64,000 bases of DNA, taken from Vibrio kanaloae. GTDB lineage: Bacteria > Pseudomonadota > Gammaproteobacteria > Enterobacterales > Vibrionaceae. The stretch covers positions 124,001 to 188,000 of the forward strand of contig NZ_AP025498.1 in NCBI RefSeq assembly GCF_024347535.1, in the 5' to 3' direction. Under the pieces are notes generated by a model, which saw only the letters and a list, made by a program, of their open reading frames with translations, did not search any database and was not told where the DNA came from. Below are positions 1-64,000 of the stretch, one piece after another (within the stretch, counting starts at the first letter, position 1; every line of letters starts with the position of its first letter). Both the position numbers and the translations under genes were made by a program.

Positions 1-2
1 TC

Positions 3-596
3 AGTGATCCTCAGAGCCCGCAACGAATCTTCGATTACACAGAAAGTCATGGGCTTGAGATAAGTACCCTGATCAACAACGCAGGCTTTGGTGGTCATGG
101 TCTGTTTCATGAGCGAGCGCTAGAAGCTGACTTGTCGATGATTCAAGTAAACATCAATGCTCTGGTATCACTGACTCACTTATACCTGCAAGGCATGGTT
201 GCGCGTAACCACGGTAAAGTAATGAACATGTCATCGACCGCTTCTTTACTGCCCGGTCCACTGCAAGCGGTGTATTACGCAACTAAGTCGTTCGTGACGT
301 CCTTCTCTCAAGCAATCGCTCAGGAACTCGAAGAGAGCAACGTTACGGTGACAGCGCTATGCCCAGGTCCCGTAAAAACAGGGTTTGTAGAAGCCGGAGA
401 TCTTAAAGATGTCGATGCTTGGAAAAATGCAAAATCACCAGAGTCGGTTGCTCAAATTGGTTATCAAGCGATGGAAAAAGGCGAGTTAGTGGCGTTTAAT
501 GAAAAAGGTCTAAAGTTCATGCTTGAATGGCTTATCCCACTGCTACCAAGAAAAATGGTGCTAAAAATGTCTCGTCAAGCAATGGAAAAACAATAA
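3..596 (+). CDS. SDR-family NAD(P)-dependent oxidoreductase, 5' end outside window
   Basis: The reading frame is open from base 3 and continues past the first internal ATG, so the gene begins left of the window; 197 codons are visible. The classical short-chain dehydrogenase NNAG motif (NNAGFGG) is encoded near bases 75-95, followed by a catalytic Ser region (MSSTAS) and the YxxxK motif (YYATKS). The N-terminal Rossmann glycine motif is missing because of the edge. The C-terminal part ends in a basic amphipathic stretch (PLLPRKMVLKMS). It would reduce or oxidise a small carbonyl/alcohol with NAD(P)H in the cytoplasm; the substrate cannot be read. A second, distinct SDR lies at 3745. Confidence 0.9.
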   Translation, partial: SDPQSPQRIFDYTESHGLEISTLINNAGFGGHGLFHERALEADLSMIQVNINALVSLTHLYLQGMVARNHGKVMNMSSTASLLPGPLQAVYYATKSFVTSFSQAIAQELEESNVTVTALCPGPVKTGFVEAGDLKDVDAWKNAKSPESVAQIGYQAMEKGELVAFNEKGLKFMLEWLIPLLPRKMVLKMSRQAMEKQ

Positions 597-650
597 ATCA
601 ATCACGCAACGACGAACGTACTTCGATCTCGGTTGAGCGATGTATGCTTA

Positions 651-745
651 TTCGGTTTAAGAGAGCTTATTCGTTTTAAAAAGCGCTTAGTCGGTTTCAA
701 AGAGCCGGCCGGTTTCGAAGGGTTTAGTCGATTTACAAGAGCTTA
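651..745. repeat. Decayed ~19-bp tandem repeat, about five units
   Basis: Successive units start at 651, 670, 690, 710 and 727 and share the pattern TCGGTTTnnnAGAGCTTA with substitutions and one short unit of 17 bp. It fills the space between the SDR gene and the AraC-type regulator. No open reading frame uses it. Similar-period but sequence-unrelated repeats lie at 9657 and 50368. Confidence 0.65.
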
Positions 746-773
746 AAAGCTAAACAGGTATTAAAGGGAAATT

Positions 774-1769
774 ATGAAACGAGCGAAGAAATTCACCTAC
801 TCCCCGAGTTGGAAGCTGTTACTTTGCGATATGGGCATTGATCCGCTCTCGGTACTCAAGCACGCAAAATTGCCGATGGACCTTTTCAATCGTCAGAATT
901 TCACCTTAAATCCAAATGAATATTACCGACTCTGGGATGGTATTGAAGCCTCATCTGGTGAAAAAGAAGCACCGTTACTACTGGCTAAGTACATGACGGT
1001 AGAGGCGTTTGATCCTCCGATCTTTGCTAGCATTTGTAGCCCAGATTTGAATACGGCCCTGCAACGCCTTAGCCAATACAAACCTCTGATTGGCCCGATG
1101 ATGTCTGATGTCCAGATCAATTCAAAACAGACCAGCATTACCATCAGTTGCTACGGCTACGACGCGGAAATCCCAAAATACCTTAGCGTGTCTGAGTTAG
1201 TATTCTTTACCCAATTAGCACGCTTGGCGACCAGAGAAAACATCAAGCCAATAGCTATCGAGTTACCACTGTTGCCTAACAACCTAGAAGATTATAAATC
1301 GTATTTTGGTTGCGACCTTACGCACAGCGAACAGATAAAAATCACCTTCAGTGCTAAAGACGCCGCTTTGCCCTTCTTGACCGAGAATGTCTCTATGTGG
1401 GCATTCTTCGAAGAGTCGCTCAACAAAAAACTGGTTGATTTGGATTCAGAAGCATCGACGTCTGAGCGAGTGAAAGCCACTCTGTTAGAGTCATTACCGA
1501 GTGGTGAGAGTTCGATTGAAGGTATCGCTAGTAAGCTTGCAACGAGTAAGCGCACCCTGCAACGCAAACTCACCAATGAAGCAGAGAGCTTTCAACACCT
1601 ACTGCAAGAAGTAAGAGGTGAATTAGCCGATCATTATTTGGAAAAGTCGACACTGTCATTGGGAGAGATATCCTTCTTGCTAGGGTACAAAGAAGCGAAC
1701 TCGTTTATTCGTGCGTATAGCAATTGGAAAGGCGTACCTCCGGGCATCTACAGAGAACAAGTTCACTGA
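774..1769 (+). CDS. AraC-family transcriptional regulator (arabinose-binding-like N-terminus)
   Basis: A 331-aa protein. The N-terminal ~200 residues resemble the ligand-binding region found in OruR/ArgR-type AraC regulators, and residues ~240-330 form the double helix-turn-helix, with a first recognition region ASKLATSKRTLQRKL and a second EISFLLGYKEANSFIRAYSNWKG. The start ATG has an AAAGGGA ribosome site 5-6 bases upstream. It follows the SDR gene in the same direction, separated by the 651-745 repeat, so it may regulate that gene; this is inference from adjacency only. The effector is unknown. Confidence 0.88.
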   Translation: MKRAKKFTYSPSWKLLLCDMGIDPLSVLKHAKLPMDLFNRQNFTLNPNEYYRLWDGIEASSGEKEAPLLLAKYMTVEAFDPPIFASICSPDLNTALQRLSQYKPLIGPMMSDVQINSKQTSITISCYGYDAEIPKYLSVSELVFFTQLARLATRENIKPIAIELPLLPNNLEDYKSYFGCDLTHSEQIKITFSAKDAALPFLTENVSMWAFFEESLNKKLVDLDSEASTSERVKATLLESLPSGESSIEGIASKLATSKRTLQRKLTNEAESFQHLLQEVRGELADHYLEKSTLSLGEISFLLGYKEANSFIRAYSNWKGVPPGIYREQVH

Positions 1770-1824
1770 TTTTGCTCTCTGTGATTCAGTCCAAATGGCA
1801 ACAGTTGTGCAGCTAAAAGTACAG

Positions 1825-2481
1825 TTAATCGATCGGCAAGTGCCCTGTTTTCACTAGGATAACCGTCTCTTCTTCCACATAAGGGAAATGCTCGCTCATA
1901 TGAGGGCTACGCATCCAGGTGTGTTTCGGGTACTCACCGTGTTCATCTTTAAAGGTGCCAGACAAAACGAAGATCTCTTCACCACCAAAGTGACGATGTG
2001 GCTGAAAACGTTCGCCAACCGGCCACTTCACTAATGCGACATGCTCGTGTTCGAACTCATGCAGTGGCATCACTTGTAAACCACCAATCCCCGGAAGCCA
2101 CTCTGCATCTAGAGTATTGATGCGAACTTGAGTTAAGTCTCTCGCATCAAATTGGTTGAGTTTAACCAAGATCGTGCAGCCATTTTTGCTTGATGGAGAA
2201 TGCGCGCTGCCCGGCGGATTACGGATATAAGTACCGGCAGGGAAATCACCCGTTTCATCTGAGAACACCCCCTCTAATACGAAGATCTCTTCGCCTTGCG
2301 GGTGTGGGTGCTCAGAAAACGAAGATTCAGAATCGTACTTCACCACGCTGGTCGTGTGGCCCGACTCTTTCTCTTCTCTTTCTAACGGCTTACGCCAAAC
2401 CCCTTTAGCAGGGCTTGCAATCCAATCCAGTAATGCGGTATCAATCACCAATCTCTTTGCAAAATCCATATTCAACATCAT
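1825..2481 (-). CDS. Bicupin protein, ChrR-like cupin domains
   Basis: A 218-aa protein made of two cupin repeats. The first has the metal-ligand set H58, H60, E64/E65 and H94; the second has H162, H164, E168/E169 and a later His (194 or 198). Both contain the block GEEIFVL, so the halves are internal duplicates. This pattern matches the cupin part of ChrR-type anti-sigma factors, but the N-terminal zinc-binding anti-sigma domain is absent and no sigma factor gene is adjacent, so an enzymatic or sensing role is equally possible. The start at 2481 has AAGG five bases upstream; an ATG at codon 5 is an alternative. No signal peptide. Confidence 0.8.
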   Translation of the reverse strand: MMLNMDFAKRLVIDTALLDWIASPAKGVWRKPLEREEKESGHTTSVVKYDSESSFSEHPHPQGEEIFVLEGVFSDETGDFPAGTYIRNPPGSAHSPSSKNGCTILVKLNQFDARDLTQVRINTLDAEWLPGIGGLQVMPLHEFEHEHVALVKWPVGERFQPHRHFGGEEIFVLSGTFKDEHGEYPKHTWMRSPHMSEHFPYVEEETVILVKTGHLPID

Positions 2482-2628
2482 AGCGGCCTTACTCTTGTCT
2501 GGTGTTATTGGGTTTGATCTTTATTCTAAGTTAAAAATGATAGAAGCAGCAGAGTAAGTAAATACTTACTCATGTCATTCAATGCCAAAAATGCTCACCA
2601 AGCGACCGCGATTTTTTGCAAGCGAGTC

Positions 2629-3534
2629 TCAGCTGATTGGCATTTGCTCGAAGCGACCTTTTACAAAATCAATGAAGGTTCGAATTCGGCTCGGTTGATA
2701 GCGGTCTCGATGGTAGATCGCTGAAAAGTCCACTTTCGGCACGACCCACTCATCAAACACCTGCTCCAATTGCCCGTCATTGAGTTCTTGTAAGCAATAG
2801 ATGGTTGGAACTCGAATAATCCCGTTGCCCGACTTGGCGCCCTGCACCAACACTCGGCCATTCTTACATTGCAGTCTGCCCATCACATGAACATCGACTG
2901 TTTTCTTGGTGTCGTCCAACGCTTGAAAACTCCACTTACGCACTGACCCCGTTAAGCAATCATGGTGGATGAGATCTTTAGGATGGTTTGGCTTTCCTTT
3001 GCGAGCAAAATACTTTGGGCTCGCGAGTGTTCCCATTTCAATATCCAATAGCTTTCTAGCGATAAAGCCCGCGTCTTCTATGCTTCCCATGCGAAAAGCG
3101 ATATCAAACGCGTCTTCAATCAAGTCGACTCGGTTACTACTGAAATCAAGACTGATGCTGATGTCTGGGTAGAGCTGCATAAACTCATTGACCAGATCCG
3201 CGATGATCACCTCACCAAGATAACCGCCGACACAGTTTATTTTTATGTCACCACGTACTTCTTCGACATCGTCCACCGCAGCAATCAACGCTTGGTCTAT
3301 ATTATCTAAGGCTTGTTCACATCTCGCGTACAGATCTTGCCCCGCGTGCGTCAGCCTTAAGGTTCGAGTGGTGCGGATAAACAGTGTCACACCCATCTGC
3401 TTTTCTAGGCTACTCACTTGGCGTGATACGTGGGAACGAGACACATCCAACTCCTCTGCCGCTTTGGTGAAATTACCTAAACGAGCGATAAGCACGAAGG
3501 AGCGAATATCAGACAGGTTAATTTGATTGAGCAT
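2629..3534 (-). CDS. LysR-family transcriptional regulator
   Basis: A 301-aa protein with the N-terminal winged helix-turn-helix (FTKAAEELDVSRSHVSRQVSSLE, residues about 22-45) and the two-lobed effector domain starting near residue 90. It belongs to the CrgA/AaeR-like group with short hinge and RMGSIEDAG-type loop. It is divergent from the SDR gene at 3745 with a 210-bp shared upstream region, the usual arrangement for a LysR regulator and its target, so control of that SDR is likely but inferred. Confidence 0.92.
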   Translation of the reverse strand: MLNQINLSDIRSFVLIARLGNFTKAAEELDVSRSHVSRQVSSLEKQMGVTLFIRTTRTLRLTHAGQDLYARCEQALDNIDQALIAAVDDVEEVRGDIKINCVGGYLGEVIIADLVNEFMQLYPDISISLDFSSNRVDLIEDAFDIAFRMGSIEDAGFIARKLLDIEMGTLASPKYFARKGKPNHPKDLIHHDCLTGSVRKWSFQALDDTKKTVDVHVMGRLQCKNGRVLVQGAKSGNGIIRVPTIYCLQELNDGQLEQVFDEWVVPKVDFSAIYHRDRYQPSRIRTFIDFVKGRFEQMPIS

Positions 3535-3744
3535 AGTCGCCAGCTTACTAATGAAGTTATGAGATAGACGCTTTTATTGTTGCACCACAGCAACAGTGTT
3601 TCAAGTAAAGCGCTATATATCAACAATGATATTTTCCTTAATATACCTCCATCGCAACGAAGCAAGGCAACAAGCACTTGATTCGAATGCACTTAAACAA
3701 CACGTCGTAGCCAACCGACGCAATAAAAGTACAGAGGAAATAAA

Positions 3745-4464
3745 ATGGAAAAACTAATCGTAATTACAGGTGCAAGCTCTGGTATTGGTGAAGAAATCGC
3801 TCGTCGTCTAAGCGATGAAGGTCACCCTCTTCTACTTTTAGCTCGTCGTGTTGACCGCCTTGAAGCGCTGAACCTACCAAACTCACTGTCAGTAAAAGTA
3901 GACGTAACAGACAAAGCGTCTTTTGATGCGGCAATCGCACAGGGTGAAGAGAAATTTGGCCCTGTAGATGCGCTGATCAACAACGCTGGCGCAATGCTTC
4001 TTGGTCAAATCGATACTCAAGACGCACAAGAGTGGAAGACAATGTTCGATGTGAACGTGATTGGTCTTCTAAACGGCATGCAATCTGTACTTGCTCCGAT
4101 GATGGAACGCAATACAGGTACTATCATCAACATCAGCTCTATCGCGGGTAAGAAAACATTCCCAAGCCACGCGGCTTACTGTGGTACTAAATTCGCGGTA
4201 CATGCTATTTCTGAGAACGTTCGTGAAGAAGTGGCGGCATCAAATGTTCGTGTTACGACTATCGCACCGGGTGCTGTAGAAACAGAACTTCTGTCTCACA
4301 CAACATCTCAAGAGATCAAAGACGGTTACGATTCTTGGAAAGAAGGCATGGGCGGCGTACTGGCAGCTGACGATATTGCTCGCGCGGTATCATTCGCTTA
4401 CCAGCAACCACAGAACGTTTGTATCCGTGAAATTGCTCTAGCGCCAACTAAGCAACAACCATAG
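3745..4464 (+). CDS. SDR-family NAD(P)-dependent oxidoreductase (YdfG-like)
   Basis: A 239-aa complete short-chain dehydrogenase. It has the Rossmann motif TGASSGIGEEIA at residues ~8-19, the NNAGAM motif, catalytic Ser in ISSIAG and YCGTK for the Tyr/Lys pair. The DVTD motif places adenine/cofactor binding. Length and order fit the YdfG/3-hydroxy-acid dehydrogenase group, acting on small 3-hydroxy acids or carbonyls in the cytoplasm. A GAGG ribosome site lies seven bases before the ATG. The gene is divergent from a LysR regulator and followed by a strong intrinsic terminator. Confidence 0.9.
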   Translation: MEKLIVITGASSGIGEEIARRLSDEGHPLLLLARRVDRLEALNLPNSLSVKVDVTDKASFDAAIAQGEEKFGPVDALINNAGAMLLGQIDTQDAQEWKTMFDVNVIGLLNGMQSVLAPMMERNTGTIINISSIAGKKTFPSHAAYCGTKFAVHAISENVREEVAASNVRVTTIAPGAVETELLSHTTSQEIKDGYDSWKEGMGGVLAADDIARAVSFAYQQPQNVCIREIALAPTKQQP

Positions 4465-4503
4465 AAGTTAATTATCACGCATATATTTGTGATGCATAAA
4501 TAG

Positions 4504-4537
4504 AAAGCGCCACTACTTACCCAGTAGTGGCGCTTTT
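4504..4537 (+). terminator. Intrinsic terminator of the SDR gene
   Basis: Perfect 13-bp stem AAAGCGCCACTAC / GTAGTGGCGCTTT with a 7-base loop, ending in TTTT. The A-rich side also gives the opposite strand a short U run, so it may work in both directions. Confidence 0.85.
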
Positions 4538-4573
4538 GTATTGATTCAATCTAATTGCTAGTAAGAAGCGTGA

Positions 4574-6391
4574 TTAAAACTCAACGCGGTAAACTGATGT
4601 GCTACCACTCACTTCGTTGCCGACCGCGATAAAGTGGTTACCAGAGCGAGTGAAATACTTGATTGATTCTGGACCTAAGTCACCCACTTTCGAGTTGTAA
4701 GTATCGTTGTCGCAATCACCGTCTTCATCAACCTTGGTGCACGCTGGCTGAGTAAAGTCGCGGTTGTTCAAGTAGCTGATGAAACTTGCGCTCTTAGGCT
4801 GCGTTACATCGTAAACCATGATGCCACCTTGGCGCTCAAGTCCAATAAAGGCATAGTGCTTGCCGTTGATCTCTGCCACTTCGACGGCTTCAGGTTCCGC
4901 TCCTTTATCATCACTACGATCGTCACCGCTTTGGTTGTTATCATTGGTGCTGTTGAAGTTTGCAGGATCTTGCTCAAGTACGATTCGAGCAAAATCATCA
5001 CCGCTATCAAACACTAACTCGCCTGACTCATCCCAGATAGAGAACGAGCGGCTACCGAATGCTTGAACCTTTTGGTCAGCAGCGAGTGTCCCTTGTGGCT
5101 TAATCACTTTAAGACGTGCAAGTTGCTTTTTCTCTTTCAATGCGCCAACTAATGGGTGGTTAGCATCAACGTCTAACTTCTTGCCACGCACTTCATCGAC
5201 ATAAGCGATACAAAAGTCTTTTTCTGTTGTGTAGTTTTCGGTGCCTTGATAGTCATCGCCATCCCACTCAAAACCTTTCTCGTCACACATTTCTTGCGTG
5301 GTCTTGATGCCATATTCACGCCCATCACCTTCGTTCGCAGTCACGATATAGGTGTTGCCATCAACAGTGTAGCTAGTGATACTATCTGGCATGTAGAGAC
5401 CTTCTAACATTGCGTAGCTTTGTAGATTACCGATGTTTTTGTCTTTGTTTGACGCATCTAGCTGAGCGCGATACCAAGGCTTCCCGCCTAGCCCAAGAAT
5501 CGCATCCACTTGTGCACTCGCCACATCAATGGCAGCCAAAGCGTTGTTCTCTTGAAGGGCAACGTAGAGTTTTCCGTTATCAGCAAACGTTAGGTATTCC
5601 GGTTCAAAATCTTGAGCAACGGTTGCATTCGGCGCAGAGATTCGAACCTTGTCGGTCAGCTCTGCATGGCGAGGCTGACCTTGATTGAATGCCTTAAAAT
5701 CGATCTGCGTGACTCTTGCTTGCAGAGGACCATAAGTTAAATCCACCAGTGTCACTGAACCTTCAGGGTCAATGCTGTAATCCGCATTCGGCTCACCTTC
5801 ATTTGCAGAGGCAATATAGCGACCATCTTTCGAGAAGCTCACCATGTCCGGTAATGCGCCAGCCGTATAAGTAGTGATCAGCTCTAACGTGTCTGAACGA
5901 TAAAGTGCAATGATGCCGTTCTGTTGCTTGTCGGCATTTTCAATCGCGACAGCAACTAACCCTTGATGAGTCAACACACTGTTCGCGGCACCAATATCAA
6001 TACCAGAAGCCGCAGCGGCTGATTGAAGATCAATAGAGCCCTTAGATGTTGGTTCGCTAGCTGAGTTCATCGACAACACATCGACTTTCTGCGCTTGAGC
6101 ATTCACAACATAAAGCTTGTCGGTACATGAATCGTAGCTGACGATTTCGGCTGCAGAAGTATCAAACGGGGCGTCGGCAATTGAACGGCCAACTAGGCTG
6201 ATTCCGGTTACCTCAGCATTGGAAGCACTTGGCTGCTCGATGGATTGGCATTGAAGGCTAAAAGCATCAAGTGATGTTTGAGATGGCGTAGCAGTCGTTG
6301 GTGATGTTGAAGTTGATTGAGAACACCCAACTAGAGCAGAACTTACCGCGATAGGTAATAATAGTGTCAGCTTATTAAATTTACGATTCAT
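4574..6391 (-). CDS. Choice-of-anchor I family lipoprotein
   Basis: A 605-aa exported protein. The N-terminus is a lipoprotein signal with lipobox LVGC and the lipidated Cys at residue 23, followed by a Ser/Thr-rich linker. The rest is a beta-propeller-like repeat region with phrases typical of the choice-of-anchor I family (SANEGEPNADYSIDPEGSV, PDSITSY, TANEGDGREYG, FGSRSFSIWD, GPESIKYF). The family is often found with alkaline phosphatase-like domains, but none is fused here. Acidic Asp-rich loops (DEDGDCDND, NDNNQSGDDRSDD) suggest calcium binding. Function is not established. No operon partner; ompW lies upstream in the same direction with its own terminator. Confidence 0.88.
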   Translation of the reverse strand: MNRKFNKLTLLLPIAVSSALVGCSQSTSTSPTTATPSQTSLDAFSLQCQSIEQPSASNAEVTGISLVGRSIADAPFDTSAAEIVSYDSCTDKLYVVNAQAQKVDVLSMNSASEPTSKGSIDLQSAAAASGIDIGAANSVLTHQGLVAVAIENADKQQNGIIALYRSDTLELITTYTAGALPDMVSFSKDGRYIASANEGEPNADYSIDPEGSVTLVDLTYGPLQARVTQIDFKAFNQGQPRHAELTDKVRISAPNATVAQDFEPEYLTFADNGKLYVALQENNALAAIDVASAQVDAILGLGGKPWYRAQLDASNKDKNIGNLQSYAMLEGLYMPDSITSYTVDGNTYIVTANEGDGREYGIKTTQEMCDEKGFEWDGDDYQGTENYTTEKDFCIAYVDEVRGKKLDVDANHPLVGALKEKKQLARLKVIKPQGTLAADQKVQAFGSRSFSIWDESGELVFDSGDDFARIVLEQDPANFNSTNDNNQSGDDRSDDKGAEPEAVEVAEINGKHYAFIGLERQGGIMVYDVTQPKSASFISYLNNRDFTQPACTKVDEDGDCDNDTYNSKVGDLGPESIKYFTRSGNHFIAVGNEVSGSTSVYRVEF

Positions 6392-6534
6392 ATATCCTCC
6401 ATAATTTGAATCGCGATCATAGAGGGCTGTTATGACACTTATCTTTCCCTTTTGTTAACAATAGGTGACCACAATCGGTTTCTTTTCCCTATAACAACAG
6501 TAAGTTGGAGTAAGTATTTCATTAAAAAAGATGC

Positions 6535-6567
6535 AAAAAAACGCCCAAGCTGGCTGGTGCTTGAGCG
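6535..6567 (-). terminator. Intrinsic terminator of ompW
   Basis: On the minus strand CGCTCAAGC pairs with GCTTGGGCG (one U-G pair) around an 8-base loop and is followed by seven T. It lies 26 bases after the ompW stop codon. Confidence 0.8.
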
Positions 6568-6592
6568 CTCGGAATCATCTAACAAAGGTTAG

Positions 6593-7246
6593 TTAGAAGT
6601 TGTAACCACCGCCAATCATGAATGCCCATGGGTCGATATCAACATCTGTAGAGTATTGTGTGGTAATTCCACCGACTGTTTGCTTGTACTTAGCGGTTGT
6701 ACCAATATCTGCATACCAAACCGATGCGTTTAGAAACCAATCTTCATTGATCATGTAATCAATGCCTATGTTAGCCGCTAAGCCCCAAGAATCATCAAGA
6801 GATAGGTCACTCAAGCCTGCACTTTTACCCGTACTATTCAAACTTTCATCGAAAAATACAGTGTAGTTGATACCAGCACCTACGTAAGGACGGAAATCAC
6901 TGTTCGCTTCACCGAAGTAGTATTGAACCATAAACATTGGCGGTAGCTGTTTAGTGTCGGCAACTTTACCTAAACCATTGACGGAGATATTGTGTGAAAA
7001 TGGACTCGCTGCTAATACTTCAAAACTGAGGTTATCAGTAAACATGTAGCCGAAAGTTAAACCAAGCTGAGTATCTGAATCAACTGAAAACTCTAGGTCT
7101 GAATTGTCAAGAACAGCGCCACTGCTGTCATTTGGAGATACTGTTGCTGCACCAGCACGGATGATGAAATCACCTTCTTTATGAGCAAGAACATTGGTTG
7201 ACAAAAGAGCCGCAATAACCGCAATACCACATACTGTTTTTTTCAT
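6593..7246 (-). CDS. ompW: OmpW-family outer membrane protein
   Basis: A 217-aa protein with a cleavable signal peptide (MKKTVCGIAVIAALLSTNVLA, cleavage before HKEG). The mature part has alternating beta strands of an eight-stranded barrel, the OmpW signatures LGLTFGYMFTDNLSFEVLAASPF and PYVGAGINYT, and a terminal Phe required for outer-membrane insertion. OmpW forms a narrow hydrophobic channel. A perfect FNR-type dyad lies about 94 bases upstream of the start, matching the known oxygen control of ompW in enterics. Confidence 0.93.
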   Translation of the reverse strand: MKKTVCGIAVIAALLSTNVLAHKEGDFIIRAGAATVSPNDSSGAVLDNSDLEFSVDSDTQLGLTFGYMFTDNLSFEVLAASPFSHNISVNGLGKVADTKQLPPMFMVQYYFGEANSDFRPYVGAGINYTVFFDESLNSTGKSAGLSDLSLDDSWGLAANIGIDYMINEDWFLNASVWYADIGTTAKYKQTVGGITTQYSTDVDIDPWAFMIGGGYNF

Positions 7247-7648
7247 TATTATTTCCTTTTTAGGGCTTAATTCTTTATTGGTGAATGAGTAATCATTTCT
7301 TATTTTGCGTGCAAGGTAGCATAGAATAACCCTACTTTATTGATGGAAATCAATTTGTGAAAGGTTATGGTTATTTGTGTAAATTTATATCGACTCGATC
7401 ACTTTATTTCCTCATTTTATTGACAGTTTTGTAATGCATATTTTCCGTGCATCATTCCTTTAAACACTTCACCTTAGCTTTAATTCGACCTGTCTGTGCC
7501 AAAATAGAGCAAGCCAAGACCTCATGCGCATCAATTTGGTGCAGCACCACGCCGTCAACTCACACCTTGTTTAATATTCAATGAGTTACATTTGGCTTAG
7601 TGCTTGCAAGTGTATGTTCATAATCATAAATACATTGAGGTTCTGACC
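7247..7648. other. ompW / glgC divergent intergenic region
   Basis: About 400 bases with no gene. It holds the FNR-type box (7340-7353) near ompW and a 13-bp palindrome TGGTGCAGCACCA at 7537-7549 about 100 bases before glgC. A possible ompW -10 element (TATGCT, minus strand) is at 7318-7323. Confidence 0.5.
7340..7353 (-). promoter_or_regulatory. FNR-type binding site upstream of ompW
   Basis: TTGATGGAAATCAA is an exact TTGAT-N4-ATCAA dyad, the FNR consensus. Its centre is about 26 bases upstream of a possible -10 hexamer TATGCT (7318-7323), a position close to that of class II activator sites. Confidence 0.6.
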
Positions 7649-8866
7649 ATGCAAGACACTCTAACAATCGTTCTGGCCGGCGGTGTTGGCTCTCGGCTTT
7701 CCCCTCTCACCGATAACCGTGCAAAACCTGCGGTACCCTTTGGTGGTAAATATCGAATCATAGATTTCACTCTCGCGAACTGCTTACACTCTGGGCTACG
7801 ACAAATTTTAGTGCTGACTCAGTACAAATCTCACTCTTTGCAAAAGCATTTGAGAGATGGTTGGTCGGTGCTTAACCCCGAGCTCGGCGAATACATCACC
7901 AATGTTCCCCCACAAATGCGCACCGGTGACAGCTGGTATAGCGGCACTGCCGATGCGATTTATCAAAATTTGTATTTGCTGTCTCGCAGTGAAGCCAAGC
8001 ATGTGGTGGTGTTATCCGGCGACCATATCTATCGCATGGATTACGCGCCAATGCTCAAGCAACACAAAAAGAACGAGGCTGACTTAACGGTAGCGTGTAT
8101 GGAAGTATCGATTGATGAAGCCAAAGAGTTTGGTGTGATGGAGATAGACGAATCCCTGCAGATCAATAACTTTACCGAGAAGCCACGTTACCCTGCGAGT
8201 GTACCCGGTAGGCCAACCCGAAGCATGGCTTCAATGGGGATATACATCTTTGATAAGGAAGTCCTGACTCAAGCACTACTGACGGATGCAAAAGACCCGA
8301 GTTCAAGCCACGATTTTGGTAAAGACTTCATTCCTAAGTTAGTCGGAAACAACAGTGTTTATGCCTATAAGTTTGGAGATACAGAAGGCCGAGTTACTCA
8401 AGACGCCTATTGGAGAGATGTTGGAACCCTAGACTCCTATTACCAAGCCAATATGGACTTGCTAAAACCAGTTTCCCCTATCGATTTATATCAGCCTGAT
8501 TGGGCAATCCGTACCTACGAACCGCAACTGCCACCAGCACGAACCGTCGCTTCTGTAGAAGGGAACCAAGGGATATTTATCAACTCGATGATAGCGAACG
8601 GGGTTGTAATTGAAGGCGGGTCTGCGCAAAACTCTATCTTCTTTCCTAAAGTAAAAGTCAGCAATGCCGCGATTGTGATTGATAGTATTCTGTTTGAAGA
8701 TGTTGAAATAGGAAAAAACTGCCATATCCAAAACTGCATCATCGATAAGAACGTTAAGGTGCCTGATGATACTCAAATAGGCATTAATAGCAGGGACGAT
8801 GCCGAGCGATTTCATGTTTCAAAACAAGGTGTAATCGTAGTGCCATCGTCTTACAAATTCAGTTAA
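7649..8866 (+). CDS. glgC: Glucose-1-phosphate adenylyltransferase (ADP-glucose pyrophosphorylase)
   Basis: A 405-aa enzyme that makes ADP-glucose from ATP and glucose-1-phosphate, the committed step of glycogen synthesis. It shows the pyrophosphorylase motif VLAGGVGSRLSPLTDNRAKP at residues ~8-27, PFGGKYRIIDFTLANC, YSGTADAIYQN and VVLSGDHIYRMDY, then FTEKP and a C-terminal left-handed beta helix. A frame extension to a TTG at 7604 exists, but the ATG at 7649 has TGAGG eight bases upstream and matches family length, so it is preferred. No other glg genes are adjacent, as in other vibrios with a second, stand-alone glgC. Confidence 0.95.
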   Translation: MQDTLTIVLAGGVGSRLSPLTDNRAKPAVPFGGKYRIIDFTLANCLHSGLRQILVLTQYKSHSLQKHLRDGWSVLNPELGEYITNVPPQMRTGDSWYSGTADAIYQNLYLLSRSEAKHVVVLSGDHIYRMDYAPMLKQHKKNEADLTVACMEVSIDEAKEFGVMEIDESLQINNFTEKPRYPASVPGRPTRSMASMGIYIFDKEVLTQALLTDAKDPSSSHDFGKDFIPKLVGNNSVYAYKFGDTEGRVTQDAYWRDVGTLDSYYQANMDLLKPVSPIDLYQPDWAIRTYEPQLPPARTVASVEGNQGIFINSMIANGVVIEGGSAQNSIFFPKVKVSNAAIVIDSILFEDVEIGKNCHIQNCIIDKNVKVPDDTQIGINSRDDAERFHVSKQGVIVVPSSYKFS

Positions 8867-9289
8867 TACACGCCTATGATGAAACTAGATTTCTCAATCC
8901 AAAGGCAGCTCTGCGTTGCCTTATTTATGTCTAACTTAACGGCTCACTAGCCCTTGTGGAATGAAAGGATGAGTGCCGTCCATCATATAATAGTCAGCGG
9001 TGATTTGTAGATTTAGCACTAGAATATATATTTGGATTGATGCTTTATTTGGGTGATAAAAACTAAGAAAGGAAGGTAGGTTAGAGCAATTCATCAAGAA
9101 TGAAGTATTTTTGAACATGTCTTTAAAACACGAAACATAATATGCGTTCAGTTAATCGGACTTTCAAGGGAGCAAGGATAGATTATTTGATAACACTGAA
9201 GTCAATCACACATGTATGCTTTCGCTGTTGGTTAAACTATCCGATGTTTGCTACGTTTAAGTGACACAGTCATTGGAAAGGTATGATTT
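8867..9289. other. Intergenic region glgC to hibernation factor
   Basis: About 420 AT-rich bases. A weak hairpin (AAGGCA/TGCCTT, 8902-8922) followed by ATTTAT may terminate glgC. A 60-codon minus-strand frame (8936-9118) lacks a ribosome site and protein-like composition and is not called. Confidence 0.45.
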
Positions 9290-9646
9290 ATGAAAATAAA
9301 TGTTCAAACACATCATGTATCAATTAACGACGAGTCACGCAAAGACATCGAAGGAAAATTCGAGAAGATATCTAACCATTTCCCATCACTGATTAGCTGC
9401 GACATCATCATTACAAAAGAGCACAGCAAGCATCAGGTTGAAGTGTTCACCAACTACGAAGGCGTACGTGTATCGGCAAAAGCTACTGGAGACGTTATGT
9501 ACCCAGCAATCGCTTCAGCACTCAAGAAACTTGAAACAGGCCTGAGTAACCGTAAGGGACAATTGAAAGCAGACCTGCATGAGAAGCCAACAAGTACGAA
9601 GCCAGAAATTGCTTCAGATATCATCCAAGAGATGAAATTGGTATAA
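9290..9646 (+). CDS. raiA: Ribosome hibernation factor, HPF/YfiA (RaiA) family
   Basis: A 118-aa protein of the HPF/RaiA family, which binds the 30S decoding centre and inactivates ribosomes in stress or stationary phase. The fold is beta-alpha-beta-beta-beta-alpha over residues 1-95 (INVQTHHVSI, HQVEVFTNYEGVRVSAKATGDVMYPAIASALKKLETGL), followed by a short C-terminal tail like that of RaiA rather than the tail-less short HPF. It lacks the long dimerisation domain of long HPF. An AAAGG ribosome site lies before the ATG. It stands alone, followed by a minisatellite and a strong terminator. Confidence 0.85.
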   Translation: MKINVQTHHVSINDESRKDIEGKFEKISNHFPSLISCDIIITKEHSKHQVEVFTNYEGVRVSAKATGDVMYPAIASALKKLETGLSNRKGQLKADLHEKPTSTKPEIASDIIQEMKLV

Positions 9647-9656
9647 CTCTATAAGT

Positions 9657-9724
9657 AGAAGCGACCTAACTAATAGAAGTGCATAAACCAACAGAAGCGC
9701 ATTAACTAATAGAAGCGCACTAAG
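9657..9724. repeat. 18-bp tandem repeat, 3.8 units
   Basis: Units start at 9657, 9675, 9693 and 9711; the best form is AGAAGCGCATTAACTAAT. Units differ at a few positions. It lies between the hibernation factor stop codon and its terminator, so it is transcribed in the 3' untranslated region. Confidence 0.75.
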
Positions 9725-9730
9725 GTTTTC

Positions 9731-9758
9731 AAAGCCAGCACATGTTGCTGGCTTTTTC
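9731..9758 (+). terminator. Intrinsic terminator of the hibernation factor gene
   Basis: Perfect 10-bp stem AAAGCCAGCA / TGCTGGCTTT, 5-base loop CATGT, then TTT. Confidence 0.85.
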
Positions 9759-9946
9759 GATCTATGGCCCCAAACGACCTTTCCGTAACTTTGATTTTAT
9801 CGATAAAAAGTCTAGTCACCCCATTCTTTCCCCACTCTAAAATCACCATCACTTTTAACAATCTTAAGTCACTGGTTGCTATAACAATAACAGATAGTAT
9901 TTGGTACAGTTATAAACAGTAATAGAGACAATAAAGGATATTTATT

Positions 9947-10102
9947 ATGAGAAAAATCGCGCTACTTCTATTTCTATCCACTCAAATTATGGCTTGTACA
10001 GAAGTCGGAAGTGAAGCTTGGTGTACTGATATGAAAGAGAAACCTAAAGGTGACTGGACGGCTAATGAAGCTGGTGACTTTGCCAAGCATTGTATTTTCT
10101 AA
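9947..10102 (+). CDS. DUF3012-type small lipoprotein
   Basis: A 51-aa protein: a lipoprotein signal with Cys at residue 17 (STQIMAC) followed by a compact domain containing GSEAWCTDMKEKPKGDWTAN and a terminal KHCIF. This matches the DUF3012 family of short Vibrio lipoproteins as I remember it. Two conserved Cys in the mature part (26 and 49) could pair in the periplasm. The ATG is preceded by AAAGGA ten bases upstream. Function unknown. It lies alone between the hibernation factor and the HAD phosphatase. Confidence 0.82.
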   Translation: MRKIALLLFLSTQIMACTEVGSEAWCTDMKEKPKGDWTANEAGDFAKHCIF

Positions 10103-10188
10103 ACATACCGCAGCGTTCATTAACGATACAGATCGAAAGGCGTTTAACGACAAACTGATCACTCTATATAGCACTAAAAATCGAATAA

Positions 10189-10980
10189 GTGAGTTTAAGG
10201 ATGGAACACCAACTAAGTAATGACTGGAAGCATATCGAATGGGTACTAACCGACGTCGATGATACGCTCACTTGGCAAGGCTCACTTCCTCCAAATACCT
10301 TGATTGCGTTGCAAAAGCTAAGAGACAACGGAATCAAAGTGGTCGCAGTTACAGGAGCCTGTGCTGGTTGGTGCGATCATATTGCGCAACTTTGGCCTGT
10401 CGATGCCGTGCTTGGAGAAAATGGCGCTTTCTTGCTAGAGAAGCAAGACGGTGCATTACAGCTTTCATCGGAAATTCCGCTAGAACAAGTGCGTCAGAAC
10501 CAAGCCAAGCTAAAACAACAAGTCGAAACGATCTTGTTGAATTACCCAGACTTATCTCTAACTTTGGACCAACCTTACCGCTTGTGTGAGGTCGCTATTG
10601 ATATCGGCCAAAACCGTAAGCCTGTTGATCCTGAAATAGTGCAAGAGGTACTTGAGAGAATACATGCTTTAGGCGCATACGCGACGGCCAGCTCGATTCA
10701 TATTAATGCTTGGTATGGAGAGCACTCAAAGAAAAACGCGGTGCATCTTTTTCTCGCAAATAAAGGCCTATCGATCGAACAGATCCATAACCAAGCCTGT
10801 TATGTCGGCGATTCAATGAACGATCAACAAATGTTCGAGTCGTTACCTCTATCCGTTGGCGTGGCTAATATTAAGCATTATTGGGATAAGCTAGATCATC
10901 ACCCAAGTACGGTGATGTCGCAGCCGGGTGGCTATGGGTTTGCAGAATTTGTGGATGCGCTATTGGCAGTTAAAAGCTAG
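10189..10980 (+). CDS. HAD-IIB family hydrolase (sugar-phosphatase-like)
   Basis: A 263-aa cytoplasmic HAD phosphatase. Motif I is TDVDDTLT (nucleophile D22, acid D24), motif II is VTGACAG, the Lys of motif III is in SKKNAV, and motif IV is YVGDSMNDQQMF. The C2B-type cap lies between motifs II and III, as in sucrose-phosphate and mannosyl-3-phosphoglycerate phosphatases. The start is uncertain: a GTG at 10189 has no clear ribosome site, while the ATG at 10201 has AAGG placed directly against it. The substrate cannot be read. It is convergent with the phn genes. Confidence 0.88.
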   Translation: MSLRMEHQLSNDWKHIEWVLTDVDDTLTWQGSLPPNTLIALQKLRDNGIKVVAVTGACAGWCDHIAQLWPVDAVLGENGAFLLEKQDGALQLSSEIPLEQVRQNQAKLKQQVETILLNYPDLSLTLDQPYRLCEVAIDIGQNRKPVDPEIVQEVLERIHALGAYATASSIHINAWYGEHSKKNAVHLFLANKGLSIEQIHNQACYVGDSMNDQQMFESLPLSVGVANIKHYWDKLDHHPSTVMSQPGGYGFAEFVDALLAVKS

Positions 10981-11036
10981 ACACTTAAAAGCGAATCACG
11001 CCCTTCTAATCAGATCTCAGGTCACTCTTTAGACAT

Positions 11037-11079
11037 AAAAAAACGACCGCTAGGTAGACCGAAGTACCTAGGGTCGTTT
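11037..11079 (-). terminator. Intrinsic terminator of the phn operon
   Basis: On the minus strand a 15-bp stem with one bulged base (AAACGACC and CTAGGTA arms, 8-base loop) is followed by seven T. It lies 49 bases after the phnE2 stop. Confidence 0.85.
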
Positions 11080-11127
11080 GAGCTTCAAAGTGCTAGATAA
11101 GCTCTTAACTTTCACACAACAAACTGT

Positions 11128-11931
11128 CTATATGAGTTTGTTACGGATATGGATCACTACGGCTTCAGCAATAATAACCACCGCAAAGATACTCACTAAT
11201 ACCATCGACACTTTTTGCCATTCAAACAAATTCTGCGCATCGTTGAGCACCACACCAATACCACCAGCGCCTACCAAACCCAATACCGCAGATTCACGCA
11301 CATTGATATCCCACCGGAACAATACAATTGAGTAAAATGCGGGCATCACTTGTGGCCAATAACCTTTAAGCAAGATACTCATCCACGAAGCACCTGTTGT
11401 GCGCAAAGCTTCAATAGGCCCCATATTCACTTCAGCAATAGCTTCCGCTAACAGCTTCCCTACAAAGCCGATACTGCGAATGGCGATCGCCATGATACCT
11501 GCGAGAACACCGGGGCCAAACAGTGCGATAAACAACAGTGCCCAAACCAACGAATTCACTGAGCGTGAAGACACGAGAAAGAATTGAGCAACCCAGTTCA
11601 ACGCTTTATTCGGGGTAATGTTTGGCGCATTCAATAACGCTAACGGAATTGCAAATACCAAGGTAAATAAAGTACCTAACGTTGCGATGTGAAGTGTTTC
11701 AATCATCGCTGCGTGGATCGATTCGGGATAGAAGGCATAGTCCATTGGCACCATGCGCTCAAACATATCAGCAAACTGCGCTGGCGCGTCGTATAAGAAC
11801 TCAGGAATCACTTCCACCGTTTGCCAAGACCAAACAATGGCACACACTAAGCTGAGGTAAACGGCAAACCGAGCCACGCGTTCGTTGGGTGTAAAGCGTT
11901 GCCACTCTCTATCGATAGATGCAGTTGTCAT
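11128..11931 (-). CDS. phnE: Phosphonate-type ABC transporter permease 2
   Basis: A 267-aa inner-membrane permease of the PhnE family with about six membrane segments. The cytoplasmic coupling loop is visible as EALRTTGASWMSILLKGYWPQVMPAF, followed by the family signature RWDINVRESAVLGLVGAGGIG. The start overlaps the end of the first permease gene by one base. With its partner it forms a heteromeric channel energised by PhnC. The solute is set by the PhnD-like binding protein. Confidence 0.93.
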   Translation of the reverse strand: MTTASIDREWQRFTPNERVARFAVYLSLVCAIVWSWQTVEVIPEFLYDAPAQFADMFERMVPMDYAFYPESIHAAMIETLHIATLGTLFTLVFAIPLALLNAPNITPNKALNWVAQFFLVSSRSVNSLVWALLFIALFGPGVLAGIMAIAIRSIGFVGKLLAEAIAEVNMGPIEALRTTGASWMSILLKGYWPQVMPAFYSIVLFRWDINVRESAVLGLVGAGGIGVVLNDAQNLFEWQKVSMVLVSIFAVVIIAEAVVIHIRNKLI

Positions 11932-12755
11932 TAGAAGATTCTCCTAACAATGTTGGAAAGAAATTCACCGACAAGAATCAGTGCGATAATGGTGAGCAAA
12001 ATAGCGGCGACAAAGTCGTAATCAAAACGCTGGAATGCCGAGAACAGCGTACCGCCAAGGCCCCCCGCCCCCACGATACCCACCATGGTGGAATTACGTA
12101 AATTCGAGTCCAGCTGGTAGCTAGCAAAACCAATAAAACGCGTGAAAACCTGCGGCATCACCGCATATAAAATGACACTGATGAAACTCGCGCCTGTTGC
12201 CTTAATCGCTTCAACTGGTTTAAAAGAAATTTCTTCAATCGCTTCTGCAAACAGCTTGGCGATGAAGCCAATTGATGCGAATACCAAAGTCAAGATCCCG
12301 GCCAAGGCACCAAAGCCCACCGCTTTCACGAATAGAATTGCAATGATCACTGGATGAAAAGAGCGACATAGCGCAATAAAGCAGCGTATTGGCGTCGACA
12401 CGATTGAAGGCATCATATTTCTCGCAGCTAACAAGCCAAGAAACAATGAAATAACGATGCCAAAGAAGCTAGAGATAATCGCAATCTGCAAGCTCTCTGC
12501 TAAACCGCTCAATAGTAAGCTGGTACGCGAAAAGTCAGGCGGAAACATTCGAGATAGTAGCCGTTCACTTTCACCAAAGCCGATGATCAAACGATCAAAC
12601 GTCAGCCCTAATGTCGAAAAGCTATAGAACAGGTAAGCAATAATGCCAGCGATGATCGCACGGTTCGTCCATGACACTTTAAATGGGTTTTCATGGTTCG
12701 CTGGCGATGTGCTTGATGAAACGCTTGGCGACGAACCTGGGTTTAATCCAGCCAT
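11931..12755 (-). CDS. phnE: Phosphonate-type ABC transporter permease 1
   Basis: A 274-aa PhnE-family permease. A Ser/Pro-rich N-terminal tail of about 25 residues precedes the first membrane span; the coupling loop is [26 protein letters not shown] and the C-terminal signature is [22 protein letters not shown]. It overlaps phnC by 13 bases and phnE2 by one, so the three are translationally coupled. Both permeases share the ELSE-free PhnE pattern and are diverged duplicates of each other. Confidence 0.93.
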
Positions 12756-13513
12756 GACTCACCCCCGTAAATGATTTTTAGATCTTCTTCTGAGATCCCT
12801 TCAGGGCTACCGTCATAATGTACTTTACCGTTACACATACCGATGATGCGCTTGGCATAACGCTTGGCCAAGTTCACATCGTGGATGTTAACCAGCACGG
12901 GAATGTTTTTCTGTTCTGCGAATGTCTCCATCAACTCCATGATCTCAACCGCGGTTTTCGGGTCGAGTGATGAAGTCGGTTCATCCGCCAATAAGATATA
13001 TGGGTCTTGCATAACGGCGCGAGCGATACCGACACGCTGTCTTTGCCCACCCGACAAACTGTCGGCACGTTGGTTAGCAAAGTCTTGCAGGCCAACAAAT
13101 TCAAGTAACTCGAACGCTTTGGCGAGGTCTTGCGCAGAGTAGTTGCGACGCCATGCATTCCAAGCGGTCATGTAACCTAAACGCCCGCTCAACACGTTTT
13201 CGATAACCGTTAAACGCTCTACCAAGTTGTACTCTTGAAAGACCATGCCGATATGTCGACGCTGTTTACGTAGTGCTTGGCCTTTTAATTGAGTCAGGTC
13301 AGCGCCATCAAAAATGATCTCACCTTGGCTTGGATCGTTGAGACGGTTGATACAGCGCAGAAGCGTACTTTTACCGGTACCGGATGGGCCAATGATCGCG
13401 ATGATACCTGGCTCATCGATATCAATATTAATGCCTTTAAGGATTGGCTTGCCTGCCACGTATTCGTGGAAAAGGTTGTTTATCTTTATTCCTTCATAGC
13501 TTGCTACGGCCAT
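12743..13513 (-). CDS. phnC: Phosphonate-type ABC transporter ATP-binding protein
   Basis: A 256-aa ATPase. Walker A is [11 protein letters not shown], the Q-loop is MVFQEYNLV, the ABC signature is [14 protein letters not shown] and Walker B with catalytic Glu is [12 protein letters not shown]; the H-loop is NIHDV. The ribosome site AAGGAA precedes the ATG. It follows phnD by about 130 bases and overlaps the first permease, completing a PhnD-C-E-E cassette. None of the C-P lyase genes (phnG-M) or phosphonatase genes is present nearby, so import of an intact phosphate ester or phosphonate for other enzymes is implied. Confidence 0.95.
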
Positions 13514-13642
13514 ACTGCATTTCCTTTTGCGAATTTTCGAATGATCTATGCCCTACCCGCGAGGGCATAGATATTTAGTTGAAGTAGGTATTTTTAAAGG
13601 GCTAAGTCTTTCTAAAACTTAGCCTTCCAACAGAGCTAAGAA

Positions 13643-14683
13643 CTAGCCGTTGTTTGCTTGTTTTGCTAGCTCAGCGGCTTTTTTCTTCGCGCGTTTAGCC
13701 GCATCTTTTTCAGCGAGTTTCTTAAGGCCAGCTTTTGTGTAAGCCGTACCTGTCGCGTGGGCGATATCACGAATCACGTCCCACTCTTCTTTGTAGCTGA
13801 TTGGTGAGAAGCGGTCTGCACCTTTGAATGATGCGCTCATCTCTGGAGTAAAGCGGTAGCTAAAGAAAGCCTCGTTGATCTTCTCAACCAATTCTGGTTT
13901 TAGGTTGTAAGCATACCCAAATGCAGACGTTGGGAAGCGTGGGCTACGGTAGATGATCTTCAGTTCAGAATCGTCAACACGACCTGCTGCTACCATACGA
14001 TCGTAAACATCCGATGCCACAGGTGCTGCGTCATAGTCTCCATTGAAAACACCAAGAATAGATTGGTCATGCTTACCTGAGTAAAGCACTTTGTAATCTT
14101 CATCTGGCACTAGGCCTTTCGCTGGGAATAACGCACGTGGAGCTAGGTTGCCAGAGTTGGAAGATGCAGAAGTGTGTGCAACCTTTTTGCCTTTCAGATC
14201 AGTCATTGTATTGATGCCGCTGTCTTTACGTACAATCGTGATTAGGTTGTAGCCTTGGAAGCCAGACTCATCGCCCTTCACCGCAATTGGAACGTAACCT
14301 GCTAAGTTAACTGCGTAGCCTGTTGGGCCAGTAGAGAAACCCGCAACGTGCAGTCGACCAGAACGCATCGCTTCTACTTGCGCAGAGTTCGAGTGAACTG
14401 TGTAGTAAATCACTCGCTTACCCGTGATTTTACTTAGGTGAGCTTGGAAATCTGCAAACGCATCTTTGTACAACGCAGGGTCTTCTACTGGCGTGTAGGT
14501 AAACACAAGCGTACTTGGGTCATTCCACTCATCTGGGTTCTTTGGTGAATCGGCCACCAAATCTTGGTTTTCATCACAGTATCGATCGTCTAACACACCA
14601 CGGCTAGAGCAGTCGCTTGCCATAGCCATTGAAGGAAGTAGTAATGAGCTAGCGATTAACAGTCCTTTAACACTGATTTTCAT
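13643..14683 (-). CDS. phnD: PhnD-like periplasmic substrate-binding protein
   Basis: A 346-aa exported protein of the phosphate/phosphite/phosphonate binding family. A signal peptide (residues 1-~23, ending SMAMA) is followed by LVFTYTPVEDPALYKDAFADF and the ligand motif YYTVHSNSAQVEAMRSGRLHVAGFSTGP, then KKVAHTSASSNSGNLAPR. The mature N-terminus has a CSSRG...RYCDE segment with two Cys not usual in PhnD. The C-terminus is Lys/Ala-rich. The TTG at 14689 extends the frame by two codons, but the ATG at 14683 has GTAAGG seven bases upstream. It has its own sigma-54 promoter 45-60 bases upstream. The ligand may be glycerol-3-phosphate or a related ester given the phosphodiesterase neighbour; that is inference. 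Confidence 0.9.
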   Translation of the reverse strand: MKISVKGLLIASSLLLPSMAMASDCSSRGVLDDRYCDENQDLVADSPKNPDEWNDPSTLVFTYTPVEDPALYKDAFADFQAHLSKITGKRVIYYTVHSNSAQVEAMRSGRLHVAGFSTGPTGYAVNLAGYVPIAVKGDESGFQGYNLITIVRKDSGINTMTDLKGKKVAHTSASSNSGNLAPRALFPAKGLVPDEDYKVLYSGKHDQSILGVFNGDYDAAPVASDVYDRMVAAGRVDDSELKIIYRSPRFPTSAFGYAYNLKPELVEKINEAFFSYRFTPEMSASFKGADRFSPISYKEEWDVIRDIAHATGTAYTKAGLKKLAEKDAAKRAKKKAAELAKQANNG

Positions 14684-14727
14684 ATTCAAACCTTACTTTT
14701 ACTTATTGTTGAAAGTCACCTTCACTA

Positions 14728-14744
14728 TTGCAGCCTTCGTGCCA
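14728..14744 (-). promoter_or_regulatory. Sigma-54 promoter of phnD
   Basis: On the minus strand TGGCACGAAGGCTGCA: the -24 GG and -12 GC dinucleotides are exactly 10 bases apart and the -24 box TGGCAC is perfect. It ends about 45 bases before the phnD start codon. The sigma-54 response regulator encoded at 16508 is the obvious activator. Confidence 0.78.
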
Positions 14745-14802
14745 CCTTTTTATACCTTTAATTTCAGTCACTTAAATAAAAACCCAAACTGACTAATATC
14801 TT

Positions 14803-14853
14803 TTGAGTCATAAGTGTCCAACTAAAAATCCATCATTTGGGTCATTTCTGTCC
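14803..14853 (-). promoter_or_regulatory. Putative activator sites upstream of phnD
   Basis: Two 17-bp copies, TTGAGTCATAAGTGTCC (14803-14819) and TTGGGTCATTTCTGTCC (14837-14853), agree at 13 of 17 positions and are 34 bases apart. The nearer copy starts 59 bases from the -24 end of the phnD sigma-54 promoter. A third copy has the same spacing at the phosphodiesterase promoter. Confidence 0.55.
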
Positions 14854-14869
14854 CGTCGATTTCAGTGGT

Positions 14870-14893
14870 AAAAAAAGAGCCCGAAGGCTCTTT
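14870..14893 (-). terminator. Intrinsic terminator of the phosphodiesterase gene
   Basis: Minus-strand stem AAAGAGCC / GGCTCTTT with a four-base loop and a run of T. It separates the phosphodiesterase transcript from phnD, which therefore depends on its own promoter. Confidence 0.8.
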
Positions 14894-14983
14894 GGTTCAC
14901 TGCTTTTTCTCTTATTATTCTTTGGCTAAGCGCTCTCTATACAAACGCTATAATTAGCGACGTAACAGCGCTCTCAGAATTAC

Positions 14984-16204
14984 CTATGCGTCACTGTCCA
15001 TGCAGTTAGCGTAATAAGTTACCGTTGCAGGCCAATCGCTGAATACACCCATCACACCCACATCTTGTGCCAGCACATCAAGCATTTTCATCATATCGCC
15101 ATCATTGTTGATGCCGTCTTTCACACTCTTGTAGTACCAACCACCGCCTTGCGCTAGCGGGCCAGAACGTTCCAGTGTCCAAGCGATAATGTCGAGGTCT
15201 GCATCCTTAGCAAGCTTGGCGTAATTAGACGCAACCAGTTCGTTGTTTTTGTCTAAATCAACCAGAGCAAACAGAGGTGGTGCGATGATATTCACACCCG
15301 CATCGTGCAGTTCCTTCATGTTCTCAACAGACGCGACAAAGTCCGCTTGCTCATAAACACGGTCATCAAGATAAACCGCTTGTTTGCCGAACTTCGGCGT
15401 CTCATTTATCCAATACTTCACATCATCCAAGTTGAATGACTGCAGGTAAGTCTCAGAAGGCTTGAAGCCCGCCTCTTTCAGTTCATCCACCAACTTCTGC
15501 GCATACATCTCTTGGCTAAATCCATTGAAAGGCATATCTACCGCTGCTGATTTCAATTCAGGAGTGACCTTCACGCCGTACTCTTTAAACAGTGCTGCAC
15601 TTTCTGCGTGTGTCATCAGTGTGCCACTTTGGCTGTAAAGATCGGTTCTCCAGCCAGGAGTGCCATTCATGTACTCTTCAACCGTGGTGGCTTTTGGGTT
15701 CGCACCATCCATTTTACCTTTGAGCGTCTTAAACTCAGCCAGCGTGAAATCAGAAGTACGGCACTCAACTTGAGCATCTTCACCTGTCGCTGGATTAGCT
15801 GGTGTAAAAGGGGTTGAGCACTTCTTAGCAAGATCTGGGTGCGCTAATACATCGGTCGTGGTGTGCAGATCACTTTGCGAATGGCGACATACCAACGCCT
15901 TATCTTTGGTGAAGGTCACATCACATTCGACGACACCAGCGCCCATTTGAATCGCCGCCAAATAGGATTCCTTAGTATGCTCTGGAAACTGCATAGCAGC
16001 TCCGCGATGCCCAATAGAAAAATCACTACGATGAAAAGGTCCTTCGCTGCAACTCAACAGCTTAGTTTTCAAAGGGCTCTCATCCATATTGTTGACTAAA
16101 AAGAGGGGACGAGGTCCTAAGTTTGCTGGTTCTGCAGCGGCCCATGCCGTTATTGAACTCATACCGAGTATCAGAGCAATCGAACCTTTCAGTATTTGCT
16201 TCAT
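14984..16204 (-). CDS. glpQ: Exported glycerophosphodiester phosphodiesterase
   Basis: A 406-aa GDPD-family enzyme that hydrolyses glycerophosphodiesters to glycerol-3-phosphate and an alcohol. A signal peptide (residues 1-~23, ITAWAAA) sends it to the periplasm or outside. Catalytic residues are visible: H66-R67 (SIGHRGAA), E75, E93 and D95 (VECDV) and H108 (CRHSQ). It is longer than a minimal GDPD and has four or more Cys, as in GlpQ-like secreted forms. A TTG at 16225 extends the frame, but the ATG at 16204 has a perfect AAGGAGA ribosome site and starts the signal peptide correctly. A sigma-54 promoter lies about 150 bases upstream and a terminator follows. Confidence 0.93.
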
Positions 16205-16268
16205 GTTTGTATCTCCTTGCAACAAGCAATTATTTTTCTAATGTCCTTTGTTCGATCATTCAGTGTTG

Positions 16269-16299
16269 GATAGCTGTCATATATAGATAACTGTCATAT
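16269..16299. repeat. Pho-box-like direct repeat in the phosphodiesterase leader
   Basis: GATAGCTGTCATAT (16269-16282) and GATAACTGTCATAT (16286-16299) differ at one base. Each holds CTGTCAT, the exact PhoB half-site, but they are 17 rather than 11 bases apart and point away from the gene. The repeat sits between the sigma-54 promoter and the start codon. Confidence 0.55.
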
Positions 16300-16355
16300 G
16301 TTTTTTTGACTCAACATCGAATAACCTCATGTGGGCTGACGCCACAATGTAGGGA

Positions 16356-16372
16356 TTGCACGCTTTGTGCCA
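16356..16372 (-). promoter_or_regulatory. Sigma-54 promoter of the phosphodiesterase gene
   Basis: Minus strand TGGCACAAAGCGTGCA: perfect -24 TGGCAC, then GC of the -12 element exactly 10 bases after GG. One base of the -12 box (G for T) differs from consensus. Confidence 0.78.
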
Positions 16373-16432
16373 GATGTTAAAGCCCTTTTATTACAATCAC
16401 TTGAAACAGTTAGCCATTCGACTAAAAACCAA

Positions 16433-16449
16433 ATGGGTCATTGTTGTCT
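16433..16449 (-). promoter_or_regulatory. Putative activator site upstream of the phosphodiesterase gene
   Basis: ATGGGTCATTGTTGTCT matches the phnD-upstream motif at 14837 at 13 of 17 positions. It starts 61 bases from the -24 end of its promoter, almost the same distance as at phnD (59). A flanking ACTAAAAA is also shared with the phnD region. Confidence 0.5.
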
Positions 16450-16507
16450 TGTGCTTTTTCTTTTGGCTTTTGCTTTTGGGTTTCCATTTAACAAACACCT
16501 GAACGAG

Positions 16508-17860
16508 TTAAGCTTTAAAACTCTCTTTATCCAATTGGTGTTTTTTCATTTTTCGATAAAGGGTTTTACGCGGTAAATTCAGCTTACTTGATACCTCGTT
16601 AATGTTGCCTGCGCTTTCTATTAGCGCTTCCGTCAATACATTTCTTTCGTACTGCTCCATCTGCTTTTCAAAAGCGAAATCTTCTCCGGGCGCTTCACAA
16701 ATTGGCGATTGAAGATCGAAGCCATCACCGACGATACCTAACACAAATCGATCAGCGACATTACGCAGTTCACGCACATTACCCGGCCATTCATGTCGGC
16801 ATAGCTGCTGAATTTGTTCCGGGTAAATCGTCGATGGGCGCGTTTTGTATTTGTGGCTCGCTTGAATCACAAAGTGGCGAAACAGCACCTGAATATCTTC
16901 TTTCCTTTGGCGCAGTGCCGGAAGGTTTAAGCTCGCAATGTTAAGGCGATAAAAGAGATCGGCTCTGAATTCCCCTGATTCACTCAAGCTCACAAGATCG
17001 GCTTTACTGGCTGCGACCACCACAATATCGACGGGTATCAGTTCATTGCCGCCAACACGCTCGATCATTCGCTCTTGAATCACTCGTAGTAGTTTGATTT
17101 GTACCGTAATTGGCATGCTCTCTATTTCATCAAGAAACAGCGTACCGCCATTGGCTTGTTCTATTTTGCCAATACGCTTCTTATTCGCGCTAGTAAACGA
17201 GCCCGCTTCATGACCAAACAACTCACTTTCGATAATGCTCTCTGTCATGCCACCACAGTTAATCGCGACAAATGGCTTAGCCTTACGACGGCTAAATTGA
17301 TGCAACGCGCGAGCTATCACCTCTTTGCCCGTTCCCGTTTCTCCGTTGATGATGGTATCGACGCCAGTATGCGCCAAAGCGAGTACTTGTTTACGTATGG
17401 TATCCATCATTTTTGATTGGCCGATAACCACAGATTCAATCGGTAACTCCTCTTGCTCATCGCCGTCCGAGGGGAAAGGACAATTATGCTGACATTGTGT
17501 CAACGCGAGATCGAGCTTTTCCACCAGTTCGCTAGCATTGAGCGGTTTTTCTAGGAAATCGAAAGCACCCAGCTTCATCGCTTCTATTGCCATCGGAATA
17601 TCACCGTGGCCACTCATTAACAATACAGGAACATTGGCCGCTCGGTGTTGAATTGAACTTAACAGAGTCAGTCCATCCACTTGTGGCATTCGTACATCAC
17701 ACAATACAACCGACTGACTGTTTGCTTTGAGCGATTTAAGACCAAGGTTAGGGTCAGTAAAGGTAGTCACGCTAAACCCTTCTAGCTCTAACATTTCACT
17801 CACAGCCTCGACAACATCGATTTCATCGTCGATAAGAACTATATGTTTTTCTGAAGTCAT
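16508..17860 (-). CDS. pgtA: Sigma-54-dependent response regulator (PgtA/DctD-like)
   Basis: A 450-aa activator. The receiver domain (residues 1-~120) has the acidic pair D11-D12, phospho-acceptor D55 in LCDVRMPQ and Lys in EKPLNA. The AAA+ domain has Walker A GETGTGKE and Walker B GGTLFLDEIES. The sigma-54 contact loop reads GSFTSA instead of the usual GAFTGA, keeping the Phe-Thr contact pair. The C-terminal Fis-type helix-turn-helix is VSSKLNLPRKTLYRKMKKH. It overlaps the sensor gene by 4 bases (ATGA). Its likely targets are the two sigma-54 promoters just downstream. DctD is the alternative family name; the sensor type favours PgtA. Confidence 0.88.
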   Translation of the reverse strand: MTSEKHIVLIDDEIDVVEAVSEMLELEGFSVTTFTDPNLGLKSLKANSQSVVLCDVRMPQVDGLTLLSSIQHRAANVPVLLMSGHGDIPMAIEAMKLGAFDFLEKPLNASELVEKLDLALTQCQHNCPFPSDGDEQEELPIESVVIGQSKMMDTIRKQVLALAHTGVDTIINGETGTGKEVIARALHQFSRRKAKPFVAINCGGMTESIIESELFGHEAGSFTSANKKRIGKIEQANGGTLFLDEIESMPITVQIKLLRVIQERMIERVGGNELIPVDIVVVAASKADLVSLSESGEFRADLFYRLNIASLNLPALRQRKEDIQVLFRHFVIQASHKYKTRPSTIYPEQIQQLCRHEWPGNVRELRNVADRFVLGIVGDGFDLQSPICEAPGEDFAFEKQMEQYERNVLTEALIESAGNINEVSSKLNLPRKTLYRKMKKHQLDKESFKA

Positions 17861-19830
17861 GAGTCTGTGCCTTTTGGTAGAGTGACGATAAAGGTGGTGC
17901 CTTGGTGTTCAACCGATTCCACGTGAATTGAGCCACCAAAGTCTTTAATTATGTTGTATGCGATAGATAAACCGAGTCCAAGTCCCTTACCTGTTGTCTT
18001 GCGGGTATAAAATGGGTCAAACAGATACGGAATATCCTCTTCAGAGATACCTGAGCCGTTGTCATTAACTGAGAGCTGAATAGTATGTGAGAGCTCGTGC
18101 GTAGAGATTCTGAGTTGAGGTTGCTCTTTGTGCTCAACGGCATCCAAAGCGTTACTGATCAAATTAACCAATACCTGCTCTAAGCGAATACTGTTGGCTC
18201 GAACCATCAGGCTATTTTGCGGTGAGAACTGAATCGACACTTTGGTCTGCCTGGTTTCAAACAGATCAATCGCATCACCAATCACCTTTTCTAATTCAAC
18301 ATTATCGATCTTGCCATCGCTCTTACGAGAAAAGGCTTTCAAGTGACGAGTAATCGCTACTACTTTCTCTAACAGCACTTCTATTTTCTTCAGGTTATCT
18401 TGCGCTCGTTCTGGCCTTTGCTTGTCGATCCAAAGCTGCGCACTACGAACGTGACTATTTACAGCTGTCAGAGGTTGATTGATCTCGTGCGTGATCCCGA
18501 CACTTAGTTGTCCCAATGCCGCCAATTTACCCGCTTGGATCAGCTCATCTTGGGTCACTCGCAATTTGGCTTCGGCTAAGGTGCGCTCTTCAACCTCAGC
18601 CTCCAGCTTACGGTTAGTTTGCTTAACGATTTTGGCCGTGGTTTGAAATACCTTCAGGTACTTGGCCATTTGCGTCACTTCGTCTTTACCACGAATAGAT
18701 ACTTCGGTATCTAAATGGCCGGTAGAAATCGCAAACATGTTGTCTTTAAGCTGTAAAAGCCTTTCCAAAATACTCTTACGCACGTAGAACCATGAAATGG
18801 CAGCGGCAGCCAACACGCTAAATAGAGAAAGGAAGAGAGAAAGACGCTGATTAGATTGCAAAGATTGCTGCGCCTGCTGAATCGATTGGTCAATATTGCT
18901 ATTCACCTTGCTGGTGTTGCTTTCGATCTGCACGGTTAATTGGTTCAAATGTTCACGGCTGTTTTGCAGGAAGTATTGCTCTTGATAAAGATGATCGAGC
19001 GCTTTGTTTTTCATCCCATACAAGCTGCTATCGCTTGAGGCAAGGTTATAAATCACCGTGAGTTGATGATCTAATTGAGGAAAATTACTTCTTAAATCAC
19101 CACTGACCCAGAGCTTCCACCACTCTTCTCCTACCTGCTCGAGTCGGTAACTGGTGTAATCCAGTTCATTAAAACTGGAATCGTTATACAGCTTTTCGAC
19201 CAAGCCTAATTGGTAATAAAGCAAAGACTTGAGCTGTGTGTACTGGATTTGATCTTTGGCAGACTCAGGTAGGCTATCAAGTGAATCACTGGCCTGTTGC
19301 AGTAGCGGGTAAAAACCTTCTAGCAAATTACGAAGCTCTTGATTGAGCTGTTCTGACTCAATTTCACTTTGATACAACAAGCTAAGGCTGTTGTTAACTT
19401 GGGCGATCAGATCTTTAAAGTAGGCGTGATAATCAGGGAATTGAACCATAACGCTATTCATGACTGATATTGCCTCTTCAATTTTAAGCATCGCCTGTTT
19501 GCGCTCTAAATTCGATTCAGCGTCACCGAGCTGAGAAGATGTTGTGATAATCACTCGCACCATATCATTAAGGCGAGCGGCATTATCTAAGGCCGGTATT
19601 TCACTCTCCTTTAGCTCAACAAGACGTTGGTTTAAATCATCGAAGGTAAAGCTGGAGACAACTGAGAGGAAGATAGTGGTCATCGATAGCATGGCTAACG
19701 CAAGTACCAAGCGCAGCTCAATACCTTTCCAACCAAACCACTTACGACGTGGAATTTTGATCGAGAACGGGCGCTCGAAACTATCCTTATTTTCTACAAC
19801 CTCGGAGACATGACTACTCACTCGCCCCAC
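17857..19830 (-). CDS. pgtB: Sensor histidine kinase (PgtB-like)
   Basis: A 657-aa membrane kinase. A first membrane span at about residues 35-60 and a second near 328-350 (LSLFLSLFSVLAAAAISWFYV) enclose a large, mainly helical, coiled-coil-rich periplasmic domain. HAMP and coiled coil follow, then the HisKA box GITHEINQPLTAVNSHVR with H448, and an HATPase domain with N-box NLISNALDA, G1 DNGSGISEE and G2 TGKGLGLGLS. It lacks the two PDC domains of DctB, so it resembles the phosphoglycerate sensor PgtB. The signal is probably an organophosphate, by context. Confidence 0.87.
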   Translation of the reverse strand: MGRVSSHVSEVVENKDSFERPFSIKIPRRKWFGWKGIELRLVLALAMLSMTTIFLSVVSSFTFDDLNQRLVELKESEIPALDNAARLNDMVRVIITTSSQLGDAESNLERKQAMLKIEEAISVMNSVMVQFPDYHAYFKDLIAQVNNSLSLLYQSEIESEQLNQELRNLLEGFYPLLQQASDSLDSLPESAKDQIQYTQLKSLLYYQLGLVEKLYNDSSFNELDYTSYRLEQVGEEWWKLWVSGDLRSNFPQLDHQLTVIYNLASSDSSLYGMKNKALDHLYQEQYFLQNSREHLNQLTVQIESNTSKVNSNIDQSIQQAQQSLQSNQRLSLFLSLFSVLAAAAISWFYVRKSILERLLQLKDNMFAISTGHLDTEVSIRGKDEVTQMAKYLKVFQTTAKIVKQTNRKLEAEVEERTLAEAKLRVTQDELIQAGKLAALGQLSVGITHEINQPLTAVNSHVRSAQLWIDKQRPERAQDNLKKIEVLLEKVVAITRHLKAFSRKSDGKIDNVELEKVIGDAIDLFETRQTKVSIQFSPQNSLMVRANSIRLEQVLVNLISNALDAVEHKEQPQLRISTHELSHTIQLSVNDNGSGISEEDIPYLFDPFYTRKTTGKGLGLGLSIAYNIIKDFGGSIHVESVEHQGTTFIVTLPKGTDS

Positions 19831-20214
19831 CTTCTTCTCATCAAATAATCAACAGGAACTATCAATGATTCAATCAGTTAGGGTGTAAGCCTTACTTGGG
19901 CTTGCATCGAATAGCTTTAGTGAAACTATTAAATGAAGAGTAATCATTAACATTTCACATAAGATATCATAACAATTATTTTATAAAGCTTGAGCTATCT
20001 GTTTTGCGATAATAGAAAGTGACCGCACCGACAGAAACGTGATTACTTTATCAATACGCACGTAAATTATACGAATAGAACTCTCCATCAAGCAGTCAAA
20101 ACCTACGATTATTTAATAAGTTGAGGTCTAGAGATCGAAAAAATCGCACAAGTTTTCACTCATACGATTTCATTCATGTCATGTCATGTCCATCGATTAA
20201 ACGGGCTCAACGAA
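19831..20214. other. Intergenic region upstream of the sensor kinase gene
   Basis: About 380 AT-rich bases containing the presumed constitutive promoter of the sensor/regulator operon. A small TCATG pentamer triplicate occurs near 20176. No sigma-54 element, gene or strong hairpin was recognised. Confidence 0.45.
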
Positions 20215-21201
20215 CTAAAGAATAATCATCCCATCTCGATAAGTCAGCGCTGGAGACACGTCTTGGCCGAGCAATACAGGGCCATCAAGGTCGACAATCT
20301 CAGATTGAACAGCAATAGGCAGCGCCGCTCGCATCGCCAACGATGTACCGAGCATACAGCCCGACATAAGAGTAAAGCCAAGCCTTTGGGCTTCTTCTGC
20401 AAGTACCAAGGCTTCAGTCAGACCGCCCGTTTTATCAAGCTTGATGTTGACCATTTCATACTTGCCCAACAGCGATGAGAGCTGTGAGGTAGTATGACAA
20501 CTTTCATCGGCACACAATGGTATCGGGTGATTGATGTGCGCCAGTGAGGCATCGTGCTGTTGGGGTAACGGCTGCTCGATCATCGCAATATCAAATTCTG
20601 TCAGCTGATTGAACAGCTCTTCGAGATTCAATCCAGTCCAAGCTTCATTGGCATCCAGTACAATTTTAACTTCGGGAGCTGCTTCTCGGACAGCGCGCAC
20701 ACGCTCTACTACTTGTTCACCATCAAGCTTCACTTTTAGAAGTTTTGCTCCATTCGCGACATAGTCTCGAGCCTGAGTCGCCATCGCTTCCGGTGTGCCA
20801 ATCGAGACGGTCATTGCTGTCACGATTTGAGCAGGTAACTCAAACAAGCTGTTTGGAAAGGTCTGGTCGTTCTGCTGAGCTTCAAAATCCCAAAGCGCAC
20901 AATCGACCGCATTTCGCGCTGCCCCTCCGATCAATAAAGACTGAAGGTGATCTCTTAGCTCTACCGGATCGGTAACGCCTCTCTCAAACATACCTTCAAG
21001 AGCACTAGACGCTTGTTGGATTTGCGCTAACACAGACTCCGATGACTCGCCGTATCGTGGGTAAGGGGTGCACTCTCCCTGAGCTTGTTTGCCATCATGC
21101 TCAATATAAACACGAACAACGTGACACTCAGTTCGGCTGCCACGAGAGATGCGAAAAGCCGTTTGCATCGCGATAGTAATGGGTTCTGCTGTAATCTTCA
21201 T
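20215..21201 (-). CDS. dgcA: N-acetyl-D-glutamate racemase DgcA (enolase superfamily)
   Basis: A 328-aa enolase-superfamily enzyme of the dipeptide-epimerase-like group. The catalytic KxK is K156/K158 (LLKVKLDGE), metal ligands are D183 (VLDANEAW), E209 (MIEQPLP) and D232 (CADES), and the second catalytic Lys is K254 (NIKLDK). Taken alone it could be an L-Ala-D/L-Glu epimerase. Its position directly after dgcN, with a LysR gene beyond, matches the marine D-glutamate pathway in which DgcA racemises N-acetyl-D-glutamate to the L form. Cytoplasmic. Confidence 0.85.
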   Translation of the reverse strand: MKITAEPITIAMQTAFRISRGSRTECHVVRVYIEHDGKQAQGECTPYPRYGESSESVLAQIQQASSALEGMFERGVTDPVELRDHLQSLLIGGAARNAVDCALWDFEAQQNDQTFPNSLFELPAQIVTAMTVSIGTPEAMATQARDYVANGAKLLKVKLDGEQVVERVRAVREAAPEVKIVLDANEAWTGLNLEELFNQLTEFDIAMIEQPLPQQHDASLAHINHPIPLCADESCHTTSQLSSLLGKYEMVNIKLDKTGGLTEALVLAEEAQRLGFTLMSGCMLGTSLAMRAALPIAVQSEIVDLDGPVLLGQDVSPALTYRDGMIIL

Positions 21202-21258
21202 AATTTCACTCGGTTGATGTTTGCTTTAACAAATGAAAACGTAGAAATGATGAAAGCG

Positions 21259-22266
21259 TTATAATGAATGTCGCAAATGATCAGTAATGGGCTGTACACC
21301 AAAGCGCACTGGATCCGTCACTGGCACTTGATAAAGTGTGGTCCATTTTTGGCACAATGTCTCAGCATCTTCAATGCTAATCGCCGACGTGTTCAAACAG
21401 ATACCCACCAGCGTCGCGTCTGGGTTGGTCAGTCGCGCCGCTTGCAAGTTGGCTCCAATCGTCTGTTCTATACTTGGTAGTTGAGCATGAGGAAGGTTGC
21501 GAATATGTGGTCGCCCTACTTCATGGCACAGCACTAAGGCGTCGGCTTGTGCGCCATGTAAAAGGCCCAAACTGACGCCGGCAAACGAAGGGTTGAACAA
21601 AGAACCTTGCCCTTCAATGATGTCCCATTCGTGGTCGGTAAAGTCGGGGCTAATCGCTTCCACCGCGCCGGAAATAAAATCCGCAACTACAGCATCAATC
21701 GAAATGCCGCTGCCAGCGATCAAGATACCAGTCTGCCCTGTCGCTTTGAACAGAGCAGATGTTCCCGCTTTATTAAGCGATTCTTCAATGGCTAAAGCTG
21801 AAAACATTTTACCGACTGAGCAATCTGTTCCGACAGTAAGCAGGCGCTTACCTTGACGAGGCTTACCGTTACCAACCTTTAGATCACCGTCAAAATGGCG
21901 TACATCATGGAGCTTAGTCAACCCTCGCTGTTGCATCTCAGCAAGCGGTGAAAATTCACTCAAGCGTTGGTGCATGCCAGACGCAATCTCAAATCCCATT
22001 TCTGCAGCTGCCATTATGGTTGGCAGCCAAGAGTCAGGAATAACGCCACCTGGGTTTGCTGTGCCAATGACTAACGTTTTCGCGCCCTGTGCTTGCGCCT
22101 CTTGTAAGGTTATATCCGTTAAACCAAGAGAAACCGTATTGCCTGTTAAACGCAGTTGGCCGAGGCAGATTTCTGGTCGCCATTGATGAATACCGCGAGC
22201 GGTTTTTGCAGCGAGTGGGTCAGTAACATCCCCAAGAAAAAGAAGGTAAGGTTGAGCGATAGACAT
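21259..22266 (-). CDS. dgcN: D-glutamate N-acetyltransferase DgcN (DUF1611)
   Basis: A 335-aa DUF1611-family protein. It contains the N-terminal Rossmann-like region (VIGTANPGGVIPDSW), a P-loop-like motif VGTDCSVGKMFSALAI and IEGQGSLFNPSFAGVS typical of the family. DgcN acetylates D-glutamate so that DgcA can racemise it; L-glutamate is then released by deacetylation. The ATG at 22266 has AGGA six bases upstream and is preferred to the ATG two codons earlier. It is transcribed with dgcA, with 57 bases between. Confidence 0.87.
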   Translation of the reverse strand: MSIAQPYLLFLGDVTDPLAAKTARGIHQWRPEICLGQLRLTGNTVSLGLTDITLQEAQAQGAKTLVIGTANPGGVIPDSWLPTIMAAAEMGFEIASGMHQRLSEFSPLAEMQQRGLTKLHDVRHFDGDLKVGNGKPRQGKRLLTVGTDCSVGKMFSALAIEESLNKAGTSALFKATGQTGILIAGSGISIDAVVADFISGAVEAISPDFTDHEWDIIEGQGSLFNPSFAGVSLGLLHGAQADALVLCHEVGRPHIRNLPHAQLPSIEQTIGANLQAARLTNPDATLVGICLNTSAISIEDAETLCQKWTTLYQVPVTDPVRFGVQPITDHLRHSL

Positions 22267-22402
22267 GAGCATTCCTAATTAATAAGTCCTTGTATGAATT
22301 TACTTTAATTAAGAACTTCGAAGGTGCCGAATGCTTATTTATCGAATGTCTATAACGCAAGGTTATAGGTGAAAAGTTAAGTAATGCTCAAAAAGTGAGG
22401 AG

Positions 22403-23302
22403 TTAGAAAGAGCACTGTAATGCTGAAATGAACTGCTTAACCGCAATCGACTGTGGCGAGTGTTCCGCAAACAAAATCGAAACCGAGAATTGTATGTCTG
22501 GCTTCAGTGGCAACATGCAAACCGCTTCATCATCTTGGTATTGAGCGGCCGTCCACGGATCCACAATTGCAAGCCCCGCTTGGTGCTTCACCAGTTCCGC
22601 AGCTGCACTGTAACCACGAACGGATATCGGATGATGATAATGCTCATCTCGCGCTATCAAGCTTTGATGCAGCAGCAAACCCAGCGGATCTCGACTATCA
22701 AGCCCGATGATTGGCAGCGGAGAACGAATCAGATCATCCAGGGTCAATTCAGTGGGTAAATGATCAACTCGATCTGATGGAACCAGAACCTTCAGTGATT
22801 GGGTCAATAACGTTTCAGCCAATACCGCCGGCGGCGCTTCATCCCCAAACGCAATAGCAATATCTAACTCATGCTTTAATAGCCCAGCACACAGTTCGTC
22901 ACGGTTGGCTGTTAGTAACTCAAAAGAGAGTTCTTGCTCACGAGACATTTGGGCGATCACTGGTGTCAATAATTTGGTCGCCAGAATCGGTGGCGCACCA
23001 ATACGTAAATGCTGATGGCCTTGCTTGACTTTGTTGGTCAAAGAACGAAATTGACCCAGCTGTTGGTAGACCTTCTCCGCTTCCGGTAACAAAGTTTTCG
23101 CTTCAACCGTTGGTACTAAGCGCCCTTTAACTCTTTCAAATAAACCAAACCCGAGTTGTTGCTCTGTGTGCGCCAGAATACGCGTCACGTTAGGTTGTGA
23201 CACATGCAGATTACGTGCGGCTCCAGATACGGTGCCGGTTTGCATGATGGCGTAAAAGACTTCCAGTTGTCTTAGATTCACATTGATGTCCTTATGGTTC
23301 AA
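22403..23302 (-). CDS. dgcR: LysR-family regulator of the D-glutamate genes
   Basis: A 299-aa LysR regulator with HTH VSGAARNLHVSQPNVTRILAHTEQQLG (residues ~25-51) and a standard effector domain. It lies 136 bases upstream of dgcN in the same orientation, so regulation would be by the shared operon or by its own intergenic binding site rather than a divergent promoter. The LysR-dgcN-dgcA set agrees with the published dgc cluster of marine Proteobacteria; the symbol rests on that context. Confidence 0.85.
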   Translation of the reverse strand: MNHKDINVNLRQLEVFYAIMQTGTVSGAARNLHVSQPNVTRILAHTEQQLGFGLFERVKGRLVPTVEAKTLLPEAEKVYQQLGQFRSLTNKVKQGHQHLRIGAPPILATKLLTPVIAQMSREQELSFELLTANRDELCAGLLKHELDIAIAFGDEAPPAVLAETLLTQSLKVLVPSDRVDHLPTELTLDDLIRSPLPIIGLDSRDPLGLLLHQSLIARDEHYHHPISVRGYSAAAELVKHQAGLAIVDPWTAAQYQDDEAVCMLPLKPDIQFSVSILFAEHSPQSIAVKQFISALQCSF

Positions 23303-23558
23303 CGAGCAAGCTCAAGTTTGGGTTGTTGTATTAGCAAAGTTGTTATCTATAAAGTTGTCTATCTATATAGCTGCCTGTGTGGTGCTATTAAACTGAGCAA
23401 GTAACCCTTTAATATGAGGTTTGAAAGGTTAAGACAAGTGCGTAACTGCTGCAGTTCTTTAAGGGAAGATAACCTCTCTAGTAAAGTATAAAGAGAGTGG
23501 TTTCTCCGATTGCTTACAGGATAGATATTACAGGATAGGTAACACGACAAGAAGAGAT

Positions 23559-24071
23559 TTACTTTTCTTTGATTAGCAGATGATTACGGTTATCGCGGCT
23601 TTTTTTAATAAGCTCGTTGCTTTCGTCCATTTCTTCTGACTTTGCAAGACGATCATAAAGCAGAACATTCACTGTTGCTGCCAAATTCATGCAGCCAACC
23701 GTTGGCACATAAACAACATGATCCGCTCTATCAGCGACATCTTGAGAAATAGACCCGTCTTCCGGGCCAAAAATATAGATAGCATTTTCTGGATGTTTAA
23801 AACGCGGAAGCGGTGTTGCACCTTCTGCAAGTTCTACACACACAATTTGGGTTTCAAGCTCAAGGTTATCTAAAAATGACTCCACGCCAGTAAGCGGGAT
23901 CGTACGCGCTGCACTCTTAGTATCAGTGTGGAATTTCGCGGCTTTTTCGTAGCGTTGCCCTGTGTATTTAACTTCATCGACTTGGTAACAACCCGCCGCG
24001 CGCATAACAGCACCAACATTCGTCGGGCTCTTTGGGTTAGTTAGACCAATAGTCACATGGCTTTTGTTCAT
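23559..24071 (-). CDS. TrmH-family RNA methyltransferase (SPOUT)
   Basis: A 170-aa SPOUT-fold methyltransferase. The N-terminus IGLTNPKSPTNVGAVMRAAGC is the SpoU/TrmH substrate-binding motif, and the SAM-binding trefoil knot is visible as YIFGPEDGSIS and VYVPTVGCMNLAATVNVLLYD. It modifies tRNA or rRNA 2'-O positions; the exact nucleoside cannot be predicted. The frame extends to a GTG at 24083, but the ATG at 24071 has GAG at proper distance and begins the domain. It stands alone. Confidence 0.88.
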   Translation of the reverse strand: MNKSHVTIGLTNPKSPTNVGAVMRAAGCYQVDEVKYTGQRYEKAAKFHTDTKSAARTIPLTGVESFLDNLELETQIVCVELAEGATPLPRFKHPENAIYIFGPEDGSISQDVADRADHVVYVPTVGCMNLAATVNVLLYDRLAKSEEMDESNELIKKSRDNRNHLLIKEK

Positions 24072-24345
24072 GAATTTTCTCACTTAACGAATAGGCATAG
24101 CAGGGTGCTACAAAGCGTCGCATTCTAACAAAGCAATGTCTAATGCAAAAGCACATAAACAACCAGATAACGACGTGCACTGACCCTGATTACATAGGCC
24201 TCACGAGCAGAAAACAGAACCACCTTCATATTTACAAAACAAATGTTATTTAGGATAGCAATTAAACAACAAGTTCATTTACATTTTTAATTCACATTAA
24301 TAATCTGTTGAAAACTGCATTGGACAATCGCACAGGAAGCGTGAC

Positions 24346-26007
24346 ATGACCCTAACCATCAAAAATCGCCTTTATATTCTCTCTTTCATTCCGTTGCTAC
24401 TAATGGCAATTGGCATGATGAGCGTGACGTATATGAAGAGCACCGAGCTAACCGAACAGCAAGTAGAATCGACGCGTAGCAATATGATGGCGATGAAAGA
24501 AAAGGAACTCAAAGCATATCTACAAATGGCCTACTCTTCGATCAGTCCATTCTTGGATAGAGGTGCAACGCTAGAAGAAGCCTTACCAACATTGAGAACC
24601 TTAGAATATGGCGAGTCTGGCTATATTTTTGGTTATGACTCGAAAGGTGTCCGAGTCGTGGTTGGGCAAAGTGAAGATGGAATTGGTAACAACTACTACG
24701 ATCTGCAAGATAAGCAAGGTAACTACTTAATCCGCGACCTCATCAAGAACGCTAAATTGGGTGAGTTCACAACTTACTATTTCCCTAAACCAGGTCAATC
24801 TGTCGCGTTACCAAAATTAAGCTACTCAGTATTTGTTCCACAGTGGGATTTGATGTTGGGTACTGGCTTCTACACTGATGACATCGACGCTGTTATTGCC
24901 GAGATGAAAGAAAGCTCCAATGCTGCGCTACAAAGCTCATTGACTGCTATCGCAATGTTCTGTGGTTTGATTGCCCTTGTTGTCGCCGTATTCGCTGTTG
25001 CTGTGAATAGAACGATCATGCAACCCCTAGAGCAGTTTGATCGTTCGATTAGCGCGTTTGCGAGTGGCGAAGCCGATTTAACCGCTCGAATGGAGGCGTT
25101 CAAAGCACCGGAGTTCACCAGGCTTAGCGAAAACTTCAATGCCTTCGTTGCCAGTCTACAAACTATTATTCGCAGCGTAAGTGATGTGGGTCAGCAGGTC
25201 GTATCAGAGACCACCAGCATGTCTTCTCGCGCCGCTCAGGTCGATGAGATTGCTACTGGCCAACGTGAAGAAACAGAACAAGTCGCAACAGCAATGACAG
25301 AGATGACCACTACCGCACAAGAGATCTCTGGTAATGCAAGTCAGGCTGCGGATTCTGCAAAACAAGCGGAAAACAACGCCAAAGAAGCTCAACAGATTGT
25401 CAATGCTGCTGCAAACTCGGTAGCTGGCCTCGCGAGCGAAGTATCAGAAGCGAACACAGTGGTATCTCGTTTAGAAGGCGATGTACAGAATATCTCGTCT
25501 TCACTGGCGGTAATCCAAGACATCGCCGAGCAAACCAACCTACTAGCATTAAATGCCGCGATTGAAGCCGCACGTGCCGGTGAGCAAGGACGTGGGTTTG
25601 CCGTAGTTGCCGATGAGGTTCGTAAACTTGCAAGCCGAACTCAAGAAAGTACGGGCGACATCCACAAAATGATCCAACAACTAAAAGCCGCTTCAGATGC
25701 TGCTGTAAAAGCGATGGATTCGAGCCAAAATCGCAGTGCTCAAACGGTGGAAGAAGCAAATGCTGCGGCTGCAGCTCTGGCGAAAATTCAAGCGTCGATA
25801 GATACCATCATGGACATGAATTCGCTTATTGCAACAGCGACAGAACAACAGAACATTGTTGGCCAAGAGATATCTCAACGTATTGTTGTGATTTCCGACC
25901 AAAGCTCGCAATCGGCGGAACTCGCGAATCAAAACCGTACTGGTAGCCAAAACCTCAATAGTCGTGCAAATGAGCTGTATCACTTGGTGGATCGCTTCAC
26001 CGTCTAA
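24346..26007 (+). CDS. Methyl-accepting chemotaxis protein with single Cache domain
   Basis: A 553-aa chemoreceptor. Membrane span 1 is at residues ~10-28, followed by a periplasmic single-Cache domain (sCache_2; [20 protein letters not shown] and [19 protein letters not shown]), span 2 near 195-220, a HAMP domain and the cytoplasmic coiled-coil signalling domain with the conserved hairpin tip [20 protein letters not shown]. It senses a small molecule in the periplasm and controls CheA. No C-terminal CheR-tether pentapeptide is present. A strong terminator follows. Confidence 0.95.
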
Positions 26008-26061
26008 TTTAAGCCTGTACACAGTACTTTGATGTTTAAAGGTGTCTCGCATTAACTAAGT

Positions 26062-26098
26062 ATTGGGCTTCAGAATCTCTATTCTGAAGCCCAATTTT
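26062..26098. terminator. Bidirectional terminator between chemoreceptor and LysR genes
   Basis: Perfect 15-bp stem ATTGGGCTTCAGAAT / ATTCTGAAGCCCAAT, 4-base loop, then TTTT on the plus strand. The flanking genes converge. Confidence 0.78.
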
Positions 26099-26182
26099 GG
26101 TTTAATGATGCATTAATACAAAGAAGCCATTCAAATAGAGCCAATATTCTGTACTTACTCAAAGACAGCTCGGTTCATACCA

Positions 26183-27052
26183 TTAACCCAATTGCTCGAA
26201 AAGAAACTCCACTAACAGGCGAACCTTTGAAGACAAATTGCGGTTCTGCGGATAAAGCGCCCAAATCCCCTCTTTATCGTCTCGATAATCAGACAGCACT
26301 TCAACCAACTCTCCCGACTCTAGATCTTCGCTTACGTAATATTCAGGTAATTGAACCAAGCCAATGCTCTGCTTCGCTGCATCCAGCAATGCGAGACCAC
26401 TGTTGCACTTAATACGCCCATTGACACGAACAGAACGAGGGCGACCGTTTTCTTTGAAACGCCAATGTTCAAAACCACCCACCAAACATTGATGATTAGT
26501 CAATTCCGAGAGCGTATGTGGTTCTCCAGAGCGTTCAATATATTTGGGGCTAGCACAAACATAGAGTTGTCGCTGTGAGAGCTTCTTTGCTACCAGGCTA
26601 GAGTCCTCTAAGCGACCTAAGCGAATCGCTACATCAACACCTGAGTCGATAAGATCAAGCTTTTGGTTGGTTAACATCAGATCTAATTCTACCTGTGGGT
26701 AGAGCTTTAAGAATTGGTGAAGAATTGGGGCAAGTTGACGTTCCCCATAGGTCACAGGAGCGGTGACCTTCAGCAGACCTTTTGGTGTAGATTGCATCTG
26801 TGTAACCGCAAGTTCTGCAATTTCTAAACCTTCAACTAACAACTTACATTGTTGATAGTAAAGCTGGCCAGCTTCTGTCAAAGAGACTTTGCGCGTGGTT
26901 CGGTTTAATAATTTAACCGCGAGACGCTCTTCAAGGTTCGCGACTCTACGACTTATTTGAGCCACTGACGTTGCAAGCTTCTGCGCCGCACTGGTAAAAC
27001 TTTCACGTTCTGCCACTGCAACAAACTCACTTACCCCTTCCCAATTGGCCAT
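26183..27052 (-). CDS. LysR-family transcriptional regulator
   Basis: A 289-aa LysR protein with HTH FTSAAQKLATSVAQISRRVANLEERL (residues ~18-43) and effector domain. The IRLGRLEDSSLVAKKL loop places it in the CrgA/DmlR-like group, as for the regulator at 2629. No divergent target gene is close: upstream lie about 400 non-coding bases. The regulated gene is unknown. Confidence 0.9.
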   Translation of the reverse strand: MANWEGVSEFVAVAERESFTSAAQKLATSVAQISRRVANLEERLAVKLLNRTTRKVSLTEAGQLYYQQCKLLVEGLEIAELAVTQMQSTPKGLLKVTAPVTYGERQLAPILHQFLKLYPQVELDLMLTNQKLDLIDSGVDVAIRLGRLEDSSLVAKKLSQRQLYVCASPKYIERSGEPHTLSELTNHQCLVGGFEHWRFKENGRPRSVRVNGRIKCNSGLALLDAAKQSIGLVQLPEYYVSEDLESGELVEVLSDYRDDKEGIWALYPQNRNLSSKVRLLVEFLFEQLG

Positions 27053-27447
27053 ACCTTTATTTACCCTATACTGAACAATGGTTACCCAGACAGTGTATTG
27101 AAGTTACAAATCAGTGTCACCATGCTCGATAGGTTATGTGCATAGAGATACCGACTACAACCATTAAAAACCAATCCCCCTAAACGCCCCATAGACATCA
27201 CCGTCAGCTCAATACTGTATCCGAAGACCCATTGCATGATCAGCAACATGACTTGCTAAAGCCACTTTCAAAACCTTAGCACTCATGGCCCCCCTGTATC
27301 GACTGCCGAATGTTTAAGCAAGGGGCAACTTGAAAAAGATAAAACCAAAGGAAATATTGTACTTATTTACCACAGATATGCTCAAATACTGGAGAAGTCA
27401 TAGAAATAGAACCATAATGTACGGCTCAAAAGTAAATAGGTATAAAC
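27053..27447. other. Intergenic region without recognised gene
   Basis: About 395 bases between divergent LysR and DUF3010 genes. I see no frame with a ribosome site, no strong dyad and no repeat; it presumably holds both promoters. Confidence 0.4.
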
Positions 27448-27873
27448 ATGAAAATTTGTGGTGTTGAAATCAAAGGTAACGACGCAGTCATCTGTCTTCT
27501 TTCTCTATCAGATGGTGTATTTAACATCCCTGATTGCCGAGTTTCTAAGGTTGCGATTAGCGACGCAAACGACACACAGAATATGAAAGACTTTCAATTC
27601 TCATTTGCAAAGTTAATGGAAGATTACCAAGTAGACAAAGTTGTGATTCGTCAACGCCAAACAAAAGGTAAATTTGCTGGCGGTGGTTTTGGCTTCAAAC
27701 TAGAAGCAGTAATTCAGTTGATCGATGGACTAGACGTCACTGTTGTGTCACCAACTGACATCAAAGAAAGCCTTAAGCGTAACCCTCTTATGATGAAGTT
27801 CAAAGAAACTGGCCTTAAGCAATACCAAGAAGCTCCATTTACAACAGCTTATGCGTGCTTGATGAAGCGCTAA
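27448..27873 (+). CDS. DUF3010 family protein
   Basis: A 141-aa soluble protein beginning MKICGVEIKGNDAVICLL, with VVIRQRQTKGKFAGGGFGFKLEAVIQL in the centre and a conserved C-terminal AYACLMKR. It matches the DUF3010 family, common in vibrios and shewanellas. The alternating hydrophobic strands and the DGLDVTVVSP segment suggest an RNase H-like or RuvC-like fold (impression only). No function is known. A strong terminator follows. Confidence 0.85.
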   Translation: MKICGVEIKGNDAVICLLSLSDGVFNIPDCRVSKVAISDANDTQNMKDFQFSFAKLMEDYQVDKVVIRQRQTKGKFAGGGFGFKLEAVIQLIDGLDVTVVSPTDIKESLKRNPLMMKFKETGLKQYQEAPFTTAYACLMKR

Positions 27874-27902
27874 TTCTTAGTCGCTAACAAACAACTCACC
27901 AG

Positions 27903-27933
27903 AAAGAGCCTGAATATAATTCAGGCTCTTTTT
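27903..27933. terminator. Terminator between DUF3010 and DMT genes
   Basis: Perfect 13-bp stem AAAGAGCCTGAAT / ATTCAGGCTCTTT, 3-base loop, then TTTTT on the plus strand and a short T run on the minus strand; it serves two converging genes. Confidence 0.85.
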
Positions 27934-27940
27934 ATTGCTA

Positions 27941-28837
27941 TCAGTCTAATGCAGCTCGTCTTCGCGGTTTCATTAAAACTGGCTTCTTCACTACCAAATA
28001 TACCGCTGTAGCTGACAAGGCAAACCCCATTGCACCATAGGTGTCAAACGACTCGCCAAAAATAAGCCAAGCTTGAATTGCCGTCGTTGGCGGAACTAAA
28101 TAAAACACCGATGCTACGCTTGAGGATGCACCATGCTCAACCATATACAACAGCAACAGAATTGCTACGCACGATAGAACAATCACGAGCCAAGCAAGCG
28201 TTAGAGTAAACTCCAGAGTCCAGTTCACTTGCATGGTTTCGTAACGCATCGCGAAAGGAAGAAACAAGGCCGCGGCTGCTAGGTATTGCACCATCGCCCC
28301 ACCCACCATATCAGTCCCCTGACAAAAGCGCTTCTGGTATAAAGTGCCGCAGGTAATGCCAACCAGGGAGACTAAGCACAATAATGTCGCAATGCTTTTT
28401 TGATCATCCGATTGCCATTCAATATTCCCCATCAACACTAAGCTAATACCGGCAAAACCAAGCGATAAGCCAAGCCATTGAGCGGCGTTAAAACGCTGTG
28501 ACGTGCAGCTGACCATGATCAGTGCCGTGAGAATAGGTTGTAAGCCAACAAGTAACGAACTGAGCCCCGCAGGCATGCCAAAATTTATAGCAAAGTACGT
28601 TCCACCAAGGTAGAAACCATGAATCAGAATGCCCACCACGCAGGCGTGAAAAAATGCTCGACCACGAGGAATACGACGCTTAAGAAACGCTATCAAAACT
28701 AAAAACAGCGCGACATTAGCGACCATCCTAAGTGAAAGTAACGTCGCAGGCTCGGCGTATTCAACACCAAGACGTGCGCCAACAAAGCCCGATGACCACA
28801 ATATTACAAACACAAACGGAATCATTTTAATCAGCAT
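27941..28837 (-). CDS. EamA/DMT-superfamily transporter
   Basis: A 298-aa inner-membrane protein with ten predicted spans in two EamA repeats. The first repeat holds VILWSSGFVGARLGVEYAEPATLLSLRM and the second contains VEHGASSSVASVFYLVPPTTAIQAWLIFGE, both family signatures. These transporters usually export amino acids or other metabolites. It is divergent from a MocR-type regulator (28960), a common pairing in which the regulator controls the exporter. The substrate is unknown. Confidence 0.9.
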   Translation of the reverse strand: MLIKMIPFVFVILWSSGFVGARLGVEYAEPATLLSLRMVANVALFLVLIAFLKRRIPRGRAFFHACVVGILIHGFYLGGTYFAINFGMPAGLSSLLVGLQPILTALIMVSCTSQRFNAAQWLGLSLGFAGISLVLMGNIEWQSDDQKSIATLLCLVSLVGITCGTLYQKRFCQGTDMVGGAMVQYLAAAALFLPFAMRYETMQVNWTLEFTLTLAWLVIVLSCVAILLLLYMVEHGASSSVASVFYLVPPTTAIQAWLIFGESFDTYGAMGFALSATAVYLVVKKPVLMKPRRRAALD

Positions 28838-28959
28838 TACAAACCTCTGGTCAACTCTTCATCAATGCTGTTACCTTAGTTGGGTACAGATAAGTAATAA
28901 AGATACAGATATAATACTTTTAATGGTTACAGATTGAGAAACAAACGAGAGGTGAATGT

Positions 28960-30387
28960 GTGGACGTAGAACTCAGCAGCAACAAATATCTAGCGACCGA
29001 GCAGCACATTAAAGATCAGATAGAGAAAGGCTTGTTTCACCCCGATGACCGATTACCTTCTATTCGCCAACTCAGTGAACAACTTGGGGTAAGTAAAAAT
29101 ACCGTGATTCGAGCCTATCAAGAACTCGAAGCGACAGGCTGGGTTTATTCTGTTCCCAAATCGGGTTATCGCGTCAAAGCACCTAATACCACTAATTGGG
29201 ATACGCCAAGCCAACCTCAAAAAGTTGATCTATTGTCAGTCACAAAATCTGTACTCTCTCCCCCGAAAGGTCGTTTAAAACTGCTGGCTGGCTCTGCCCA
29301 TCCCAACATCAACAACCCCGCCATTCGTAGCTTATATGCCGAAATCGGTCGACACAGCCGTTTACAAACCCAATTACCGGGTTATTACCAGTTACCGCCC
29401 GGTGACGAGCAATTAGTAAGGCAATTGTTAAAGATCACCCATGATCTAGGCGTACCTGCGGGATCGAAAGAGATTGCGATTACTCATGGTGCGCAACAAG
29501 CGATCAGCCTGGCTTTACGGGCATTAACCAAGCCGGGCGACATCGTAGCGGTAGAGTCACCGTGTTACTTCGGCAACTTGCTGCTACTTGAATCACTGGG
29601 TTTGCAGGCTCTAGAGATACCAAGCAGTGTTAGCCACGGAATAGACATCCCATCGCTACAAAGTGCACTTGATAAATGGCAAGTAAAAACGCTGCTTCTC
29701 ACACCGAACTTTACCAATCCAACAGGTTCGCGAATGCCGTTAGCTAACCGTGAGTTATTATTAGAGGTCACTGGCTCTTTACCGCTCATCGAGGACGATG
29801 TGTTTGGTAGTCTGGCGTTTGATAGACCAATCGCCAGCCTCAAAGAACTTGATAACCAAGATCGGGTTATCTATGTGAACTCACTATCTAAAACCTTAGA
29901 CTCGCGCTTGCGAATTGGCTGGCTACTGTCGGGGCGTTACCAACCTTTGGTCGAAAAGTATCAGCTTTGCGACAACATGGGCAGCTCAAATTTGATGCAA
30001 TCCGCAGTGGGGCAATTCCTCACTACCGGTAAATATCGCAGTCATTTATCCAAAATGAAACGGCTCTACCAAACCAATCAAAAGCAATTCCAAAGCCTGT
30101 TAATACAAGCATTAGATAGCTACCCACACCTTAAAGGACGCTATCATTTATCGAAGCCAGAGGGATCTTTTCTAAACTGGATAACACTACCTGAATCGGT
30201 CGATAGCTACACGGTCTATCAAGATTGTTTAAAACATAAGTTAGGCATTTTACCCGGAACAGTATTTGGGACTAATGACCAATACAGGAACTGTTTGCGA
30301 TTCACTGTTGCCAATATTGAAGAGAGTAAAGAGTGGAAGGAAGGGATAGTCACCTTAGCGAAGCTTATCGCTAAACACGTACACTAA
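28960..30387 (+). CDS. MocR-family regulator (GntR HTH + aminotransferase-like domain)
   Basis: A 475-aa fusion. Residues ~5-75 form a GntR winged helix (DDRLPSIRQLSEQLGVSKNTVIRAYQELEATGWV). The rest is a fold-type I aminotransferase domain with PLP-binding SLSKTLDSRLRIGWL, the Lys being the Schiff-base residue, and TPNFTNPTG for cofactor contact. The start is GTG with GAGAGG upstream. Such proteins sense PLP or amino compounds and regulate neighbours; the divergent DMT exporter is the probable target. A weak hairpin at 30400-30437 follows. Confidence 0.9.
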   Translation: MDVELSSNKYLATEQHIKDQIEKGLFHPDDRLPSIRQLSEQLGVSKNTVIRAYQELEATGWVYSVPKSGYRVKAPNTTNWDTPSQPQKVDLLSVTKSVLSPPKGRLKLLAGSAHPNINNPAIRSLYAEIGRHSRLQTQLPGYYQLPPGDEQLVRQLLKITHDLGVPAGSKEIAITHGAQQAISLALRALTKPGDIVAVESPCYFGNLLLLESLGLQALEIPSSVSHGIDIPSLQSALDKWQVKTLLLTPNFTNPTGSRMPLANRELLLEVTGSLPLIEDDVFGSLAFDRPIASLKELDNQDRVIYVNSLSKTLDSRLRIGWLLSGRYQPLVEKYQLCDNMGSSNLMQSAVGQFLTTGKYRSHLSKMKRLYQTNQKQFQSLLIQALDSYPHLKGRYHLSKPEGSFLNWITLPESVDSYTVYQDCLKHKLGILPGTVFGTNDQYRNCLRFTVANIEESKEWKEGIVTLAKLIAKHVH

Positions 30388-30399
30388 TTCTAGCGCCTA

Positions 30400-30437
30400 A
30401 CGAAGATATGCCCGCTGTAGGTGAGTCATATCTTCGT
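30400..30437. terminator. Hairpin downstream of the MocR gene
   Basis: An 11-bp perfect stem ACGAAGATATG / CATATCTTCGT with a 16-base loop but no T run. It could terminate weakly or protect the 3' end. Confidence 0.4.
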
Positions 30438-30443
30438 ATCAAG

Positions 30444-30492
30444 CTCTTAACTCTTAACTCTTAACTCTTAACTCTTAACTCTTAACTCTTAA
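30444..30492. repeat. Seven perfect copies of CTCTTAA
   Basis: A 49-bp heptanucleotide microsatellite. It overlaps the last two codons and the stop codon of the chemoreceptor gene at 30482 and fills the space to the converging MocR gene. Confidence 0.95.
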
Positions 30493-32461
30493 AAGTATTA
30501 GAGAGTTGTTTCAGTGAGGCTGCTAGTTCTGCTTGCTCTTTGGCTGTCGCCGCAATTTGCGTTGCACCTGTCGTAGATTCTGTCGACTTCTGCTCTACCG
30601 CCATAACGTTCTGAGCAATATCTTGAGTCACAACTGCTTGCTCTTCGGTTGCGGTTGCAATCTGTTCTGTCATGCTAAATATCTCGCTCACTGCAACTGA
30701 AATATCTTGCAGAGTTTTCTCTACTCCTCGTGAGTCCTCAACGGCTCTTGACGACATCTCCTTGCTGTTATCAATCACGTTAAACGCGGTTTGCACGTCT
30801 GCTTGTAGTGAGCCAATGAAGCCTTCAATTTCCAAGGTAGACTCTTGAGTGCGCTGTGCTAATGTCCGAACTTCATCCGCCACGACTGCGAAACCACGAC
30901 CTTGTTCACCAGCACGTGCGGCTTCAATCGCCGCGTTTAGCGCGAGTAAGTTGGTTTGGTCAGCAACCGATTTGATCACGTCAATCACGCTGTTAATGTT
31001 ATTGCTACTGTCGTGTAGGTGGGCAATTTTTTCAGCCAGATCGTTAATCTCAGACGCTAGGTTTTCAATCGATTGATAAGAGTGCTGAACCGTGCTCAAG
31101 CCTTCTTGTGACTGTTTATTAGCCAACTTAGCTGAACTTGCTGTTTGTTGTGTTTTAGCCGCGACTTCGTTTACGGTTGCTGAAAGCTCTTCTGTCGCAG
31201 TTGCAATTAAGCCAATTTGGTCTTGTTGATCAACTAAGGTGTTGGAGTTGTATTGGCAAGTTTGCGCTGTCTCTTCTGCAGCAGAAGCGAGTGTCAGGCT
31301 AGATTGAGACAGGTTGTCGATAACTTCAGAGAACTTCTCTAGAGTGGTATTAAGCGACAACGAGATCTGACCTAATTCACTTTTACCTTCGTAAGTCGCA
31401 CGTACCGTTAGGTCATTCTCATCACGTACTTTTGAAAGCACTCTCGTTAAATCTTTCACTCGAGTCGTCAGATCGGTAATTGCTTTAACGCTAACAAAGG
31501 TCGAGAACAAGGTAATTACGACAAAAATAGCAATACTGGTAATCATTGCCGATCGAGCACTGGCAGCTTTTTGCTCCGTAAGCGTGATCAATGATTCTGC
31601 TAAATGGTTTTCTGTCTTCTTCAGCTGAATAATACGTGCCGTTGATTGAGAGAACCAGTAGACAGGGTCGACATCAAAACCACTCATTTTAGATTCCGCT
31701 AAATCGCGAAGCTTTTCTACTTCGGCCACCGAGCGGTCATTTAACTGTTGCTCAAAAAATCGCACGTTGTCTGGGTTACTCAACACTTTAAAGTTCGAGA
31801 AGTAGGTATTTTGCTCAGTCACCAAAGAGATGAATTTAACCAACATGCCTGGGCCAAATTCATTTTTAGAGAAGGTATTATTTAGGACAGCACGCTCGAT
31901 ACCCGCTCGCTCTTTACCTTGTAAAAAGTTGTAGTAAGCGATGGTTTCTTTAGTGATAGTGGCATCAGAACTCAGCTCTGCAATTAATGCAGAAACACTG
32001 AGTAACTTGGCATTGAGTTTGGTGTAGTAACCTAAAGCTTCAGAAAGTGGAATCGATTGAGAATCGACTCGATTACGAATAGAAGTAATTTGATTTAAGC
32101 TTTGGCTTATTTCAGTGTTCAGACGAGCGATTTGCGGTAAGTCGATCCCCGCAGATTGCCAGTATTCTGTTTTCAGATTACGTCTATTATCAGCACTGGC
32201 TCTTTGAGCTCGTAGTTCACTGACAAACTTGGTGCCCTGTGAGCCGATAAATCCAGCCGTCATTCCACGCTCTTTCTGTAACTCATGCACCAATTCGCTG
32301 TACACGACTGATAAACGCGTAAGTTGGTTTAATGATGTCATTTCACTGGTGGTTTCTACGCCTTTTGAAATAGCAGAAACACTCAGCCATAGAAAACCTA
32401 AAATCGGTAAAATAAGCAAAGCGATGATTTTTTGCTTAAAAGACATATCGGTTAATTTCAT
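30482..32461 (-). CDS. Methyl-accepting chemotaxis protein with NIT sensor domain
   Basis: A 659-aa chemoreceptor. After a first membrane span (residues ~10-30) the periplasmic region has the nitrate/nitrite-sensing NIT domain signature [20 protein letters not shown] and a helical bundle to about residue 290. A second span near 300-325 is followed by HAMP and the signalling domain with tip [23 protein letters not shown] domains bind nitrate or nitrite in some proteins; binding here is untested. The stop codon lies inside a heptanucleotide repeat. Confidence 0.93.
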
Positions 32462-32956
32462 TTTTATTTCCTAGCAGCTAACAAATCTTTTCAGTCATCT
32501 AACTCGCACATCTTTAATTAAGATGCGCCTCAATTGTGACTGTATAATTATTCAACTTGATCAATGTGCATCAATTACCGTGCCACACAGATCGCGATGC
32601 GATGAAGGTAACATTTAACCTTACAAAATTCATTGATTTACCGATAAAACTATTAGCTAAGCGACCTAACGATACCAAAAACACGTGCGACAACATTTTA
32701 TTGACGCAATCGACTGAAAACTGACACATTTTTACCACCCAAAAGGGGTAGGCCTGCACCAATTATGTGCTCAGAGAAAACGATATATTCAGAACTAACT
32801 ATAAATTCAACGCTCACCAGCGATTGATTCACAACTAACCAACTCCCTATTCTGCGCTGATTAACTGTCTATTCCTCGTTAACTAAATATGTATAATGCC
32901 GAATTATTAAAGTAGAGATTCGCAATAAATATGCGACAACAACTGAGAGATATTGT
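32462..32956. other. Intergenic region upstream of the NIT chemoreceptor
   Basis: About 495 bases with only short antisense-like frames and no convincing gene, repeat or terminator. It should contain the chemoreceptor promoter and that of the small CxxC protein. Confidence 0.4.
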
Positions 32957-33130
32957 ATGGATTGTCCCGCTTGCGAAGAACATATCGGTTGGGAATGGGT
33001 AGAAGAAGCGGCCATTGAGCCCAATGAGGAATTCGATTGTCCAGAGTGCGACGCAACATTGATGTACACCATCGATGAAGGTACCTACTACGGCGCTCAG
33101 CACAAGACCGTAGAAGTTATTGATGATTAA
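32957..33130 (+). CDS. Small double-CxxC (zinc-ribbon-like) protein
   Basis: A 57-aa acidic protein with two Cys pairs, CPAC at residues 3-6 and CPEC at 28-31, spaced as in a zinc ribbon, and a hydrophilic C-terminus ending VEVIDD. A GAGAG ribosome site lies just upstream of the ATG. I recognise the CPxCG-like small cysteine-rich type but no specific family. It might bind zinc and act as an adaptor. It lies 138 bases before a TetR gene, in the same direction. Confidence 0.72.
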   Translation: MDCPACEEHIGWEWVEEAAIEPNEEFDCPECDATLMYTIDEGTYYGAQHKTVEVIDD

Positions 33131-33210
33131 GATGATTTCCTGATGATCCGGATTTTTATTAACTCTTTGATGTCCTAAGCCTGTGCAAAGCAGCCAAACA
33201 CACCTTTACT

Positions 33211-33249
33211 AGAACGGGCGTTCAGCATAAAATATTGAACATATGTTCA
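33211..33249. promoter_or_regulatory. Two palindromic operators before the TetR gene
   Basis: AGAACGGGCGTTCA (33211-33224) and TGAACATATGTTCA (33236-33249, a perfect 14-bp palindrome) share GAAC-N4-GTTC and are 25 bases apart, just upstream of the TetR-family start codon. This looks like an autoregulatory site pair. Confidence 0.6.
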
Positions 33250-33268
33250 GATTAATGAAGTAGATGTT

Positions 33269-33853
33269 ATGGCTAAGACCGCTAAGTTCGATAGACAAGA
33301 CGTAGTAGATAAAGCAACGAACCTGTATTGGGAAAAGGGCTTTCATGCGACTTCTATGCGTAACCTGCAAGACGTGATTGATATGCGCCCGGGCAGCATC
33401 TACGCGACGTTCGGCAGCAAAGAAGGTTTGTTTAAAGAGACGCTTGCTCGCTATACCGAACTTGGCATTCTTAATCTGAACCGCTTCCGCGGTGAAAACG
33501 AATCGCCTATCAAAGCGCTGGAAAACTTCGTAAAACGCGCCGTTGTCGAATCGAAACAGAGCGCGCCAAACGGCATGTGTATGCTGGCTAAAACGGTCGC
33601 AGAACTGACTGATGAACACGCAGAGCTATTAGCAGAAGCGAAGAAATCACTAAAGATCATGGAAGGTGAGTTCGCCAAGTTGATTACAGAAGCGCAAGAA
33701 CTGGGTGAGATCAGTAAAGAGCGCGAACCGACTCAACTTGCTCGTCATGTTCAGGTTCAAATCGCAGGCCTGCGTACTTACGCCAAAACCTGTGACGATA
33801 TCGATTTACTCAACTCAATGGTTGAAGACGTATTTAAGTACCACCCTTTTTAG
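33269..33853 (+). CDS. TetR-family transcriptional regulator
   Basis: A 194-aa repressor. The N-terminal HTH (VDKATNLYWEKGFHATSMRNLQDVIDMRPGSIYATFGSKEGLF, residues ~13-55) is typical of the TetR/AcrR group; the C-terminal ligand domain (MCMLAKTVAELTDEHAELL) resembles the NemR/TetR_C group that senses electrophiles. The ATG is preceded by AAGTAGATGTT with weak ribosome site. Palindromes in its own promoter suggest autoregulation. No obvious target gene lies alongside; the next gene is convergent. Confidence 0.9.
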   Translation: MAKTAKFDRQDVVDKATNLYWEKGFHATSMRNLQDVIDMRPGSIYATFGSKEGLFKETLARYTELGILNLNRFRGENESPIKALENFVKRAVVESKQSAPNGMCMLAKTVAELTDEHAELLAEAKKSLKIMEGEFAKLITEAQELGEISKEREPTQLARHVQVQIAGLRTYAKTCDDIDLLNSMVEDVFKYHPF

Positions 33854-33921
33854 CGTCTGAGTTTATTTATATAATGTTACCCATCTACAACCTAAACAAG
33901 CTACCTATAAAAAGTATTCGG

Positions 33922-35448
33922 TTATGTTATCGGACACGGTTTTATTTCAGAGGTGAGACTTTCTTTCAACTGTTTATATGGCATCGGGTAGCCCAGATAA
34001 TAACCTTGGGCTTGTTCGCAATTTAACGTTTTCAAAATTGACAGTTGTTGAGCATTTTCAACCCCTTCAGCCACTACACTAATGCCAAACCCTCGTGCTA
34101 TATCAATGATACCAGACGTTATGGCTCTAGAGCGATAATCATCTTCTAACCCATTGATGTAACTGCGATCGACTTTAATCTCATCAACATCCAACTTGCT
34201 AAATATACCAAAAGAAGTGTAACCAACCCCAAAGTCATCTATCGAAAAAGAAACCCCATGTTTTTTTAATTTTTGAACAGCGATTGCACACTGATCTATA
34301 TCTTTTAAAATAGCGGTTTCCGTGATTTCAAGACAAAGTAAGCGAGCGAACTCGGGATCCTTGCGTAGATAATTATCCAGATGGTCCATGTCATCCACGC
34401 TATTTAGCTCTACCGCTGAAATATTGACCGAGACACTATTTAACACACTCCCGAGCAAACCACAGGCTCTTAGTTGTACCGCAGTTTTCTCTAGAACTAA
34501 CGTGGTCAAATCACGACAAAAATGATTCTCTTCGGCTAACGCAACAAAGATATCCGGTGAAACGGCACCATAGCGTTCATGCGTCCAACGAGACAATACT
34601 TCAACGCCAGCGACGGAGTTACTTCCAATGTCATATTTTGGCTGAAACACAATATCAATCGCTTTGTCATCAATCGCTTTACGTAACTCTTGCACCATTT
34701 CTTGACGCTGACGTTCAATTTCAGTGAGTTTGGGGTCATGAAATTCAATCGTATTTTTACTTTTCTTTGCTTCAGTTAAAGCATGGGTCGCAGATGCCAT
34801 GAGTTGCTTACCACTATTACCATCCGAGGGAAATAAAGCAGCACCAATACAACAAGTGGCATTGGTATTATAACGATAAGCACACTGGTTAAATCTACGA
34901 TGTACGAGAGCAATGTAGGGTTCAATATCTTCCTTATCATTGAGCTTGACTAAACACGCAAAACCATCGGAGTGTACCCGTGACGAAAGAGGTTGATGCT
35001 CTACAGGAAGTTCAATAGATCGTGCGATGTCTTTTAAAAATGAATGAGTACTTTCGAACCCAATCTGATCAGCGACTGATTTGAAGTTATCAATATCAAG
35101 TAAAAAGAGGACATACTGGTCCGTAGCCTGAGATTTGTTCAGCCTTTTATTTAAGTATCGATAAAAAACTGATGGACTATGCAACCCGGTTACACTATCA
35201 AGGTCGTTAGCGCTCTCTAAATCTCGATTATTTTTCCGAACCATTATCCACAATAAGGTAGACGTTAGAATGATAAAGATCAGACCTTTGATTGTCTGTG
35301 CTAAGGCATGTTCTTGTAAATCACTGGATAGCGACTCAACCGCGAGGTCAGAGAAAAAAATCCATAAAAATGAAATTATTAAGTAACTGAGGACTATATT
35401 TACCGGATGCTTTTTTACCTTATTCATCGTTAGCTGCTGTCTCTCCAT
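33922..35448 (-). CDS. GGDEF/EAL-domain protein, probable c-di-GMP phosphodiesterase
   Basis: A 508-aa membrane protein. Two N-terminal spans (residues ~18-38 and 52-68) have almost no periplasmic sensor. The GGDEF domain is degenerate: the signature is HSDGFA, so cyclase activity is unlikely. The EAL domain retains catalytic motifs as EVLSRW, NISAVEL, LEITETA, DDFGVGYTS, KVDRSYI, AEGVEN and QGYYLGYP; the second residue of EAL is Val, which is tolerated. It probably degrades c-di-GMP. It lies downstream of a diguanylate cyclase in the same direction, with 193 bases between. Confidence 0.9.
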   Translation of the reverse strand: MERQQLTMNKVKKHPVNIVLSYLIISFLWIFFSDLAVESLSSDLQEHALAQTIKGLIFIILTSTLLWIMVRKNNRDLESANDLDSVTGLHSPSVFYRYLNKRLNKSQATDQYVLFLLDIDNFKSVADQIGFESTHSFLKDIARSIELPVEHQPLSSRVHSDGFACLVKLNDKEDIEPYIALVHRRFNQCAYRYNTNATCCIGAALFPSDGNSGKQLMASATHALTEAKKSKNTIEFHDPKLTEIERQRQEMVQELRKAIDDKAIDIVFQPKYDIGSNSVAGVEVLSRWTHERYGAVSPDIFVALAEENHFCRDLTTLVLEKTAVQLRACGLLGSVLNSVSVNISAVELNSVDDMDHLDNYLRKDPEFARLLCLEITETAILKDIDQCAIAVQKLKKHGVSFSIDDFGVGYTSFGIFSKLDVDEIKVDRSYINGLEDDYRSRAITSGIIDIARGFGISVVAEGVENAQQLSILKTLNCEQAQGYYLGYPMPYKQLKESLTSEIKPCPIT

Positions 35449-35641
35449 CTAATGTGTCATGATTCATGTGTTACAAGCTGCTCATAACGTAAATCGCAAT
35501 CTACCGCTCGCGCTTTTATTTTTAACCTTAGTTTGTCAATTTACATCATCGCTCTGCGCGAAAAAACCTTTCAGGGTTAAACATGTTCAGAACGATTTGT
35601 GTGAATGTTAGTCTCTCACTGAATACCAGCTCTAAGTTAAA

Positions 35642-36844
35642 CTAGGAGTGACTTACCGCTTTTGTTGATATCGAGTAATTTTCACATGATTCTTCAATCA
35701 CAATAGTATTTCTTCCTTTGAGCTTTGCTTGATAAAGAGCTTTATCAGCCCGATCTACACAATCTTTCCACTTTTCATTTTCTGATAGTGAACTGATACC
35801 GAAACTTGATGTAACTTGCAAAGATGGATGCTCTTCAAGTCTAATCTGTCCAATGGCAGAGCGTAATTGTTCTGAAAGAGCTGCAGCTTGCTCAAGATTC
35901 GAATCCGGTAACCAAATAAGAATTTCATCTCCTCCAAGTCGAAAAACCGTATTAGGTAAATCGACTATACTCAACACTGTTTTGGCTAAGGCTTTTATGG
36001 CGTCGTCACCAACAATATGCCCAAATTGATCGTTCACCTGTTTAAAGTTATCAATGTCTAATAATACGATACTCACTGGCTGGTGATTAACTTGTGCAAG
36101 GTACCTTTGCACCGCTTTGTCTAGAGCACGGCGATTCTGTAATGTCGTAAGAGGATCTTGTTGTGAAAGACATTGAAGTGAATGTACTAACCTAGCATTA
36201 ATTAGCCAAAGCATTGAAAAGGACATGGAGACAATTAAAACAATGCTAAAAATATACGTATATTCATTCAAGTAGTTACCACTGATAAAATCATTGGTCT
36301 CTTTCAATGCGAAGTGTGACTTTGTCGCTCGGAAAAACATGAAGAGGCTATAAATAATAAAGGTTAAAGCCATCATATTCACAGCTAAAGTGAGGTCTTT
36401 CTTTTTTCCATTAAGTATTACAGTAGCCGAGCTTGCGGTTACAAAAGACAAGTAAAGACTAATGGCAATGATACGATTTTTTATGGAAGGTTCATAATAA
36501 GTAAAGTAAACAAAACTAACTAAAATCATGACTAAAGCTATGCGGCTGTAACGAACAACATCAAATGAGTGGTTACGAAAGATAGTCAGGCTATACAATA
36601 CCAAATGAAAGCCATAGGAAATCGTGACATTGGCAATAATAATACTGATGAAATCAGGAATGACGCCTCTCAGACTCAATATAGTTGTACCAAGCCCAAT
36701 CACAAATATGGATAATGAAAAGAGGGAAAGACCTAGTACTTTCTTTTGCGCTGACTGAAATAGCAACAAACCGATACTAAAAGTTAGTGAGAAAACAATA
36801 AAAACTATACTTAGAGTTTTTATGTCTAACGGGAAAGGGGCCAT
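35642..36844 (-). CDS. Membrane diguanylate cyclase (GGDEF)
   Basis: A 400-aa protein. The N-terminal ~215 residues hold six to seven hydrophobic helices of an uncharacterised integral-membrane sensor region. The GGDEF domain is intact: VLLDIDNFKQVNDQFGHIVGDDAI and FRLGGDEILIW (GGDEI signature), then ADKALYQAK. The inhibitory RxxD site is absent. It makes c-di-GMP from GTP. AAGGAA precedes the ATG, and a large dyad lies just upstream. Confidence 0.92.
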   Translation of the reverse strand: MAPFPLDIKTLSIVFIVFSLTFSIGLLLFQSAQKKVLGLSLFSLSIFVIGLGTTILSLRGVIPDFISIIIANVTISYGFHLVLYSLTIFRNHSFDVVRYSRIALVMILVSFVYFTYYEPSIKNRIIAISLYLSFVTASSATVILNGKKKDLTLAVNMMALTFIIYSLFMFFRATKSHFALKETNDFISGNYLNEYTYIFSIVLIVSMSFSMLWLINARLVHSLQCLSQQDPLTTLQNRRALDKAVQRYLAQVNHQPVSIVLLDIDNFKQVNDQFGHIVGDDAIKALAKTVLSIVDLPNTVFRLGGDEILIWLPDSNLEQAAALSEQLRSAIGQIRLEEHPSLQVTSSFGISSLSENEKWKDCVDRADKALYQAKLKGRNTIVIEESCENYSISTKAVSHS

Positions 36845-36860
36845 ATTTTTCCTTAAATAT

Positions 36861-36913
36861 GATAGAATTTTATACCATTTTAATGTTACTGAGCATGGTA
36901 TAATTTTACTATC
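36861..36913 (-). promoter_or_regulatory. Large dyad in the leader of the diguanylate cyclase gene
   Basis: GATAG...TATACCA (36861-36877) mirrors TGGTATA...CTATC (36896-36913) with an 18-base centre. It ends 17 bases before the start codon, adjacent to the ribosome site, so it could be an operator or an RNA hairpin controlling translation. Confidence 0.45.
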
Positions 36914-37190
36914 TTCCTACTCTCATTTGATTTTAGGTAATCAGGCCTGATTCGCATAAATGCACACATCTAAGCCTTAAATTCAGCGATTAATCATAAC
37001 AAATTATAATGAAAATCATAGCTTCCATCCACTTGGTCGCATCCAGCCAATTTAATTCGATAAAAATGGAGTTGTAAACCTGCTTCTTTCATCTGCTCCT
37101 CCGCCTTTTTAACTCGTTGATTCTGTGTTTATTCACCACCCTCAGGTCCAGTTTGCCAACGAACTGTCAAAATACTTTGCAAAGAGTCAA

Positions 37191-37232
37191 CCATCTCCAT
37201 CTCCATCTCCATCTCCATCTCCATCTCCATCT
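37191..37232. repeat. Seven perfect copies of CCATCT
   Basis: A 42-bp hexanucleotide microsatellite followed by seven A. It lies in a gene-free stretch of 720 bases (36845-37566), which otherwise holds the diguanylate cyclase leader and the MITE. Confidence 0.95.
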
Positions 37233-37286
37233 AAAAAAATGTGTCACTATTTAATCTTGTAATAAAGTGCTCATTAAACTAATGCT

Positions 37287-37556
37287 CTAGGGCGTGTTGA
37301 TCTTTCGAGCGGATTTTTGCAGCGAGTTACTGGGTATTTATACAAGGCAGAGGCGTCGATGTGTAGCTAGCCTACATGAGAAGCCGATAACGTAGTAGAA
37401 ATAACCAGCAAACGCTGCCCGTAGGGTTCGGCTAAAAGCGTTTTACTCTTTGTTGAGGGAAATTTGCTTAGAATGACTAGGCTACTTCCCCCTCGCCGCG
37501 ATTAAAACGCTTTTATCTCGAACAAAATTTAACCACGAAAGGTCAACACGCCCTAG
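37287..37556. mobile_element. MITE, 270 bp, with 21-bp terminal inverted repeats
   Basis: The ends at 37287-37307 and 37536-37556 are inverted copies with one mismatch (outer part CTAGGGCGTGTTGA). Outermost CTAG or TA can be read as a target duplication, as for IS5-group or TA-inserting elements. No transposase frame is inside. An internal inverted pair (AAAAGCGTTTTA at 37434 and TAAAACGCTTTT at 37503) adds secondary structure. It sits 11 bases from the stop codon of the oppA-like gene. Confidence 0.82.
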
Positions 37557-37566
37557 TCATGCTTAA

Positions 37567-39192
37567 TTACTCTTTGATGTAAAGATCCTTAGAATAGATT
37601 CGCCCTTCTACGTTGTTCTTCGCAAAGCCACCAACACTTGGTCGCACTAAGCGAGCCTGCATGTAGTAATAAATTGGCGCGATAGGCATATCTTCAGCCA
37701 GTAACTGCTCCGCTTGGTCATAGAAACCTTGGCGATCTTTCTCATTGGTTGCGGCTAAGGCGCTGTCCATTGCTGCGTTGTACTTGTCGTTATTGTAACG
37801 AGCAAAGTTACCAGAAGAACCCGAGCGCAATAGGCTCAAGAAAGTCGACGCTTCATTATAGTCGCCACACCAAGAAGCCCGCATCACATCAAAATCACCT
37901 TGGCGACGTGATACTAGATAAGATTTCCACTCTTGGTTTTCCAACTCAACTTGCGCGCCTAGGTTGCCTTTCAGCATGGAAGCGATAGCCACCGCAATCG
38001 ACTTATTCGATTCACTGGTGTTGTAGAGCAGTTTGAAATCCAATGGATTAACCGCATCGTAGCCTGCATCTTTCAACAGTTCTTTTGCCTTTTGGTCACG
38101 CTCCTTTTGAGTCCATGTGCTGTATTCAGGCTGAGTGGCATCAAAACCTGCTGTGTACTCATGGGCAAAGGTATAAGCGGGTAGATTCCCCACCTGAGTT
38201 ACACCATTGGTGATCACATCACGCATCATCGAATAAGACACCGCTTTACGCACTCGCGCGTCATCGAATGGAGGACGCGTGGTATTGAACGCGTAGTAAT
38301 AAGTACACAGCAGAGGCACCGCGGTAAACGCATCTTGATATTTGCTTTTAAGCTGCTGCGCCATGTGTGTCGGTACATCAGACGTAATATCCACCTCACC
38401 CACCGCATAACGGTTAATCGAAGCGTTTTGGTTTTCGAACGGAATGTAAGTCACTTGGGTTAAGTGCGTATTTGCACTGTTCCAATATTTCGGGCTTTTC
38501 TTTAGCTCAATACGCTCATTCACCACCCACTCTTCTAAAACAAATGCTCCATTCCCCACAAACTGCTTAGGATCGTTCCATGGCTTATCGCTGCTCTCTA
38601 GCGTTGCCTTATTAACGGGCATCATAGATGTGTGGCCCGTCATCGCCACAAAGTATGGCACTTTGCTATCAAGCTCGAACTTCACCGTGTGTTTATCGAC
38701 AGCGGAAATACCAAGCTCTTCAACAGGCTTTTTACCTTCTGCTACGTCAGCAATGTTGTTGATTTGAGTAAGCTTGAGATACCACACATTCGGCGAAGCG
38801 AGTTTCGGGTCGACCGCACGTCTTATCGCATACACGAAATCATCGGCCGTCACCGGATCGCCATTCGACCATTTCGCGTCTTTACGCAGGTGGAATACAA
38901 AGGTCTGGTTATCTTCGGTTTCCCAAGATTCCGCTACACCTGGCGTAATATTGCCATCGCGATCTTGAATCACTAAACCCTCAAATAGGTTGCGTAGAAT
39001 GTGCATTTCCGGCAGGCCTTCTGCTTTCGCAGGATCAAGCGTCGCCGCTTCTGCATCGTTCGCGCGAACTAAATGTTGGTCTTTTGCCAGCGAAACACCG
39101 GCAGGTAAGGTTTCAGCGACGGCAGTTACTGATATAAAAGGGGTCAATAAAGATGAAATGAGTAAAGCCGTTGAATGTTTTTTAAAATCCAT
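37567..39192 (-). CDS. oppA: OppA/MppA-family peptide-binding protein
   Basis: A 541-aa periplasmic protein with a signal peptide (residues 1-~26, ending VTAVA). The SBP_bac_5 family motifs are clear: EGLVIQDRDGNITPGVAESWETEDNQTFVFHLRKDAKWSNGDPVTADDFVYAIRRA, and later MMRDVI and DNPLDF-like NPLDFKLLYN. It binds oligopeptides for an ABC importer; no permease or ATPase genes are adjacent, so it must share components encoded elsewhere, as MppA does. It is divergent from mpaA, which suggests import of murein peptides; that is inferred. Confidence 0.88.
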   Translation of the reverse strand: MDFKKHSTALLISSLLTPFISVTAVAETLPAGVSLAKDQHLVRANDAEAATLDPAKAEGLPEMHILRNLFEGLVIQDRDGNITPGVAESWETEDNQTFVFHLRKDAKWSNGDPVTADDFVYAIRRAVDPKLASPNVWYLKLTQINNIADVAEGKKPVEELGISAVDKHTVKFELDSKVPYFVAMTGHTSMMPVNKATLESSDKPWNDPKQFVGNGAFVLEEWVVNERIELKKSPKYWNSANTHLTQVTYIPFENQNASINRYAVGEVDITSDVPTHMAQQLKSKYQDAFTAVPLLCTYYYAFNTTRPPFDDARVRKAVSYSMMRDVITNGVTQVGNLPAYTFAHEYTAGFDATQPEYSTWTQKERDQKAKELLKDAGYDAVNPLDFKLLYNTSESNKSIAVAIASMLKGNLGAQVELENQEWKSYLVSRRQGDFDVMRASWCGDYNEASTFLSLLRSGSSGNFARYNNDKYNAAMDSALAATNEKDRQGFYDQAEQLLAEDMPIAPIYYYMQARLVRPSVGGFAKNNVEGRIYSKDLYIKE

Positions 39193-39365
39193 GTTTGTTT
39201 GCTCTCCTAGCCTATCTTTGAAGCAAGTAATAAAATTAACAATGCGACGGTTGACGAGTTTTGACGCTATGGTTTATTAAAAGGGGTTCATCTAATGGAC
39301 TTAGTTAATGATTAATATAGCCAATAGTGAATACTTGATAGTACTTGATCAATCAGGAGATTAAG

Positions 39366-40073
39366 GTGAGTTTAATTCCAAGAACGGAAAGAGCTGCGTT
39401 TTCAATAAAGCCTCTGTCATATGGAAAATCGGTGTTGGGTGCACCTTTGCTCTATTTCCCCGCGCAAATCGAAAGCGAATCTCGCGGGCTGATCTTAGCG
39501 GGCACACACGGCGATGAAACCGCATCTATCGCGGGATTATCTTGCGCGCTAAGAAGCTTGCCAGCCGCCAATTTACGACACGATGTGATTCTGTCGATGA
39601 ACCCAGATGGCAACCAGTTAGGTACTCGCGCCAACGCCAATCAGGTCGATCTAAACCGCGCCTTCCCTACTCAAAACTGGACAGCAGACGGCACCGTCTA
39701 CCGCTGGAGTTCTCACACACCAGTCAGAGATGTAAAAGTGAAAACAGGCCAAGCCGAACAACTAGAGCCTGAAGTGCAATCGCTCATCAACCTCATTGAA
39801 CAACGCCAACCTAAATTCGTCATCTCTTTCCACGAGCCACTCGCTATGGTCGACGACCCAACCCAATCGGAACTTGCCACTTGGCTAAGCAAGCAGTTCA
39901 ACCTACCGTTCGTCGAAGACGTGGATTACGAAACCCCAGGCTCATTCGGCACTTGGTGCCAAGAAAGAAACCTGCCATGCATTACCGTAGAGCTACCGCC
40001 CGTATCTGCAGACCTGACTATCGAACAATATTTGGATGCGTTTGTGGCTGTGTTGCGGCATGAGGAAGGTTAG
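39366..40073 (+). CDS. mpaA: Murein tripeptide amidase MpaA (M14 family)
   Basis: A 235-aa zinc carboxypeptidase-like enzyme that releases meso-diaminopimelate from L-Ala-D-Glu-mDAP in cell-wall recycling. Zinc ligands H48 and E51 are in AGTHGDETAS, a third His is in VISFHEPL and the general base Glu in CITVELPP. The frame reaches a TTG at 39345, but the GTG at 39366 has AGGAG six bases upstream and gives the usual length. No signal peptide, in agreement with cytoplasmic action. Divergent from a peptide-binding protein gene. Confidence 0.9.
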   Translation: MSLIPRTERAAFSIKPLSYGKSVLGAPLLYFPAQIESESRGLILAGTHGDETASIAGLSCALRSLPAANLRHDVILSMNPDGNQLGTRANANQVDLNRAFPTQNWTADGTVYRWSSHTPVRDVKVKTGQAEQLEPEVQSLINLIEQRQPKFVISFHEPLAMVDDPTQSELATWLSKQFNLPFVEDVDYETPGSFGTWCQERNLPCITVELPPVSADLTIEQYLDAFVAVLRHEEG

Positions 40074-40223
40074 CCCAACTCATTTTTGGACAAAAGTGAG
40101 TTAGTGACTTTGTTAAATTAGAGATAAATGAATAACTACAGGTATGGGAAGTTATTCATAATGAGGAGCGAGAGAGAAGCCTCTTCAGTTTTGTTGTCGG
40201 CAGTTAACCCATTTTTAGATAAG

Positions 40224-40252
40224 AAAAAGTCACTCTTTTGGAGCGACTTTTC
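40224..40252 (-). terminator. Intrinsic terminator of the first sucrose operon
   Basis: Minus-strand stem of 10 bp with one mismatch (AAAGTCGCTC/GAGTGACTTT), 5-base loop, then TTTTT, 26 bases after the fructokinase stop. Confidence 0.78.
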
Positions 40253-40278
40253 AGTATAAAGTTAAAAAGTAGTAATCG

Positions 40279-41205
40279 CTATTCTCCGACCAACTCCGTT
40301 AGCTGAGGCAAACTTGGTAGCGCCGTCATCGCGCCTTTTTGAGTCGTCGCAAGTGCGCCACAGCCATTGCCCCAGTGCACGGCAGCTTCGACCAGAGTCC
40401 AAGAGCGCCAGTCAGTATTCTGAGACAGCTTGGCTAGCAAGCCACCAACGAATGCATCACCCGCACCTGTTGTATCAATAACTTGCTCAACTTTAGTGCC
40501 CTTAATCACTCGACGTTCACCATTGTAAACAGCCAGTGCACCACGTGCGCCTAGCGTCACGATAATCAGTTTGTTACGTGCTGCATTTAATGCGTCCAAA
40601 GCCGTATCGAGGGTGTCAGTGTCTGTCAGGAACGTCAGCTCTTCTTCAGAAAACTTCACTACGTCTGCCTGATTCACCGCACTCATCACCACCTCTTGGA
40701 TCTGAGATGGGTCTGACCATACCTCTTCTCTTAGATTAGGATCAAAACTAATGAAGCCGCCTGCTGATTTCATTCGCTTCATCGCTTCAAGCGTTGTGCT
40801 GCGTGATGGCTCGTTAGCTAAAGCGATAGAACAGCTGTGCATCCATTGCCCAGATGCAAATGTTGGGATGTCTTCGACGCTGAAAAATTGGTCGGCACTT
40901 GGCTTAACCATAAAGGTAAAGCTGCGTTCACCATCATCATCTAAATCGACAATCACTGTAGATGTTCGCTGAGCTTCATCTAGAAGCATGTCATCAGTAT
41001 TGACCTTCTCATCCGTTAGGGTTTGCTTCATAAAGCGCCCTAGTGGATCTTGCCCCACTCGACCAAAGAAAGCAGTATCACCGCCCAATCGAGAGATTGC
41101 CACAGCAACGTTTGCTGGTGCGCCACCTGGACATTTTAAATAACGAGTCTCGCCATCTGGAATCAAGTCCACAACAGCATCTCCAGTTACCCAAACCTTG
41201 TTCAT
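40279..41205 (-). CDS. scrK: Fructokinase, PfkB family (operon 1)
   Basis: A 308-aa PfkB kinase that phosphorylates the fructose released by sucrose-6-phosphate hydrolysis. N-terminal GDAVVDLIPDG and CPGGAPANVAVAISRLGG bind sugar; the C-terminal DTTGAGDAFVGGLLAKL holds the catalytic Asp and anion hole. It is last in the operon scrA-scrB-porin-scrK, 31 bases after the porin, and is followed by a terminator. It is clearly paralogous to the kinase at 60793, with the same start MNxVWVTGDAVVDLIP. Confidence 0.93.
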   Translation of the reverse strand: MNKVWVTGDAVVDLIPDGETRYLKCPGGAPANVAVAISRLGGDTAFFGRVGQDPLGRFMKQTLTDEKVNTDDMLLDEAQRTSTVIVDLDDDGERSFTFMVKPSADQFFSVEDIPTFASGQWMHSCSIALANEPSRSTTLEAMKRMKSAGGFISFDPNLREEVWSDPSQIQEVVMSAVNQADVVKFSEEELTFLTDTDTLDTALDALNAARNKLIIVTLGARGALAVYNGERRVIKGTKVEQVIDTTGAGDAFVGGLLAKLSQNTDWRSWTLVEAAVHWGNGCGALATTQKGAMTALPSLPQLTELVGE

Positions 41206-41235
41206 ATCACTTTGCCTCTAGTAACGACGTTTAAA

Positions 41236-42354
41236 TTAGAATTCGTAGAACAGACGTACACGAGCACCGAAATCGTCTTCTTCAGCAAAGGCTGATGCGT
41301 CCGATTGTTGGTCCAGTTTGTTATCCACCATCGTGTAGTATGTACCTAGAAGGATTGAAAAATCTTGTACTTCAAGTACATCACGGAATGCGTAAGATGC
41401 ATACCAAGTTGATACGTTTACGTCGCCTTCAGCCCAAGAAGAAAACTCTTTGTTTTCATACTCATTTTTAGCGTGAATGTAGCCTAAGCCAAAGTTATTC
41501 CAGAGTGCATTAACACCGGCTGTTAGGTTGTTTTCGTCTACAGCATCCATGTAAGCAACGTTCGTATTAACACTCCAATCACCGCTGGTCCAGTTACCCG
41601 TTAAGCCATAGCCTGTTCGATCTGAGATATCAACACCGTTCGCCACAATCGCGTCTGAAACGAGGTTGGTTTCCACTGAAGCGGCTACCTTGAAGTCACC
41701 CATTTGGTAAGCCACAACTGGGCGAACTAGGAATGAATCTTTAACTGTGTCAATTTGCTCGCCGTGGTATTTACCTTCAATGCCGCCATCGAACAAGTTA
41801 GAGCGGTCACCTAGCATTGCGCCGACTTCAACATACAAGTTGCCAAAAGTTTGGCTGTACATGATTTGGCCGTCTGAGCCGCGACCACGCGCCTCTTTCG
41901 CTTGGTACGTGTAAGCTGCACCGTCTGAATAAAGGTCGTTAGCTGTGTCACCTGAGTATTCTAGGAATACATCAAGACCAACAGGGAACATGTCGTAAGC
42001 TTCAAAGCGACCCGCTTTAATTGACCAACCGTCTTTCTTACCAAACTCAAAGTACGCATCATCCAGTGCAATATTGCCTGTGCTCTCAAACAGAGGCTGT
42101 GCTTTAACACCCACATAGTGGCCATTGCTCGCGTACTTTTCGCCAGCAAATTCGATTAAAACACGGCCGTCTTGGTTGAATTCGCTGTCATTATTGTCGT
42201 GTGATTCACGGTCTTGGTAGTTGAAGTTCAACTCGACGTTACCGCCAACAGAGAAGTTACCTTCTTCCGTATCAACAATGCTGATTCCAGCGTTAGCTGT
42301 CATTGCAGCCATTACTGAAGCCGCAGCGAGCGACATTTTTAGTGTATTTTTCAT
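41236..42354 (-). CDS. Outer-membrane carbohydrate porin (sucrose operon)
   Basis: A 372-aa outer-membrane protein. A signal peptide (to ANA, residue ~22) precedes a long series of beta strands with aromatic girdles and a C-terminal Phe (VRLFYEF). Asp-rich loops (SHDNNDSEFNQDG) fit a diffusion porin. It is not an evident ScrY, which is longer with a coiled-coil N-terminus. Lying between scrB and scrK, it probably admits sucrose or a longer fructoside through the outer membrane. The second sucrose operon has no such gene. A hairpin lies just before it. Confidence 0.85.
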   Translation of the reverse strand: MKNTLKMSLAAASVMAAMTANAGISIVDTEEGNFSVGGNVELNFNYQDRESHDNNDSEFNQDGRVLIEFAGEKYASNGHYVGVKAQPLFESTGNIALDDAYFEFGKKDGWSIKAGRFEAYDMFPVGLDVFLEYSGDTANDLYSDGAAYTYQAKEARGRGSDGQIMYSQTFGNLYVEVGAMLGDRSNLFDGGIEGKYHGEQIDTVKDSFLVRPVVAYQMGDFKVAASVETNLVSDAIVANGVDISDRTGYGLTGNWTSGDWSVNTNVAYMDAVDENNLTAGVNALWNNFGLGYIHAKNEYENKEFSSWAEGDVNVSTWYASYAFRDVLEVQDFSILLGTYYTMVDNKLDQQSDASAFAEEDDFGARVRLFYEF

Positions 42355-42380
42355 GCTAAACCCTATATTTTGGCAATAAG

Positions 42381-42403
42381 AGGCCCTCCCCGACGAGGGC
42401 CTT
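42381..42403. other. Hairpin between scrB and the porin gene
   Basis: Perfect 8-bp GC-rich stem AGGCCCTC / GAGGGCCT with a 6-base loop. The T run (TTGTTTTTTTTG) is on the plus strand, opposite to the operon, so in the sense transcript it is not a normal terminator; it may stabilise the porin mRNA 5' end, or end an antisense RNA. Confidence 0.6.
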
Positions 42404-42435
42404 GTTTTTTTTGTTTTGGAATAATTTATTGGTGG

Positions 42436-43872
42436 CTAGCGAGTAGCCTGTATCGCAGACATGTAATGCAGTGTGCCAGTCGCATTATTGAGCGTGACCA
42501 GAGACAACTCATCGATGAAGATTCGAGAGGTGAACACTGTCTTCCCGTTGTCAGCAAAAATTTCAATCGCTGAGTTATCGACAAAAACGCGAATGGTTTG
42601 TGCTTGCTCTAGGCGCTGTGCGTAACGAACAGTACCGTATGCTTCCGCGTGTAGATGAGAAACGTGAGAGCGGTCCAGAATCAGCTCATCGCGATCACCT
42701 TGGAACACCATCTGCTCACCTTTCTGGTTAGCCAGAGTCAGAGTGAAAGACTCATCTACATTCAGTTCCAACTCAAACGAACGTGACGTTAATGCCACCG
42801 GTGTAGAGCCTTCAACATCCACTGAGTTTTGACGCAGCGCTTCAAGTTCTTTCAGTGGTGTCTGAATTAGGTAGCTACCATCAATCGTCAACTCACGTGG
42901 CAGAGTCAACATGTGTGCCCAGCCATTCTTATCTGTTGGGTAGTCACTTTTTGAGTTGCCCAGCCAGCCAATAAGGATGCGACGTTGTTGGTCATCCAGA
43001 TAAGTTTGTGGCGCGTAGAAATCGAAGCCTTTGTCAAGCTCACGGTAGCCTTGGTTGTTGAAGACTTTTGATTCAAAATCAATACGTTCACCGACCATGT
43101 AAACCACTGAGAAGACGTTCTTAAGATCGTACTTATTATCTGAACTCACGCCTTGAGGTGAGAAGATATAAACCCCGTTTTCATCGGTTTCATAGTAATT
43201 CGGACACTCCCACATATAGCCAAAGTCTTCGAGACCCACATCAATGTCACCCATATGGTGGTAATCATCAATATCGTTGCCGTGATAATAAGCCAGCGTG
43301 CCCTTTTCGTTGTGATCTTGAGCGCCAATCAACATGTGATAATCGTTGTCACGACAAACCAGCACTGGGTCACGAATCTCTGCAGTGTAGGCATTTGGAT
43401 CGAAATCCACGACTACGCCTTTCTTTTCCACTTTACCTTGCTTGTCCATAATCGCGAGAACTTGAGTCGGATGACGTTGATCATTCTCCTTTTTCAAGTT
43501 CGCCGTGTAGAAAATGTACAACTGGTCATCGTGTGGTACACCAACACCGGTATAACAACCATGATGGTCGTAATCTTGGTCTGGGTACATCGCGATACCG
43601 CGGTCAGTAAAGTTCACGAAATCTTTGGTCGATACGTGGTACCAGTGCTTCAAACCGTGCACTGGGCCAAGCGGGAACCACTGATAGAAAATATGGTGCT
43701 CGCCATTGAAGTAACTCAAACCATTCGGGTCATTCAACAGGCCGTGCTTTGGTGCGATGTGGTAGCTTGGGTAAAACGGGTCTGTTTGTGTTTTGTGCTC
43801 AATCTCCGCCAAATACTCCTCGCTCACCTCGTGAATTCGGACAAAGCGATTTTGACGATTAGAAAAATCCAT
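42436..43872 (-). CDS. scrB: Sucrose-6-phosphate hydrolase, GH32 (operon 1)
   Basis: A 478-aa GH32 beta-fructofuranosidase that splits imported sucrose-6-phosphate (or a related fructoside phosphate) into glucose-6-phosphate and fructose. The nucleophile D48 is in LLNDPNG, the transition-state stabiliser in IRDPVLV and the acid/base Glu in WECPNYYE. A C-terminal beta sandwich includes NSAIEIFADNG. A TTG start ten codons earlier is open, but the ATG at 43872 has GGAG five bases upstream. The paralogue at 59351 has a similar layout but is clearly diverged. Confidence 0.93.
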   Translation of the reverse strand: MDFSNRQNRFVRIHEVSEEYLAEIEHKTQTDPFYPSYHIAPKHGLLNDPNGLSYFNGEHHIFYQWFPLGPVHGLKHWYHVSTKDFVNFTDRGIAMYPDQDYDHHGCYTGVGVPHDDQLYIFYTANLKKENDQRHPTQVLAIMDKQGKVEKKGVVVDFDPNAYTAEIRDPVLVCRDNDYHMLIGAQDHNEKGTLAYYHGNDIDDYHHMGDIDVGLEDFGYMWECPNYYETDENGVYIFSPQGVSSDNKYDLKNVFSVVYMVGERIDFESKVFNNQGYRELDKGFDFYAPQTYLDDQQRRILIGWLGNSKSDYPTDKNGWAHMLTLPRELTIDGSYLIQTPLKELEALRQNSVDVEGSTPVALTSRSFELELNVDESFTLTLANQKGEQMVFQGDRDELILDRSHVSHLHAEAYGTVRYAQRLEQAQTIRVFVDNSAIEIFADNGKTVFTSRIFIDELSLVTLNNATGTLHYMSAIQATR

Positions 43873-43918
43873 AACAACTCCAAGAAAAAGATATTCACTC
43901 AAATGGGTGGTAAAAAAA

Positions 43919-45283
43919 TTATTTAGGCTCTTTGTAAAGTAGCTTTGTTAATGCGAAAGCAGAAGCCGCACCGACCAACATAACAAGCACATACATTCCT
44001 AGACCGCCGCCAAGGTAAAGCAGAATGCCCGGTAACATAGTTGCGCCTGTACCCGCAGAGCCGATACCCGCAATCGCGCCCAAACAGCCGCCTAATGCAC
44101 CACCAACACAGCCATACAAGAACGGTTTAACGCGAGGTAGAGTGATAGCGAACATCGCTGGTTCAGTGATACCGAACAGGGCTGGCAACGCAGCGCCAAA
44201 CATACCGGTACGTTTTACTTTGTCTGTCTGCATCGACATTACCGCCATTGCAGCACCAAACTGACCAGCGATTGCGGCAGTGCCTAATGGGTTGATGTAG
44301 TCAAAGCCAGTGTCTGTCACCATCGCAATAGTGATAGGCACGATGGTGTGGTGCATACCTGTTACCGCCATGAATTGAATTGCGCCGCCATAAATCAAGC
44401 CACCAATGCCATATGGGATTTGTAAGAAGTAGAGCACGGCTTCGGTAATGAGTTTTTCAATGCCGAGTAGGATTGGACCAACGAACACCAAGCCAGCAAT
44501 CAAAGAGACCAACAACGTAATAAATGGTGTCAGAATCAAATCCAGAACTTCAGGGATGTGTTTGCGTGATGTGCGCTCAACTAAGGCAGCAAACCAACCC
44601 ATAAACACCGCAGGAAGAATCGAGCTTTGTAAACCAGTCACCGCAATTTCGTAGCCCATGAATGGAATCATCATCGCTTCGGCGTTACCAAAGGCGACAT
44701 CCCATTTATTGGCGAGTTGCGGTGCCACCAGCATCAAGCCCAATACAATACCGAGCACTGGGTTACCACCAAACACGCGCATGGCAGACCATGTCACCAA
44801 TACTGGAATAAAGATGAAGGCAGTATCGGTTAAAACTTGAGACAACGTATTTAACTGTGGAGACAGTTCAATACCGAAGCCGTTAACCAACAGCCCACGC
44901 AAGCCCATAAGTAAGCCGGTTGCTACCAACGCTGGGATGATGGCAACAAAGATGTCAGAGAAAGTACGTGTTACTGTTTGGAACGTGCTGACTTTGTCTT
45001 TTTGCTCTTCAGTTTGTGGGGCTTCTTCAATGGCTTCATTGCCTTTCATAATGGCAAAAACCTTACCCACAAATCCGGTACCCAAGATCACTTGGTGCTG
45101 ACCATTTTGGAAGAAGTACCCGTGTACACCTTCTATTGCGCTGAGTCCTTCAGCATCGACTTGTTCATCGTCCTTGGCCACAACACGCAGTCGTGTTGCA
45201 CAGTGATTCAGTTGTGCGATATTGCCCTCACCTCCCAGTAAGGCCATAACTCTATTCGCTACAACTTTCGCATCTCGCGCCAT
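43919..45283 (-). CDS. scrA: Sucrose-type PTS transporter EIIBC (operon 1)
   Basis: A 454-aa PTS permease. The EIIB domain (residues 1-~85) carries phospho-Cys C28 in NHCATRLRV; the EIIC domain from ~110 has ten or so spans and the motifs FIFIPVLVTWSAMRVFGGNPVLG and AVTGMHHTIVPI, then FGITEPAMFAITLP. No EIIA is attached or adjacent, so it probably uses the glucose EIIA (Crr), as other ScrA proteins do. The start with GGAG nine bases upstream is chosen over an upstream TTG. It is the first gene of the operon. Confidence 0.93.
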   Translation of the reverse strand: MARDAKVVANRVMALLGGEGNIAQLNHCATRLRVVAKDDEQVDAEGLSAIEGVHGYFFQNGQHQVILGTGFVGKVFAIMKGNEAIEEAPQTEEQKDKVSTFQTVTRTFSDIFVAIIPALVATGLLMGLRGLLVNGFGIELSPQLNTLSQVLTDTAFIFIPVLVTWSAMRVFGGNPVLGIVLGLMLVAPQLANKWDVAFGNAEAMMIPFMGYEIAVTGLQSSILPAVFMGWFAALVERTSRKHIPEVLDLILTPFITLLVSLIAGLVFVGPILLGIEKLITEAVLYFLQIPYGIGGLIYGGAIQFMAVTGMHHTIVPITIAMVTDTGFDYINPLGTAAIAGQFGAAMAVMSMQTDKVKRTGMFGAALPALFGITEPAMFAITLPRVKPFLYGCVGGALGGCLGAIAGIGSAGTGATMLPGILLYLGGGLGMYVLVMLVGAASAFALTKLLYKEPK

Positions 45284-45316
45284 AATTTTCGTCTCCAAAG
45301 AGTGCAAAGAAATAAC

Positions 45317-45370
45317 AACCTGTATTTAACTTGTATTCATAATAATACAGGTTAGATACAAGTTGTATTT
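45317..45370. promoter_or_regulatory. Cluster of TTGTAT half-sites upstream of scrA
   Basis: AACCTGTATT (45317), AACTTGTATT (45328), the inverted AATACAGGTT (45344) and the palindrome ATACAAGTTGTAT (45356-45368) lie within 54 bases. The first and third are perfect 10-bp inverted arms. This is a likely operator for the GntR/UTRA regulator encoded just beyond. Confidence 0.6.
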
Positions 45371-45452
45371 TTCACTGTCGTTTTTTTGTTATTCGTCACA
45401 CTTGTTATTTATTGGAAATGCATAAGATTGCTTACATTCAAAACCTATAGAT

Positions 45453-45480
45453 AAAAAAATAGCCCACAAACGTGGGCTAT
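45453..45480 (-). terminator. Intrinsic terminator of the GntR gene
   Basis: Minus-strand stem ATAGCCCAC / GTGGGCTAT (9 bp), 4-base loop, then seven T. Confidence 0.85.
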
Positions 45481-45490
45481 TCGACATTCT

Positions 45491-46219
45491 CTAAACTCGT
45501 GCGGTTATCTCAAAGTCATACAGGCTCGAGTTATAATAAACCGTTGAATACTCGTAGATCTTCTGCTCTTCATAATAGTTTTGTGATTGGTTGATCAAGA
45601 TAGGAGCCAGCTCTCCAACATCCAATAGCTGTTGAACTCTGGCATTAGGCAAAGCGGGTAGCAGTTTTTGTTGCGTCTTGACCATCTCAATACCGTGGCG
45701 GCTCAAATATTCGAACTTTGATCGCTTAAGATCGTCTTTTGTAAGATTGGGCAGTAACATTCTTGGGATGTAGAACTCTTCAAATGAGACCACTTGATCG
45801 TTTACTAGTCGTAAACGACGGGCAAAGTTAACGGGCTCACCAACAGCGATATTGAGTTTCTGAGAGACAAGTTCATCCGCTGGTAACACTTCAAACGCAT
45901 CGACAATATTGGTCGCCTCTAGCCCAGCGAGCGCAGCTTCCTGCGCCAAACCAGACATGGATAAAAAGTCGTGACGCAATTTATTGGACTTAACAAAGCT
46001 TCCCTTTCCCTTCTCTGAGAAGATGTAACCACCATCATTGAGTTGCCGCAACGCTTTACGCACCGTTACGCGGCTGACTTTCAGAAGGTCTACTAGCTGA
46101 CTCTCAGATGGCAGCTTGCTTCCTGCAGGGTAAATACCTTTATCAATCTCGCGCTTTAACTCTCCCGCGACTTGAATGTACAAAGGCTGCAAATTTTTGT
46201 TCTCAAATAACTCAGTCAT
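45491..46219 (-). CDS. GntR/HutC-family regulator with UTRA domain
   Basis: A 242-aa regulator: winged HTH (SKLPSESQLVDLLKVSRVTVRKALRQLNDGGYI, residues ~38-70) and a UTRA effector domain (residues ~95-235; FARRLRLVNDQVVSFEEFYIP, IYEYSTVYYNSSLYDFEI). UTRA domains bind sugar phosphates and related ligands. Its position upstream of the first sucrose operon, in the same direction but separated by a terminator, and the TTGTAT cluster between them, suggest that it represses scrA-scrB-porin-scrK. Most sucrose PTS operons use a LacI regulator instead, as the second operon here does. Confidence 0.9.
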   Translation of the reverse strand: MTELFENKNLQPLYIQVAGELKREIDKGIYPAGSKLPSESQLVDLLKVSRVTVRKALRQLNDGGYIFSEKGKGSFVKSNKLRHDFLSMSGLAQEAALAGLEATNIVDAFEVLPADELVSQKLNIAVGEPVNFARRLRLVNDQVVSFEEFYIPRMLLPNLTKDDLKRSKFEYLSRHGIEMVKTQQKLLPALPNARVQQLLDVGELAPILINQSQNYYEEQKIYEYSTVYYNSSLYDFEITARV

Positions 46220-46780
46220 AATGCCATAAAAGCTAAGGGGTTCGAGTCATCTTACTCAAGGTATGAGGAAATACCAAGCCTGGGAGGTGAGAGCAAATGA
46301 ATTATAGCCTAACAGAAAAATTGTGCTGATTATCTGAAGAAAGCAAGTTGATACGGAAATTGTTCTAACCCAAAGAACTACAGCCTTTTCAGAGACGAAG
46401 ACAAACCTGAATCACTGCTAGCAACCCGTTTGCTCTTATAGATTCAGGGCGCCTTTTTGGGTGCTGCACTCCAGTATACCGAATAGTGCCACCAAACCTT
46501 GAATGTCCCAGTAAAACCTATACAACCCAAAACTATTAGCTCTCACATAAATCAAGGTAGCTGAGATGTAACGCACAGATGATCCCCCTCAATCGATTAT
46601 TTGAGTGATTAGGTAATTTAAAAAATGATCACCATGGAAAATTTTTTTCTAATGTAAATAGGGAGTCAGTGTTTTGTTCGAGCAAATCCACGCATTACTT
46701 TTTGTATATCAAAACTAGCTGGCTATCTGTAACTTATTTGGAAACATAACAAACTTTGGGGCAAAAACGAGTTAGACCTC
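46220..46780. other. Intergenic region before the broken SMR gene
   Basis: About 560 bases without a convincing gene. Short frames near 46734-46925 are in the wrong frame of the SMR remnant. No tandem repeat or strong terminator was seen. Confidence 0.4.
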
Positions 46781-47106
46781 CTAATGACTCACCGACGTCG
46801 AAAACAGGTTGATGATCACCACGCCAGACAGAATCAAAGCGATTCCAATGATCGCGAAGATATCGAGCTTTTGCCCGTAAACCAGCCAAGACAGTGCTGC
46901 GACCAATACAACCCCTGCTCCACACCCAAAGACATGGTTTGCACTGTTAGAGACAACAGGTAGAAAGCACAACCGTAACCAATCAGTACCGCGACAGTCG
47001 CAGGTAAAGAAGTAAATTGCTGCGTTTTAGGCAATAAAGAAGTCGCGACAACTTCAAGCACGATGGCAAGTGACAACATTACTGGAGGAGGAAGAGATAA
47101 AAGCAT
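46781..47106 (-). pseudogene. Frameshifted SMR-family multidrug efflux gene (EmrE-like)
   Basis: Two frames together give a small multidrug resistance protein. The first encodes spans 1-2 (LSLAIVLEVVATSLLPKTQQF...GYGCAFYLLSLTVQTMSLG) and then runs out of frame; the second resumes at AGVVLVAALSWLVYGQKLDIFAIIGIALILSGVVIINLFS, spans 3-4. Between MSLG and CGAGVV about five or six residues, including the YAxW segment essential in EmrE, are missing, so a deletion of about 17 bp near 46920-46930 both removed it and shifted the frame. The ATG at 47106 is the likely start. Alternative: assembly error. Confidence 0.75.
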
Positions 47107-48645
<1,539 letters not shown>

Positions 48646-48652
48646 CCCCCCT

Positions 48653-48680
48653 TGGTCTCGATACTTAGGTGTCGAGACCA
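48653..48680. other. Hairpin between frmA and fghA
   Basis: Perfect 9-bp stem TGGTCTCGA / TCGAGACCA with a 10-base loop and no T run. The same GTCTCGAT...TCGAGAC arms occur in the hairpin after the GST gene (56598-56629). Confidence 0.6.
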
Positions 48681-48802
48681 CAGTTCTGACTTAAACATCA
48701 GAGCGAAACTGTCTTCACCACCTCCTGCCCGGTGGGTGGTAAAACTTTAAATAATATGGACACGTTATTCCCCAAAACCATCAACCTAACGGAGCACAAT
48801 AG

Positions 48803-49642
48803 ATGACAATCGAAAACATTAGCCAAGCAAAGGTTGCTGGTGGTTGGCACAAACAATACACCCACTTTTCTGCAACGCTTGACTGCAACATGCGTTTTGC
48901 GATTTTCTTGCCGCCTAACGCAAGCAAAGAAAACCCAGTTCCTGTTTTGTATTGGTTATCAGGCTTAACCTGTACCGATGAAAACTTCATGCAAAAAGCC
49001 GGCGCATTCAAAGCCGCGGCTGAGCAAGGTATTGCTATTGTCGCGCCCGATACTAGTCCACGCGGCGAAGGCGTTGCCGACAACGCAAGCTACGATTTAG
49101 GCCAAGGGGCAGGCTTCTACGTAAATGCCACTCAAGCACCATGGGACAGCCATTACCACATGTACGATTACGTGGTAACAGAGCTTCCAGCATTGATTGA
49201 GTCTTTCTTCCCAGTAACTTCGGTGAAGTCGATTTCTGGCCACAGCATGGGCGGACACGGTGCCCTAACGATTGGCATCAAGAACGAAGATAGCTACCGT
49301 TCTATCTCTGCATTCAGCCCAATCACCAACCCAATGCAATGCCCTTGGGGACAGAAAGCATTCAACCAATATCTTGGCTTAGATATTGAAGAGTGGAAAT
49401 ACTACGATGCTTCTGAGCTTCTAAAAACCAAAGGCACTAAGCTGCCAATGTTGGTTGACCAAGGCGAAGCCGATAACTTCCTGATTGAGCAGCTTAAGCC
49501 TGAGCAATTAGTTGAAGCCGCTAAGGTAACCAATGCCGATTTAGAGCTACGTATGCAGCCAGGTTACGACCATAGCTACTTCTTCATCTCTAGCTTTATT
49601 GATGAGCACATTGAGTTCCACGCAGCTTACCTAAACAAGTAG
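48803..49642 (+). CDS. fghA: S-formylglutathione hydrolase
   Basis: A 279-aa esterase-D-type serine hydrolase that splits S-formylglutathione into formate and glutathione, the second step of formaldehyde detoxification. The nucleophilic elbow is SGHSMGGHGAL, the oxyanion region YWLSGLTCTDENF, and the His is in PGYDHSYFFISSFIDEH; the Asp lies in DQGEADNF. The gene follows frmA and ends in a strong terminator, so they form a detoxification unit. Confidence 0.95.
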   Translation: MTIENISQAKVAGGWHKQYTHFSATLDCNMRFAIFLPPNASKENPVPVLYWLSGLTCTDENFMQKAGAFKAAAEQGIAIVAPDTSPRGEGVADNASYDLGQGAGFYVNATQAPWDSHYHMYDYVVTELPALIESFFPVTSVKSISGHSMGGHGALTIGIKNEDSYRSISAFSPITNPMQCPWGQKAFNQYLGLDIEEWKYYDASELLKTKGTKLPMLVDQGEADNFLIEQLKPEQLVEAAKVTNADLELRMQPGYDHSYFFISSFIDEHIEFHAAYLNK

Positions 49643-49654
49643 TCACACCGAATT

Positions 49655-49693
49655 AGCCCACACCTTGCAAATGCGTGAGGTGTGGGCTTTTTT
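49655..49693 (+). terminator. Intrinsic terminator of frmA-fghA
   Basis: 11-bp stem AGCCCACACCT / AGGTGTGGGCT with a 12-base loop, then six T. Confidence 0.85.
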
Positions 49694-49867
49694 GTGCCTG
49701 TTCATTACTCGCACAGATCAATGTAAACCAAGGGTTGTGAACAGTGTGTCAATTCATTCAAACTTCCTAACAGACAGGTATCTCCTTCACTTATTCATAC
49801 TCTTACAATCAGCAAATCAAACCTGTTATTATAGCAACCTTCAACATCACCTATTTTGAAGGTTGCT

Positions 49868-50269
49868 ATGAAAGCAATTGAGACTCTTTTCTTCCTGATG
49901 GTTTTATTGAGCGGTCTATTTACCGCTTGGCTGTTTATTCCAATTCCAGCGACCATGGACAAGCAAACGCTCGACGTTCCATTAACGGAACCGTTCAAGT
50001 TAGTGGCATATCGCAGCAACCCAAATGATGCAAGCAAGCCGCTGACCTACCACTACTATGTGATTTCAGATGTGGCAGGGGTGGATGACATGGATCCGTT
50101 CCTGATTACCACGGACCAGTTTGTGAAGCTTGGCGAATTCGACGAGAACACATTCAACCTAACGGTTAACGGCAAGATAGAGAGCTACACCAACGATTTA
50201 TGGATCAAAAAATCTGACGGCAAGCTTCAGCACTGGTACGTGAGTATTGATGCGAACTATATCCGCTAA
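49868..50269 (+). CDS. Uncharacterised small membrane-anchored protein
   Basis: A 133-aa protein with one N-terminal membrane span or uncleaved signal (residues ~5-27, ETLFFLMVLLSGLFTAWLFI) and a soluble, mainly beta, external part (YHYYVISDVAGVDDMDPF...WYVSIDANYIR). A TTG four codons upstream is open, but the ATG at 49868 has AAGG at the right distance. I recognise no family. It stands alone between two terminators. Confidence 0.8.
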   Translation: MKAIETLFFLMVLLSGLFTAWLFIPIPATMDKQTLDVPLTEPFKLVAYRSNPNDASKPLTYHYYVISDVAGVDDMDPFLITTDQFVKLGEFDENTFNLTVNGKIESYTNDLWIKKSDGKLQHWYVSIDANYIR

Positions 50270-50296
50270 CATCGAATTGCAATAAACCTGATTTCA

Positions 50297-50328
50297 AAAC
50301 TGCGCTTTGGCTTCCAAGCGCAGTTTTT
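50297..50328 (+). terminator. Intrinsic terminator
   Basis: Perfect 11-bp stem AAACTGCGCTT / AAGCGCAGTTT, 8-base loop, TTTTT; ends the small membrane-protein gene. Confidence 0.88.
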
Positions 50329-50367
50329 GTTTCTAGCCTTCCGCTTCACAAGCAAAACAAATCTCAC

Positions 50368-50421
50368 AAGCTCTGCAGGTGTCATAAGCCCTACAGATGT
50401 TATAAGCTCCACCTATGTTCG
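50368..50421. repeat. 18-bp tandem repeat, three diverged units
   Basis: Units at 50368, 50386 and 50404: AAGCTCTGCAGGTGTCAT and two relatives with substitutions. It lies 35 bases before the NUDIX gene start. Confidence 0.65.
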
Positions 50422-50456
50422 ACTCCCTATAAATCAAAAACAATAAAGGATCACCC

Positions 50457-51194
50457 GTGGAATTTACGCTCGACAAATTTAACGGCATCATCATCGACCC
50501 AGCAACAGCGCCTTACGATGCTGACTCTTTCAATGCCGAACTTAGTGAGATCACCGAATTTTCAAAGCAGAACAACAAAGGCATTATTTGGATTAGCTTA
50601 CCTATTTCCCTCTCGCACCTTATTCCTGTAGCGACTGAGCTCAGCTTTGTGTTTCACAACTGCTTAGAAGACGAAATCACGCTGATCCATAAATCCGAAA
50701 TTGTCGAGTTTGTGCCTTTCATTCCGACTCACACCTTGGGCGCGGGTGCGTTGATCACCAATGAACACAACCAAGTGCTGATGATTAAAGAGCACGGCAT
50801 GACAGGCTACAAATTACCGGGCGGCCATATTGAGTTGGGTGAAGGCATTGAAGAATCTGTGGTTCGGGAAACATTGGAAGAAACTGGCATCGAAGCCACA
50901 TTTGTTTCGGTGGTTGGCATGGCGACGAGACACCCGTATCAGTTTGGCAAATCGAACCTCTACTTTATTTGCCACCTTATCGCTCAGGCCCAAGAGATTG
51001 CGATTCAAGACACCGATGAAATTGCAGAGGCTAAATGGGTTGATGTTGAAGAGTACATTAACAACCCTGACAGTTACCCGTTTAACCGCCAATTAGTCGG
51101 TTCTCTGATCGGAAAGCAAGGGTTGGAACTCACTCAGCTCGAGGGTAATTCAGGCCCCACTCATAAGCCCGAGATCTTCTTTTCGAAAAGCTAG
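50457..51194 (+). CDS. NUDIX hydrolase
   Basis: A 245-aa protein. The N-terminal ~90 residues match the pre-NUDIX domain of NUDT6-like proteins. The NUDIX box is GGHIELGEGIEESVVRETLEETGIE (residues ~122-146), with all catalytic Glu present. It would hydrolyse a nucleoside diphosphate linked to another moiety; the substrate is unknown. The start codon is GTG with AAAGGA upstream. A terminator shared with the converging aldehyde dehydrogenase gene follows. Confidence 0.9.
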   Translation: MEFTLDKFNGIIIDPATAPYDADSFNAELSEITEFSKQNNKGIIWISLPISLSHLIPVATELSFVFHNCLEDEITLIHKSEIVEFVPFIPTHTLGAGALITNEHNQVLMIKEHGMTGYKLPGGHIELGEGIEESVVRETLEETGIEATFVSVVGMATRHPYQFGKSNLYFICHLIAQAQEIAIQDTDEIAEAKWVDVEEYINNPDSYPFNRQLVGSLIGKQGLELTQLEGNSGPTHKPEIFFSKS

Positions 51195-51209
51195 AGCGAT
51201 TCAAACATA

Positions 51210-51241
51210 AAAACGCCCAACTCAAATGAGTTGGGCGTTTT
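51210..51241. terminator. Bidirectional terminator, NUDIX and aldehyde dehydrogenase
   Basis: Perfect 14-bp stem AAAACGCCCAACTC / GAGTTGGGCGTTTT with a 4-base loop; T runs on both strands. Confidence 0.88.
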
Positions 51242-51336
51242 GGTTTCACTTTTTATTTTTCTTAATTAAGCCAACTGCGTTGTTCGTTATTCTTTGTACC
51301 TATGATTCATTCTCATACTTTTAAAACGAACCTGTA

Positions 51337-52857
51337 TTAGAAGAAGCCTAACGGATTAGTATCATAGCTGATCAGCAGGTTCTTAGTATTTTGGTAGTGA
51401 TCGAGCATCATTTTATGTGTCTCACGACCAATGCCTGATTTCTTATAACCTCCGAACGCGGCATGTGCTGGATACGCGTGGTAACAGTTCACCCAAATAC
51501 GCCCCGCTTCAATGTTACGACCCATGCGATACGCTAGGTTTGCATCACGCGTCCACACGCCTGCACCCAAGCCATACTCGGTGTCATTGGCGATCTCTAA
51601 CGCTTCTGCTTCGTCTTTAAACGTCGTTACTGCGATAACTGGGCCGAAGATCTCTTCTTGGAACACACGCATCTTGTTGTGCCCTTCCAACATGGTTGGC
51701 TGAATGTAGTAACCGTTGCCGAGATCATCTGGTTGCTGCGCGATTTCACCACCGGTTAGCACTTTAGCGCCCTCTTGACGGCCAATTTCTAGATAGCTCA
51801 GAATCTTATCGAACTGCTCTTTAGAGGCTTGTGCGCCAACCTGAGTATCAGTGTCTAACGGGTTACCTTGCTTAATAGTTTGAGCACGCTCGACCACCTT
51901 GGCGATGAACTTGTCGTATACCGATTCATGGATCAGCACACGTGATGGACAGGTACACACTTCACCTTGGTTGAAGAACGCCAGCAGCATGCCTTCGACA
52001 CACTTATCAAGGTATTCGTCTTCATGGTTAAAGATGTCTGGGAAGTAGATATTTGGAGACTTACCGCCAAGCTCAACCGTTGATGGAATCAAACTTTCTG
52101 CGGCACATTTCAGAATATGGTGGCCGACTTCAGTGGAGCCTGTGAATGCCAGTTTCGCCAAACGATCACTGGTTGCTAATGCTTGACCCGCTTCGCTACC
52201 GAAACCATTGACGATGTTTACGACGCCTGCTGGCAAAAGATCAGCGATCTTCTCCATCATCACCAAGATCGATGTGGGTGTTTGCTCGGCTGGCTTCATC
52301 ACCACACAACAACCCGCTGCAAGTGCTGGTGCCAGTTTCCAAGCCGCCATCAAAATCGGGAAGTTCCAAGGAATGATCTGGCCAACTACACCGATTGGTT
52401 CTGGGAAGTGGTAGCTTGCAGTGTTTGAATCGAGCTCTGCTGCGCTGCCTTCTTGCGCACGAATACAACCTGCAAAGTAACGGAAGTGATCGACAACCAA
52501 AGGAATATCTGCTGCCAAAGTTTCACGCACAGGCTTACCGTTTTCCCATGTTTCAGCGACTGCGATTTCTTCTAGGTTAGCTTCAATGCGGTCGGCAATT
52601 TTAAGCAGGATGTTAGAGCGCTCAGTCACACTGGTCGCCGCCCAACTTGCACGAGCCGCATGCGCTGCATCCAGTGCCAAGCTAATGTCTGCCTCTGTTG
52701 AGCGCGCCACTTGGCAATACACCTGACCATTCACTGGAGAAGTGTTATCAAAATACTCGCCGCTAACAGGCTTAACCCACTCACCACCGATAAAGTTATC
52801 GTATTGTGCTTTAAAGTTCACCACTGCGTTATCACTACCCGGCTGTGCGTAAATCAT
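51337..52857 (-). CDS. aldB: Aldehyde dehydrogenase (acetaldehyde type, ExaC/AldB-like)
   Basis: A 506-aa NAD(P)-dependent aldehyde dehydrogenase. The catalytic Cys is in [12 protein letters not shown], the general base Glu in VELGGKSPN, the cofactor site in [20 protein letters not shown] and FTGSTEVGH; the C-terminal [15 protein letters not shown] is typical of the ExaC/AcoD/AldB group that oxidises acetaldehyde made from ethanol or acetoin. A sigma-54 promoter (53016-53030) precedes it and the AcoR-like activator is divergent, so it is likely induced by a C2-C4 substrate. Confidence 0.92.
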
Positions 52858-53015
52858 AGTTAGATCCTTCTTCGATTTGATATTCGTTATTGAGCTAGAG
52901 CTGTCTTATTTTTGTGGCGGCTCCCCTTGAGAAAAGAACTCCTGACGAGACGCCCATGTTTATACTTTCTGTTTAAAACACTGATACTTCGTGTTTTTTT
53001 CACAACAGTAACAAC

Positions 53016-53030
53016 GCAAATCACACGCCA
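53016..53030 (-). promoter_or_regulatory. Sigma-54 promoter of the aldehyde dehydrogenase gene
   Basis: Minus strand TGGCGTGTGATTTGC: GG and GC are exactly 10 bases apart, and the -12 element TTGC is perfect; it is about 160 bases upstream of the start. Confidence 0.75.
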
Positions 53031-53117
53031 GAACTTCAAAACTTGTTGTTAACTAATTGTAAAACTATGATTACCAAACGTTTACAACCCAAAGTGAGTT
53101 GGCATTGAACGGACGTA

Positions 53118-53181
53118 TGGAAACCATTCCAGTGTTCAACTGTTCCAAATTGGTACACCCTCACTGTTACGACATGGAACA
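53118..53181. promoter_or_regulatory. Three dyads, probable AcoR-like activator sites
   Basis: TGGAAACCATTCCA (53118-53131), TGTTCCAAATTGGTACA (53141-53157) and TGTTACGACATGGAACA (53165-53181) share TGGAACA/TGTTCCA arms. They lie 90-150 bases upstream of the sigma-54 promoter and next to the regulator start codon, suiting both enhancer and autoregulation functions. Confidence 0.55.
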
Positions 53182-53184
53182 GTC

Positions 53185-54972
53185 ATGCACCTTCAACAAG
53201 CAAACACCTCAGATTGGCTTTCGTCCTCTTGGCACCGCAGCACAGAAGCGGGGCTAAAACAGAGACGACTTCCCGAAGACATTCGCCTGCCACAATCGAT
53301 TCTTAAACAGCGACGACATCAATCTTCTGACTTAATCAACATCGTCGAATGCAATGCGCTGCCTTTGTTTAATCAGATGTTTGCACGCACTGACAGTCGT
53401 TTGATTTTGACCGATATTGAGGGCGTCATTCTGGCAAGTTGGGGACAGGAGCGGTTTAAGGAGAAGCTGACGTCAATTGCACTCAGCTCGGGAGCTTGTT
53501 GGCAGGAGCAACTCAAAGGTACTAACGCGATTGGCACCGCCATTGTTGAAGCGAAACCAGTATCCATCATTGGCGAACAACACTTCATCCACCAGCATCG
53601 GTTTATCAGCTGTTCAGCAAGCCCGGTGTTTGACCACCAAGGCCAAATGGTTGGGGTGTTAGACATCACCAGTGAGCAGCAACAACACGATAGTTCCGTC
53701 CAATTGCTGGTTCAAAATATGGTTCAACTCGTTGAGAATCAGCTACTGAGTCACATCCCACAAGGCACTACTCGAATCGATCTTGCGTGTGAGAAATCTT
53801 TACTACACAGTGGTTGGCAAGGAATTGTGATAGCCAATGAAGCTGGCGAGGTAGTCGCGCACAATCAGGTCGCCTCTCAGCTGCTGGATCAAACCTCGAT
53901 CGTCGGCGAATGCATAGATACCCTATTTAACCGAACCTCATTAGATACGCCTTTTGTGTTTGAGAAACAGCACCTCACGCAAGCAACTGCAAAACGCACA
54001 CGCTCCATTTCAGCGTCGTGCGATTTGCACCATGGCGAGCAACAAATAGAACACGCTTGGCAGCAAGCCAACAAGGTTATCGACAAAGGGATCAGCTTGT
54101 TGATCTTAGGTGAAACAGGCGTTGGTAAAGGCGAGTTTGTTAAGGCGCTGCACAAACAAAGCCAACGTAAATCTTCGCCCCTAGTAGCGGTAAATTGTGG
54201 AGCACTACCGAAAGATCTTATCGAATCTGAGCTGTTTGGTTACGCACCGGGCGCTTTTACGGGCGCAAGCCACAAAGGATTCCAAGGCAAGATCCGTCAA
54301 GCAGACAAGGGCATTCTATTTTTGGATGAAATCGCCGACATGCCGTTAGAAGCTCAATGTCGATTACTGCATGTTCTGCAAGATAAATCAGTGGTGCCCG
54401 TGGGTTCAAATCAGAGCTACCAAGTCGATTGTCAGATCATCGCTGCCACTCATAAAAACCTAGAACAGTTAGTTTCGACAGGTGAGTTTAGGCAAGACTT
54501 GTACTACCGCTTGAACGGCTTAGCCTTCACTTTGCCAAGCCTACAACACCGACAAGACAAACACGCCTTAATCGAGCACATTCATCGTAAATACGCCGAA
54601 GACGAACAGACAATCTGCCCTCACTTGATGAGCTTACTGTCCGCTTACGCTTGGCCGGGCAATATCCGCGAATTAGATAATCTACTCAAGGTCGCCGCTT
54701 TACTGGCGAGTGATGAACCCCAACTCACACTTGAGCATGTGCCCAGCCACCTTGCTCAACATCTAACATCGCTAGCGCAAGATAATCAGCATCAACTGAC
54801 GACTCCTAATACCATAAAAGGTACATCGAATAACGATTTAAGAAGTACCGTTGAAGAAACCTTATTGCAAACGTATCAAGCAAACCAAGGCAACATCAGC
54901 AAGACTTCGCGAATACTCGGCATCAGTCGCAATACCATTTATCGAAAACTGAAAAGCTTGGGAATTCTTTAG
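53185..54972 (+). CDS. acoR: Sigma-54-dependent activator, AcoR-like
   Basis: A 595-aa regulator. The N-terminal ~190 residues include a GAF-type sensor (GACWQEQLKGTNAIGTAI, RFISCSASPVFD). A PAS-like segment follows. The AAA+ domain has Walker A GETGVGKGEF, an intact GAFTGA loop (YAPGAFTGAS) and Walker B ILFLDEIADM. The C-terminal Fis-type HTH is ISKTSRILGISRNTIYRKLKSL. There is no receiver domain, so it senses its ligand directly. It is divergent from an aldehyde dehydrogenase with a sigma-54 promoter, the expected target. Confidence 0.92.
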   Translation: MHLQQANTSDWLSSSWHRSTEAGLKQRRLPEDIRLPQSILKQRRHQSSDLINIVECNALPLFNQMFARTDSRLILTDIEGVILASWGQERFKEKLTSIALSSGACWQEQLKGTNAIGTAIVEAKPVSIIGEQHFIHQHRFISCSASPVFDHQGQMVGVLDITSEQQQHDSSVQLLVQNMVQLVENQLLSHIPQGTTRIDLACEKSLLHSGWQGIVIANEAGEVVAHNQVASQLLDQTSIVGECIDTLFNRTSLDTPFVFEKQHLTQATAKRTRSISASCDLHHGEQQIEHAWQQANKVIDKGISLLILGETGVGKGEFVKALHKQSQRKSSPLVAVNCGALPKDLIESELFGYAPGAFTGASHKGFQGKIRQADKGILFLDEIADMPLEAQCRLLHVLQDKSVVPVGSNQSYQVDCQIIAATHKNLEQLVSTGEFRQDLYYRLNGLAFTLPSLQHRQDKHALIEHIHRKYAEDEQTICPHLMSLLSAYAWPGNIRELDNLLKVAALLASDEPQLTLEHVPSHLAQHLTSLAQDNQHQLTTPNTIKGTSNNDLRSTVEETLLQTYQANQGNISKTSRILGISRNTIYRKLKSLGIL

Positions 54973-54990
54973 TAGGAAGAGGAACCTAAG

Positions 54991-55824
54991 CTAATCAGAA
55001 TCCAATTCCACAAGTTGATTGAGCACTTCTTTATCCAACACTGGATGATGTTTGCTCGCTAATATCAACACAATATCGACCGAAGGCAATGGCGGCATAT
55101 CATCGAGGATTCTCAAGTCTGAAGTCACGCTGAGCTTACCCATCGCGCCAATGGCTAATCCGGCTTTAACGATCGCTCGCTGCGCTGAAGCGGTATTGCT
55201 ACACGCCAATAACTGATAAGGCGTACCTTGCTTAGTTAAACCATTCACTGCTGCAGCGTGATATTTACAGTCCGTTTGAAACAAGGCTAATGGAACTGGC
55301 TTGGAACCATCAAACGCATAATCAGGGCTACTAATCCAAACCCCAATATCACTGGTGAGCCAATGCCCCTCTTCGCTGTCGGGTGCTCGGGTGACAATCG
55401 CGGCATCTAAACGACCATCATCCAACCATTCTCTCAGCGTAATGCTGGGTAGGCTGAATATTTGGATTGAGCACGTAGGCTCTGCTTGCTGTAACAGGCG
55501 AATCACTTTCGGCAGAATGGTGTCGTTATAGTCTTCAGGGCAGCCGAGTCGCAGAGGTTGTTTGTCCTCATAACGCTTTACTTGCTTTAGCGCGGTATTG
55601 TGGAGGGCGACCAACTGTTCGGCATGAGAACGCAGCGCTAAGCCAGCCTCAGTCAGTATTAAATTTCGCCCTTCTTTTTGGAAAAGAGTCACGTTGAGCT
55701 CTTCTTCCAACTTACGCATCTGAGCGCTGAATGCCGACTGGGTGCGATTAATCTGTTTCGCGGCACGCGTAAAGCTAGTGGTTTCTACAAACGCGAGAAA
55801 GCCTCGCAACGCATCAATGTCCAT
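54991..55824 (-). CDS. LysR-family transcriptional regulator
   Basis: A 277-aa LysR protein from the ATG at 55824 (MDIDALRGFLAFVETTSF); an ATG six codons upstream has no ribosome site. The HTH is FTRAAKQINRTQSAFSAQMRKLEEEL. The effector domain is standard (RLGCPEDYNDTILPKVI). It is convergent with the acoR-like gene and divergent from the GST gene, with 116 bases between; it may regulate that GST. Confidence 0.9.
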   Translation of the reverse strand: MDIDALRGFLAFVETTSFTRAAKQINRTQSAFSAQMRKLEEELNVTLFQKEGRNLILTEAGLALRSHAEQLVALHNTALKQVKRYEDKQPLRLGCPEDYNDTILPKVIRLLQQAEPTCSIQIFSLPSITLREWLDDGRLDAAIVTRAPDSEEGHWLTSDIGVWISSPDYAFDGSKPVPLALFQTDCKYHAAAVNGLTKQGTPYQLLACSNTASAQRAIVKAGLAIGAMGKLSVTSDLRILDDMPPLPSVDIVLILASKHHPVLDKEVLNQLVELDSD

Positions 55825-55940
55825 ATTGAAATCACCACCCATCGTTTTTATTAATGTATTGCATCAAAATTATCCGTTAGTGCCTCGCAATACAATCCCC
55901 TAAGCTCAAAAGCACACTCACTAAACGCAAGGAAGCCCCT

Positions 55941-56588
55941 ATGCAGCTTTATATTGGAAACCAGAACTACTCAACTTGGTCACTGCGCGCATGGCTGATA
56001 TTCGACAACTACAACCTGAATCCAGAAGTCATTAAGCTCAAGCTTTTCACCTCTGATTTCTACGACACTCTGGCGAAAGTGACACCAACGGCTAAGGTTC
56101 CAACCCTAGTTGATGGTGACGTTGCAGTGTGGGATTCATTGGCCATTCTCGAATACGTTAACGACGCCCACTTGAACGGCGCAGCATGGCCCAGTTCAGT
56201 GAAAGAACGCGCCCATGCCCGAGCAATTTCTGCAGAGATGCACTCCGGGTTCTTTGCCGTCAGAAATGAAATGCCGATGAACTGCCGCGCACAACGAAAG
56301 CTAACGCTAAGTGAAGAAGCACTGAAAGACATCGCACGTATTGATGTAATATGGTCAACGCAAATGGAACAATACCCTGAAGGATGGTTGTTTGGTGAAT
56401 GGTCGATTGCCGATGCGGTGTTTGCACCTGTGGCATTGCGCGTAGAAACCTATGGCATCAAGCTTTCAGAGAAGGCATCGCGGTATCAACAACGTGTACT
56501 TAACAGCACATCAATACAAAAATGGCTGGCAGAGGCAAGCTTAGAAACCGATGTGGTTGAAGAGGACGAGGCAGGCGAGACTGTATAA
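55941..56588 (+). CDS. Glutathione S-transferase family protein
   Basis: A 215-aa GST. The N-terminal thioredoxin-like domain has LYIGNQNYSTWSLRAWLIFD with the Ser-containing active-site loop, cis-Pro in AKVPTLVDGD and the glutathione-binding DSLAILEYVND; the helical C-terminal domain has WLFGEWSIADAVFAPVALR, the N-capping box. It conjugates or reduces substrates with glutathione in the cytoplasm; the substrate is unknown. Divergent from a LysR regulator. Confidence 0.92.
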   Translation: MQLYIGNQNYSTWSLRAWLIFDNYNLNPEVIKLKLFTSDFYDTLAKVTPTAKVPTLVDGDVAVWDSLAILEYVNDAHLNGAAWPSSVKERAHARAISAEMHSGFFAVRNEMPMNCRAQRKLTLSEEALKDIARIDVIWSTQMEQYPEGWLFGEWSIADAVFAPVALRVETYGIKLSEKASRYQQRVLNSTSIQKWLAEASLETDVVEEDEAGETV

Positions 56589-56597
56589 ATAGTTAGC

Positions 56598-56629
56598 AAT
56601 GAGTCTCGATAAGGGCATCGAGACTCATT
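56598..56629. terminator. Hairpin between GST and XRE genes
   Basis: Perfect 13-bp stem AATGAGTCTCGAT / ATCGAGACTCATT with a 6-base loop between converging genes. No long T run. Confidence 0.6.
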
Positions 56630-56665
56630 CATTATTAGATGATTAGAAAGCGATTTCCTTACCGG

Positions 56666-56899
56666 CTATTTTTCAGCAACGCTGTCTTGATGATCATTCG
56701 GTTCAAACTCCAAAATATCACCAGGTTGGCACTCTAAAACTTCACACAGCTTATCGAGTGTCGATAGCCTTACCGCTTTGGCTTTACCATTTTTTAATAC
56801 TGATAAGTTGGCTTCAGTAATCTCAACTTCTTTTGCCAATGTCTTCAATCGCATTTTTCGTTTGGCCATCATAATGTCTAAATTAATGCGGATAGTCAT
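56666..56899 (-). CDS. XRE-family helix-turn-helix regulator (YozG-like)
   Basis: A 77-aa protein consisting of a Cro/CI HTH (RLKTLAKEVEITEANLSVLKNGKAKAVRLSTLDKLCEVLECQPGDIL) and an acidic tail. Such short YozG-like regulators are usually encoded beside DUF2975 membrane proteins, as here: the DUF2975 gene is 10 bases upstream in the same operon. The pair's function is not known; a regulator held by a membrane partner is the usual guess. Confidence 0.88.
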   Translation of the reverse strand: MTIRINLDIMMAKRKMRLKTLAKEVEITEANLSVLKNGKAKAVRLSTLDKLCEVLECQPGDILEFEPNDHQDSVAEK

Positions 56900-56909
56900 G
56901 ACAAGTCCT

Positions 56910-57458
56910 TTAAATGGTTTGGCTATGTTCGTCAGCCAGAATATAACCTTCTTTCATCACCCATGAGATGATCAAAATAATTATACCCAATATCAGTGTT
57001 AAAAAGTCCATACCAACAAAACTAATCTCAAAGATACGTTCACCTGGTGGATTATTGAACGACAGAATCACTGACATCAATGAACCATAGATAATTGAAC
57101 CTAAAACCCAATAAAACAGGCTATATCCGAGCTTCTGGTAGGAGATTGCGTTTTCTAAAGAGAAGATTTCACCTCGCTCATAGTTACGGAATAAACGTAT
57201 CAGAACCATCAGTGCGTACATAAGGATGCTCGACATCAATAAGCTTGTGAACGCAGCAACGATTCTTGTTGTCATAGCGAGCGGTAACATCGTGAAATAC
57301 CCTATGTCATAGGTAAGATAAAAAATGCCCGTCGCACTAATAAAGTCATAGGGAGTCTCAACTGTTAGCCAGAAGTAACACACCATTATAGGGGTAAGTA
57401 CAAAAAGGGATTGCAATAGCATACGTACGCGTCGGCTTTGTTTTTGGATGTTGGACAT
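56910..57458 (-). CDS. DUF2975 membrane protein
   Basis: A 182-aa integral membrane protein with four spans (about residues 14-32, 52-75, 108-130 and 145-168) and a cytoplasmic segment RLFRNYERGEIFSLENAISYQKLGYSLF between spans 2 and 3 that is the DUF2975 signature. It is co-transcribed with the XRE gene. No known activity. Confidence 0.87.
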   Translation of the reverse strand: MSNIQKQSRRVRMLLQSLFVLTPIMVCYFWLTVETPYDFISATGIFYLTYDIGYFTMLPLAMTTRIVAAFTSLLMSSILMYALMVLIRLFRNYERGEIFSLENAISYQKLGYSLFYWVLGSIIYGSLMSVILSFNNPPGERIFEISFVGMDFLTLILGIIILIISWVMKEGYILADEHSQTI

Positions 57459-57764
57459 ACTTAGATTCCTGTTGAATTGACTAAGGGGATATTAAGATCA
57501 AAACGAATGATGATCAACAAAAAATTATCGATAAACGATAATTTCATATCGATTTGAGTTTAATAAAACAAGGCCAATCTAGTATGCGTTCTATCAATAG
57601 AATGAGATGACAACCTCCGGGTCCTAAAAGCTCCAACCCAATAATCCATTTTCATCAAACTTCCATTTACTTCCTAATAATTTGATCGATTGTGATCGCC
57701 TAATCACAATGTGCAGATGTGATTGTTTATATTCAACGAAACTCAAATAATTAAGATAAACATC
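57459..57764. other. Divergent region before the AGE-family gene
   Basis: About 305 bases. It has TGTGATCGCCTAATCACA (57691-57708) and another TGTGAT at 57718; arm spacing is two bases too long for CRP. The proteins it separates are the DUF2975 and AGE-family products. Confidence 0.4.
57691..57708. promoter_or_regulatory. Palindromic site upstream of the AGE-family gene
   Basis: TGTGATCGCCTAATCACA has perfect 6-bp arms with a 6-base centre, about 57 bases before the start codon. The binding protein is not identified. Confidence 0.4.
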
Positions 57765-59207
57765 ATGTTACGAGCAACCATCGCATTATTAAGCGTGACC
57801 AGTTTCGCTGTATCTGCCAATGTCACCCTTCCCTCTGGAGAAGACTGGATCAATCATACTTCAGAAGGGCTCGCACCATACTGGCTAATGCCGAGCGCTC
57901 AGGGAGAACCGATAGGCAACTTCCCAACTTTCCGTTGTGATGATGGAACATTGCTTAATGTTTCTGATGTGTGTCCTGAACTGAACAAAGGCTGGATCAC
58001 GCCGCACTTTGGCAAGGAGTTTACGCGGATGAAGTCACGTCAAACCTATGCCTACGGCGTGCTCTACCACCTTACTGGTGATAAGCAGGCGTTAGCGCTT
58101 GCCAAACAAGGTGCCTACTACATCATAGATCAGCTAGAAGATAAGCAAAATGGTGGCTTTATTGGCTACACAAAAGAGGGAAAAGTAGGCCAAGATTGGC
58201 AGCAGCGTACCTCTCAAGATCAAGCGTATGCGCTGGTTGGCCTTGCCATGTATTACTACCTGACTCAAGACAAAAAGGTAGAAGAAGCACTCATCGCCCA
58301 ACAAGCTTTTATCTTTGATAAATATCGACTTAGCGACAACAGTGGTCTTGCTTGGGTACTTGCTGACGGTGAAGATGGCAGTGCAAAACGACGTGAACTG
58401 GTTGCACAACTTGATCAAATTAATGGCTACCTGTTGCTCGTCGCACCTCTGCTCAAAGAGCCCGTCAAATCAAAATGGCTTGATGACTTAAACTGGCTCA
58501 CGCAATCCATGATTAACAAATACCATTCTGAAGATGAACAACGCTTCTACGGTGCAATTCACGATAAAGCAGCGATGATGCCGAATGCTAATCACAATGA
58601 TTTTGGGCACACCATCAAAGCGTATTGGATGACTTATCTGACAGGCCAAACATTGAATAACTCTGAATGGTCGCAATTTGGCATCAAAGGGATGAAACAC
58701 ACCTTAGAGCAAGCTCAATACCAGAAAGAGTTCGTGAACGTCTCCCAATATTTTGGCGAGGAACTTCAGAATGCGTGGAAAGGACAAGAGATTACGGGCT
58801 GGCAAAGCAGGCCAAACACTAATTGGGCGTCATCATGGGAATGGGCCGAGCTTGATCAAGCAGCAATGACGGTTTCGCTGGTCGATGCTTCAATGAAAGA
58901 CGTATTACAATATACCCTACCGACCTTTCATGATGTTTGGGTCGACCACAAATACGGCGGCGTGGGGCTTGATCCTAAGCGCACCAAGGCTTTCCATTGG
59001 GGCAACGGCTACCATCAATTTGAACATGCACTGATTGGCTATCTATACGCTCAGCAAGTTGACGCGAAGCCAGCAGTATTACATTACGCAAGGCCAACCA
59101 ACAGCGAGATGCCAATGGAACCGTATTACTACCATGGGGATGTGGTTAAGTTGGATAACCTAAACGATGGAACGCAGAAGGTCAGTTTCAAAAACATTCG
59201 ACCTTAG
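57765..59207 (+). CDS. Exported AGE-family epimerase/isomerase-like protein
   Basis: A 480-aa protein. A signal peptide (residues 1-~19, LLSVTSFAVSA) precedes an alpha/alpha-barrel of the N-acylglucosamine 2-epimerase (AGE) family: MKSRQTYAYGVLYHLTG, NGGFIGYTKEGKV, QDQAYALVGLAMYYYLT, HNDFGHTIKAYWM, SSWEWAELDQAAM and GNGYHQFEHALIGY. The His of NDFGHT and HQFEH match catalytic positions of the family. The frame extends to a TTG at 57723, but the ATG at 57765 begins the signal peptide. Most AGE enzymes are cytosolic; export suggests action on periplasmic or external sugars. The substrate is unknown. It converges on the second sucrose operon. Confidence 0.85.
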   Translation: MLRATIALLSVTSFAVSANVTLPSGEDWINHTSEGLAPYWLMPSAQGEPIGNFPTFRCDDGTLLNVSDVCPELNKGWITPHFGKEFTRMKSRQTYAYGVLYHLTGDKQALALAKQGAYYIIDQLEDKQNGGFIGYTKEGKVGQDWQQRTSQDQAYALVGLAMYYYLTQDKKVEEALIAQQAFIFDKYRLSDNSGLAWVLADGEDGSAKRRELVAQLDQINGYLLLVAPLLKEPVKSKWLDDLNWLTQSMINKYHSEDEQRFYGAIHDKAAMMPNANHNDFGHTIKAYWMTYLTGQTLNNSEWSQFGIKGMKHTLEQAQYQKEFVNVSQYFGEELQNAWKGQEITGWQSRPNTNWASSWEWAELDQAAMTVSLVDASMKDVLQYTLPTFHDVWVDHKYGGVGLDPKRTKAFHWGNGYHQFEHALIGYLYAQQVDAKPAVLHYARPTNSEMPMEPYYYHGDVVKLDNLNDGTQKVSFKNIRP

Positions 59208-59303
59208 CGTTAGTTGTTTGCTCTAAATGGACTTGAGATGCAGGGCAATGGGGAATGGACAAGGTCAAAGAGTTAACACAATAGTGATATCGCAAACCCA
59301 AAC

Positions 59304-59332
59304 AAAAGCCGCTGTCGAGCAGCGGCAATTTT
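59304..59332. terminator. Terminator between AGE-family gene and second sucrose operon
   Basis: 7-bp GC stem GCCGCTG / CAGCGGC, 5-base loop; the minus strand continues with TTTTGTTT and the plus strand with AATTTTAA. Probably bidirectional. Confidence 0.7.
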
Positions 59333-59350
59333 AATGGAAATAATCTGAGT

Positions 59351-60796
59351 TTAGTCGTCTAGCCCTTTAATTGGGCTCATTGAACGATAAACGGTTTTTA
59401 CGTCACCTTTAATGGACAGCATACTTAAATCATCAATGAAGAAGCGGCTAGTCATTGTGTGTTTACCACCATTGATGAAGATTTCGATGACCGACTTGTC
59501 AACATAAACCTCGATGGTTTGCTTGGTGCTCAACCTCGGTGCTTTTCTCACTGAGCCAAACTCTTCCGCGTAGAGCTGAGACATCTTACTGCGATCAAGC
59601 ATGAACTCCTTTTCTGTAGCACTGAACACGATGTTATCGCCCGCAGCATTTGCAAGCGTTAACTCAAACTCGTCCGTTTCCGTTTCAAGTTGAACCATGA
59701 AGCTGGTTGTATCCAACTCAAGAACGCCCTCAACCGCAACCGCGTCGCCTTGCAACGCTTTCAATTCAGGTAAAGCCGACTGCACCAGATAGCCATCTTG
59801 GATGTGAAGCTCGCGTGGTAAAGACAACATGCCCGCCCACTGATGCTCATTAGATGGTGTATCAATCTCAGGCAGACCAATCCAAGCAATCAGAATACGG
59901 CGGCCTGTATCATCTAAATAAGTCTGTGGTGCATAGAAATCGAAGCCATAATCTGGCTGTGCGATGTCTTGATGGTTTTCCAGTTCCGCCGTATCTAGGT
60001 TCAGGCGGTCACCCAAAATGTAAGCCACTGAATAGATATTTTTGAAGTCGTATGGATTTTCACTGGACACGCCTTGCGGAGAAAATAGCATCACCGACTG
60101 ATTATCTATTTCAAAGAAATCAGGGCACTCCCACATATAACCAAGGTTGTTGTAACGAGTTTGAATTGGACCTTTATGCTGCCAATTCATCAGGTCTCGG
60201 CTGCAATATAGCGCCATAGAGCCAGTATTTTGAGGCGTTTGAGCACCCACAACCATCAGATAATCGCCGCCCTGTTTCCACACTTTTGGGTCGCGGAAAT
60301 GTTCGGTGTAGTGATCGTTTTCGATAACCACGCCGTGCTTTTCTATTTTGCCGTCAGCAGACATCTTGGCAAAACATTGAGTTGGCACTCGCAACCAATT
60401 TTCATCGCGCTTGTTACCTGTAAAAAACAACAATGCATTGTCGTTTTCAACCAATGCACCACCAGAGTAAACACCGTGAGAGTCGTAATCTTGGTCTGGG
60501 TGCAAGCCAATGCCGTGGTCTTCGAAATGAACGAAGTCTTTGGTAGAAAGGTGGTACCAGTACTTCATACCATGGACGGGGCCAACCGGCGTCCATTGGT
60601 AAAATAGGTGGTGTTCTCCATTAAAGAAACACAGGCCATTCGGATCATTGAGCAGGCCAAACTTAGGCGCAATATGGTAGCTCGGATAGCCAGCGTCTTG
60701 TTTGCGAAGATTGACCATCTCATCAATGCTGTCTTGTGAAATCTCTTCTATACGACGATATCTTTGCTCTACCGTCCAGTTCGAATTCAAACTCAT
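59351..60796 (-). CDS. scrB: Sucrose-6-phosphate hydrolase, GH32 (operon 2)
   Basis: A 481-aa GH32 enzyme. The nucleophile D51 is in LLNDPNG, the stabiliser in FRDPKVW and the acid/base in WECPDFFE. The frame is open for 43 further codons upstream, but the ATG at 60796 has GAGGAG six bases before it and overlaps the kinase stop by four bases (ATGA), so translational coupling is evident. It hydrolyses sucrose-6-phosphate delivered by the EIIBC encoded upstream. It differs from the copy at 42436 throughout, so the duplication is old. Confidence 0.94.
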   Translation of the reverse strand: MSLNSNWTVEQRYRRIEEISQDSIDEMVNLRKQDAGYPSYHIAPKFGLLNDPNGLCFFNGEHHLFYQWTPVGPVHGMKYWYHLSTKDFVHFEDHGIGLHPDQDYDSHGVYSGGALVENDNALLFFTGNKRDENWLRVPTQCFAKMSADGKIEKHGVVIENDHYTEHFRDPKVWKQGGDYLMVVGAQTPQNTGSMALYCSRDLMNWQHKGPIQTRYNNLGYMWECPDFFEIDNQSVMLFSPQGVSSENPYDFKNIYSVAYILGDRLNLDTAELENHQDIAQPDYGFDFYAPQTYLDDTGRRILIAWIGLPEIDTPSNEHQWAGMLSLPRELHIQDGYLVQSALPELKALQGDAVAVEGVLELDTTSFMVQLETETDEFELTLANAAGDNIVFSATEKEFMLDRSKMSQLYAEEFGSVRKAPRLSTKQTIEVYVDKSVIEIFINGGKHTMTSRFFIDDLSMLSIKGDVKTVYRSMSPIKGLDD

Positions 60797-61752
60797 ACAC
60801 TCTCCTCGACGGCATTCGTATTTGAAGAGTCTTTTTGAACAAACTGAGTGAGAGCCTCTTGCGTTGGAAGTGCGGTCATCGCACCTTTTTGCGTGGTTGC
60901 CAAAGCACCACACCCATTCGCCCACTGGATTGCAGAATCAACGACTTGTTGATTAATCCACTCATCATGTTGAGAAAGCTTTGCAAGTAAGCCGCCAACA
61001 AAAGCATCGCCTGCGCCTGTAGTATCCACTGGCGTCACTGAACGACCTGAAATCAACACACCTTGGTTTTCAAATACTCGCCAAACGCCTTTCGCGCCCT
61101 GTGTAACCAGAACAAGCATGTTGTTAAGATCTGCAATATGATCCAAACCTTGCTCCATCGAAGTTGAACCGGTTAAGAAATCCAACTCTTCTTCAGAGAA
61201 TTTAACCACATCCGCCAACTCAACTGCTTTCATGACCACAGACTTGATTTCAGATGGATCTTGCCACACTTCATCGCGAAGATTTGGATCGAAGCTGATG
61301 TAACCACCAGCCGCTTTCATGCGTCGGATGGCTTCAAAAGTACTGCTTCGACTTGGCTCATTAGCCAGAGAGATTGAGCAGACGTGTAGCCATTCGTTTT
61401 TCTTAAATTCAGGAATGTCATCCACAGACATAAACTGGTCTGCACTTGGCTTCACCATAAACGTAAAACTGCGTTCGCCTTGGTCATCAAGGTCCACCAC
61501 CACAGTTGACGTACGCTGCTCAGGATCTTTCACCAAACGTTCGGTATTCACACCTTCGTTTTGCAAAGTCACTTCCATAAAGGTGCCAAACGGATCGTTA
61601 CCCACTCGGCCGAAAAATGCGCTTTTGCCTAAAAGGCGAGAAATCGCTACCGCGACATTGGCAGGCGCACCGCCCGGACATTTCAATAATGTCGAGTCAG
61701 ACTCCGGAATGAGGTCGACGACGGCGTCTCCAGTTACCCAAACTTGATTCAT
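60793..61752 (-). CDS. scrK: Fructokinase, PfkB family (operon 2)
   Basis: A 319-aa PfkB-type kinase beginning MNQVWVTGDAVVDLIPES, with CPGGAPANVAVAISRL and VDTTGAGDAFVGGLLAKL. The frame extends 22 codons upstream, but the ATG at 61752 has AAGG eight bases ahead and matches the paralogue's start. The C-terminus is about ten residues longer than that of the operon-1 kinase. Here the kinase comes before scrB, unlike operon 1. Confidence 0.94.
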   Translation of the reverse strand: MNQVWVTGDAVVDLIPESDSTLLKCPGGAPANVAVAISRLLGKSAFFGRVGNDPFGTFMEVTLQNEGVNTERLVKDPEQRTSTVVVDLDDQGERSFTFMVKPSADQFMSVDDIPEFKKNEWLHVCSISLANEPSRSSTFEAIRRMKAAGGYISFDPNLRDEVWQDPSEIKSVVMKAVELADVVKFSEEELDFLTGSTSMEQGLDHIADLNNMLVLVTQGAKGVWRVFENQGVLISGRSVTPVDTTGAGDAFVGGLLAKLSQHDEWINQQVVDSAIQWANGCGALATTQKGAMTALPTQEALTQFVQKDSSNTNAVEESV

Positions 61753-61841
61753 CTTTCTTACCTTAAAACTGAAAATCATGACAATCGAAAGCAGTAGCAA
61801 CCAAAAGCAAGGTGACACTTCACGCTGTCATGTAAAAATAT

Positions 61842-61919
61842 AAAAAGGCTAGCTAAGCCAAATCACCTAGCTAGCACCCCAAAGCTTAGGAAATGAAGTG
61901 AAAAGGGGGACTTCACTTC
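61842..61919 (-). terminator. Two hairpins between scrA and scrK (operon 2)
   Basis: Stem GCTAGCTA/TAGCTAGC (61848-61875) followed on the minus strand by CTTTTTAT looks like a leaky terminator. A second stem GAAGTGAA/TTCACTTC (61895-61919) lies before it. They would lower kinase and hydrolase expression relative to the transporter. Confidence 0.55.
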
Positions 61920-61931
61920 TAGGGAGAAACG

Positions 61932-63371
61932 TTAAGCCGTTGCTTTAATGTTTTGTTTATTACGCTCGCGCAGACCTAAAACAACGGTCAGTGCAAAGGC
62001 AGTCACGAACGCGATAATCATGCCGACCACGTAGTAACCGATTTTTTCTGGTGATATTGAGATGATACCTGGAATACCAGCAGCACCCAGTGCTTGTGCT
62101 TTCACATTGAACATAGTGATAAACGCGCTTGAAACCGCAGCTGCACAAACCGCAGCAATGAATGGATAGCGAAGCTTCAAGTTCACACCGAACATTGCAG
62201 GTTCAGTAATACCAAGCAAACCGGTCACACCAGAAGGAATCGCGATACCTTTCATTTTCTTATCTTTACTCATGAAACCAACCGCCAGTGCCGCTGTACC
62301 TTGTGACACGTTAGACATCGCCGCGATAGGGAAGATGAACGTACCGCCAGTCGTTGCGATATCCGCAAGCAGCTGAGTTTCAATCGCGATAAAGCTATGG
62401 TGCATACCAGTAATAACGAACGGCGCATAAATCAAACCAAATACCGCACCACCAATGAAGCCAGCGCTGTTGTATAGCCAGTTAAGACCGTCACCCAGTA
62501 AGAAACCGATATCACGTGTAAATGGACCCACAACCGTGAATGTCAGAAGGCCCGTCACGAAAATAGCCAATAGTGGCGTTAACAAGTTATCCAAAACCGA
62601 AGGAATAACTTTACGTAGGCCAAGCTCAACTTTCGCTAGAATAAACGCAGAGACAAGAACGGGCAGCACTGAACCTTGATAGCCCACTTTCTCGATTTCA
62701 AAACCTAGAATGTTCCAAACTGGAATGCTGCCCGATACTGATGCGCCACCGAAGCCCCAGCCGTTAAGCAAGTCTGGGTGAACCATCAACATACCTAAAG
62801 CCGCGCCAAGGTATGGGTTACCACCAAACTTCTTACTCGCTGAAAATGCTAATAAAATAGGTAAGTACACAAAAGGAGCATTAGCAAATGTATTGATCAT
62901 GTTTGCTAAGTCGGTCAAACCCGGATTAGCGTCGATTAAAGATTTGCCATCAATGAATAAGCCTTGAGCCGTCAATAGGTTGTAGATACCCATCAACAAA
63001 CCACCAGCAACAATCGCCGGAATGATTGGTACAAAAATATCAGACAGGCCTTTCACCGCGCGTTGTAGGATATTTTGGTTGTCAGCACCTGCAGACGCCA
63101 CATCGTTGGTCGACATTTCCGTCATTTCAGTCAGCTTAGCCAACTCAGCATAAACTTGGTTTACGATGCCTGAGCCAAAGATGATTTGATATTGACCTGC
63201 CACTTTAAACTGGCCCTTAACCCCTTCTAGGTTATCAATCGCCTGTTCATCAATTTTATCTTGGTCTGCAACCGCAAGACGCAGACGAGTCGCGCAGTGT
63301 GCGAGTGCGGTGATATTACTTTTACCACCTAATAGAGAAAGCAGCTCTTTTGCTATTTTTGGATAATTCAT
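61932..63371 (-). CDS. scrA: Sucrose-specific PTS transporter EIIBC (operon 2)
   Basis: A 479-aa permease: EIIB (residues 1-~90, phospho-Cys C26 in AHCATRLRL) and EIIC with YLPILLAFSASKKFGGNPYLGAALG, VITGMHHSFIAIE and LLGITEPAMFGVNLKLRYPF. These are standard ScrA features. No EIIA domain is fused. The ATG at 63371 has GGGG upstream; an in-frame ATG four codons earlier and a longer open frame exist. It is divergent from a LacI-type regulator, with operator-like TTTGCAAA sites between. Confidence 0.95.
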   Translation of the reverse strand: MNYPKIAKELLSLLGGKSNITALAHCATRLRLAVADQDKIDEQAIDNLEGVKGQFKVAGQYQIIFGSGIVNQVYAELAKLTEMTEMSTNDVASAGADNQNILQRAVKGLSDIFVPIIPAIVAGGLLMGIYNLLTAQGLFIDGKSLIDANPGLTDLANMINTFANAPFVYLPILLAFSASKKFGGNPYLGAALGMLMVHPDLLNGWGFGGASVSGSIPVWNILGFEIEKVGYQGSVLPVLVSAFILAKVELGLRKVIPSVLDNLLTPLLAIFVTGLLTFTVVGPFTRDIGFLLGDGLNWLYNSAGFIGGAVFGLIYAPFVITGMHHSFIAIETQLLADIATTGGTFIFPIAAMSNVSQGTAALAVGFMSKDKKMKGIAIPSGVTGLLGITEPAMFGVNLKLRYPFIAAVCAAAVSSAFITMFNVKAQALGAAGIPGIISISPEKIGYYVVGMIIAFVTAFALTVVLGLRERNKQNIKATA

Positions 63372-63415
63372 TACATACCCCATTGGATTATCATTTGAGC
63401 TTTTGAATTTTCGGG

Positions 63416-63430
63416 AACGTTTGCAAAACA
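63416..63430. promoter_or_regulatory. LacI-type operator near scrA
   Basis: AACGTTTGCAAAACA, with core TTTGCAAA, 45 bases before the scrA start. The same core recurs at 63559. Confidence 0.55.
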
Positions 63431-63558
63431 AATTTTTGCTTAGAAATAACAAATGATCAAAGATAACGGCTCAATACTGTGAGAATGATCTTTAAATTAT
63501 CTCCCTAGGATAAGAAGACAGGGTTAAAATCCCCTAATAACAGGTAAATTTGATGCTC

Positions 63559-63570
63559 TGTTTGCAAACA
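63559..63570. promoter_or_regulatory. LacI-type operator near scrR
   Basis: Perfect 12-bp palindrome TGTTTGCAAACA, 36 bases before the regulator start. Spacing to the other site is about 140 bases, allowing loop repression. Confidence 0.6.
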
Positions 63571-63605
63571 ATCCCAAAACTAAAATTACAATTGGATAAT
63601 AAATA

Positions 63606-64000
63606 ATGGCTAGTCTTCATGATGTCGCTCGTCTCGCTGGAGTTTCCAAGTCGACGGTTTCAAGAGTAATCAATGATGAGTATGGCGTAAAAGACGCGAC
63701 CAAGGTGAAGGTGCGTAAAGCGGTTGAAGAGTGTGGCTATCTCCCAAACCAAGTCGCTAAAGACTTAAAGTCTCAGAAAACCAACCTGGTTGGCGTGATT
63801 GTTCCTAGGGTTTCTTCCCACGCCACCTCTCAAGGTGTCGATGGTTTAACCGCAGTATTAGAGCAAGCGGGCAAGCATGTTTTACTAGCGAGCACGCACC
63901 AAACGCACCATAAAGAACTTGAATACATTCAGATATTTAACCAAAAACGTGTTGAAGGCATCATCCTGTACGCAACCCACCTCGACAACCAATTAGTCAA
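63606..64000 (+). CDS. scrR: LacI-family sucrose regulator, 3' end outside window
   Basis: The frame opens at ATG 63606 and runs 131 codons to the right edge. The N-terminal LacI HTH is VARLAGVSKSTVSRVINDEYGV, followed by the hinge region GYLPNQVAKDLKSQKTNLVGVIVPRV and the start of the periplasmic-binding-like core. It is divergent from the scrA-scrK-scrB operon and its presumed operators lie between, so it is the probable sucrose repressor. The effector domain is mostly outside the window. Confidence 0.92.
   Translation, partial: MASLHDVARLAGVSKSTVSRVINDEYGVKDATKVKVRKAVEECGYLPNQVAKDLKSQKTNLVGVIVPRVSSHATSQGVDGLTAVLEQAGKHVLLASTHQTHHKELEYIQIFNQKRVEGIILYATHLDNQLV

Follow-up and report, generated by a model that had tools for sequence, protein, structure and literature searches.

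A GpxB-like importer locus with its own sigma-54 two-component system in Vibrio kanaloae, predicted to scavenge glycerol phosphates

Background

GpxB, a PhnT-family substrate-binding protein for glycerol 1-phosphate and glycerol 3-phosphate, was described together with its ABC transporter in December 2025 in Phaeobacter MED193 and Marinobacter (PMC12718374). How GpxB and UgpB are regulated is left by the authors to further work, and none of the terms "two-component", "glpQ" or "phosphodiesterase" appears in the main text of that paper. A glycerol-phosphate ligand for such a transporter, which an earlier note on the present DNA had put forward as inference, is thus on record. The locus considered here shares with the GpxB system a PhnT-family binding protein, an ATPase and two permeases, and most of the ligand-binding residues. 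It differs in that its binding protein belongs to a separate group, and in that a sigma-54 two-component system with its own DNA boxes, an exported-type glycerophosphodiester phosphodiesterase (GDPD) and a HAD gene lie alongside.

Other described systems are similar in part. In Salmonella, the regulators PgtA and PgtB, with PgtC, work with the antiporter PgtP, and the PgtA/PgtB system handles phosphoglycerates. In our cluster too, uptake of a three-carbon phosphate ester would be under a membrane kinase and a sigma-54-type response regulator, but an ABC importer and a GDPD take the place of the antiporter as effectors. The GlpQ/GlpT and UgpBAEC-UgpQ systems of Escherichia coli follow the same logic of a GDPD combined with a glycerol-phosphate importer, whereas in the cluster the binding protein is not homologous to theirs and a two-component system of its own would be in charge of regulation. 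TorS, through TorT, and other kinases read a periplasmic binding protein. The cluster kinase resembles this type in its large, predicted all-helical periplasmic sensor and in sharing a locus with a binding-protein gene. No description of a GpxB-like transporter combined with a GDPD and a sigma-54 two-component system was found in open-access titles and abstract openings.

Organization of the locus

An open-reading-frame survey of the 64-kb stretch of V. kanaloae DNA analysed here (the window) places seven consecutive genes on the minus strand, encoding a histidine kinase, a response regulator, a GDPD, a binding protein, PhnC and two PhnE proteins (Table 1). This is the order given in the earlier note, and Pfam and NCBIfam domain calls agree with the gene assignments. 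The regulator and kinase genes overlap by 4 bases. Two transcripts are expected for the GDPD gene and the binding-protein gene, because a terminator-like hairpin lies between them. A search of the window against Rfam gave no matches.

Table 1. Features of the locus, in window coordinates
Feature	Position	Strand	Evidence or remark
HAD-IIB phosphatase, convergent with the operon; predicted glycerol-phosphate phosphatase	10189..10980	+	TIGR01484, 57 bits (cut-off 42)
PhnE-type permease 2	11128..11931	-	TIGR01097, 280 bits (cut-off 217)
PhnE-type permease 1	11931..12755	-	TIGR01097, 266 bits (cut-off 217)
PhnC-type ABC ATPase	12743..13513	-	TIGR02315, 317 bits (cut-off 266)
GpxB-like (clade A) periplasmic binding protein, Pfam Phosphonate-bd	13643..14689	-	Probable ATG 14683
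Sigma-54 promoter of binding-protein gene (TGGCACGAAGGCTGCA)	14729..14744	-	38/38 loci
Predicted regulator box 2 (GGACACTTATGACTCAAA)	14802..14819	-	34 bases downstream of box 1
Predicted regulator box 1, upstream of binding-protein gene (GGACAGAAATGACCCAAA)	14836..14853	-	Motif conservation across loci
Terminator-like hairpin and T run, between GDPD and binding-protein genes	14870..14890	-	Judged by eye
GlpQ-like GDPD, signal-peptide-like N terminus	14984..16225	-	ORF start TTG 16225; probable ATG 16204
Sigma-54 promoter of GDPD gene (TGGCACAAAGCGTGCA)	16357..16372	-	38/38 loci score at least 13 of 15.5
Predicted regulator box, upstream of GDPD gene (AGACAACAATGACCCATT)	16432..16449	-	Box in 28/38 loci
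Sigma-54-dependent response regulator (receiver, AAA+, Fis-type HTH)	16508..17860	-	ORF and domain models
Sensor histidine kinase (HAMP, HisKA, HATPase)	17857..19830	-	ORF and domain models

Genes for C-P lyase, phosphonatase and a Ugp system had been noted as absent nearby. This holds for the genes named here, and PhnJ is lacking from the whole genome. Farther away on this contig, at C2:1453476, is a phosphonatase that scores above cut-off; it is 1.3 Mb distant along the contig, a distance that shrinks to about 0.16 Mb should the contig be circular. A ugpBAECQ-like operon is found some 27 kb beyond the window, and the other contig carries GlpT and a GlpQ-like gene. We counted this GlpT, the GlpQ-like gene and the ugp-like operon, relatives of the E. 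coli systems, against a scavenging role for the cluster.

A GpxB-like binding protein

The binding protein exceeds the cut-off of the broad model TIGR01098 but falls below that of the PhnD equivalog TIGR03431 (134 bits, cut-off 261). Its best solved relative is Marinobacter GpxB with bound glycerol 1-phosphate (9lf9, 273 bits), the next best structure scoring 94 bits and E. coli PhnD (3p7i) 60 bits. These scores bear on the idea that the cluster is an ordinary PhnDCE importer of a phosphonate such as 2-aminoethylphosphonate, feeding the genome's phosphonatase, with the GDPD as a chance neighbour. PhnC and PhnE do pass phosphonate-transporter models, and the phosphonatase is encoded on the same contig. 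Set against this are the PhnD-model and structure scores, the lack of PhnJ and a promoter type and box common to the GDPD and binding-protein genes. Ordinary phosphonate uptake, which was set aside on the model scores of the binding protein and the absence of PhnJ, is therefore very improbable.

Eight of the nine GpxB ligand residues are identical (9lf9 numbering): the seven that hold the phosphate head (T111, G112, Y138, S168, N169, S170 and H199) and, of the tail-binding pair Arg223/Thr247, the arginine. The ninth, Thr247, is replaced by Ser, so the protein is labelled GpxB-like rather than GpxB. The resulting pattern, TGYSNSHRS, is present in 73 of 76 rows of the group to which the protein belongs (clade A); one more row has Ser with another change, and two have Gln. 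A tree separates clade A, as a sister group, from the group containing the characterised Marinobacter GpxB (support 97/89, branch 2.05), although it includes only that one characterised GpxB and its root on the long PtxB branch is unsure. Marinobacter GpxB itself falls among the rows of a second Vibrionaceae group, B (with L110_B, 97/99). Group-B proteins are 68-74% identical to it, compared with 46.5% for the window protein. Nine of the 80 loci (L063, L064, L065, L069, L070, L076, L077, L079 and L080), in which an antisense reading frame was picked over the binding-protein gene, do not contribute to the counts on residues, tree and promoters; no two-component system was seen in them.

Four genomes carry both clade A and group B proteins. 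Together with the separate position and lower identity of clade A, this means that the ligands of the two groups may differ. Perhaps the transporter imports another small phosphate ester, such as 3-phosphoglycerate, phosphoglycolate or an intact glycerophosphodiester, on which the HAD protein then acts. The coexistence of the groups and the Ser at position 247 favor such an ester, but Arg223 and all of the phosphate-binding residues are kept, and Ser247 also occurs in one of nine group-B rows. The conserved site suggests instead that the ligand is sn-glycerol-3-phosphate, sn-glycerol-1-phosphate or both.

The two-component system

The response regulator has a receiver domain, a Sigma54_activat domain and a Fis-type helix-turn-helix, and -24/-12 promoters precede its presumed targets. 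The kinase has two transmembrane windows (residues ~36-63 and ~329-351) enclosing a periplasmic part of about 260 residues. In its structure model (pLDDT 70.5), the kinase domain filled both fold-match lists and no relative of the sensor stood out. The kinase alignment omits locus L048, whose stretch contains a stop.

The earlier note called this pair PgtAB-like. The likeness is loose: PgtB is the nearest curated model of the sensor, and PgtA is among the nearest of the regulator, but the scores are far below the curated cut-offs (NF047794, 230 bits against 1000; NF047793, 316 bits against 650), and the sensor part of the kinase does not align to the PgtB model. Membership in PgtAB was therefore set aside. 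The resemblance to a phosphoglycerate system could be read in favor of another phosphate ester as the ligand, a reading weakened by the same low scores.

Of 150 Vibrionaceae genomes, 24 have both a kinase orthologue and a clade-A binding protein and the other 126 have neither, the best 8 of 13-73 candidate places having been scored in each genome listed.

Promoters and candidate regulator boxes

As the earlier note had proposed, sigma-54 promoters precede both effector transcripts, and each of the two in the window outscores 200 shuffles that preserve base composition only. Promoters and boxes were examined in 38 loci with the GDPD-gpxB arrangement, the window among them; because the loci are related, the counts are not independent trials. 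Sigma-54 promoters are present in all intergenic regions of loci with the two-component system (38/38 regulator-GDPD, 38/38 GDPD-gpxB and 12/12 regulator-gpxB regions) and in 0/21 regions without it, a set in which L038 starts inside gpxB and contributes only 103 bases. In L046, the best site, which was counted, falls in the start of the gpxB reading frame, and a second good match lies upstream.

Every GDPD-gpxB region has two copies of a box motif, GGACA-N3-RTGACYCA, ahead of the binding-protein gene at a spacing of 33-34 bp, and 28/38 regulator-GDPD regions have a single copy. In the window, the start of the single box precedes the -24 element by 77 bases. None of the 21 regions without the two-component system has the motif, and its only three exact matches in the genome are in the cluster. 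Regulator-gpxB regions have the Vibrio form in only 6 of 13; a looser palindromic form (at most two mismatches) is found in 12 of 13, and also in 3 of 21 regions without the system. These 13 rows include L057, which has an unrelated regulator and was too short for the promoter count, hence the 12 rows there. The boxes presumably bind the cluster's response regulator, and the conserved DNA sites are likely to serve the sensor-regulator pair. A wider regulon was set aside because 27 genome matches with at most one mismatch compare with 29 for the reversed pattern. Separately, an ATGACAG direct repeat (16274-16297) is kept only in the window and its closest relatives, with both copies in L009 and one each in L006 and L008.

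Exported GDPDs and Ugp importers of other bacteria have been reported to respond to phosphate starvation (PMC10132767, PMC5438359). The cluster might accordingly be an ordinary PhoB island to which the two-component system was added locally and contributes little. A weak Pho-box-like match with four mismatches lies upstream of the window GDPD gene, and in two of the three region sets the average best match is a little closer than in shuffled sequence. The gain is small (mean mismatches, real versus shuffled: GDPD regions 5.2 and 5.8, gpxB regions 5.1 and 5.7, regulator-gpxB regions 5.9 and 5.8), no region has fewer than three mismatches, and shuffles reach three as well. Pho-box control was set aside for want of a convincing site, and the retention of sigma-54 promoters and boxes throughout the 38 GDPD-gpxB regions examined also makes a PhoB island highly unlikely.

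The phosphodiesterase gene

The GDPD matches PF03009 (85 bits, gathering score 23.6), and its residues H73, R74, E100, D102, H115 and E223 (HR...E.D...H...E) align with GlpQ and are invariant in 16 sequences. We take these residues to be catalytic. The protein scores 51 bits against the 254 needed for the GlpQ equivalog NF008354, and its structure model has a mean pLDDT of 55.6. The signal peptide was judged by eye.

The GDPD gene adjoins the binding-protein gene in 18 of the 24 Vibrionaceae genomes and not in the other six, and it is not beside gpxB at loci of Budviciaceae, Oceanospirillaceae, Enterovibrio and Grimontia. Cleavage is therefore not essential to the core of the system, and the GDPD is an accessory component rather than a core one.

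A HAD phosphatase gene with several importers

A HAD phosphatase gene faces the operon from the opposite strand; it falls outside the coordinates of the earlier note and was missed there. Among 57 homologues in Vibrionaceae, 13 adjoin clade-A gpxB, so only 13 of the 24 clade-A genomes have the gene at this position. The other 44 are found with ugpB and ugpC (21), with a TRAP importer (16), with a GDPD only (4) or with none of these (3), and a UgpQ-like GDPD is near 40 of them. The one TRAP binding protein compared from such a neighborhood is closest to 4pfb and 4n6k, structures that hold glycerol phosphate and diglycerol phosphate. No paper linking a TRAP transporter with a glycerophosphodiester and glycerol 3-phosphate was found in the open-access literature.

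The nearest models of the HAD protein include phosphoglycolate and mannosyl-3-phosphoglycerate phosphatases, which again could indicate another ester. The pairing of its homologues with UgpB, and with TRAP proteins near glycerol-phosphate-bound structures, speaks against this, and the GDPD and a dehydrogenase-like partner described below point to glycerol phosphate. Uptake of a different ester is thus improbable, and the HAD protein may instead dephosphorylate the imported product to glycerol and phosphate.

Three of 21 sulfate-reducer-type genomes with clade A have a gene resembling glycerol-1-phosphate dehydrogenase (G1PDH), and in all three it adjoins gpxB. The proteins fall below the curated cut-off (153 and 165 versus 413), and no further copies were found at E 1e-60 in a 395-genome sample of the query's phylum. 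It is conceivable, though rather unlikely, that clade A is dedicated to scavenging archaeal lipids: the two-component system would sense sn-glycerol-1-phosphate compounds, the transporter would import sn-glycerol-1-phosphate, which GlpD does not oxidise, and the HAD phosphatase in Vibrio or G1PDH in sulfate reducers would open it to metabolism.

Predicted pathway and significance

Sequence comparisons suggest that the cluster is probably a substrate-induced system for scavenging glycerophosphodiesters and glycerol phosphates under sigma-54 two-component control. The signal for the sensor would be glycerol phosphate or a glycerophosphodiester, perhaps read from the ligand-bound binding protein, and the regulator would then activate the other two transcripts, one for the GDPD and one for the binding protein and importer. 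The exported GDPD would free glycerol phosphate outside the inner membrane, the phosphonate-type importer with its GpxB-like binding protein would take it up, and the HAD protein would cleave it to glycerol and phosphate, so that the archaeal-type enantiomer could also be used. Outside cleavage, PhnD-type uptake and two-component control, the essence of the original proposal, are supported by the GpxB-like site, the co-occurrence of kinase and binding protein, the promoters, the boxes and the HAD partnerships; the proposal is amended in that the GDPD is accessory and the pair is not PgtAB.

The cluster offers a predicted regulator, box and promoter set for a GpxB relative. The HAD phosphatase, which accompanies three importers that are unrelated to one another but all linked to glycerol phosphate, is a predicted missing step after uptake, and the G1PDH-like enzyme of sulfate-reducer-type bacteria is a further one. 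If clade A does serve archaeal lipids, these would be the first bacterial regulon for the archaeal glycerol enantiomer and its first intracellular entry routes, and the cluster provides a handle on whether bacteria eat archaeal lipid backbones. For Vibrionaceae and their relatives, the predicted route would lead from the membrane lipids of other cells to phosphorus and carbon.

The gene cluster

The earlier note placed a two-component system (TCS; kinase plus sigma-54 response regulator), an exported phosphodiesterase and a phosphonate-type ABC importer consecutively on one strand, and seven nearly contiguous genes in the same direction do lie at these positions (see table). Pfam recognizes HAMP, HisKA and HATPase domains in the kinase (the first two slightly below gathering scores), a receiver, Sigma54_activat and a Fis HTH in the regulator, and GDPD, Phosphonate-bd, ABC_tran and two BPD_transp_1 domains in the effector genes. 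The suggested likeness to PgtAB holds only loosely: in NCBIfam, PgtB is the top model of the sensor and PgtA ranks seventh among those of the regulator, both at fractions of their cut-offs. The GDPD protein has the conserved GDPD residues and an N terminus that by eye resembles a signal peptide. A terminator-like hairpin lies between the GDPD gene and the genes of the transporter, so the effectors are expected to be transcribed as two units. The window contains no tRNA genes and no Rfam matches. The GDPD gene has a direct repeat, ATGACAG, in its 5' leader, and both copies are kept in only one of 37 relatives (L009). Two ORFs upstream of the kinase, which we take to be dipeptide-epimerase-like and DUF1611-like, recur only in the closest relatives (nine loci including the window).

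Coordinates of the cluster and of related features (L, fetched loci of relatives; C2, contig of the window)
Feature	Sequence	Coordinates	Remark
Histidine kinase	window	17857-19830	minus strand
Response regulator	window	16508-17860	minus strand
GDPD	window	14984-16225	minus strand
Binding protein (gpxB)	window	13643-14689	minus strand
PhnC	window	12743-13513	minus strand
PhnE	window	11931-12755	minus strand
PhnE	window	11128-11931	minus strand
Terminator-like hairpin	window	14870-14890	
Direct repeat	window	16274-16297	
Dipeptide-epimerase-like ORF (presumed)	window	20215-21201	
DUF1611-like ORF (presumed)	window	21259-22272	
HAD-IIB hydrolase	window	10189-10980	convergent with cluster
ugpBAECQ-like operon	C2 (L173)	91443-96774 (7444-12775)	UgpB 403 bits, just under cut-off 411
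G1PDH-like gene	L051	5112-6434	immediately upstream of clade-A gpxB
G1PDH-like gene	L052	7397-8728	immediately upstream of clade-A gpxB
G1PDH-like gene	L060	7443-8771	immediately upstream of clade-A gpxB
ugpBAEC-type operon	L113	1681-6747	HAD gene behind ugpC
ugpBAEC-type operon	L114	5818-10844	HAD gene behind ugpC
ugpBAEC-type operons	L153-L171		HAD gene behind ugpC
TRAP locus	L111 (genome G108)	6055-9754	DctP, DctM, then HAD; UgpQ-like GDPD close
TRAP loci	L133-L137, L139, L140, L142, L143, L146-L151		as L111
HAD gene with stop codon	L132 (G088:C14)	~7208-7957	no tested partner

The binding protein

NCBIfam places the transporter subunits as PhnC and two PhnE, and the binding protein in a broad phosphate/phosphite/phosphonate family, well under the PhnD equivalog. 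Its closest solved relative is 9lf9 (273 bits), followed by PtxB (94 bits), with E. coli PhnD (3p7i) at 60. Structure 9LF9 is Marinobacter GpxB with sn-glycerol-1-phosphate (G1P); according to the report describing it, GpxB binds both G1P and sn-glycerol-3-phosphate with a Kd of ~1-2.5 uM through nine listed ligand residues, and Vibrionales are among the taxa that have it (PMC12718374). Eight of the nine align unchanged in the window protein, and Thr247 is Ser. The residue pattern TGYSNSHRS occurs in 73 of 76 rows of clade A, the GpxB-like group that includes the window protein; Ser247 is also present in one of nine group-B Vibrionaceae proteins. Identity to Marinobacter GpxB, which belongs to group B along with further Vibrionaceae proteins, is 68-74% for that group and 46.5% for the window protein. 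The tree separates clade A from group B (support 97/89), although B is not resolved as a single clade. Clade A spans Vibrionaceae, Moritella, Alginatibacterium, Oceanospirillaceae, Budviciaceae, a few MAGs, sulfate-reducer lineages and Burkholderiales. Among 150 Vibrionaceae genomes, clade A (identity at least 91%) is present in 24, group B (46-50%) in 16 and both in four. Judging by its pocket, the window protein probably functions like GpxB, yet we do not class it as GpxB.

A probable dedicated regulator

The gene order, for which the earlier note had proposed a synteny check across Vibrio, is conserved: among 80 relatives found via the binding protein, 37 share the kinase-regulator-GDPD-transporter order and 12 have kinase, regulator and transporter without an intact GDPD gene in between. 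The remaining 31, which lack an adjoining TCS, belong to sulfate-reducer lineages and Burkholderiales and include one cut locus (L038). The kinase is split in L017 and L068, and the regulator also in L068. The 150 Vibrionaceae genomes form an independent sample, in which exactly the 24 clade-A genomes contain the kinase and the other 126 lack it (Fisher p ~3e-28, relatedness ignored). The regulator is probably dedicated to this cluster. Group-B GpxB transporters in nine Vibrionaceae genomes (L102-L110) have no match to the kinase or regulator within the fetched stretch, which is short upstream in L107, and the dedicated regulator therefore looks like a clade-A trait. The GDPD gene adjoins gpxB in 18 of 24 clade-A genomes and is absent there in G025, whose binding protein is 99% identical, so we regard it as accessory.

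Sigma-54 promoters, proposed earlier for both effector transcripts, recur throughout the relatives that have the TCS. The best score is at least 13 of 15.5 in 38/38 regulator-GDPD and 38/38 GDPD-gpxB regions (the window counted in both sets) and in 12/12 regulator-gpxB regions, but in 0/21 TCS-less regions (top score 12.5). Reading these intergenic regions revealed a box, GGACA-N3-RTGACYCAWW. Allowing up to two mismatches, it occurs as a pair spaced 33-34 bp in all 38 GDPD-gpxB regions, singly in 28/38 regulator-GDPD regions, in 6/13 regulator-gpxB regions, in 0/21 TCS-less regions and in 0.4-1.2% of shuffled regions. In the window, the distance from box start to the downstream -24 element is 109 and 75 bases for the two gpxB boxes and 77 bases for the GDPD box. 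A scan of the 4.65-Mb genome with the pattern minus its first G gave three exact matches, all at this cluster, and one-mismatch sites at chance level. This distribution is characteristic of a small, local regulon, and we infer that the candidate boxes are bound by this response regulator. The regulator-gpxB regions of distant lineages carry an element resembling the palindrome GGACA-N4-TGTCC, perfect in two Budviciaceae (L046, L049). Within two mismatches it occurs in 12/13 regulator-gpxB rows, but 3/21 TCS-less regions have it too, which makes this looser form weaker evidence.

A predicted phosphatase that accompanies three importers

The HAD-IIB hydrolase gene was missed in the earlier note. 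Many Vibrio loci have a homologue near the clade-A transporter. Others, with 35-42% identity, lie near it in Desulfofustis (L047), a Desulfobulbaceae MAG (L054), Halodesulfovibrio (L067) and two Burkholderiales (L073, L074). The gene directly follows the transporter on the same strand in L067 and L074; two genes intervene in L073.

The 150 Vibrionaceae genomes yielded 57 HAD matches in 55 genomes, 13 of them within ~6 kb of clade-A gpxB by coordinates. All 44 others were fetched and examined: 21 lie with ugpB and ugpC, 16 with DctP and DctM TRAP genes (L133 additionally with more distant ugp-like genes on the other side), four with a UgpQ-like GDPD only and three without any such partner. A UgpQ-like GDPD is near 40 of the 44; of the 21 ugp loci, 20 have one close to ugpB. 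The two UgpB proteins scored (L113, L114) exceed the curated cut-off of 411 (549 and 557 bits), and in both loci the called HAD ORF overlaps ugpC by eight bases. For the one TRAP binding protein tested (L111), the closest solved relatives are 4pfb (335 bits) and 4n6k (282 bits); the proteins of the other 15 loci are 75-100% identical to it. Structures 4pfb and 4n6k are described as containing glycerol phosphate and diglycerol phosphate (PMC11668362), and the DctP-DctM-HAD loci are likely a TRAP cassette for one of these compounds.

By gene neighborhood, one predicted phosphatase family accompanies three importers that are unrelated to one another but all have a link to glycerol phosphate, and a GDPD is mostly present as well. 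This company is the strongest independent argument for a glycerol-phosphate ligand class, and the HAD protein is therefore predicted to be a glycerol phosphate phosphatase. One genome that lacks clade-A gpxB still has a close homologue of the HAD gene (L132; 86-88%), but this contains a stop codon, as would a gene in decay once the transporter had been lost.

A hint of G1P use

A gene resembling G1P dehydrogenase (G1PDH) occurs in three of 21 sulfate-reducer-type clade-A genomes (E 1e-40), as a single copy adjoining gpxB. The L052 protein matches Pfam Fe-ADH_2, and its closest solved relative is the G1PDH 9h4x; those of L051 and L060 are 60-61% identical to it. Scores against the G1PDH model are 153 (L052) and 165 bits (L060), below the cut-off of 413. 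No further such gene was found at E 1e-60 in a 395-genome sample of the query's phylum, query genome included. This neighbor speaks for G1P as a ligand in those genomes, to which Vibrio is linked by homology alone.

Place in the cell

The earlier note saw no C-P lyase, phosphonatase or Ugp genes nearby. The first absence stands genome-wide, as PhnJ was not found; however, a phosphonatase is on the same contig and a ugp-like operon lies ~27 kb before the window. GlpT is over its cut-off in the genome, and its GlpQ-like neighbor is 25% identical to the window GDPD. Other routes for glycerol phosphate are thus available to the cell.

Among papers found in an open-access library, no title or abstract beginning described this gene combination, in agreement with the earlier note. 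In the same library, 9lf9 is named only in PMC12718374, the main text of which lacks the words two-component, glpQ and phosphodiesterase and leaves regulation of GpxB and UgpB for further work.

In the mechanism we propose, a glycerol-phosphate compound would be sensed by the kinase, whose large periplasmic part is predicted to be helical, either directly or via the loaded binding protein. Bound to the paired boxes, the regulator would activate sigma-54 polymerase. Glycerol phosphate released by the GDPD from glycerophosphodiesters would enter the cell through the ABC transporter with its GpxB-like protein and be split by the HAD protein into glycerol and phosphate. What distinguishes the cluster would be its substrate-type control, and perhaps affinity or use of G1P.
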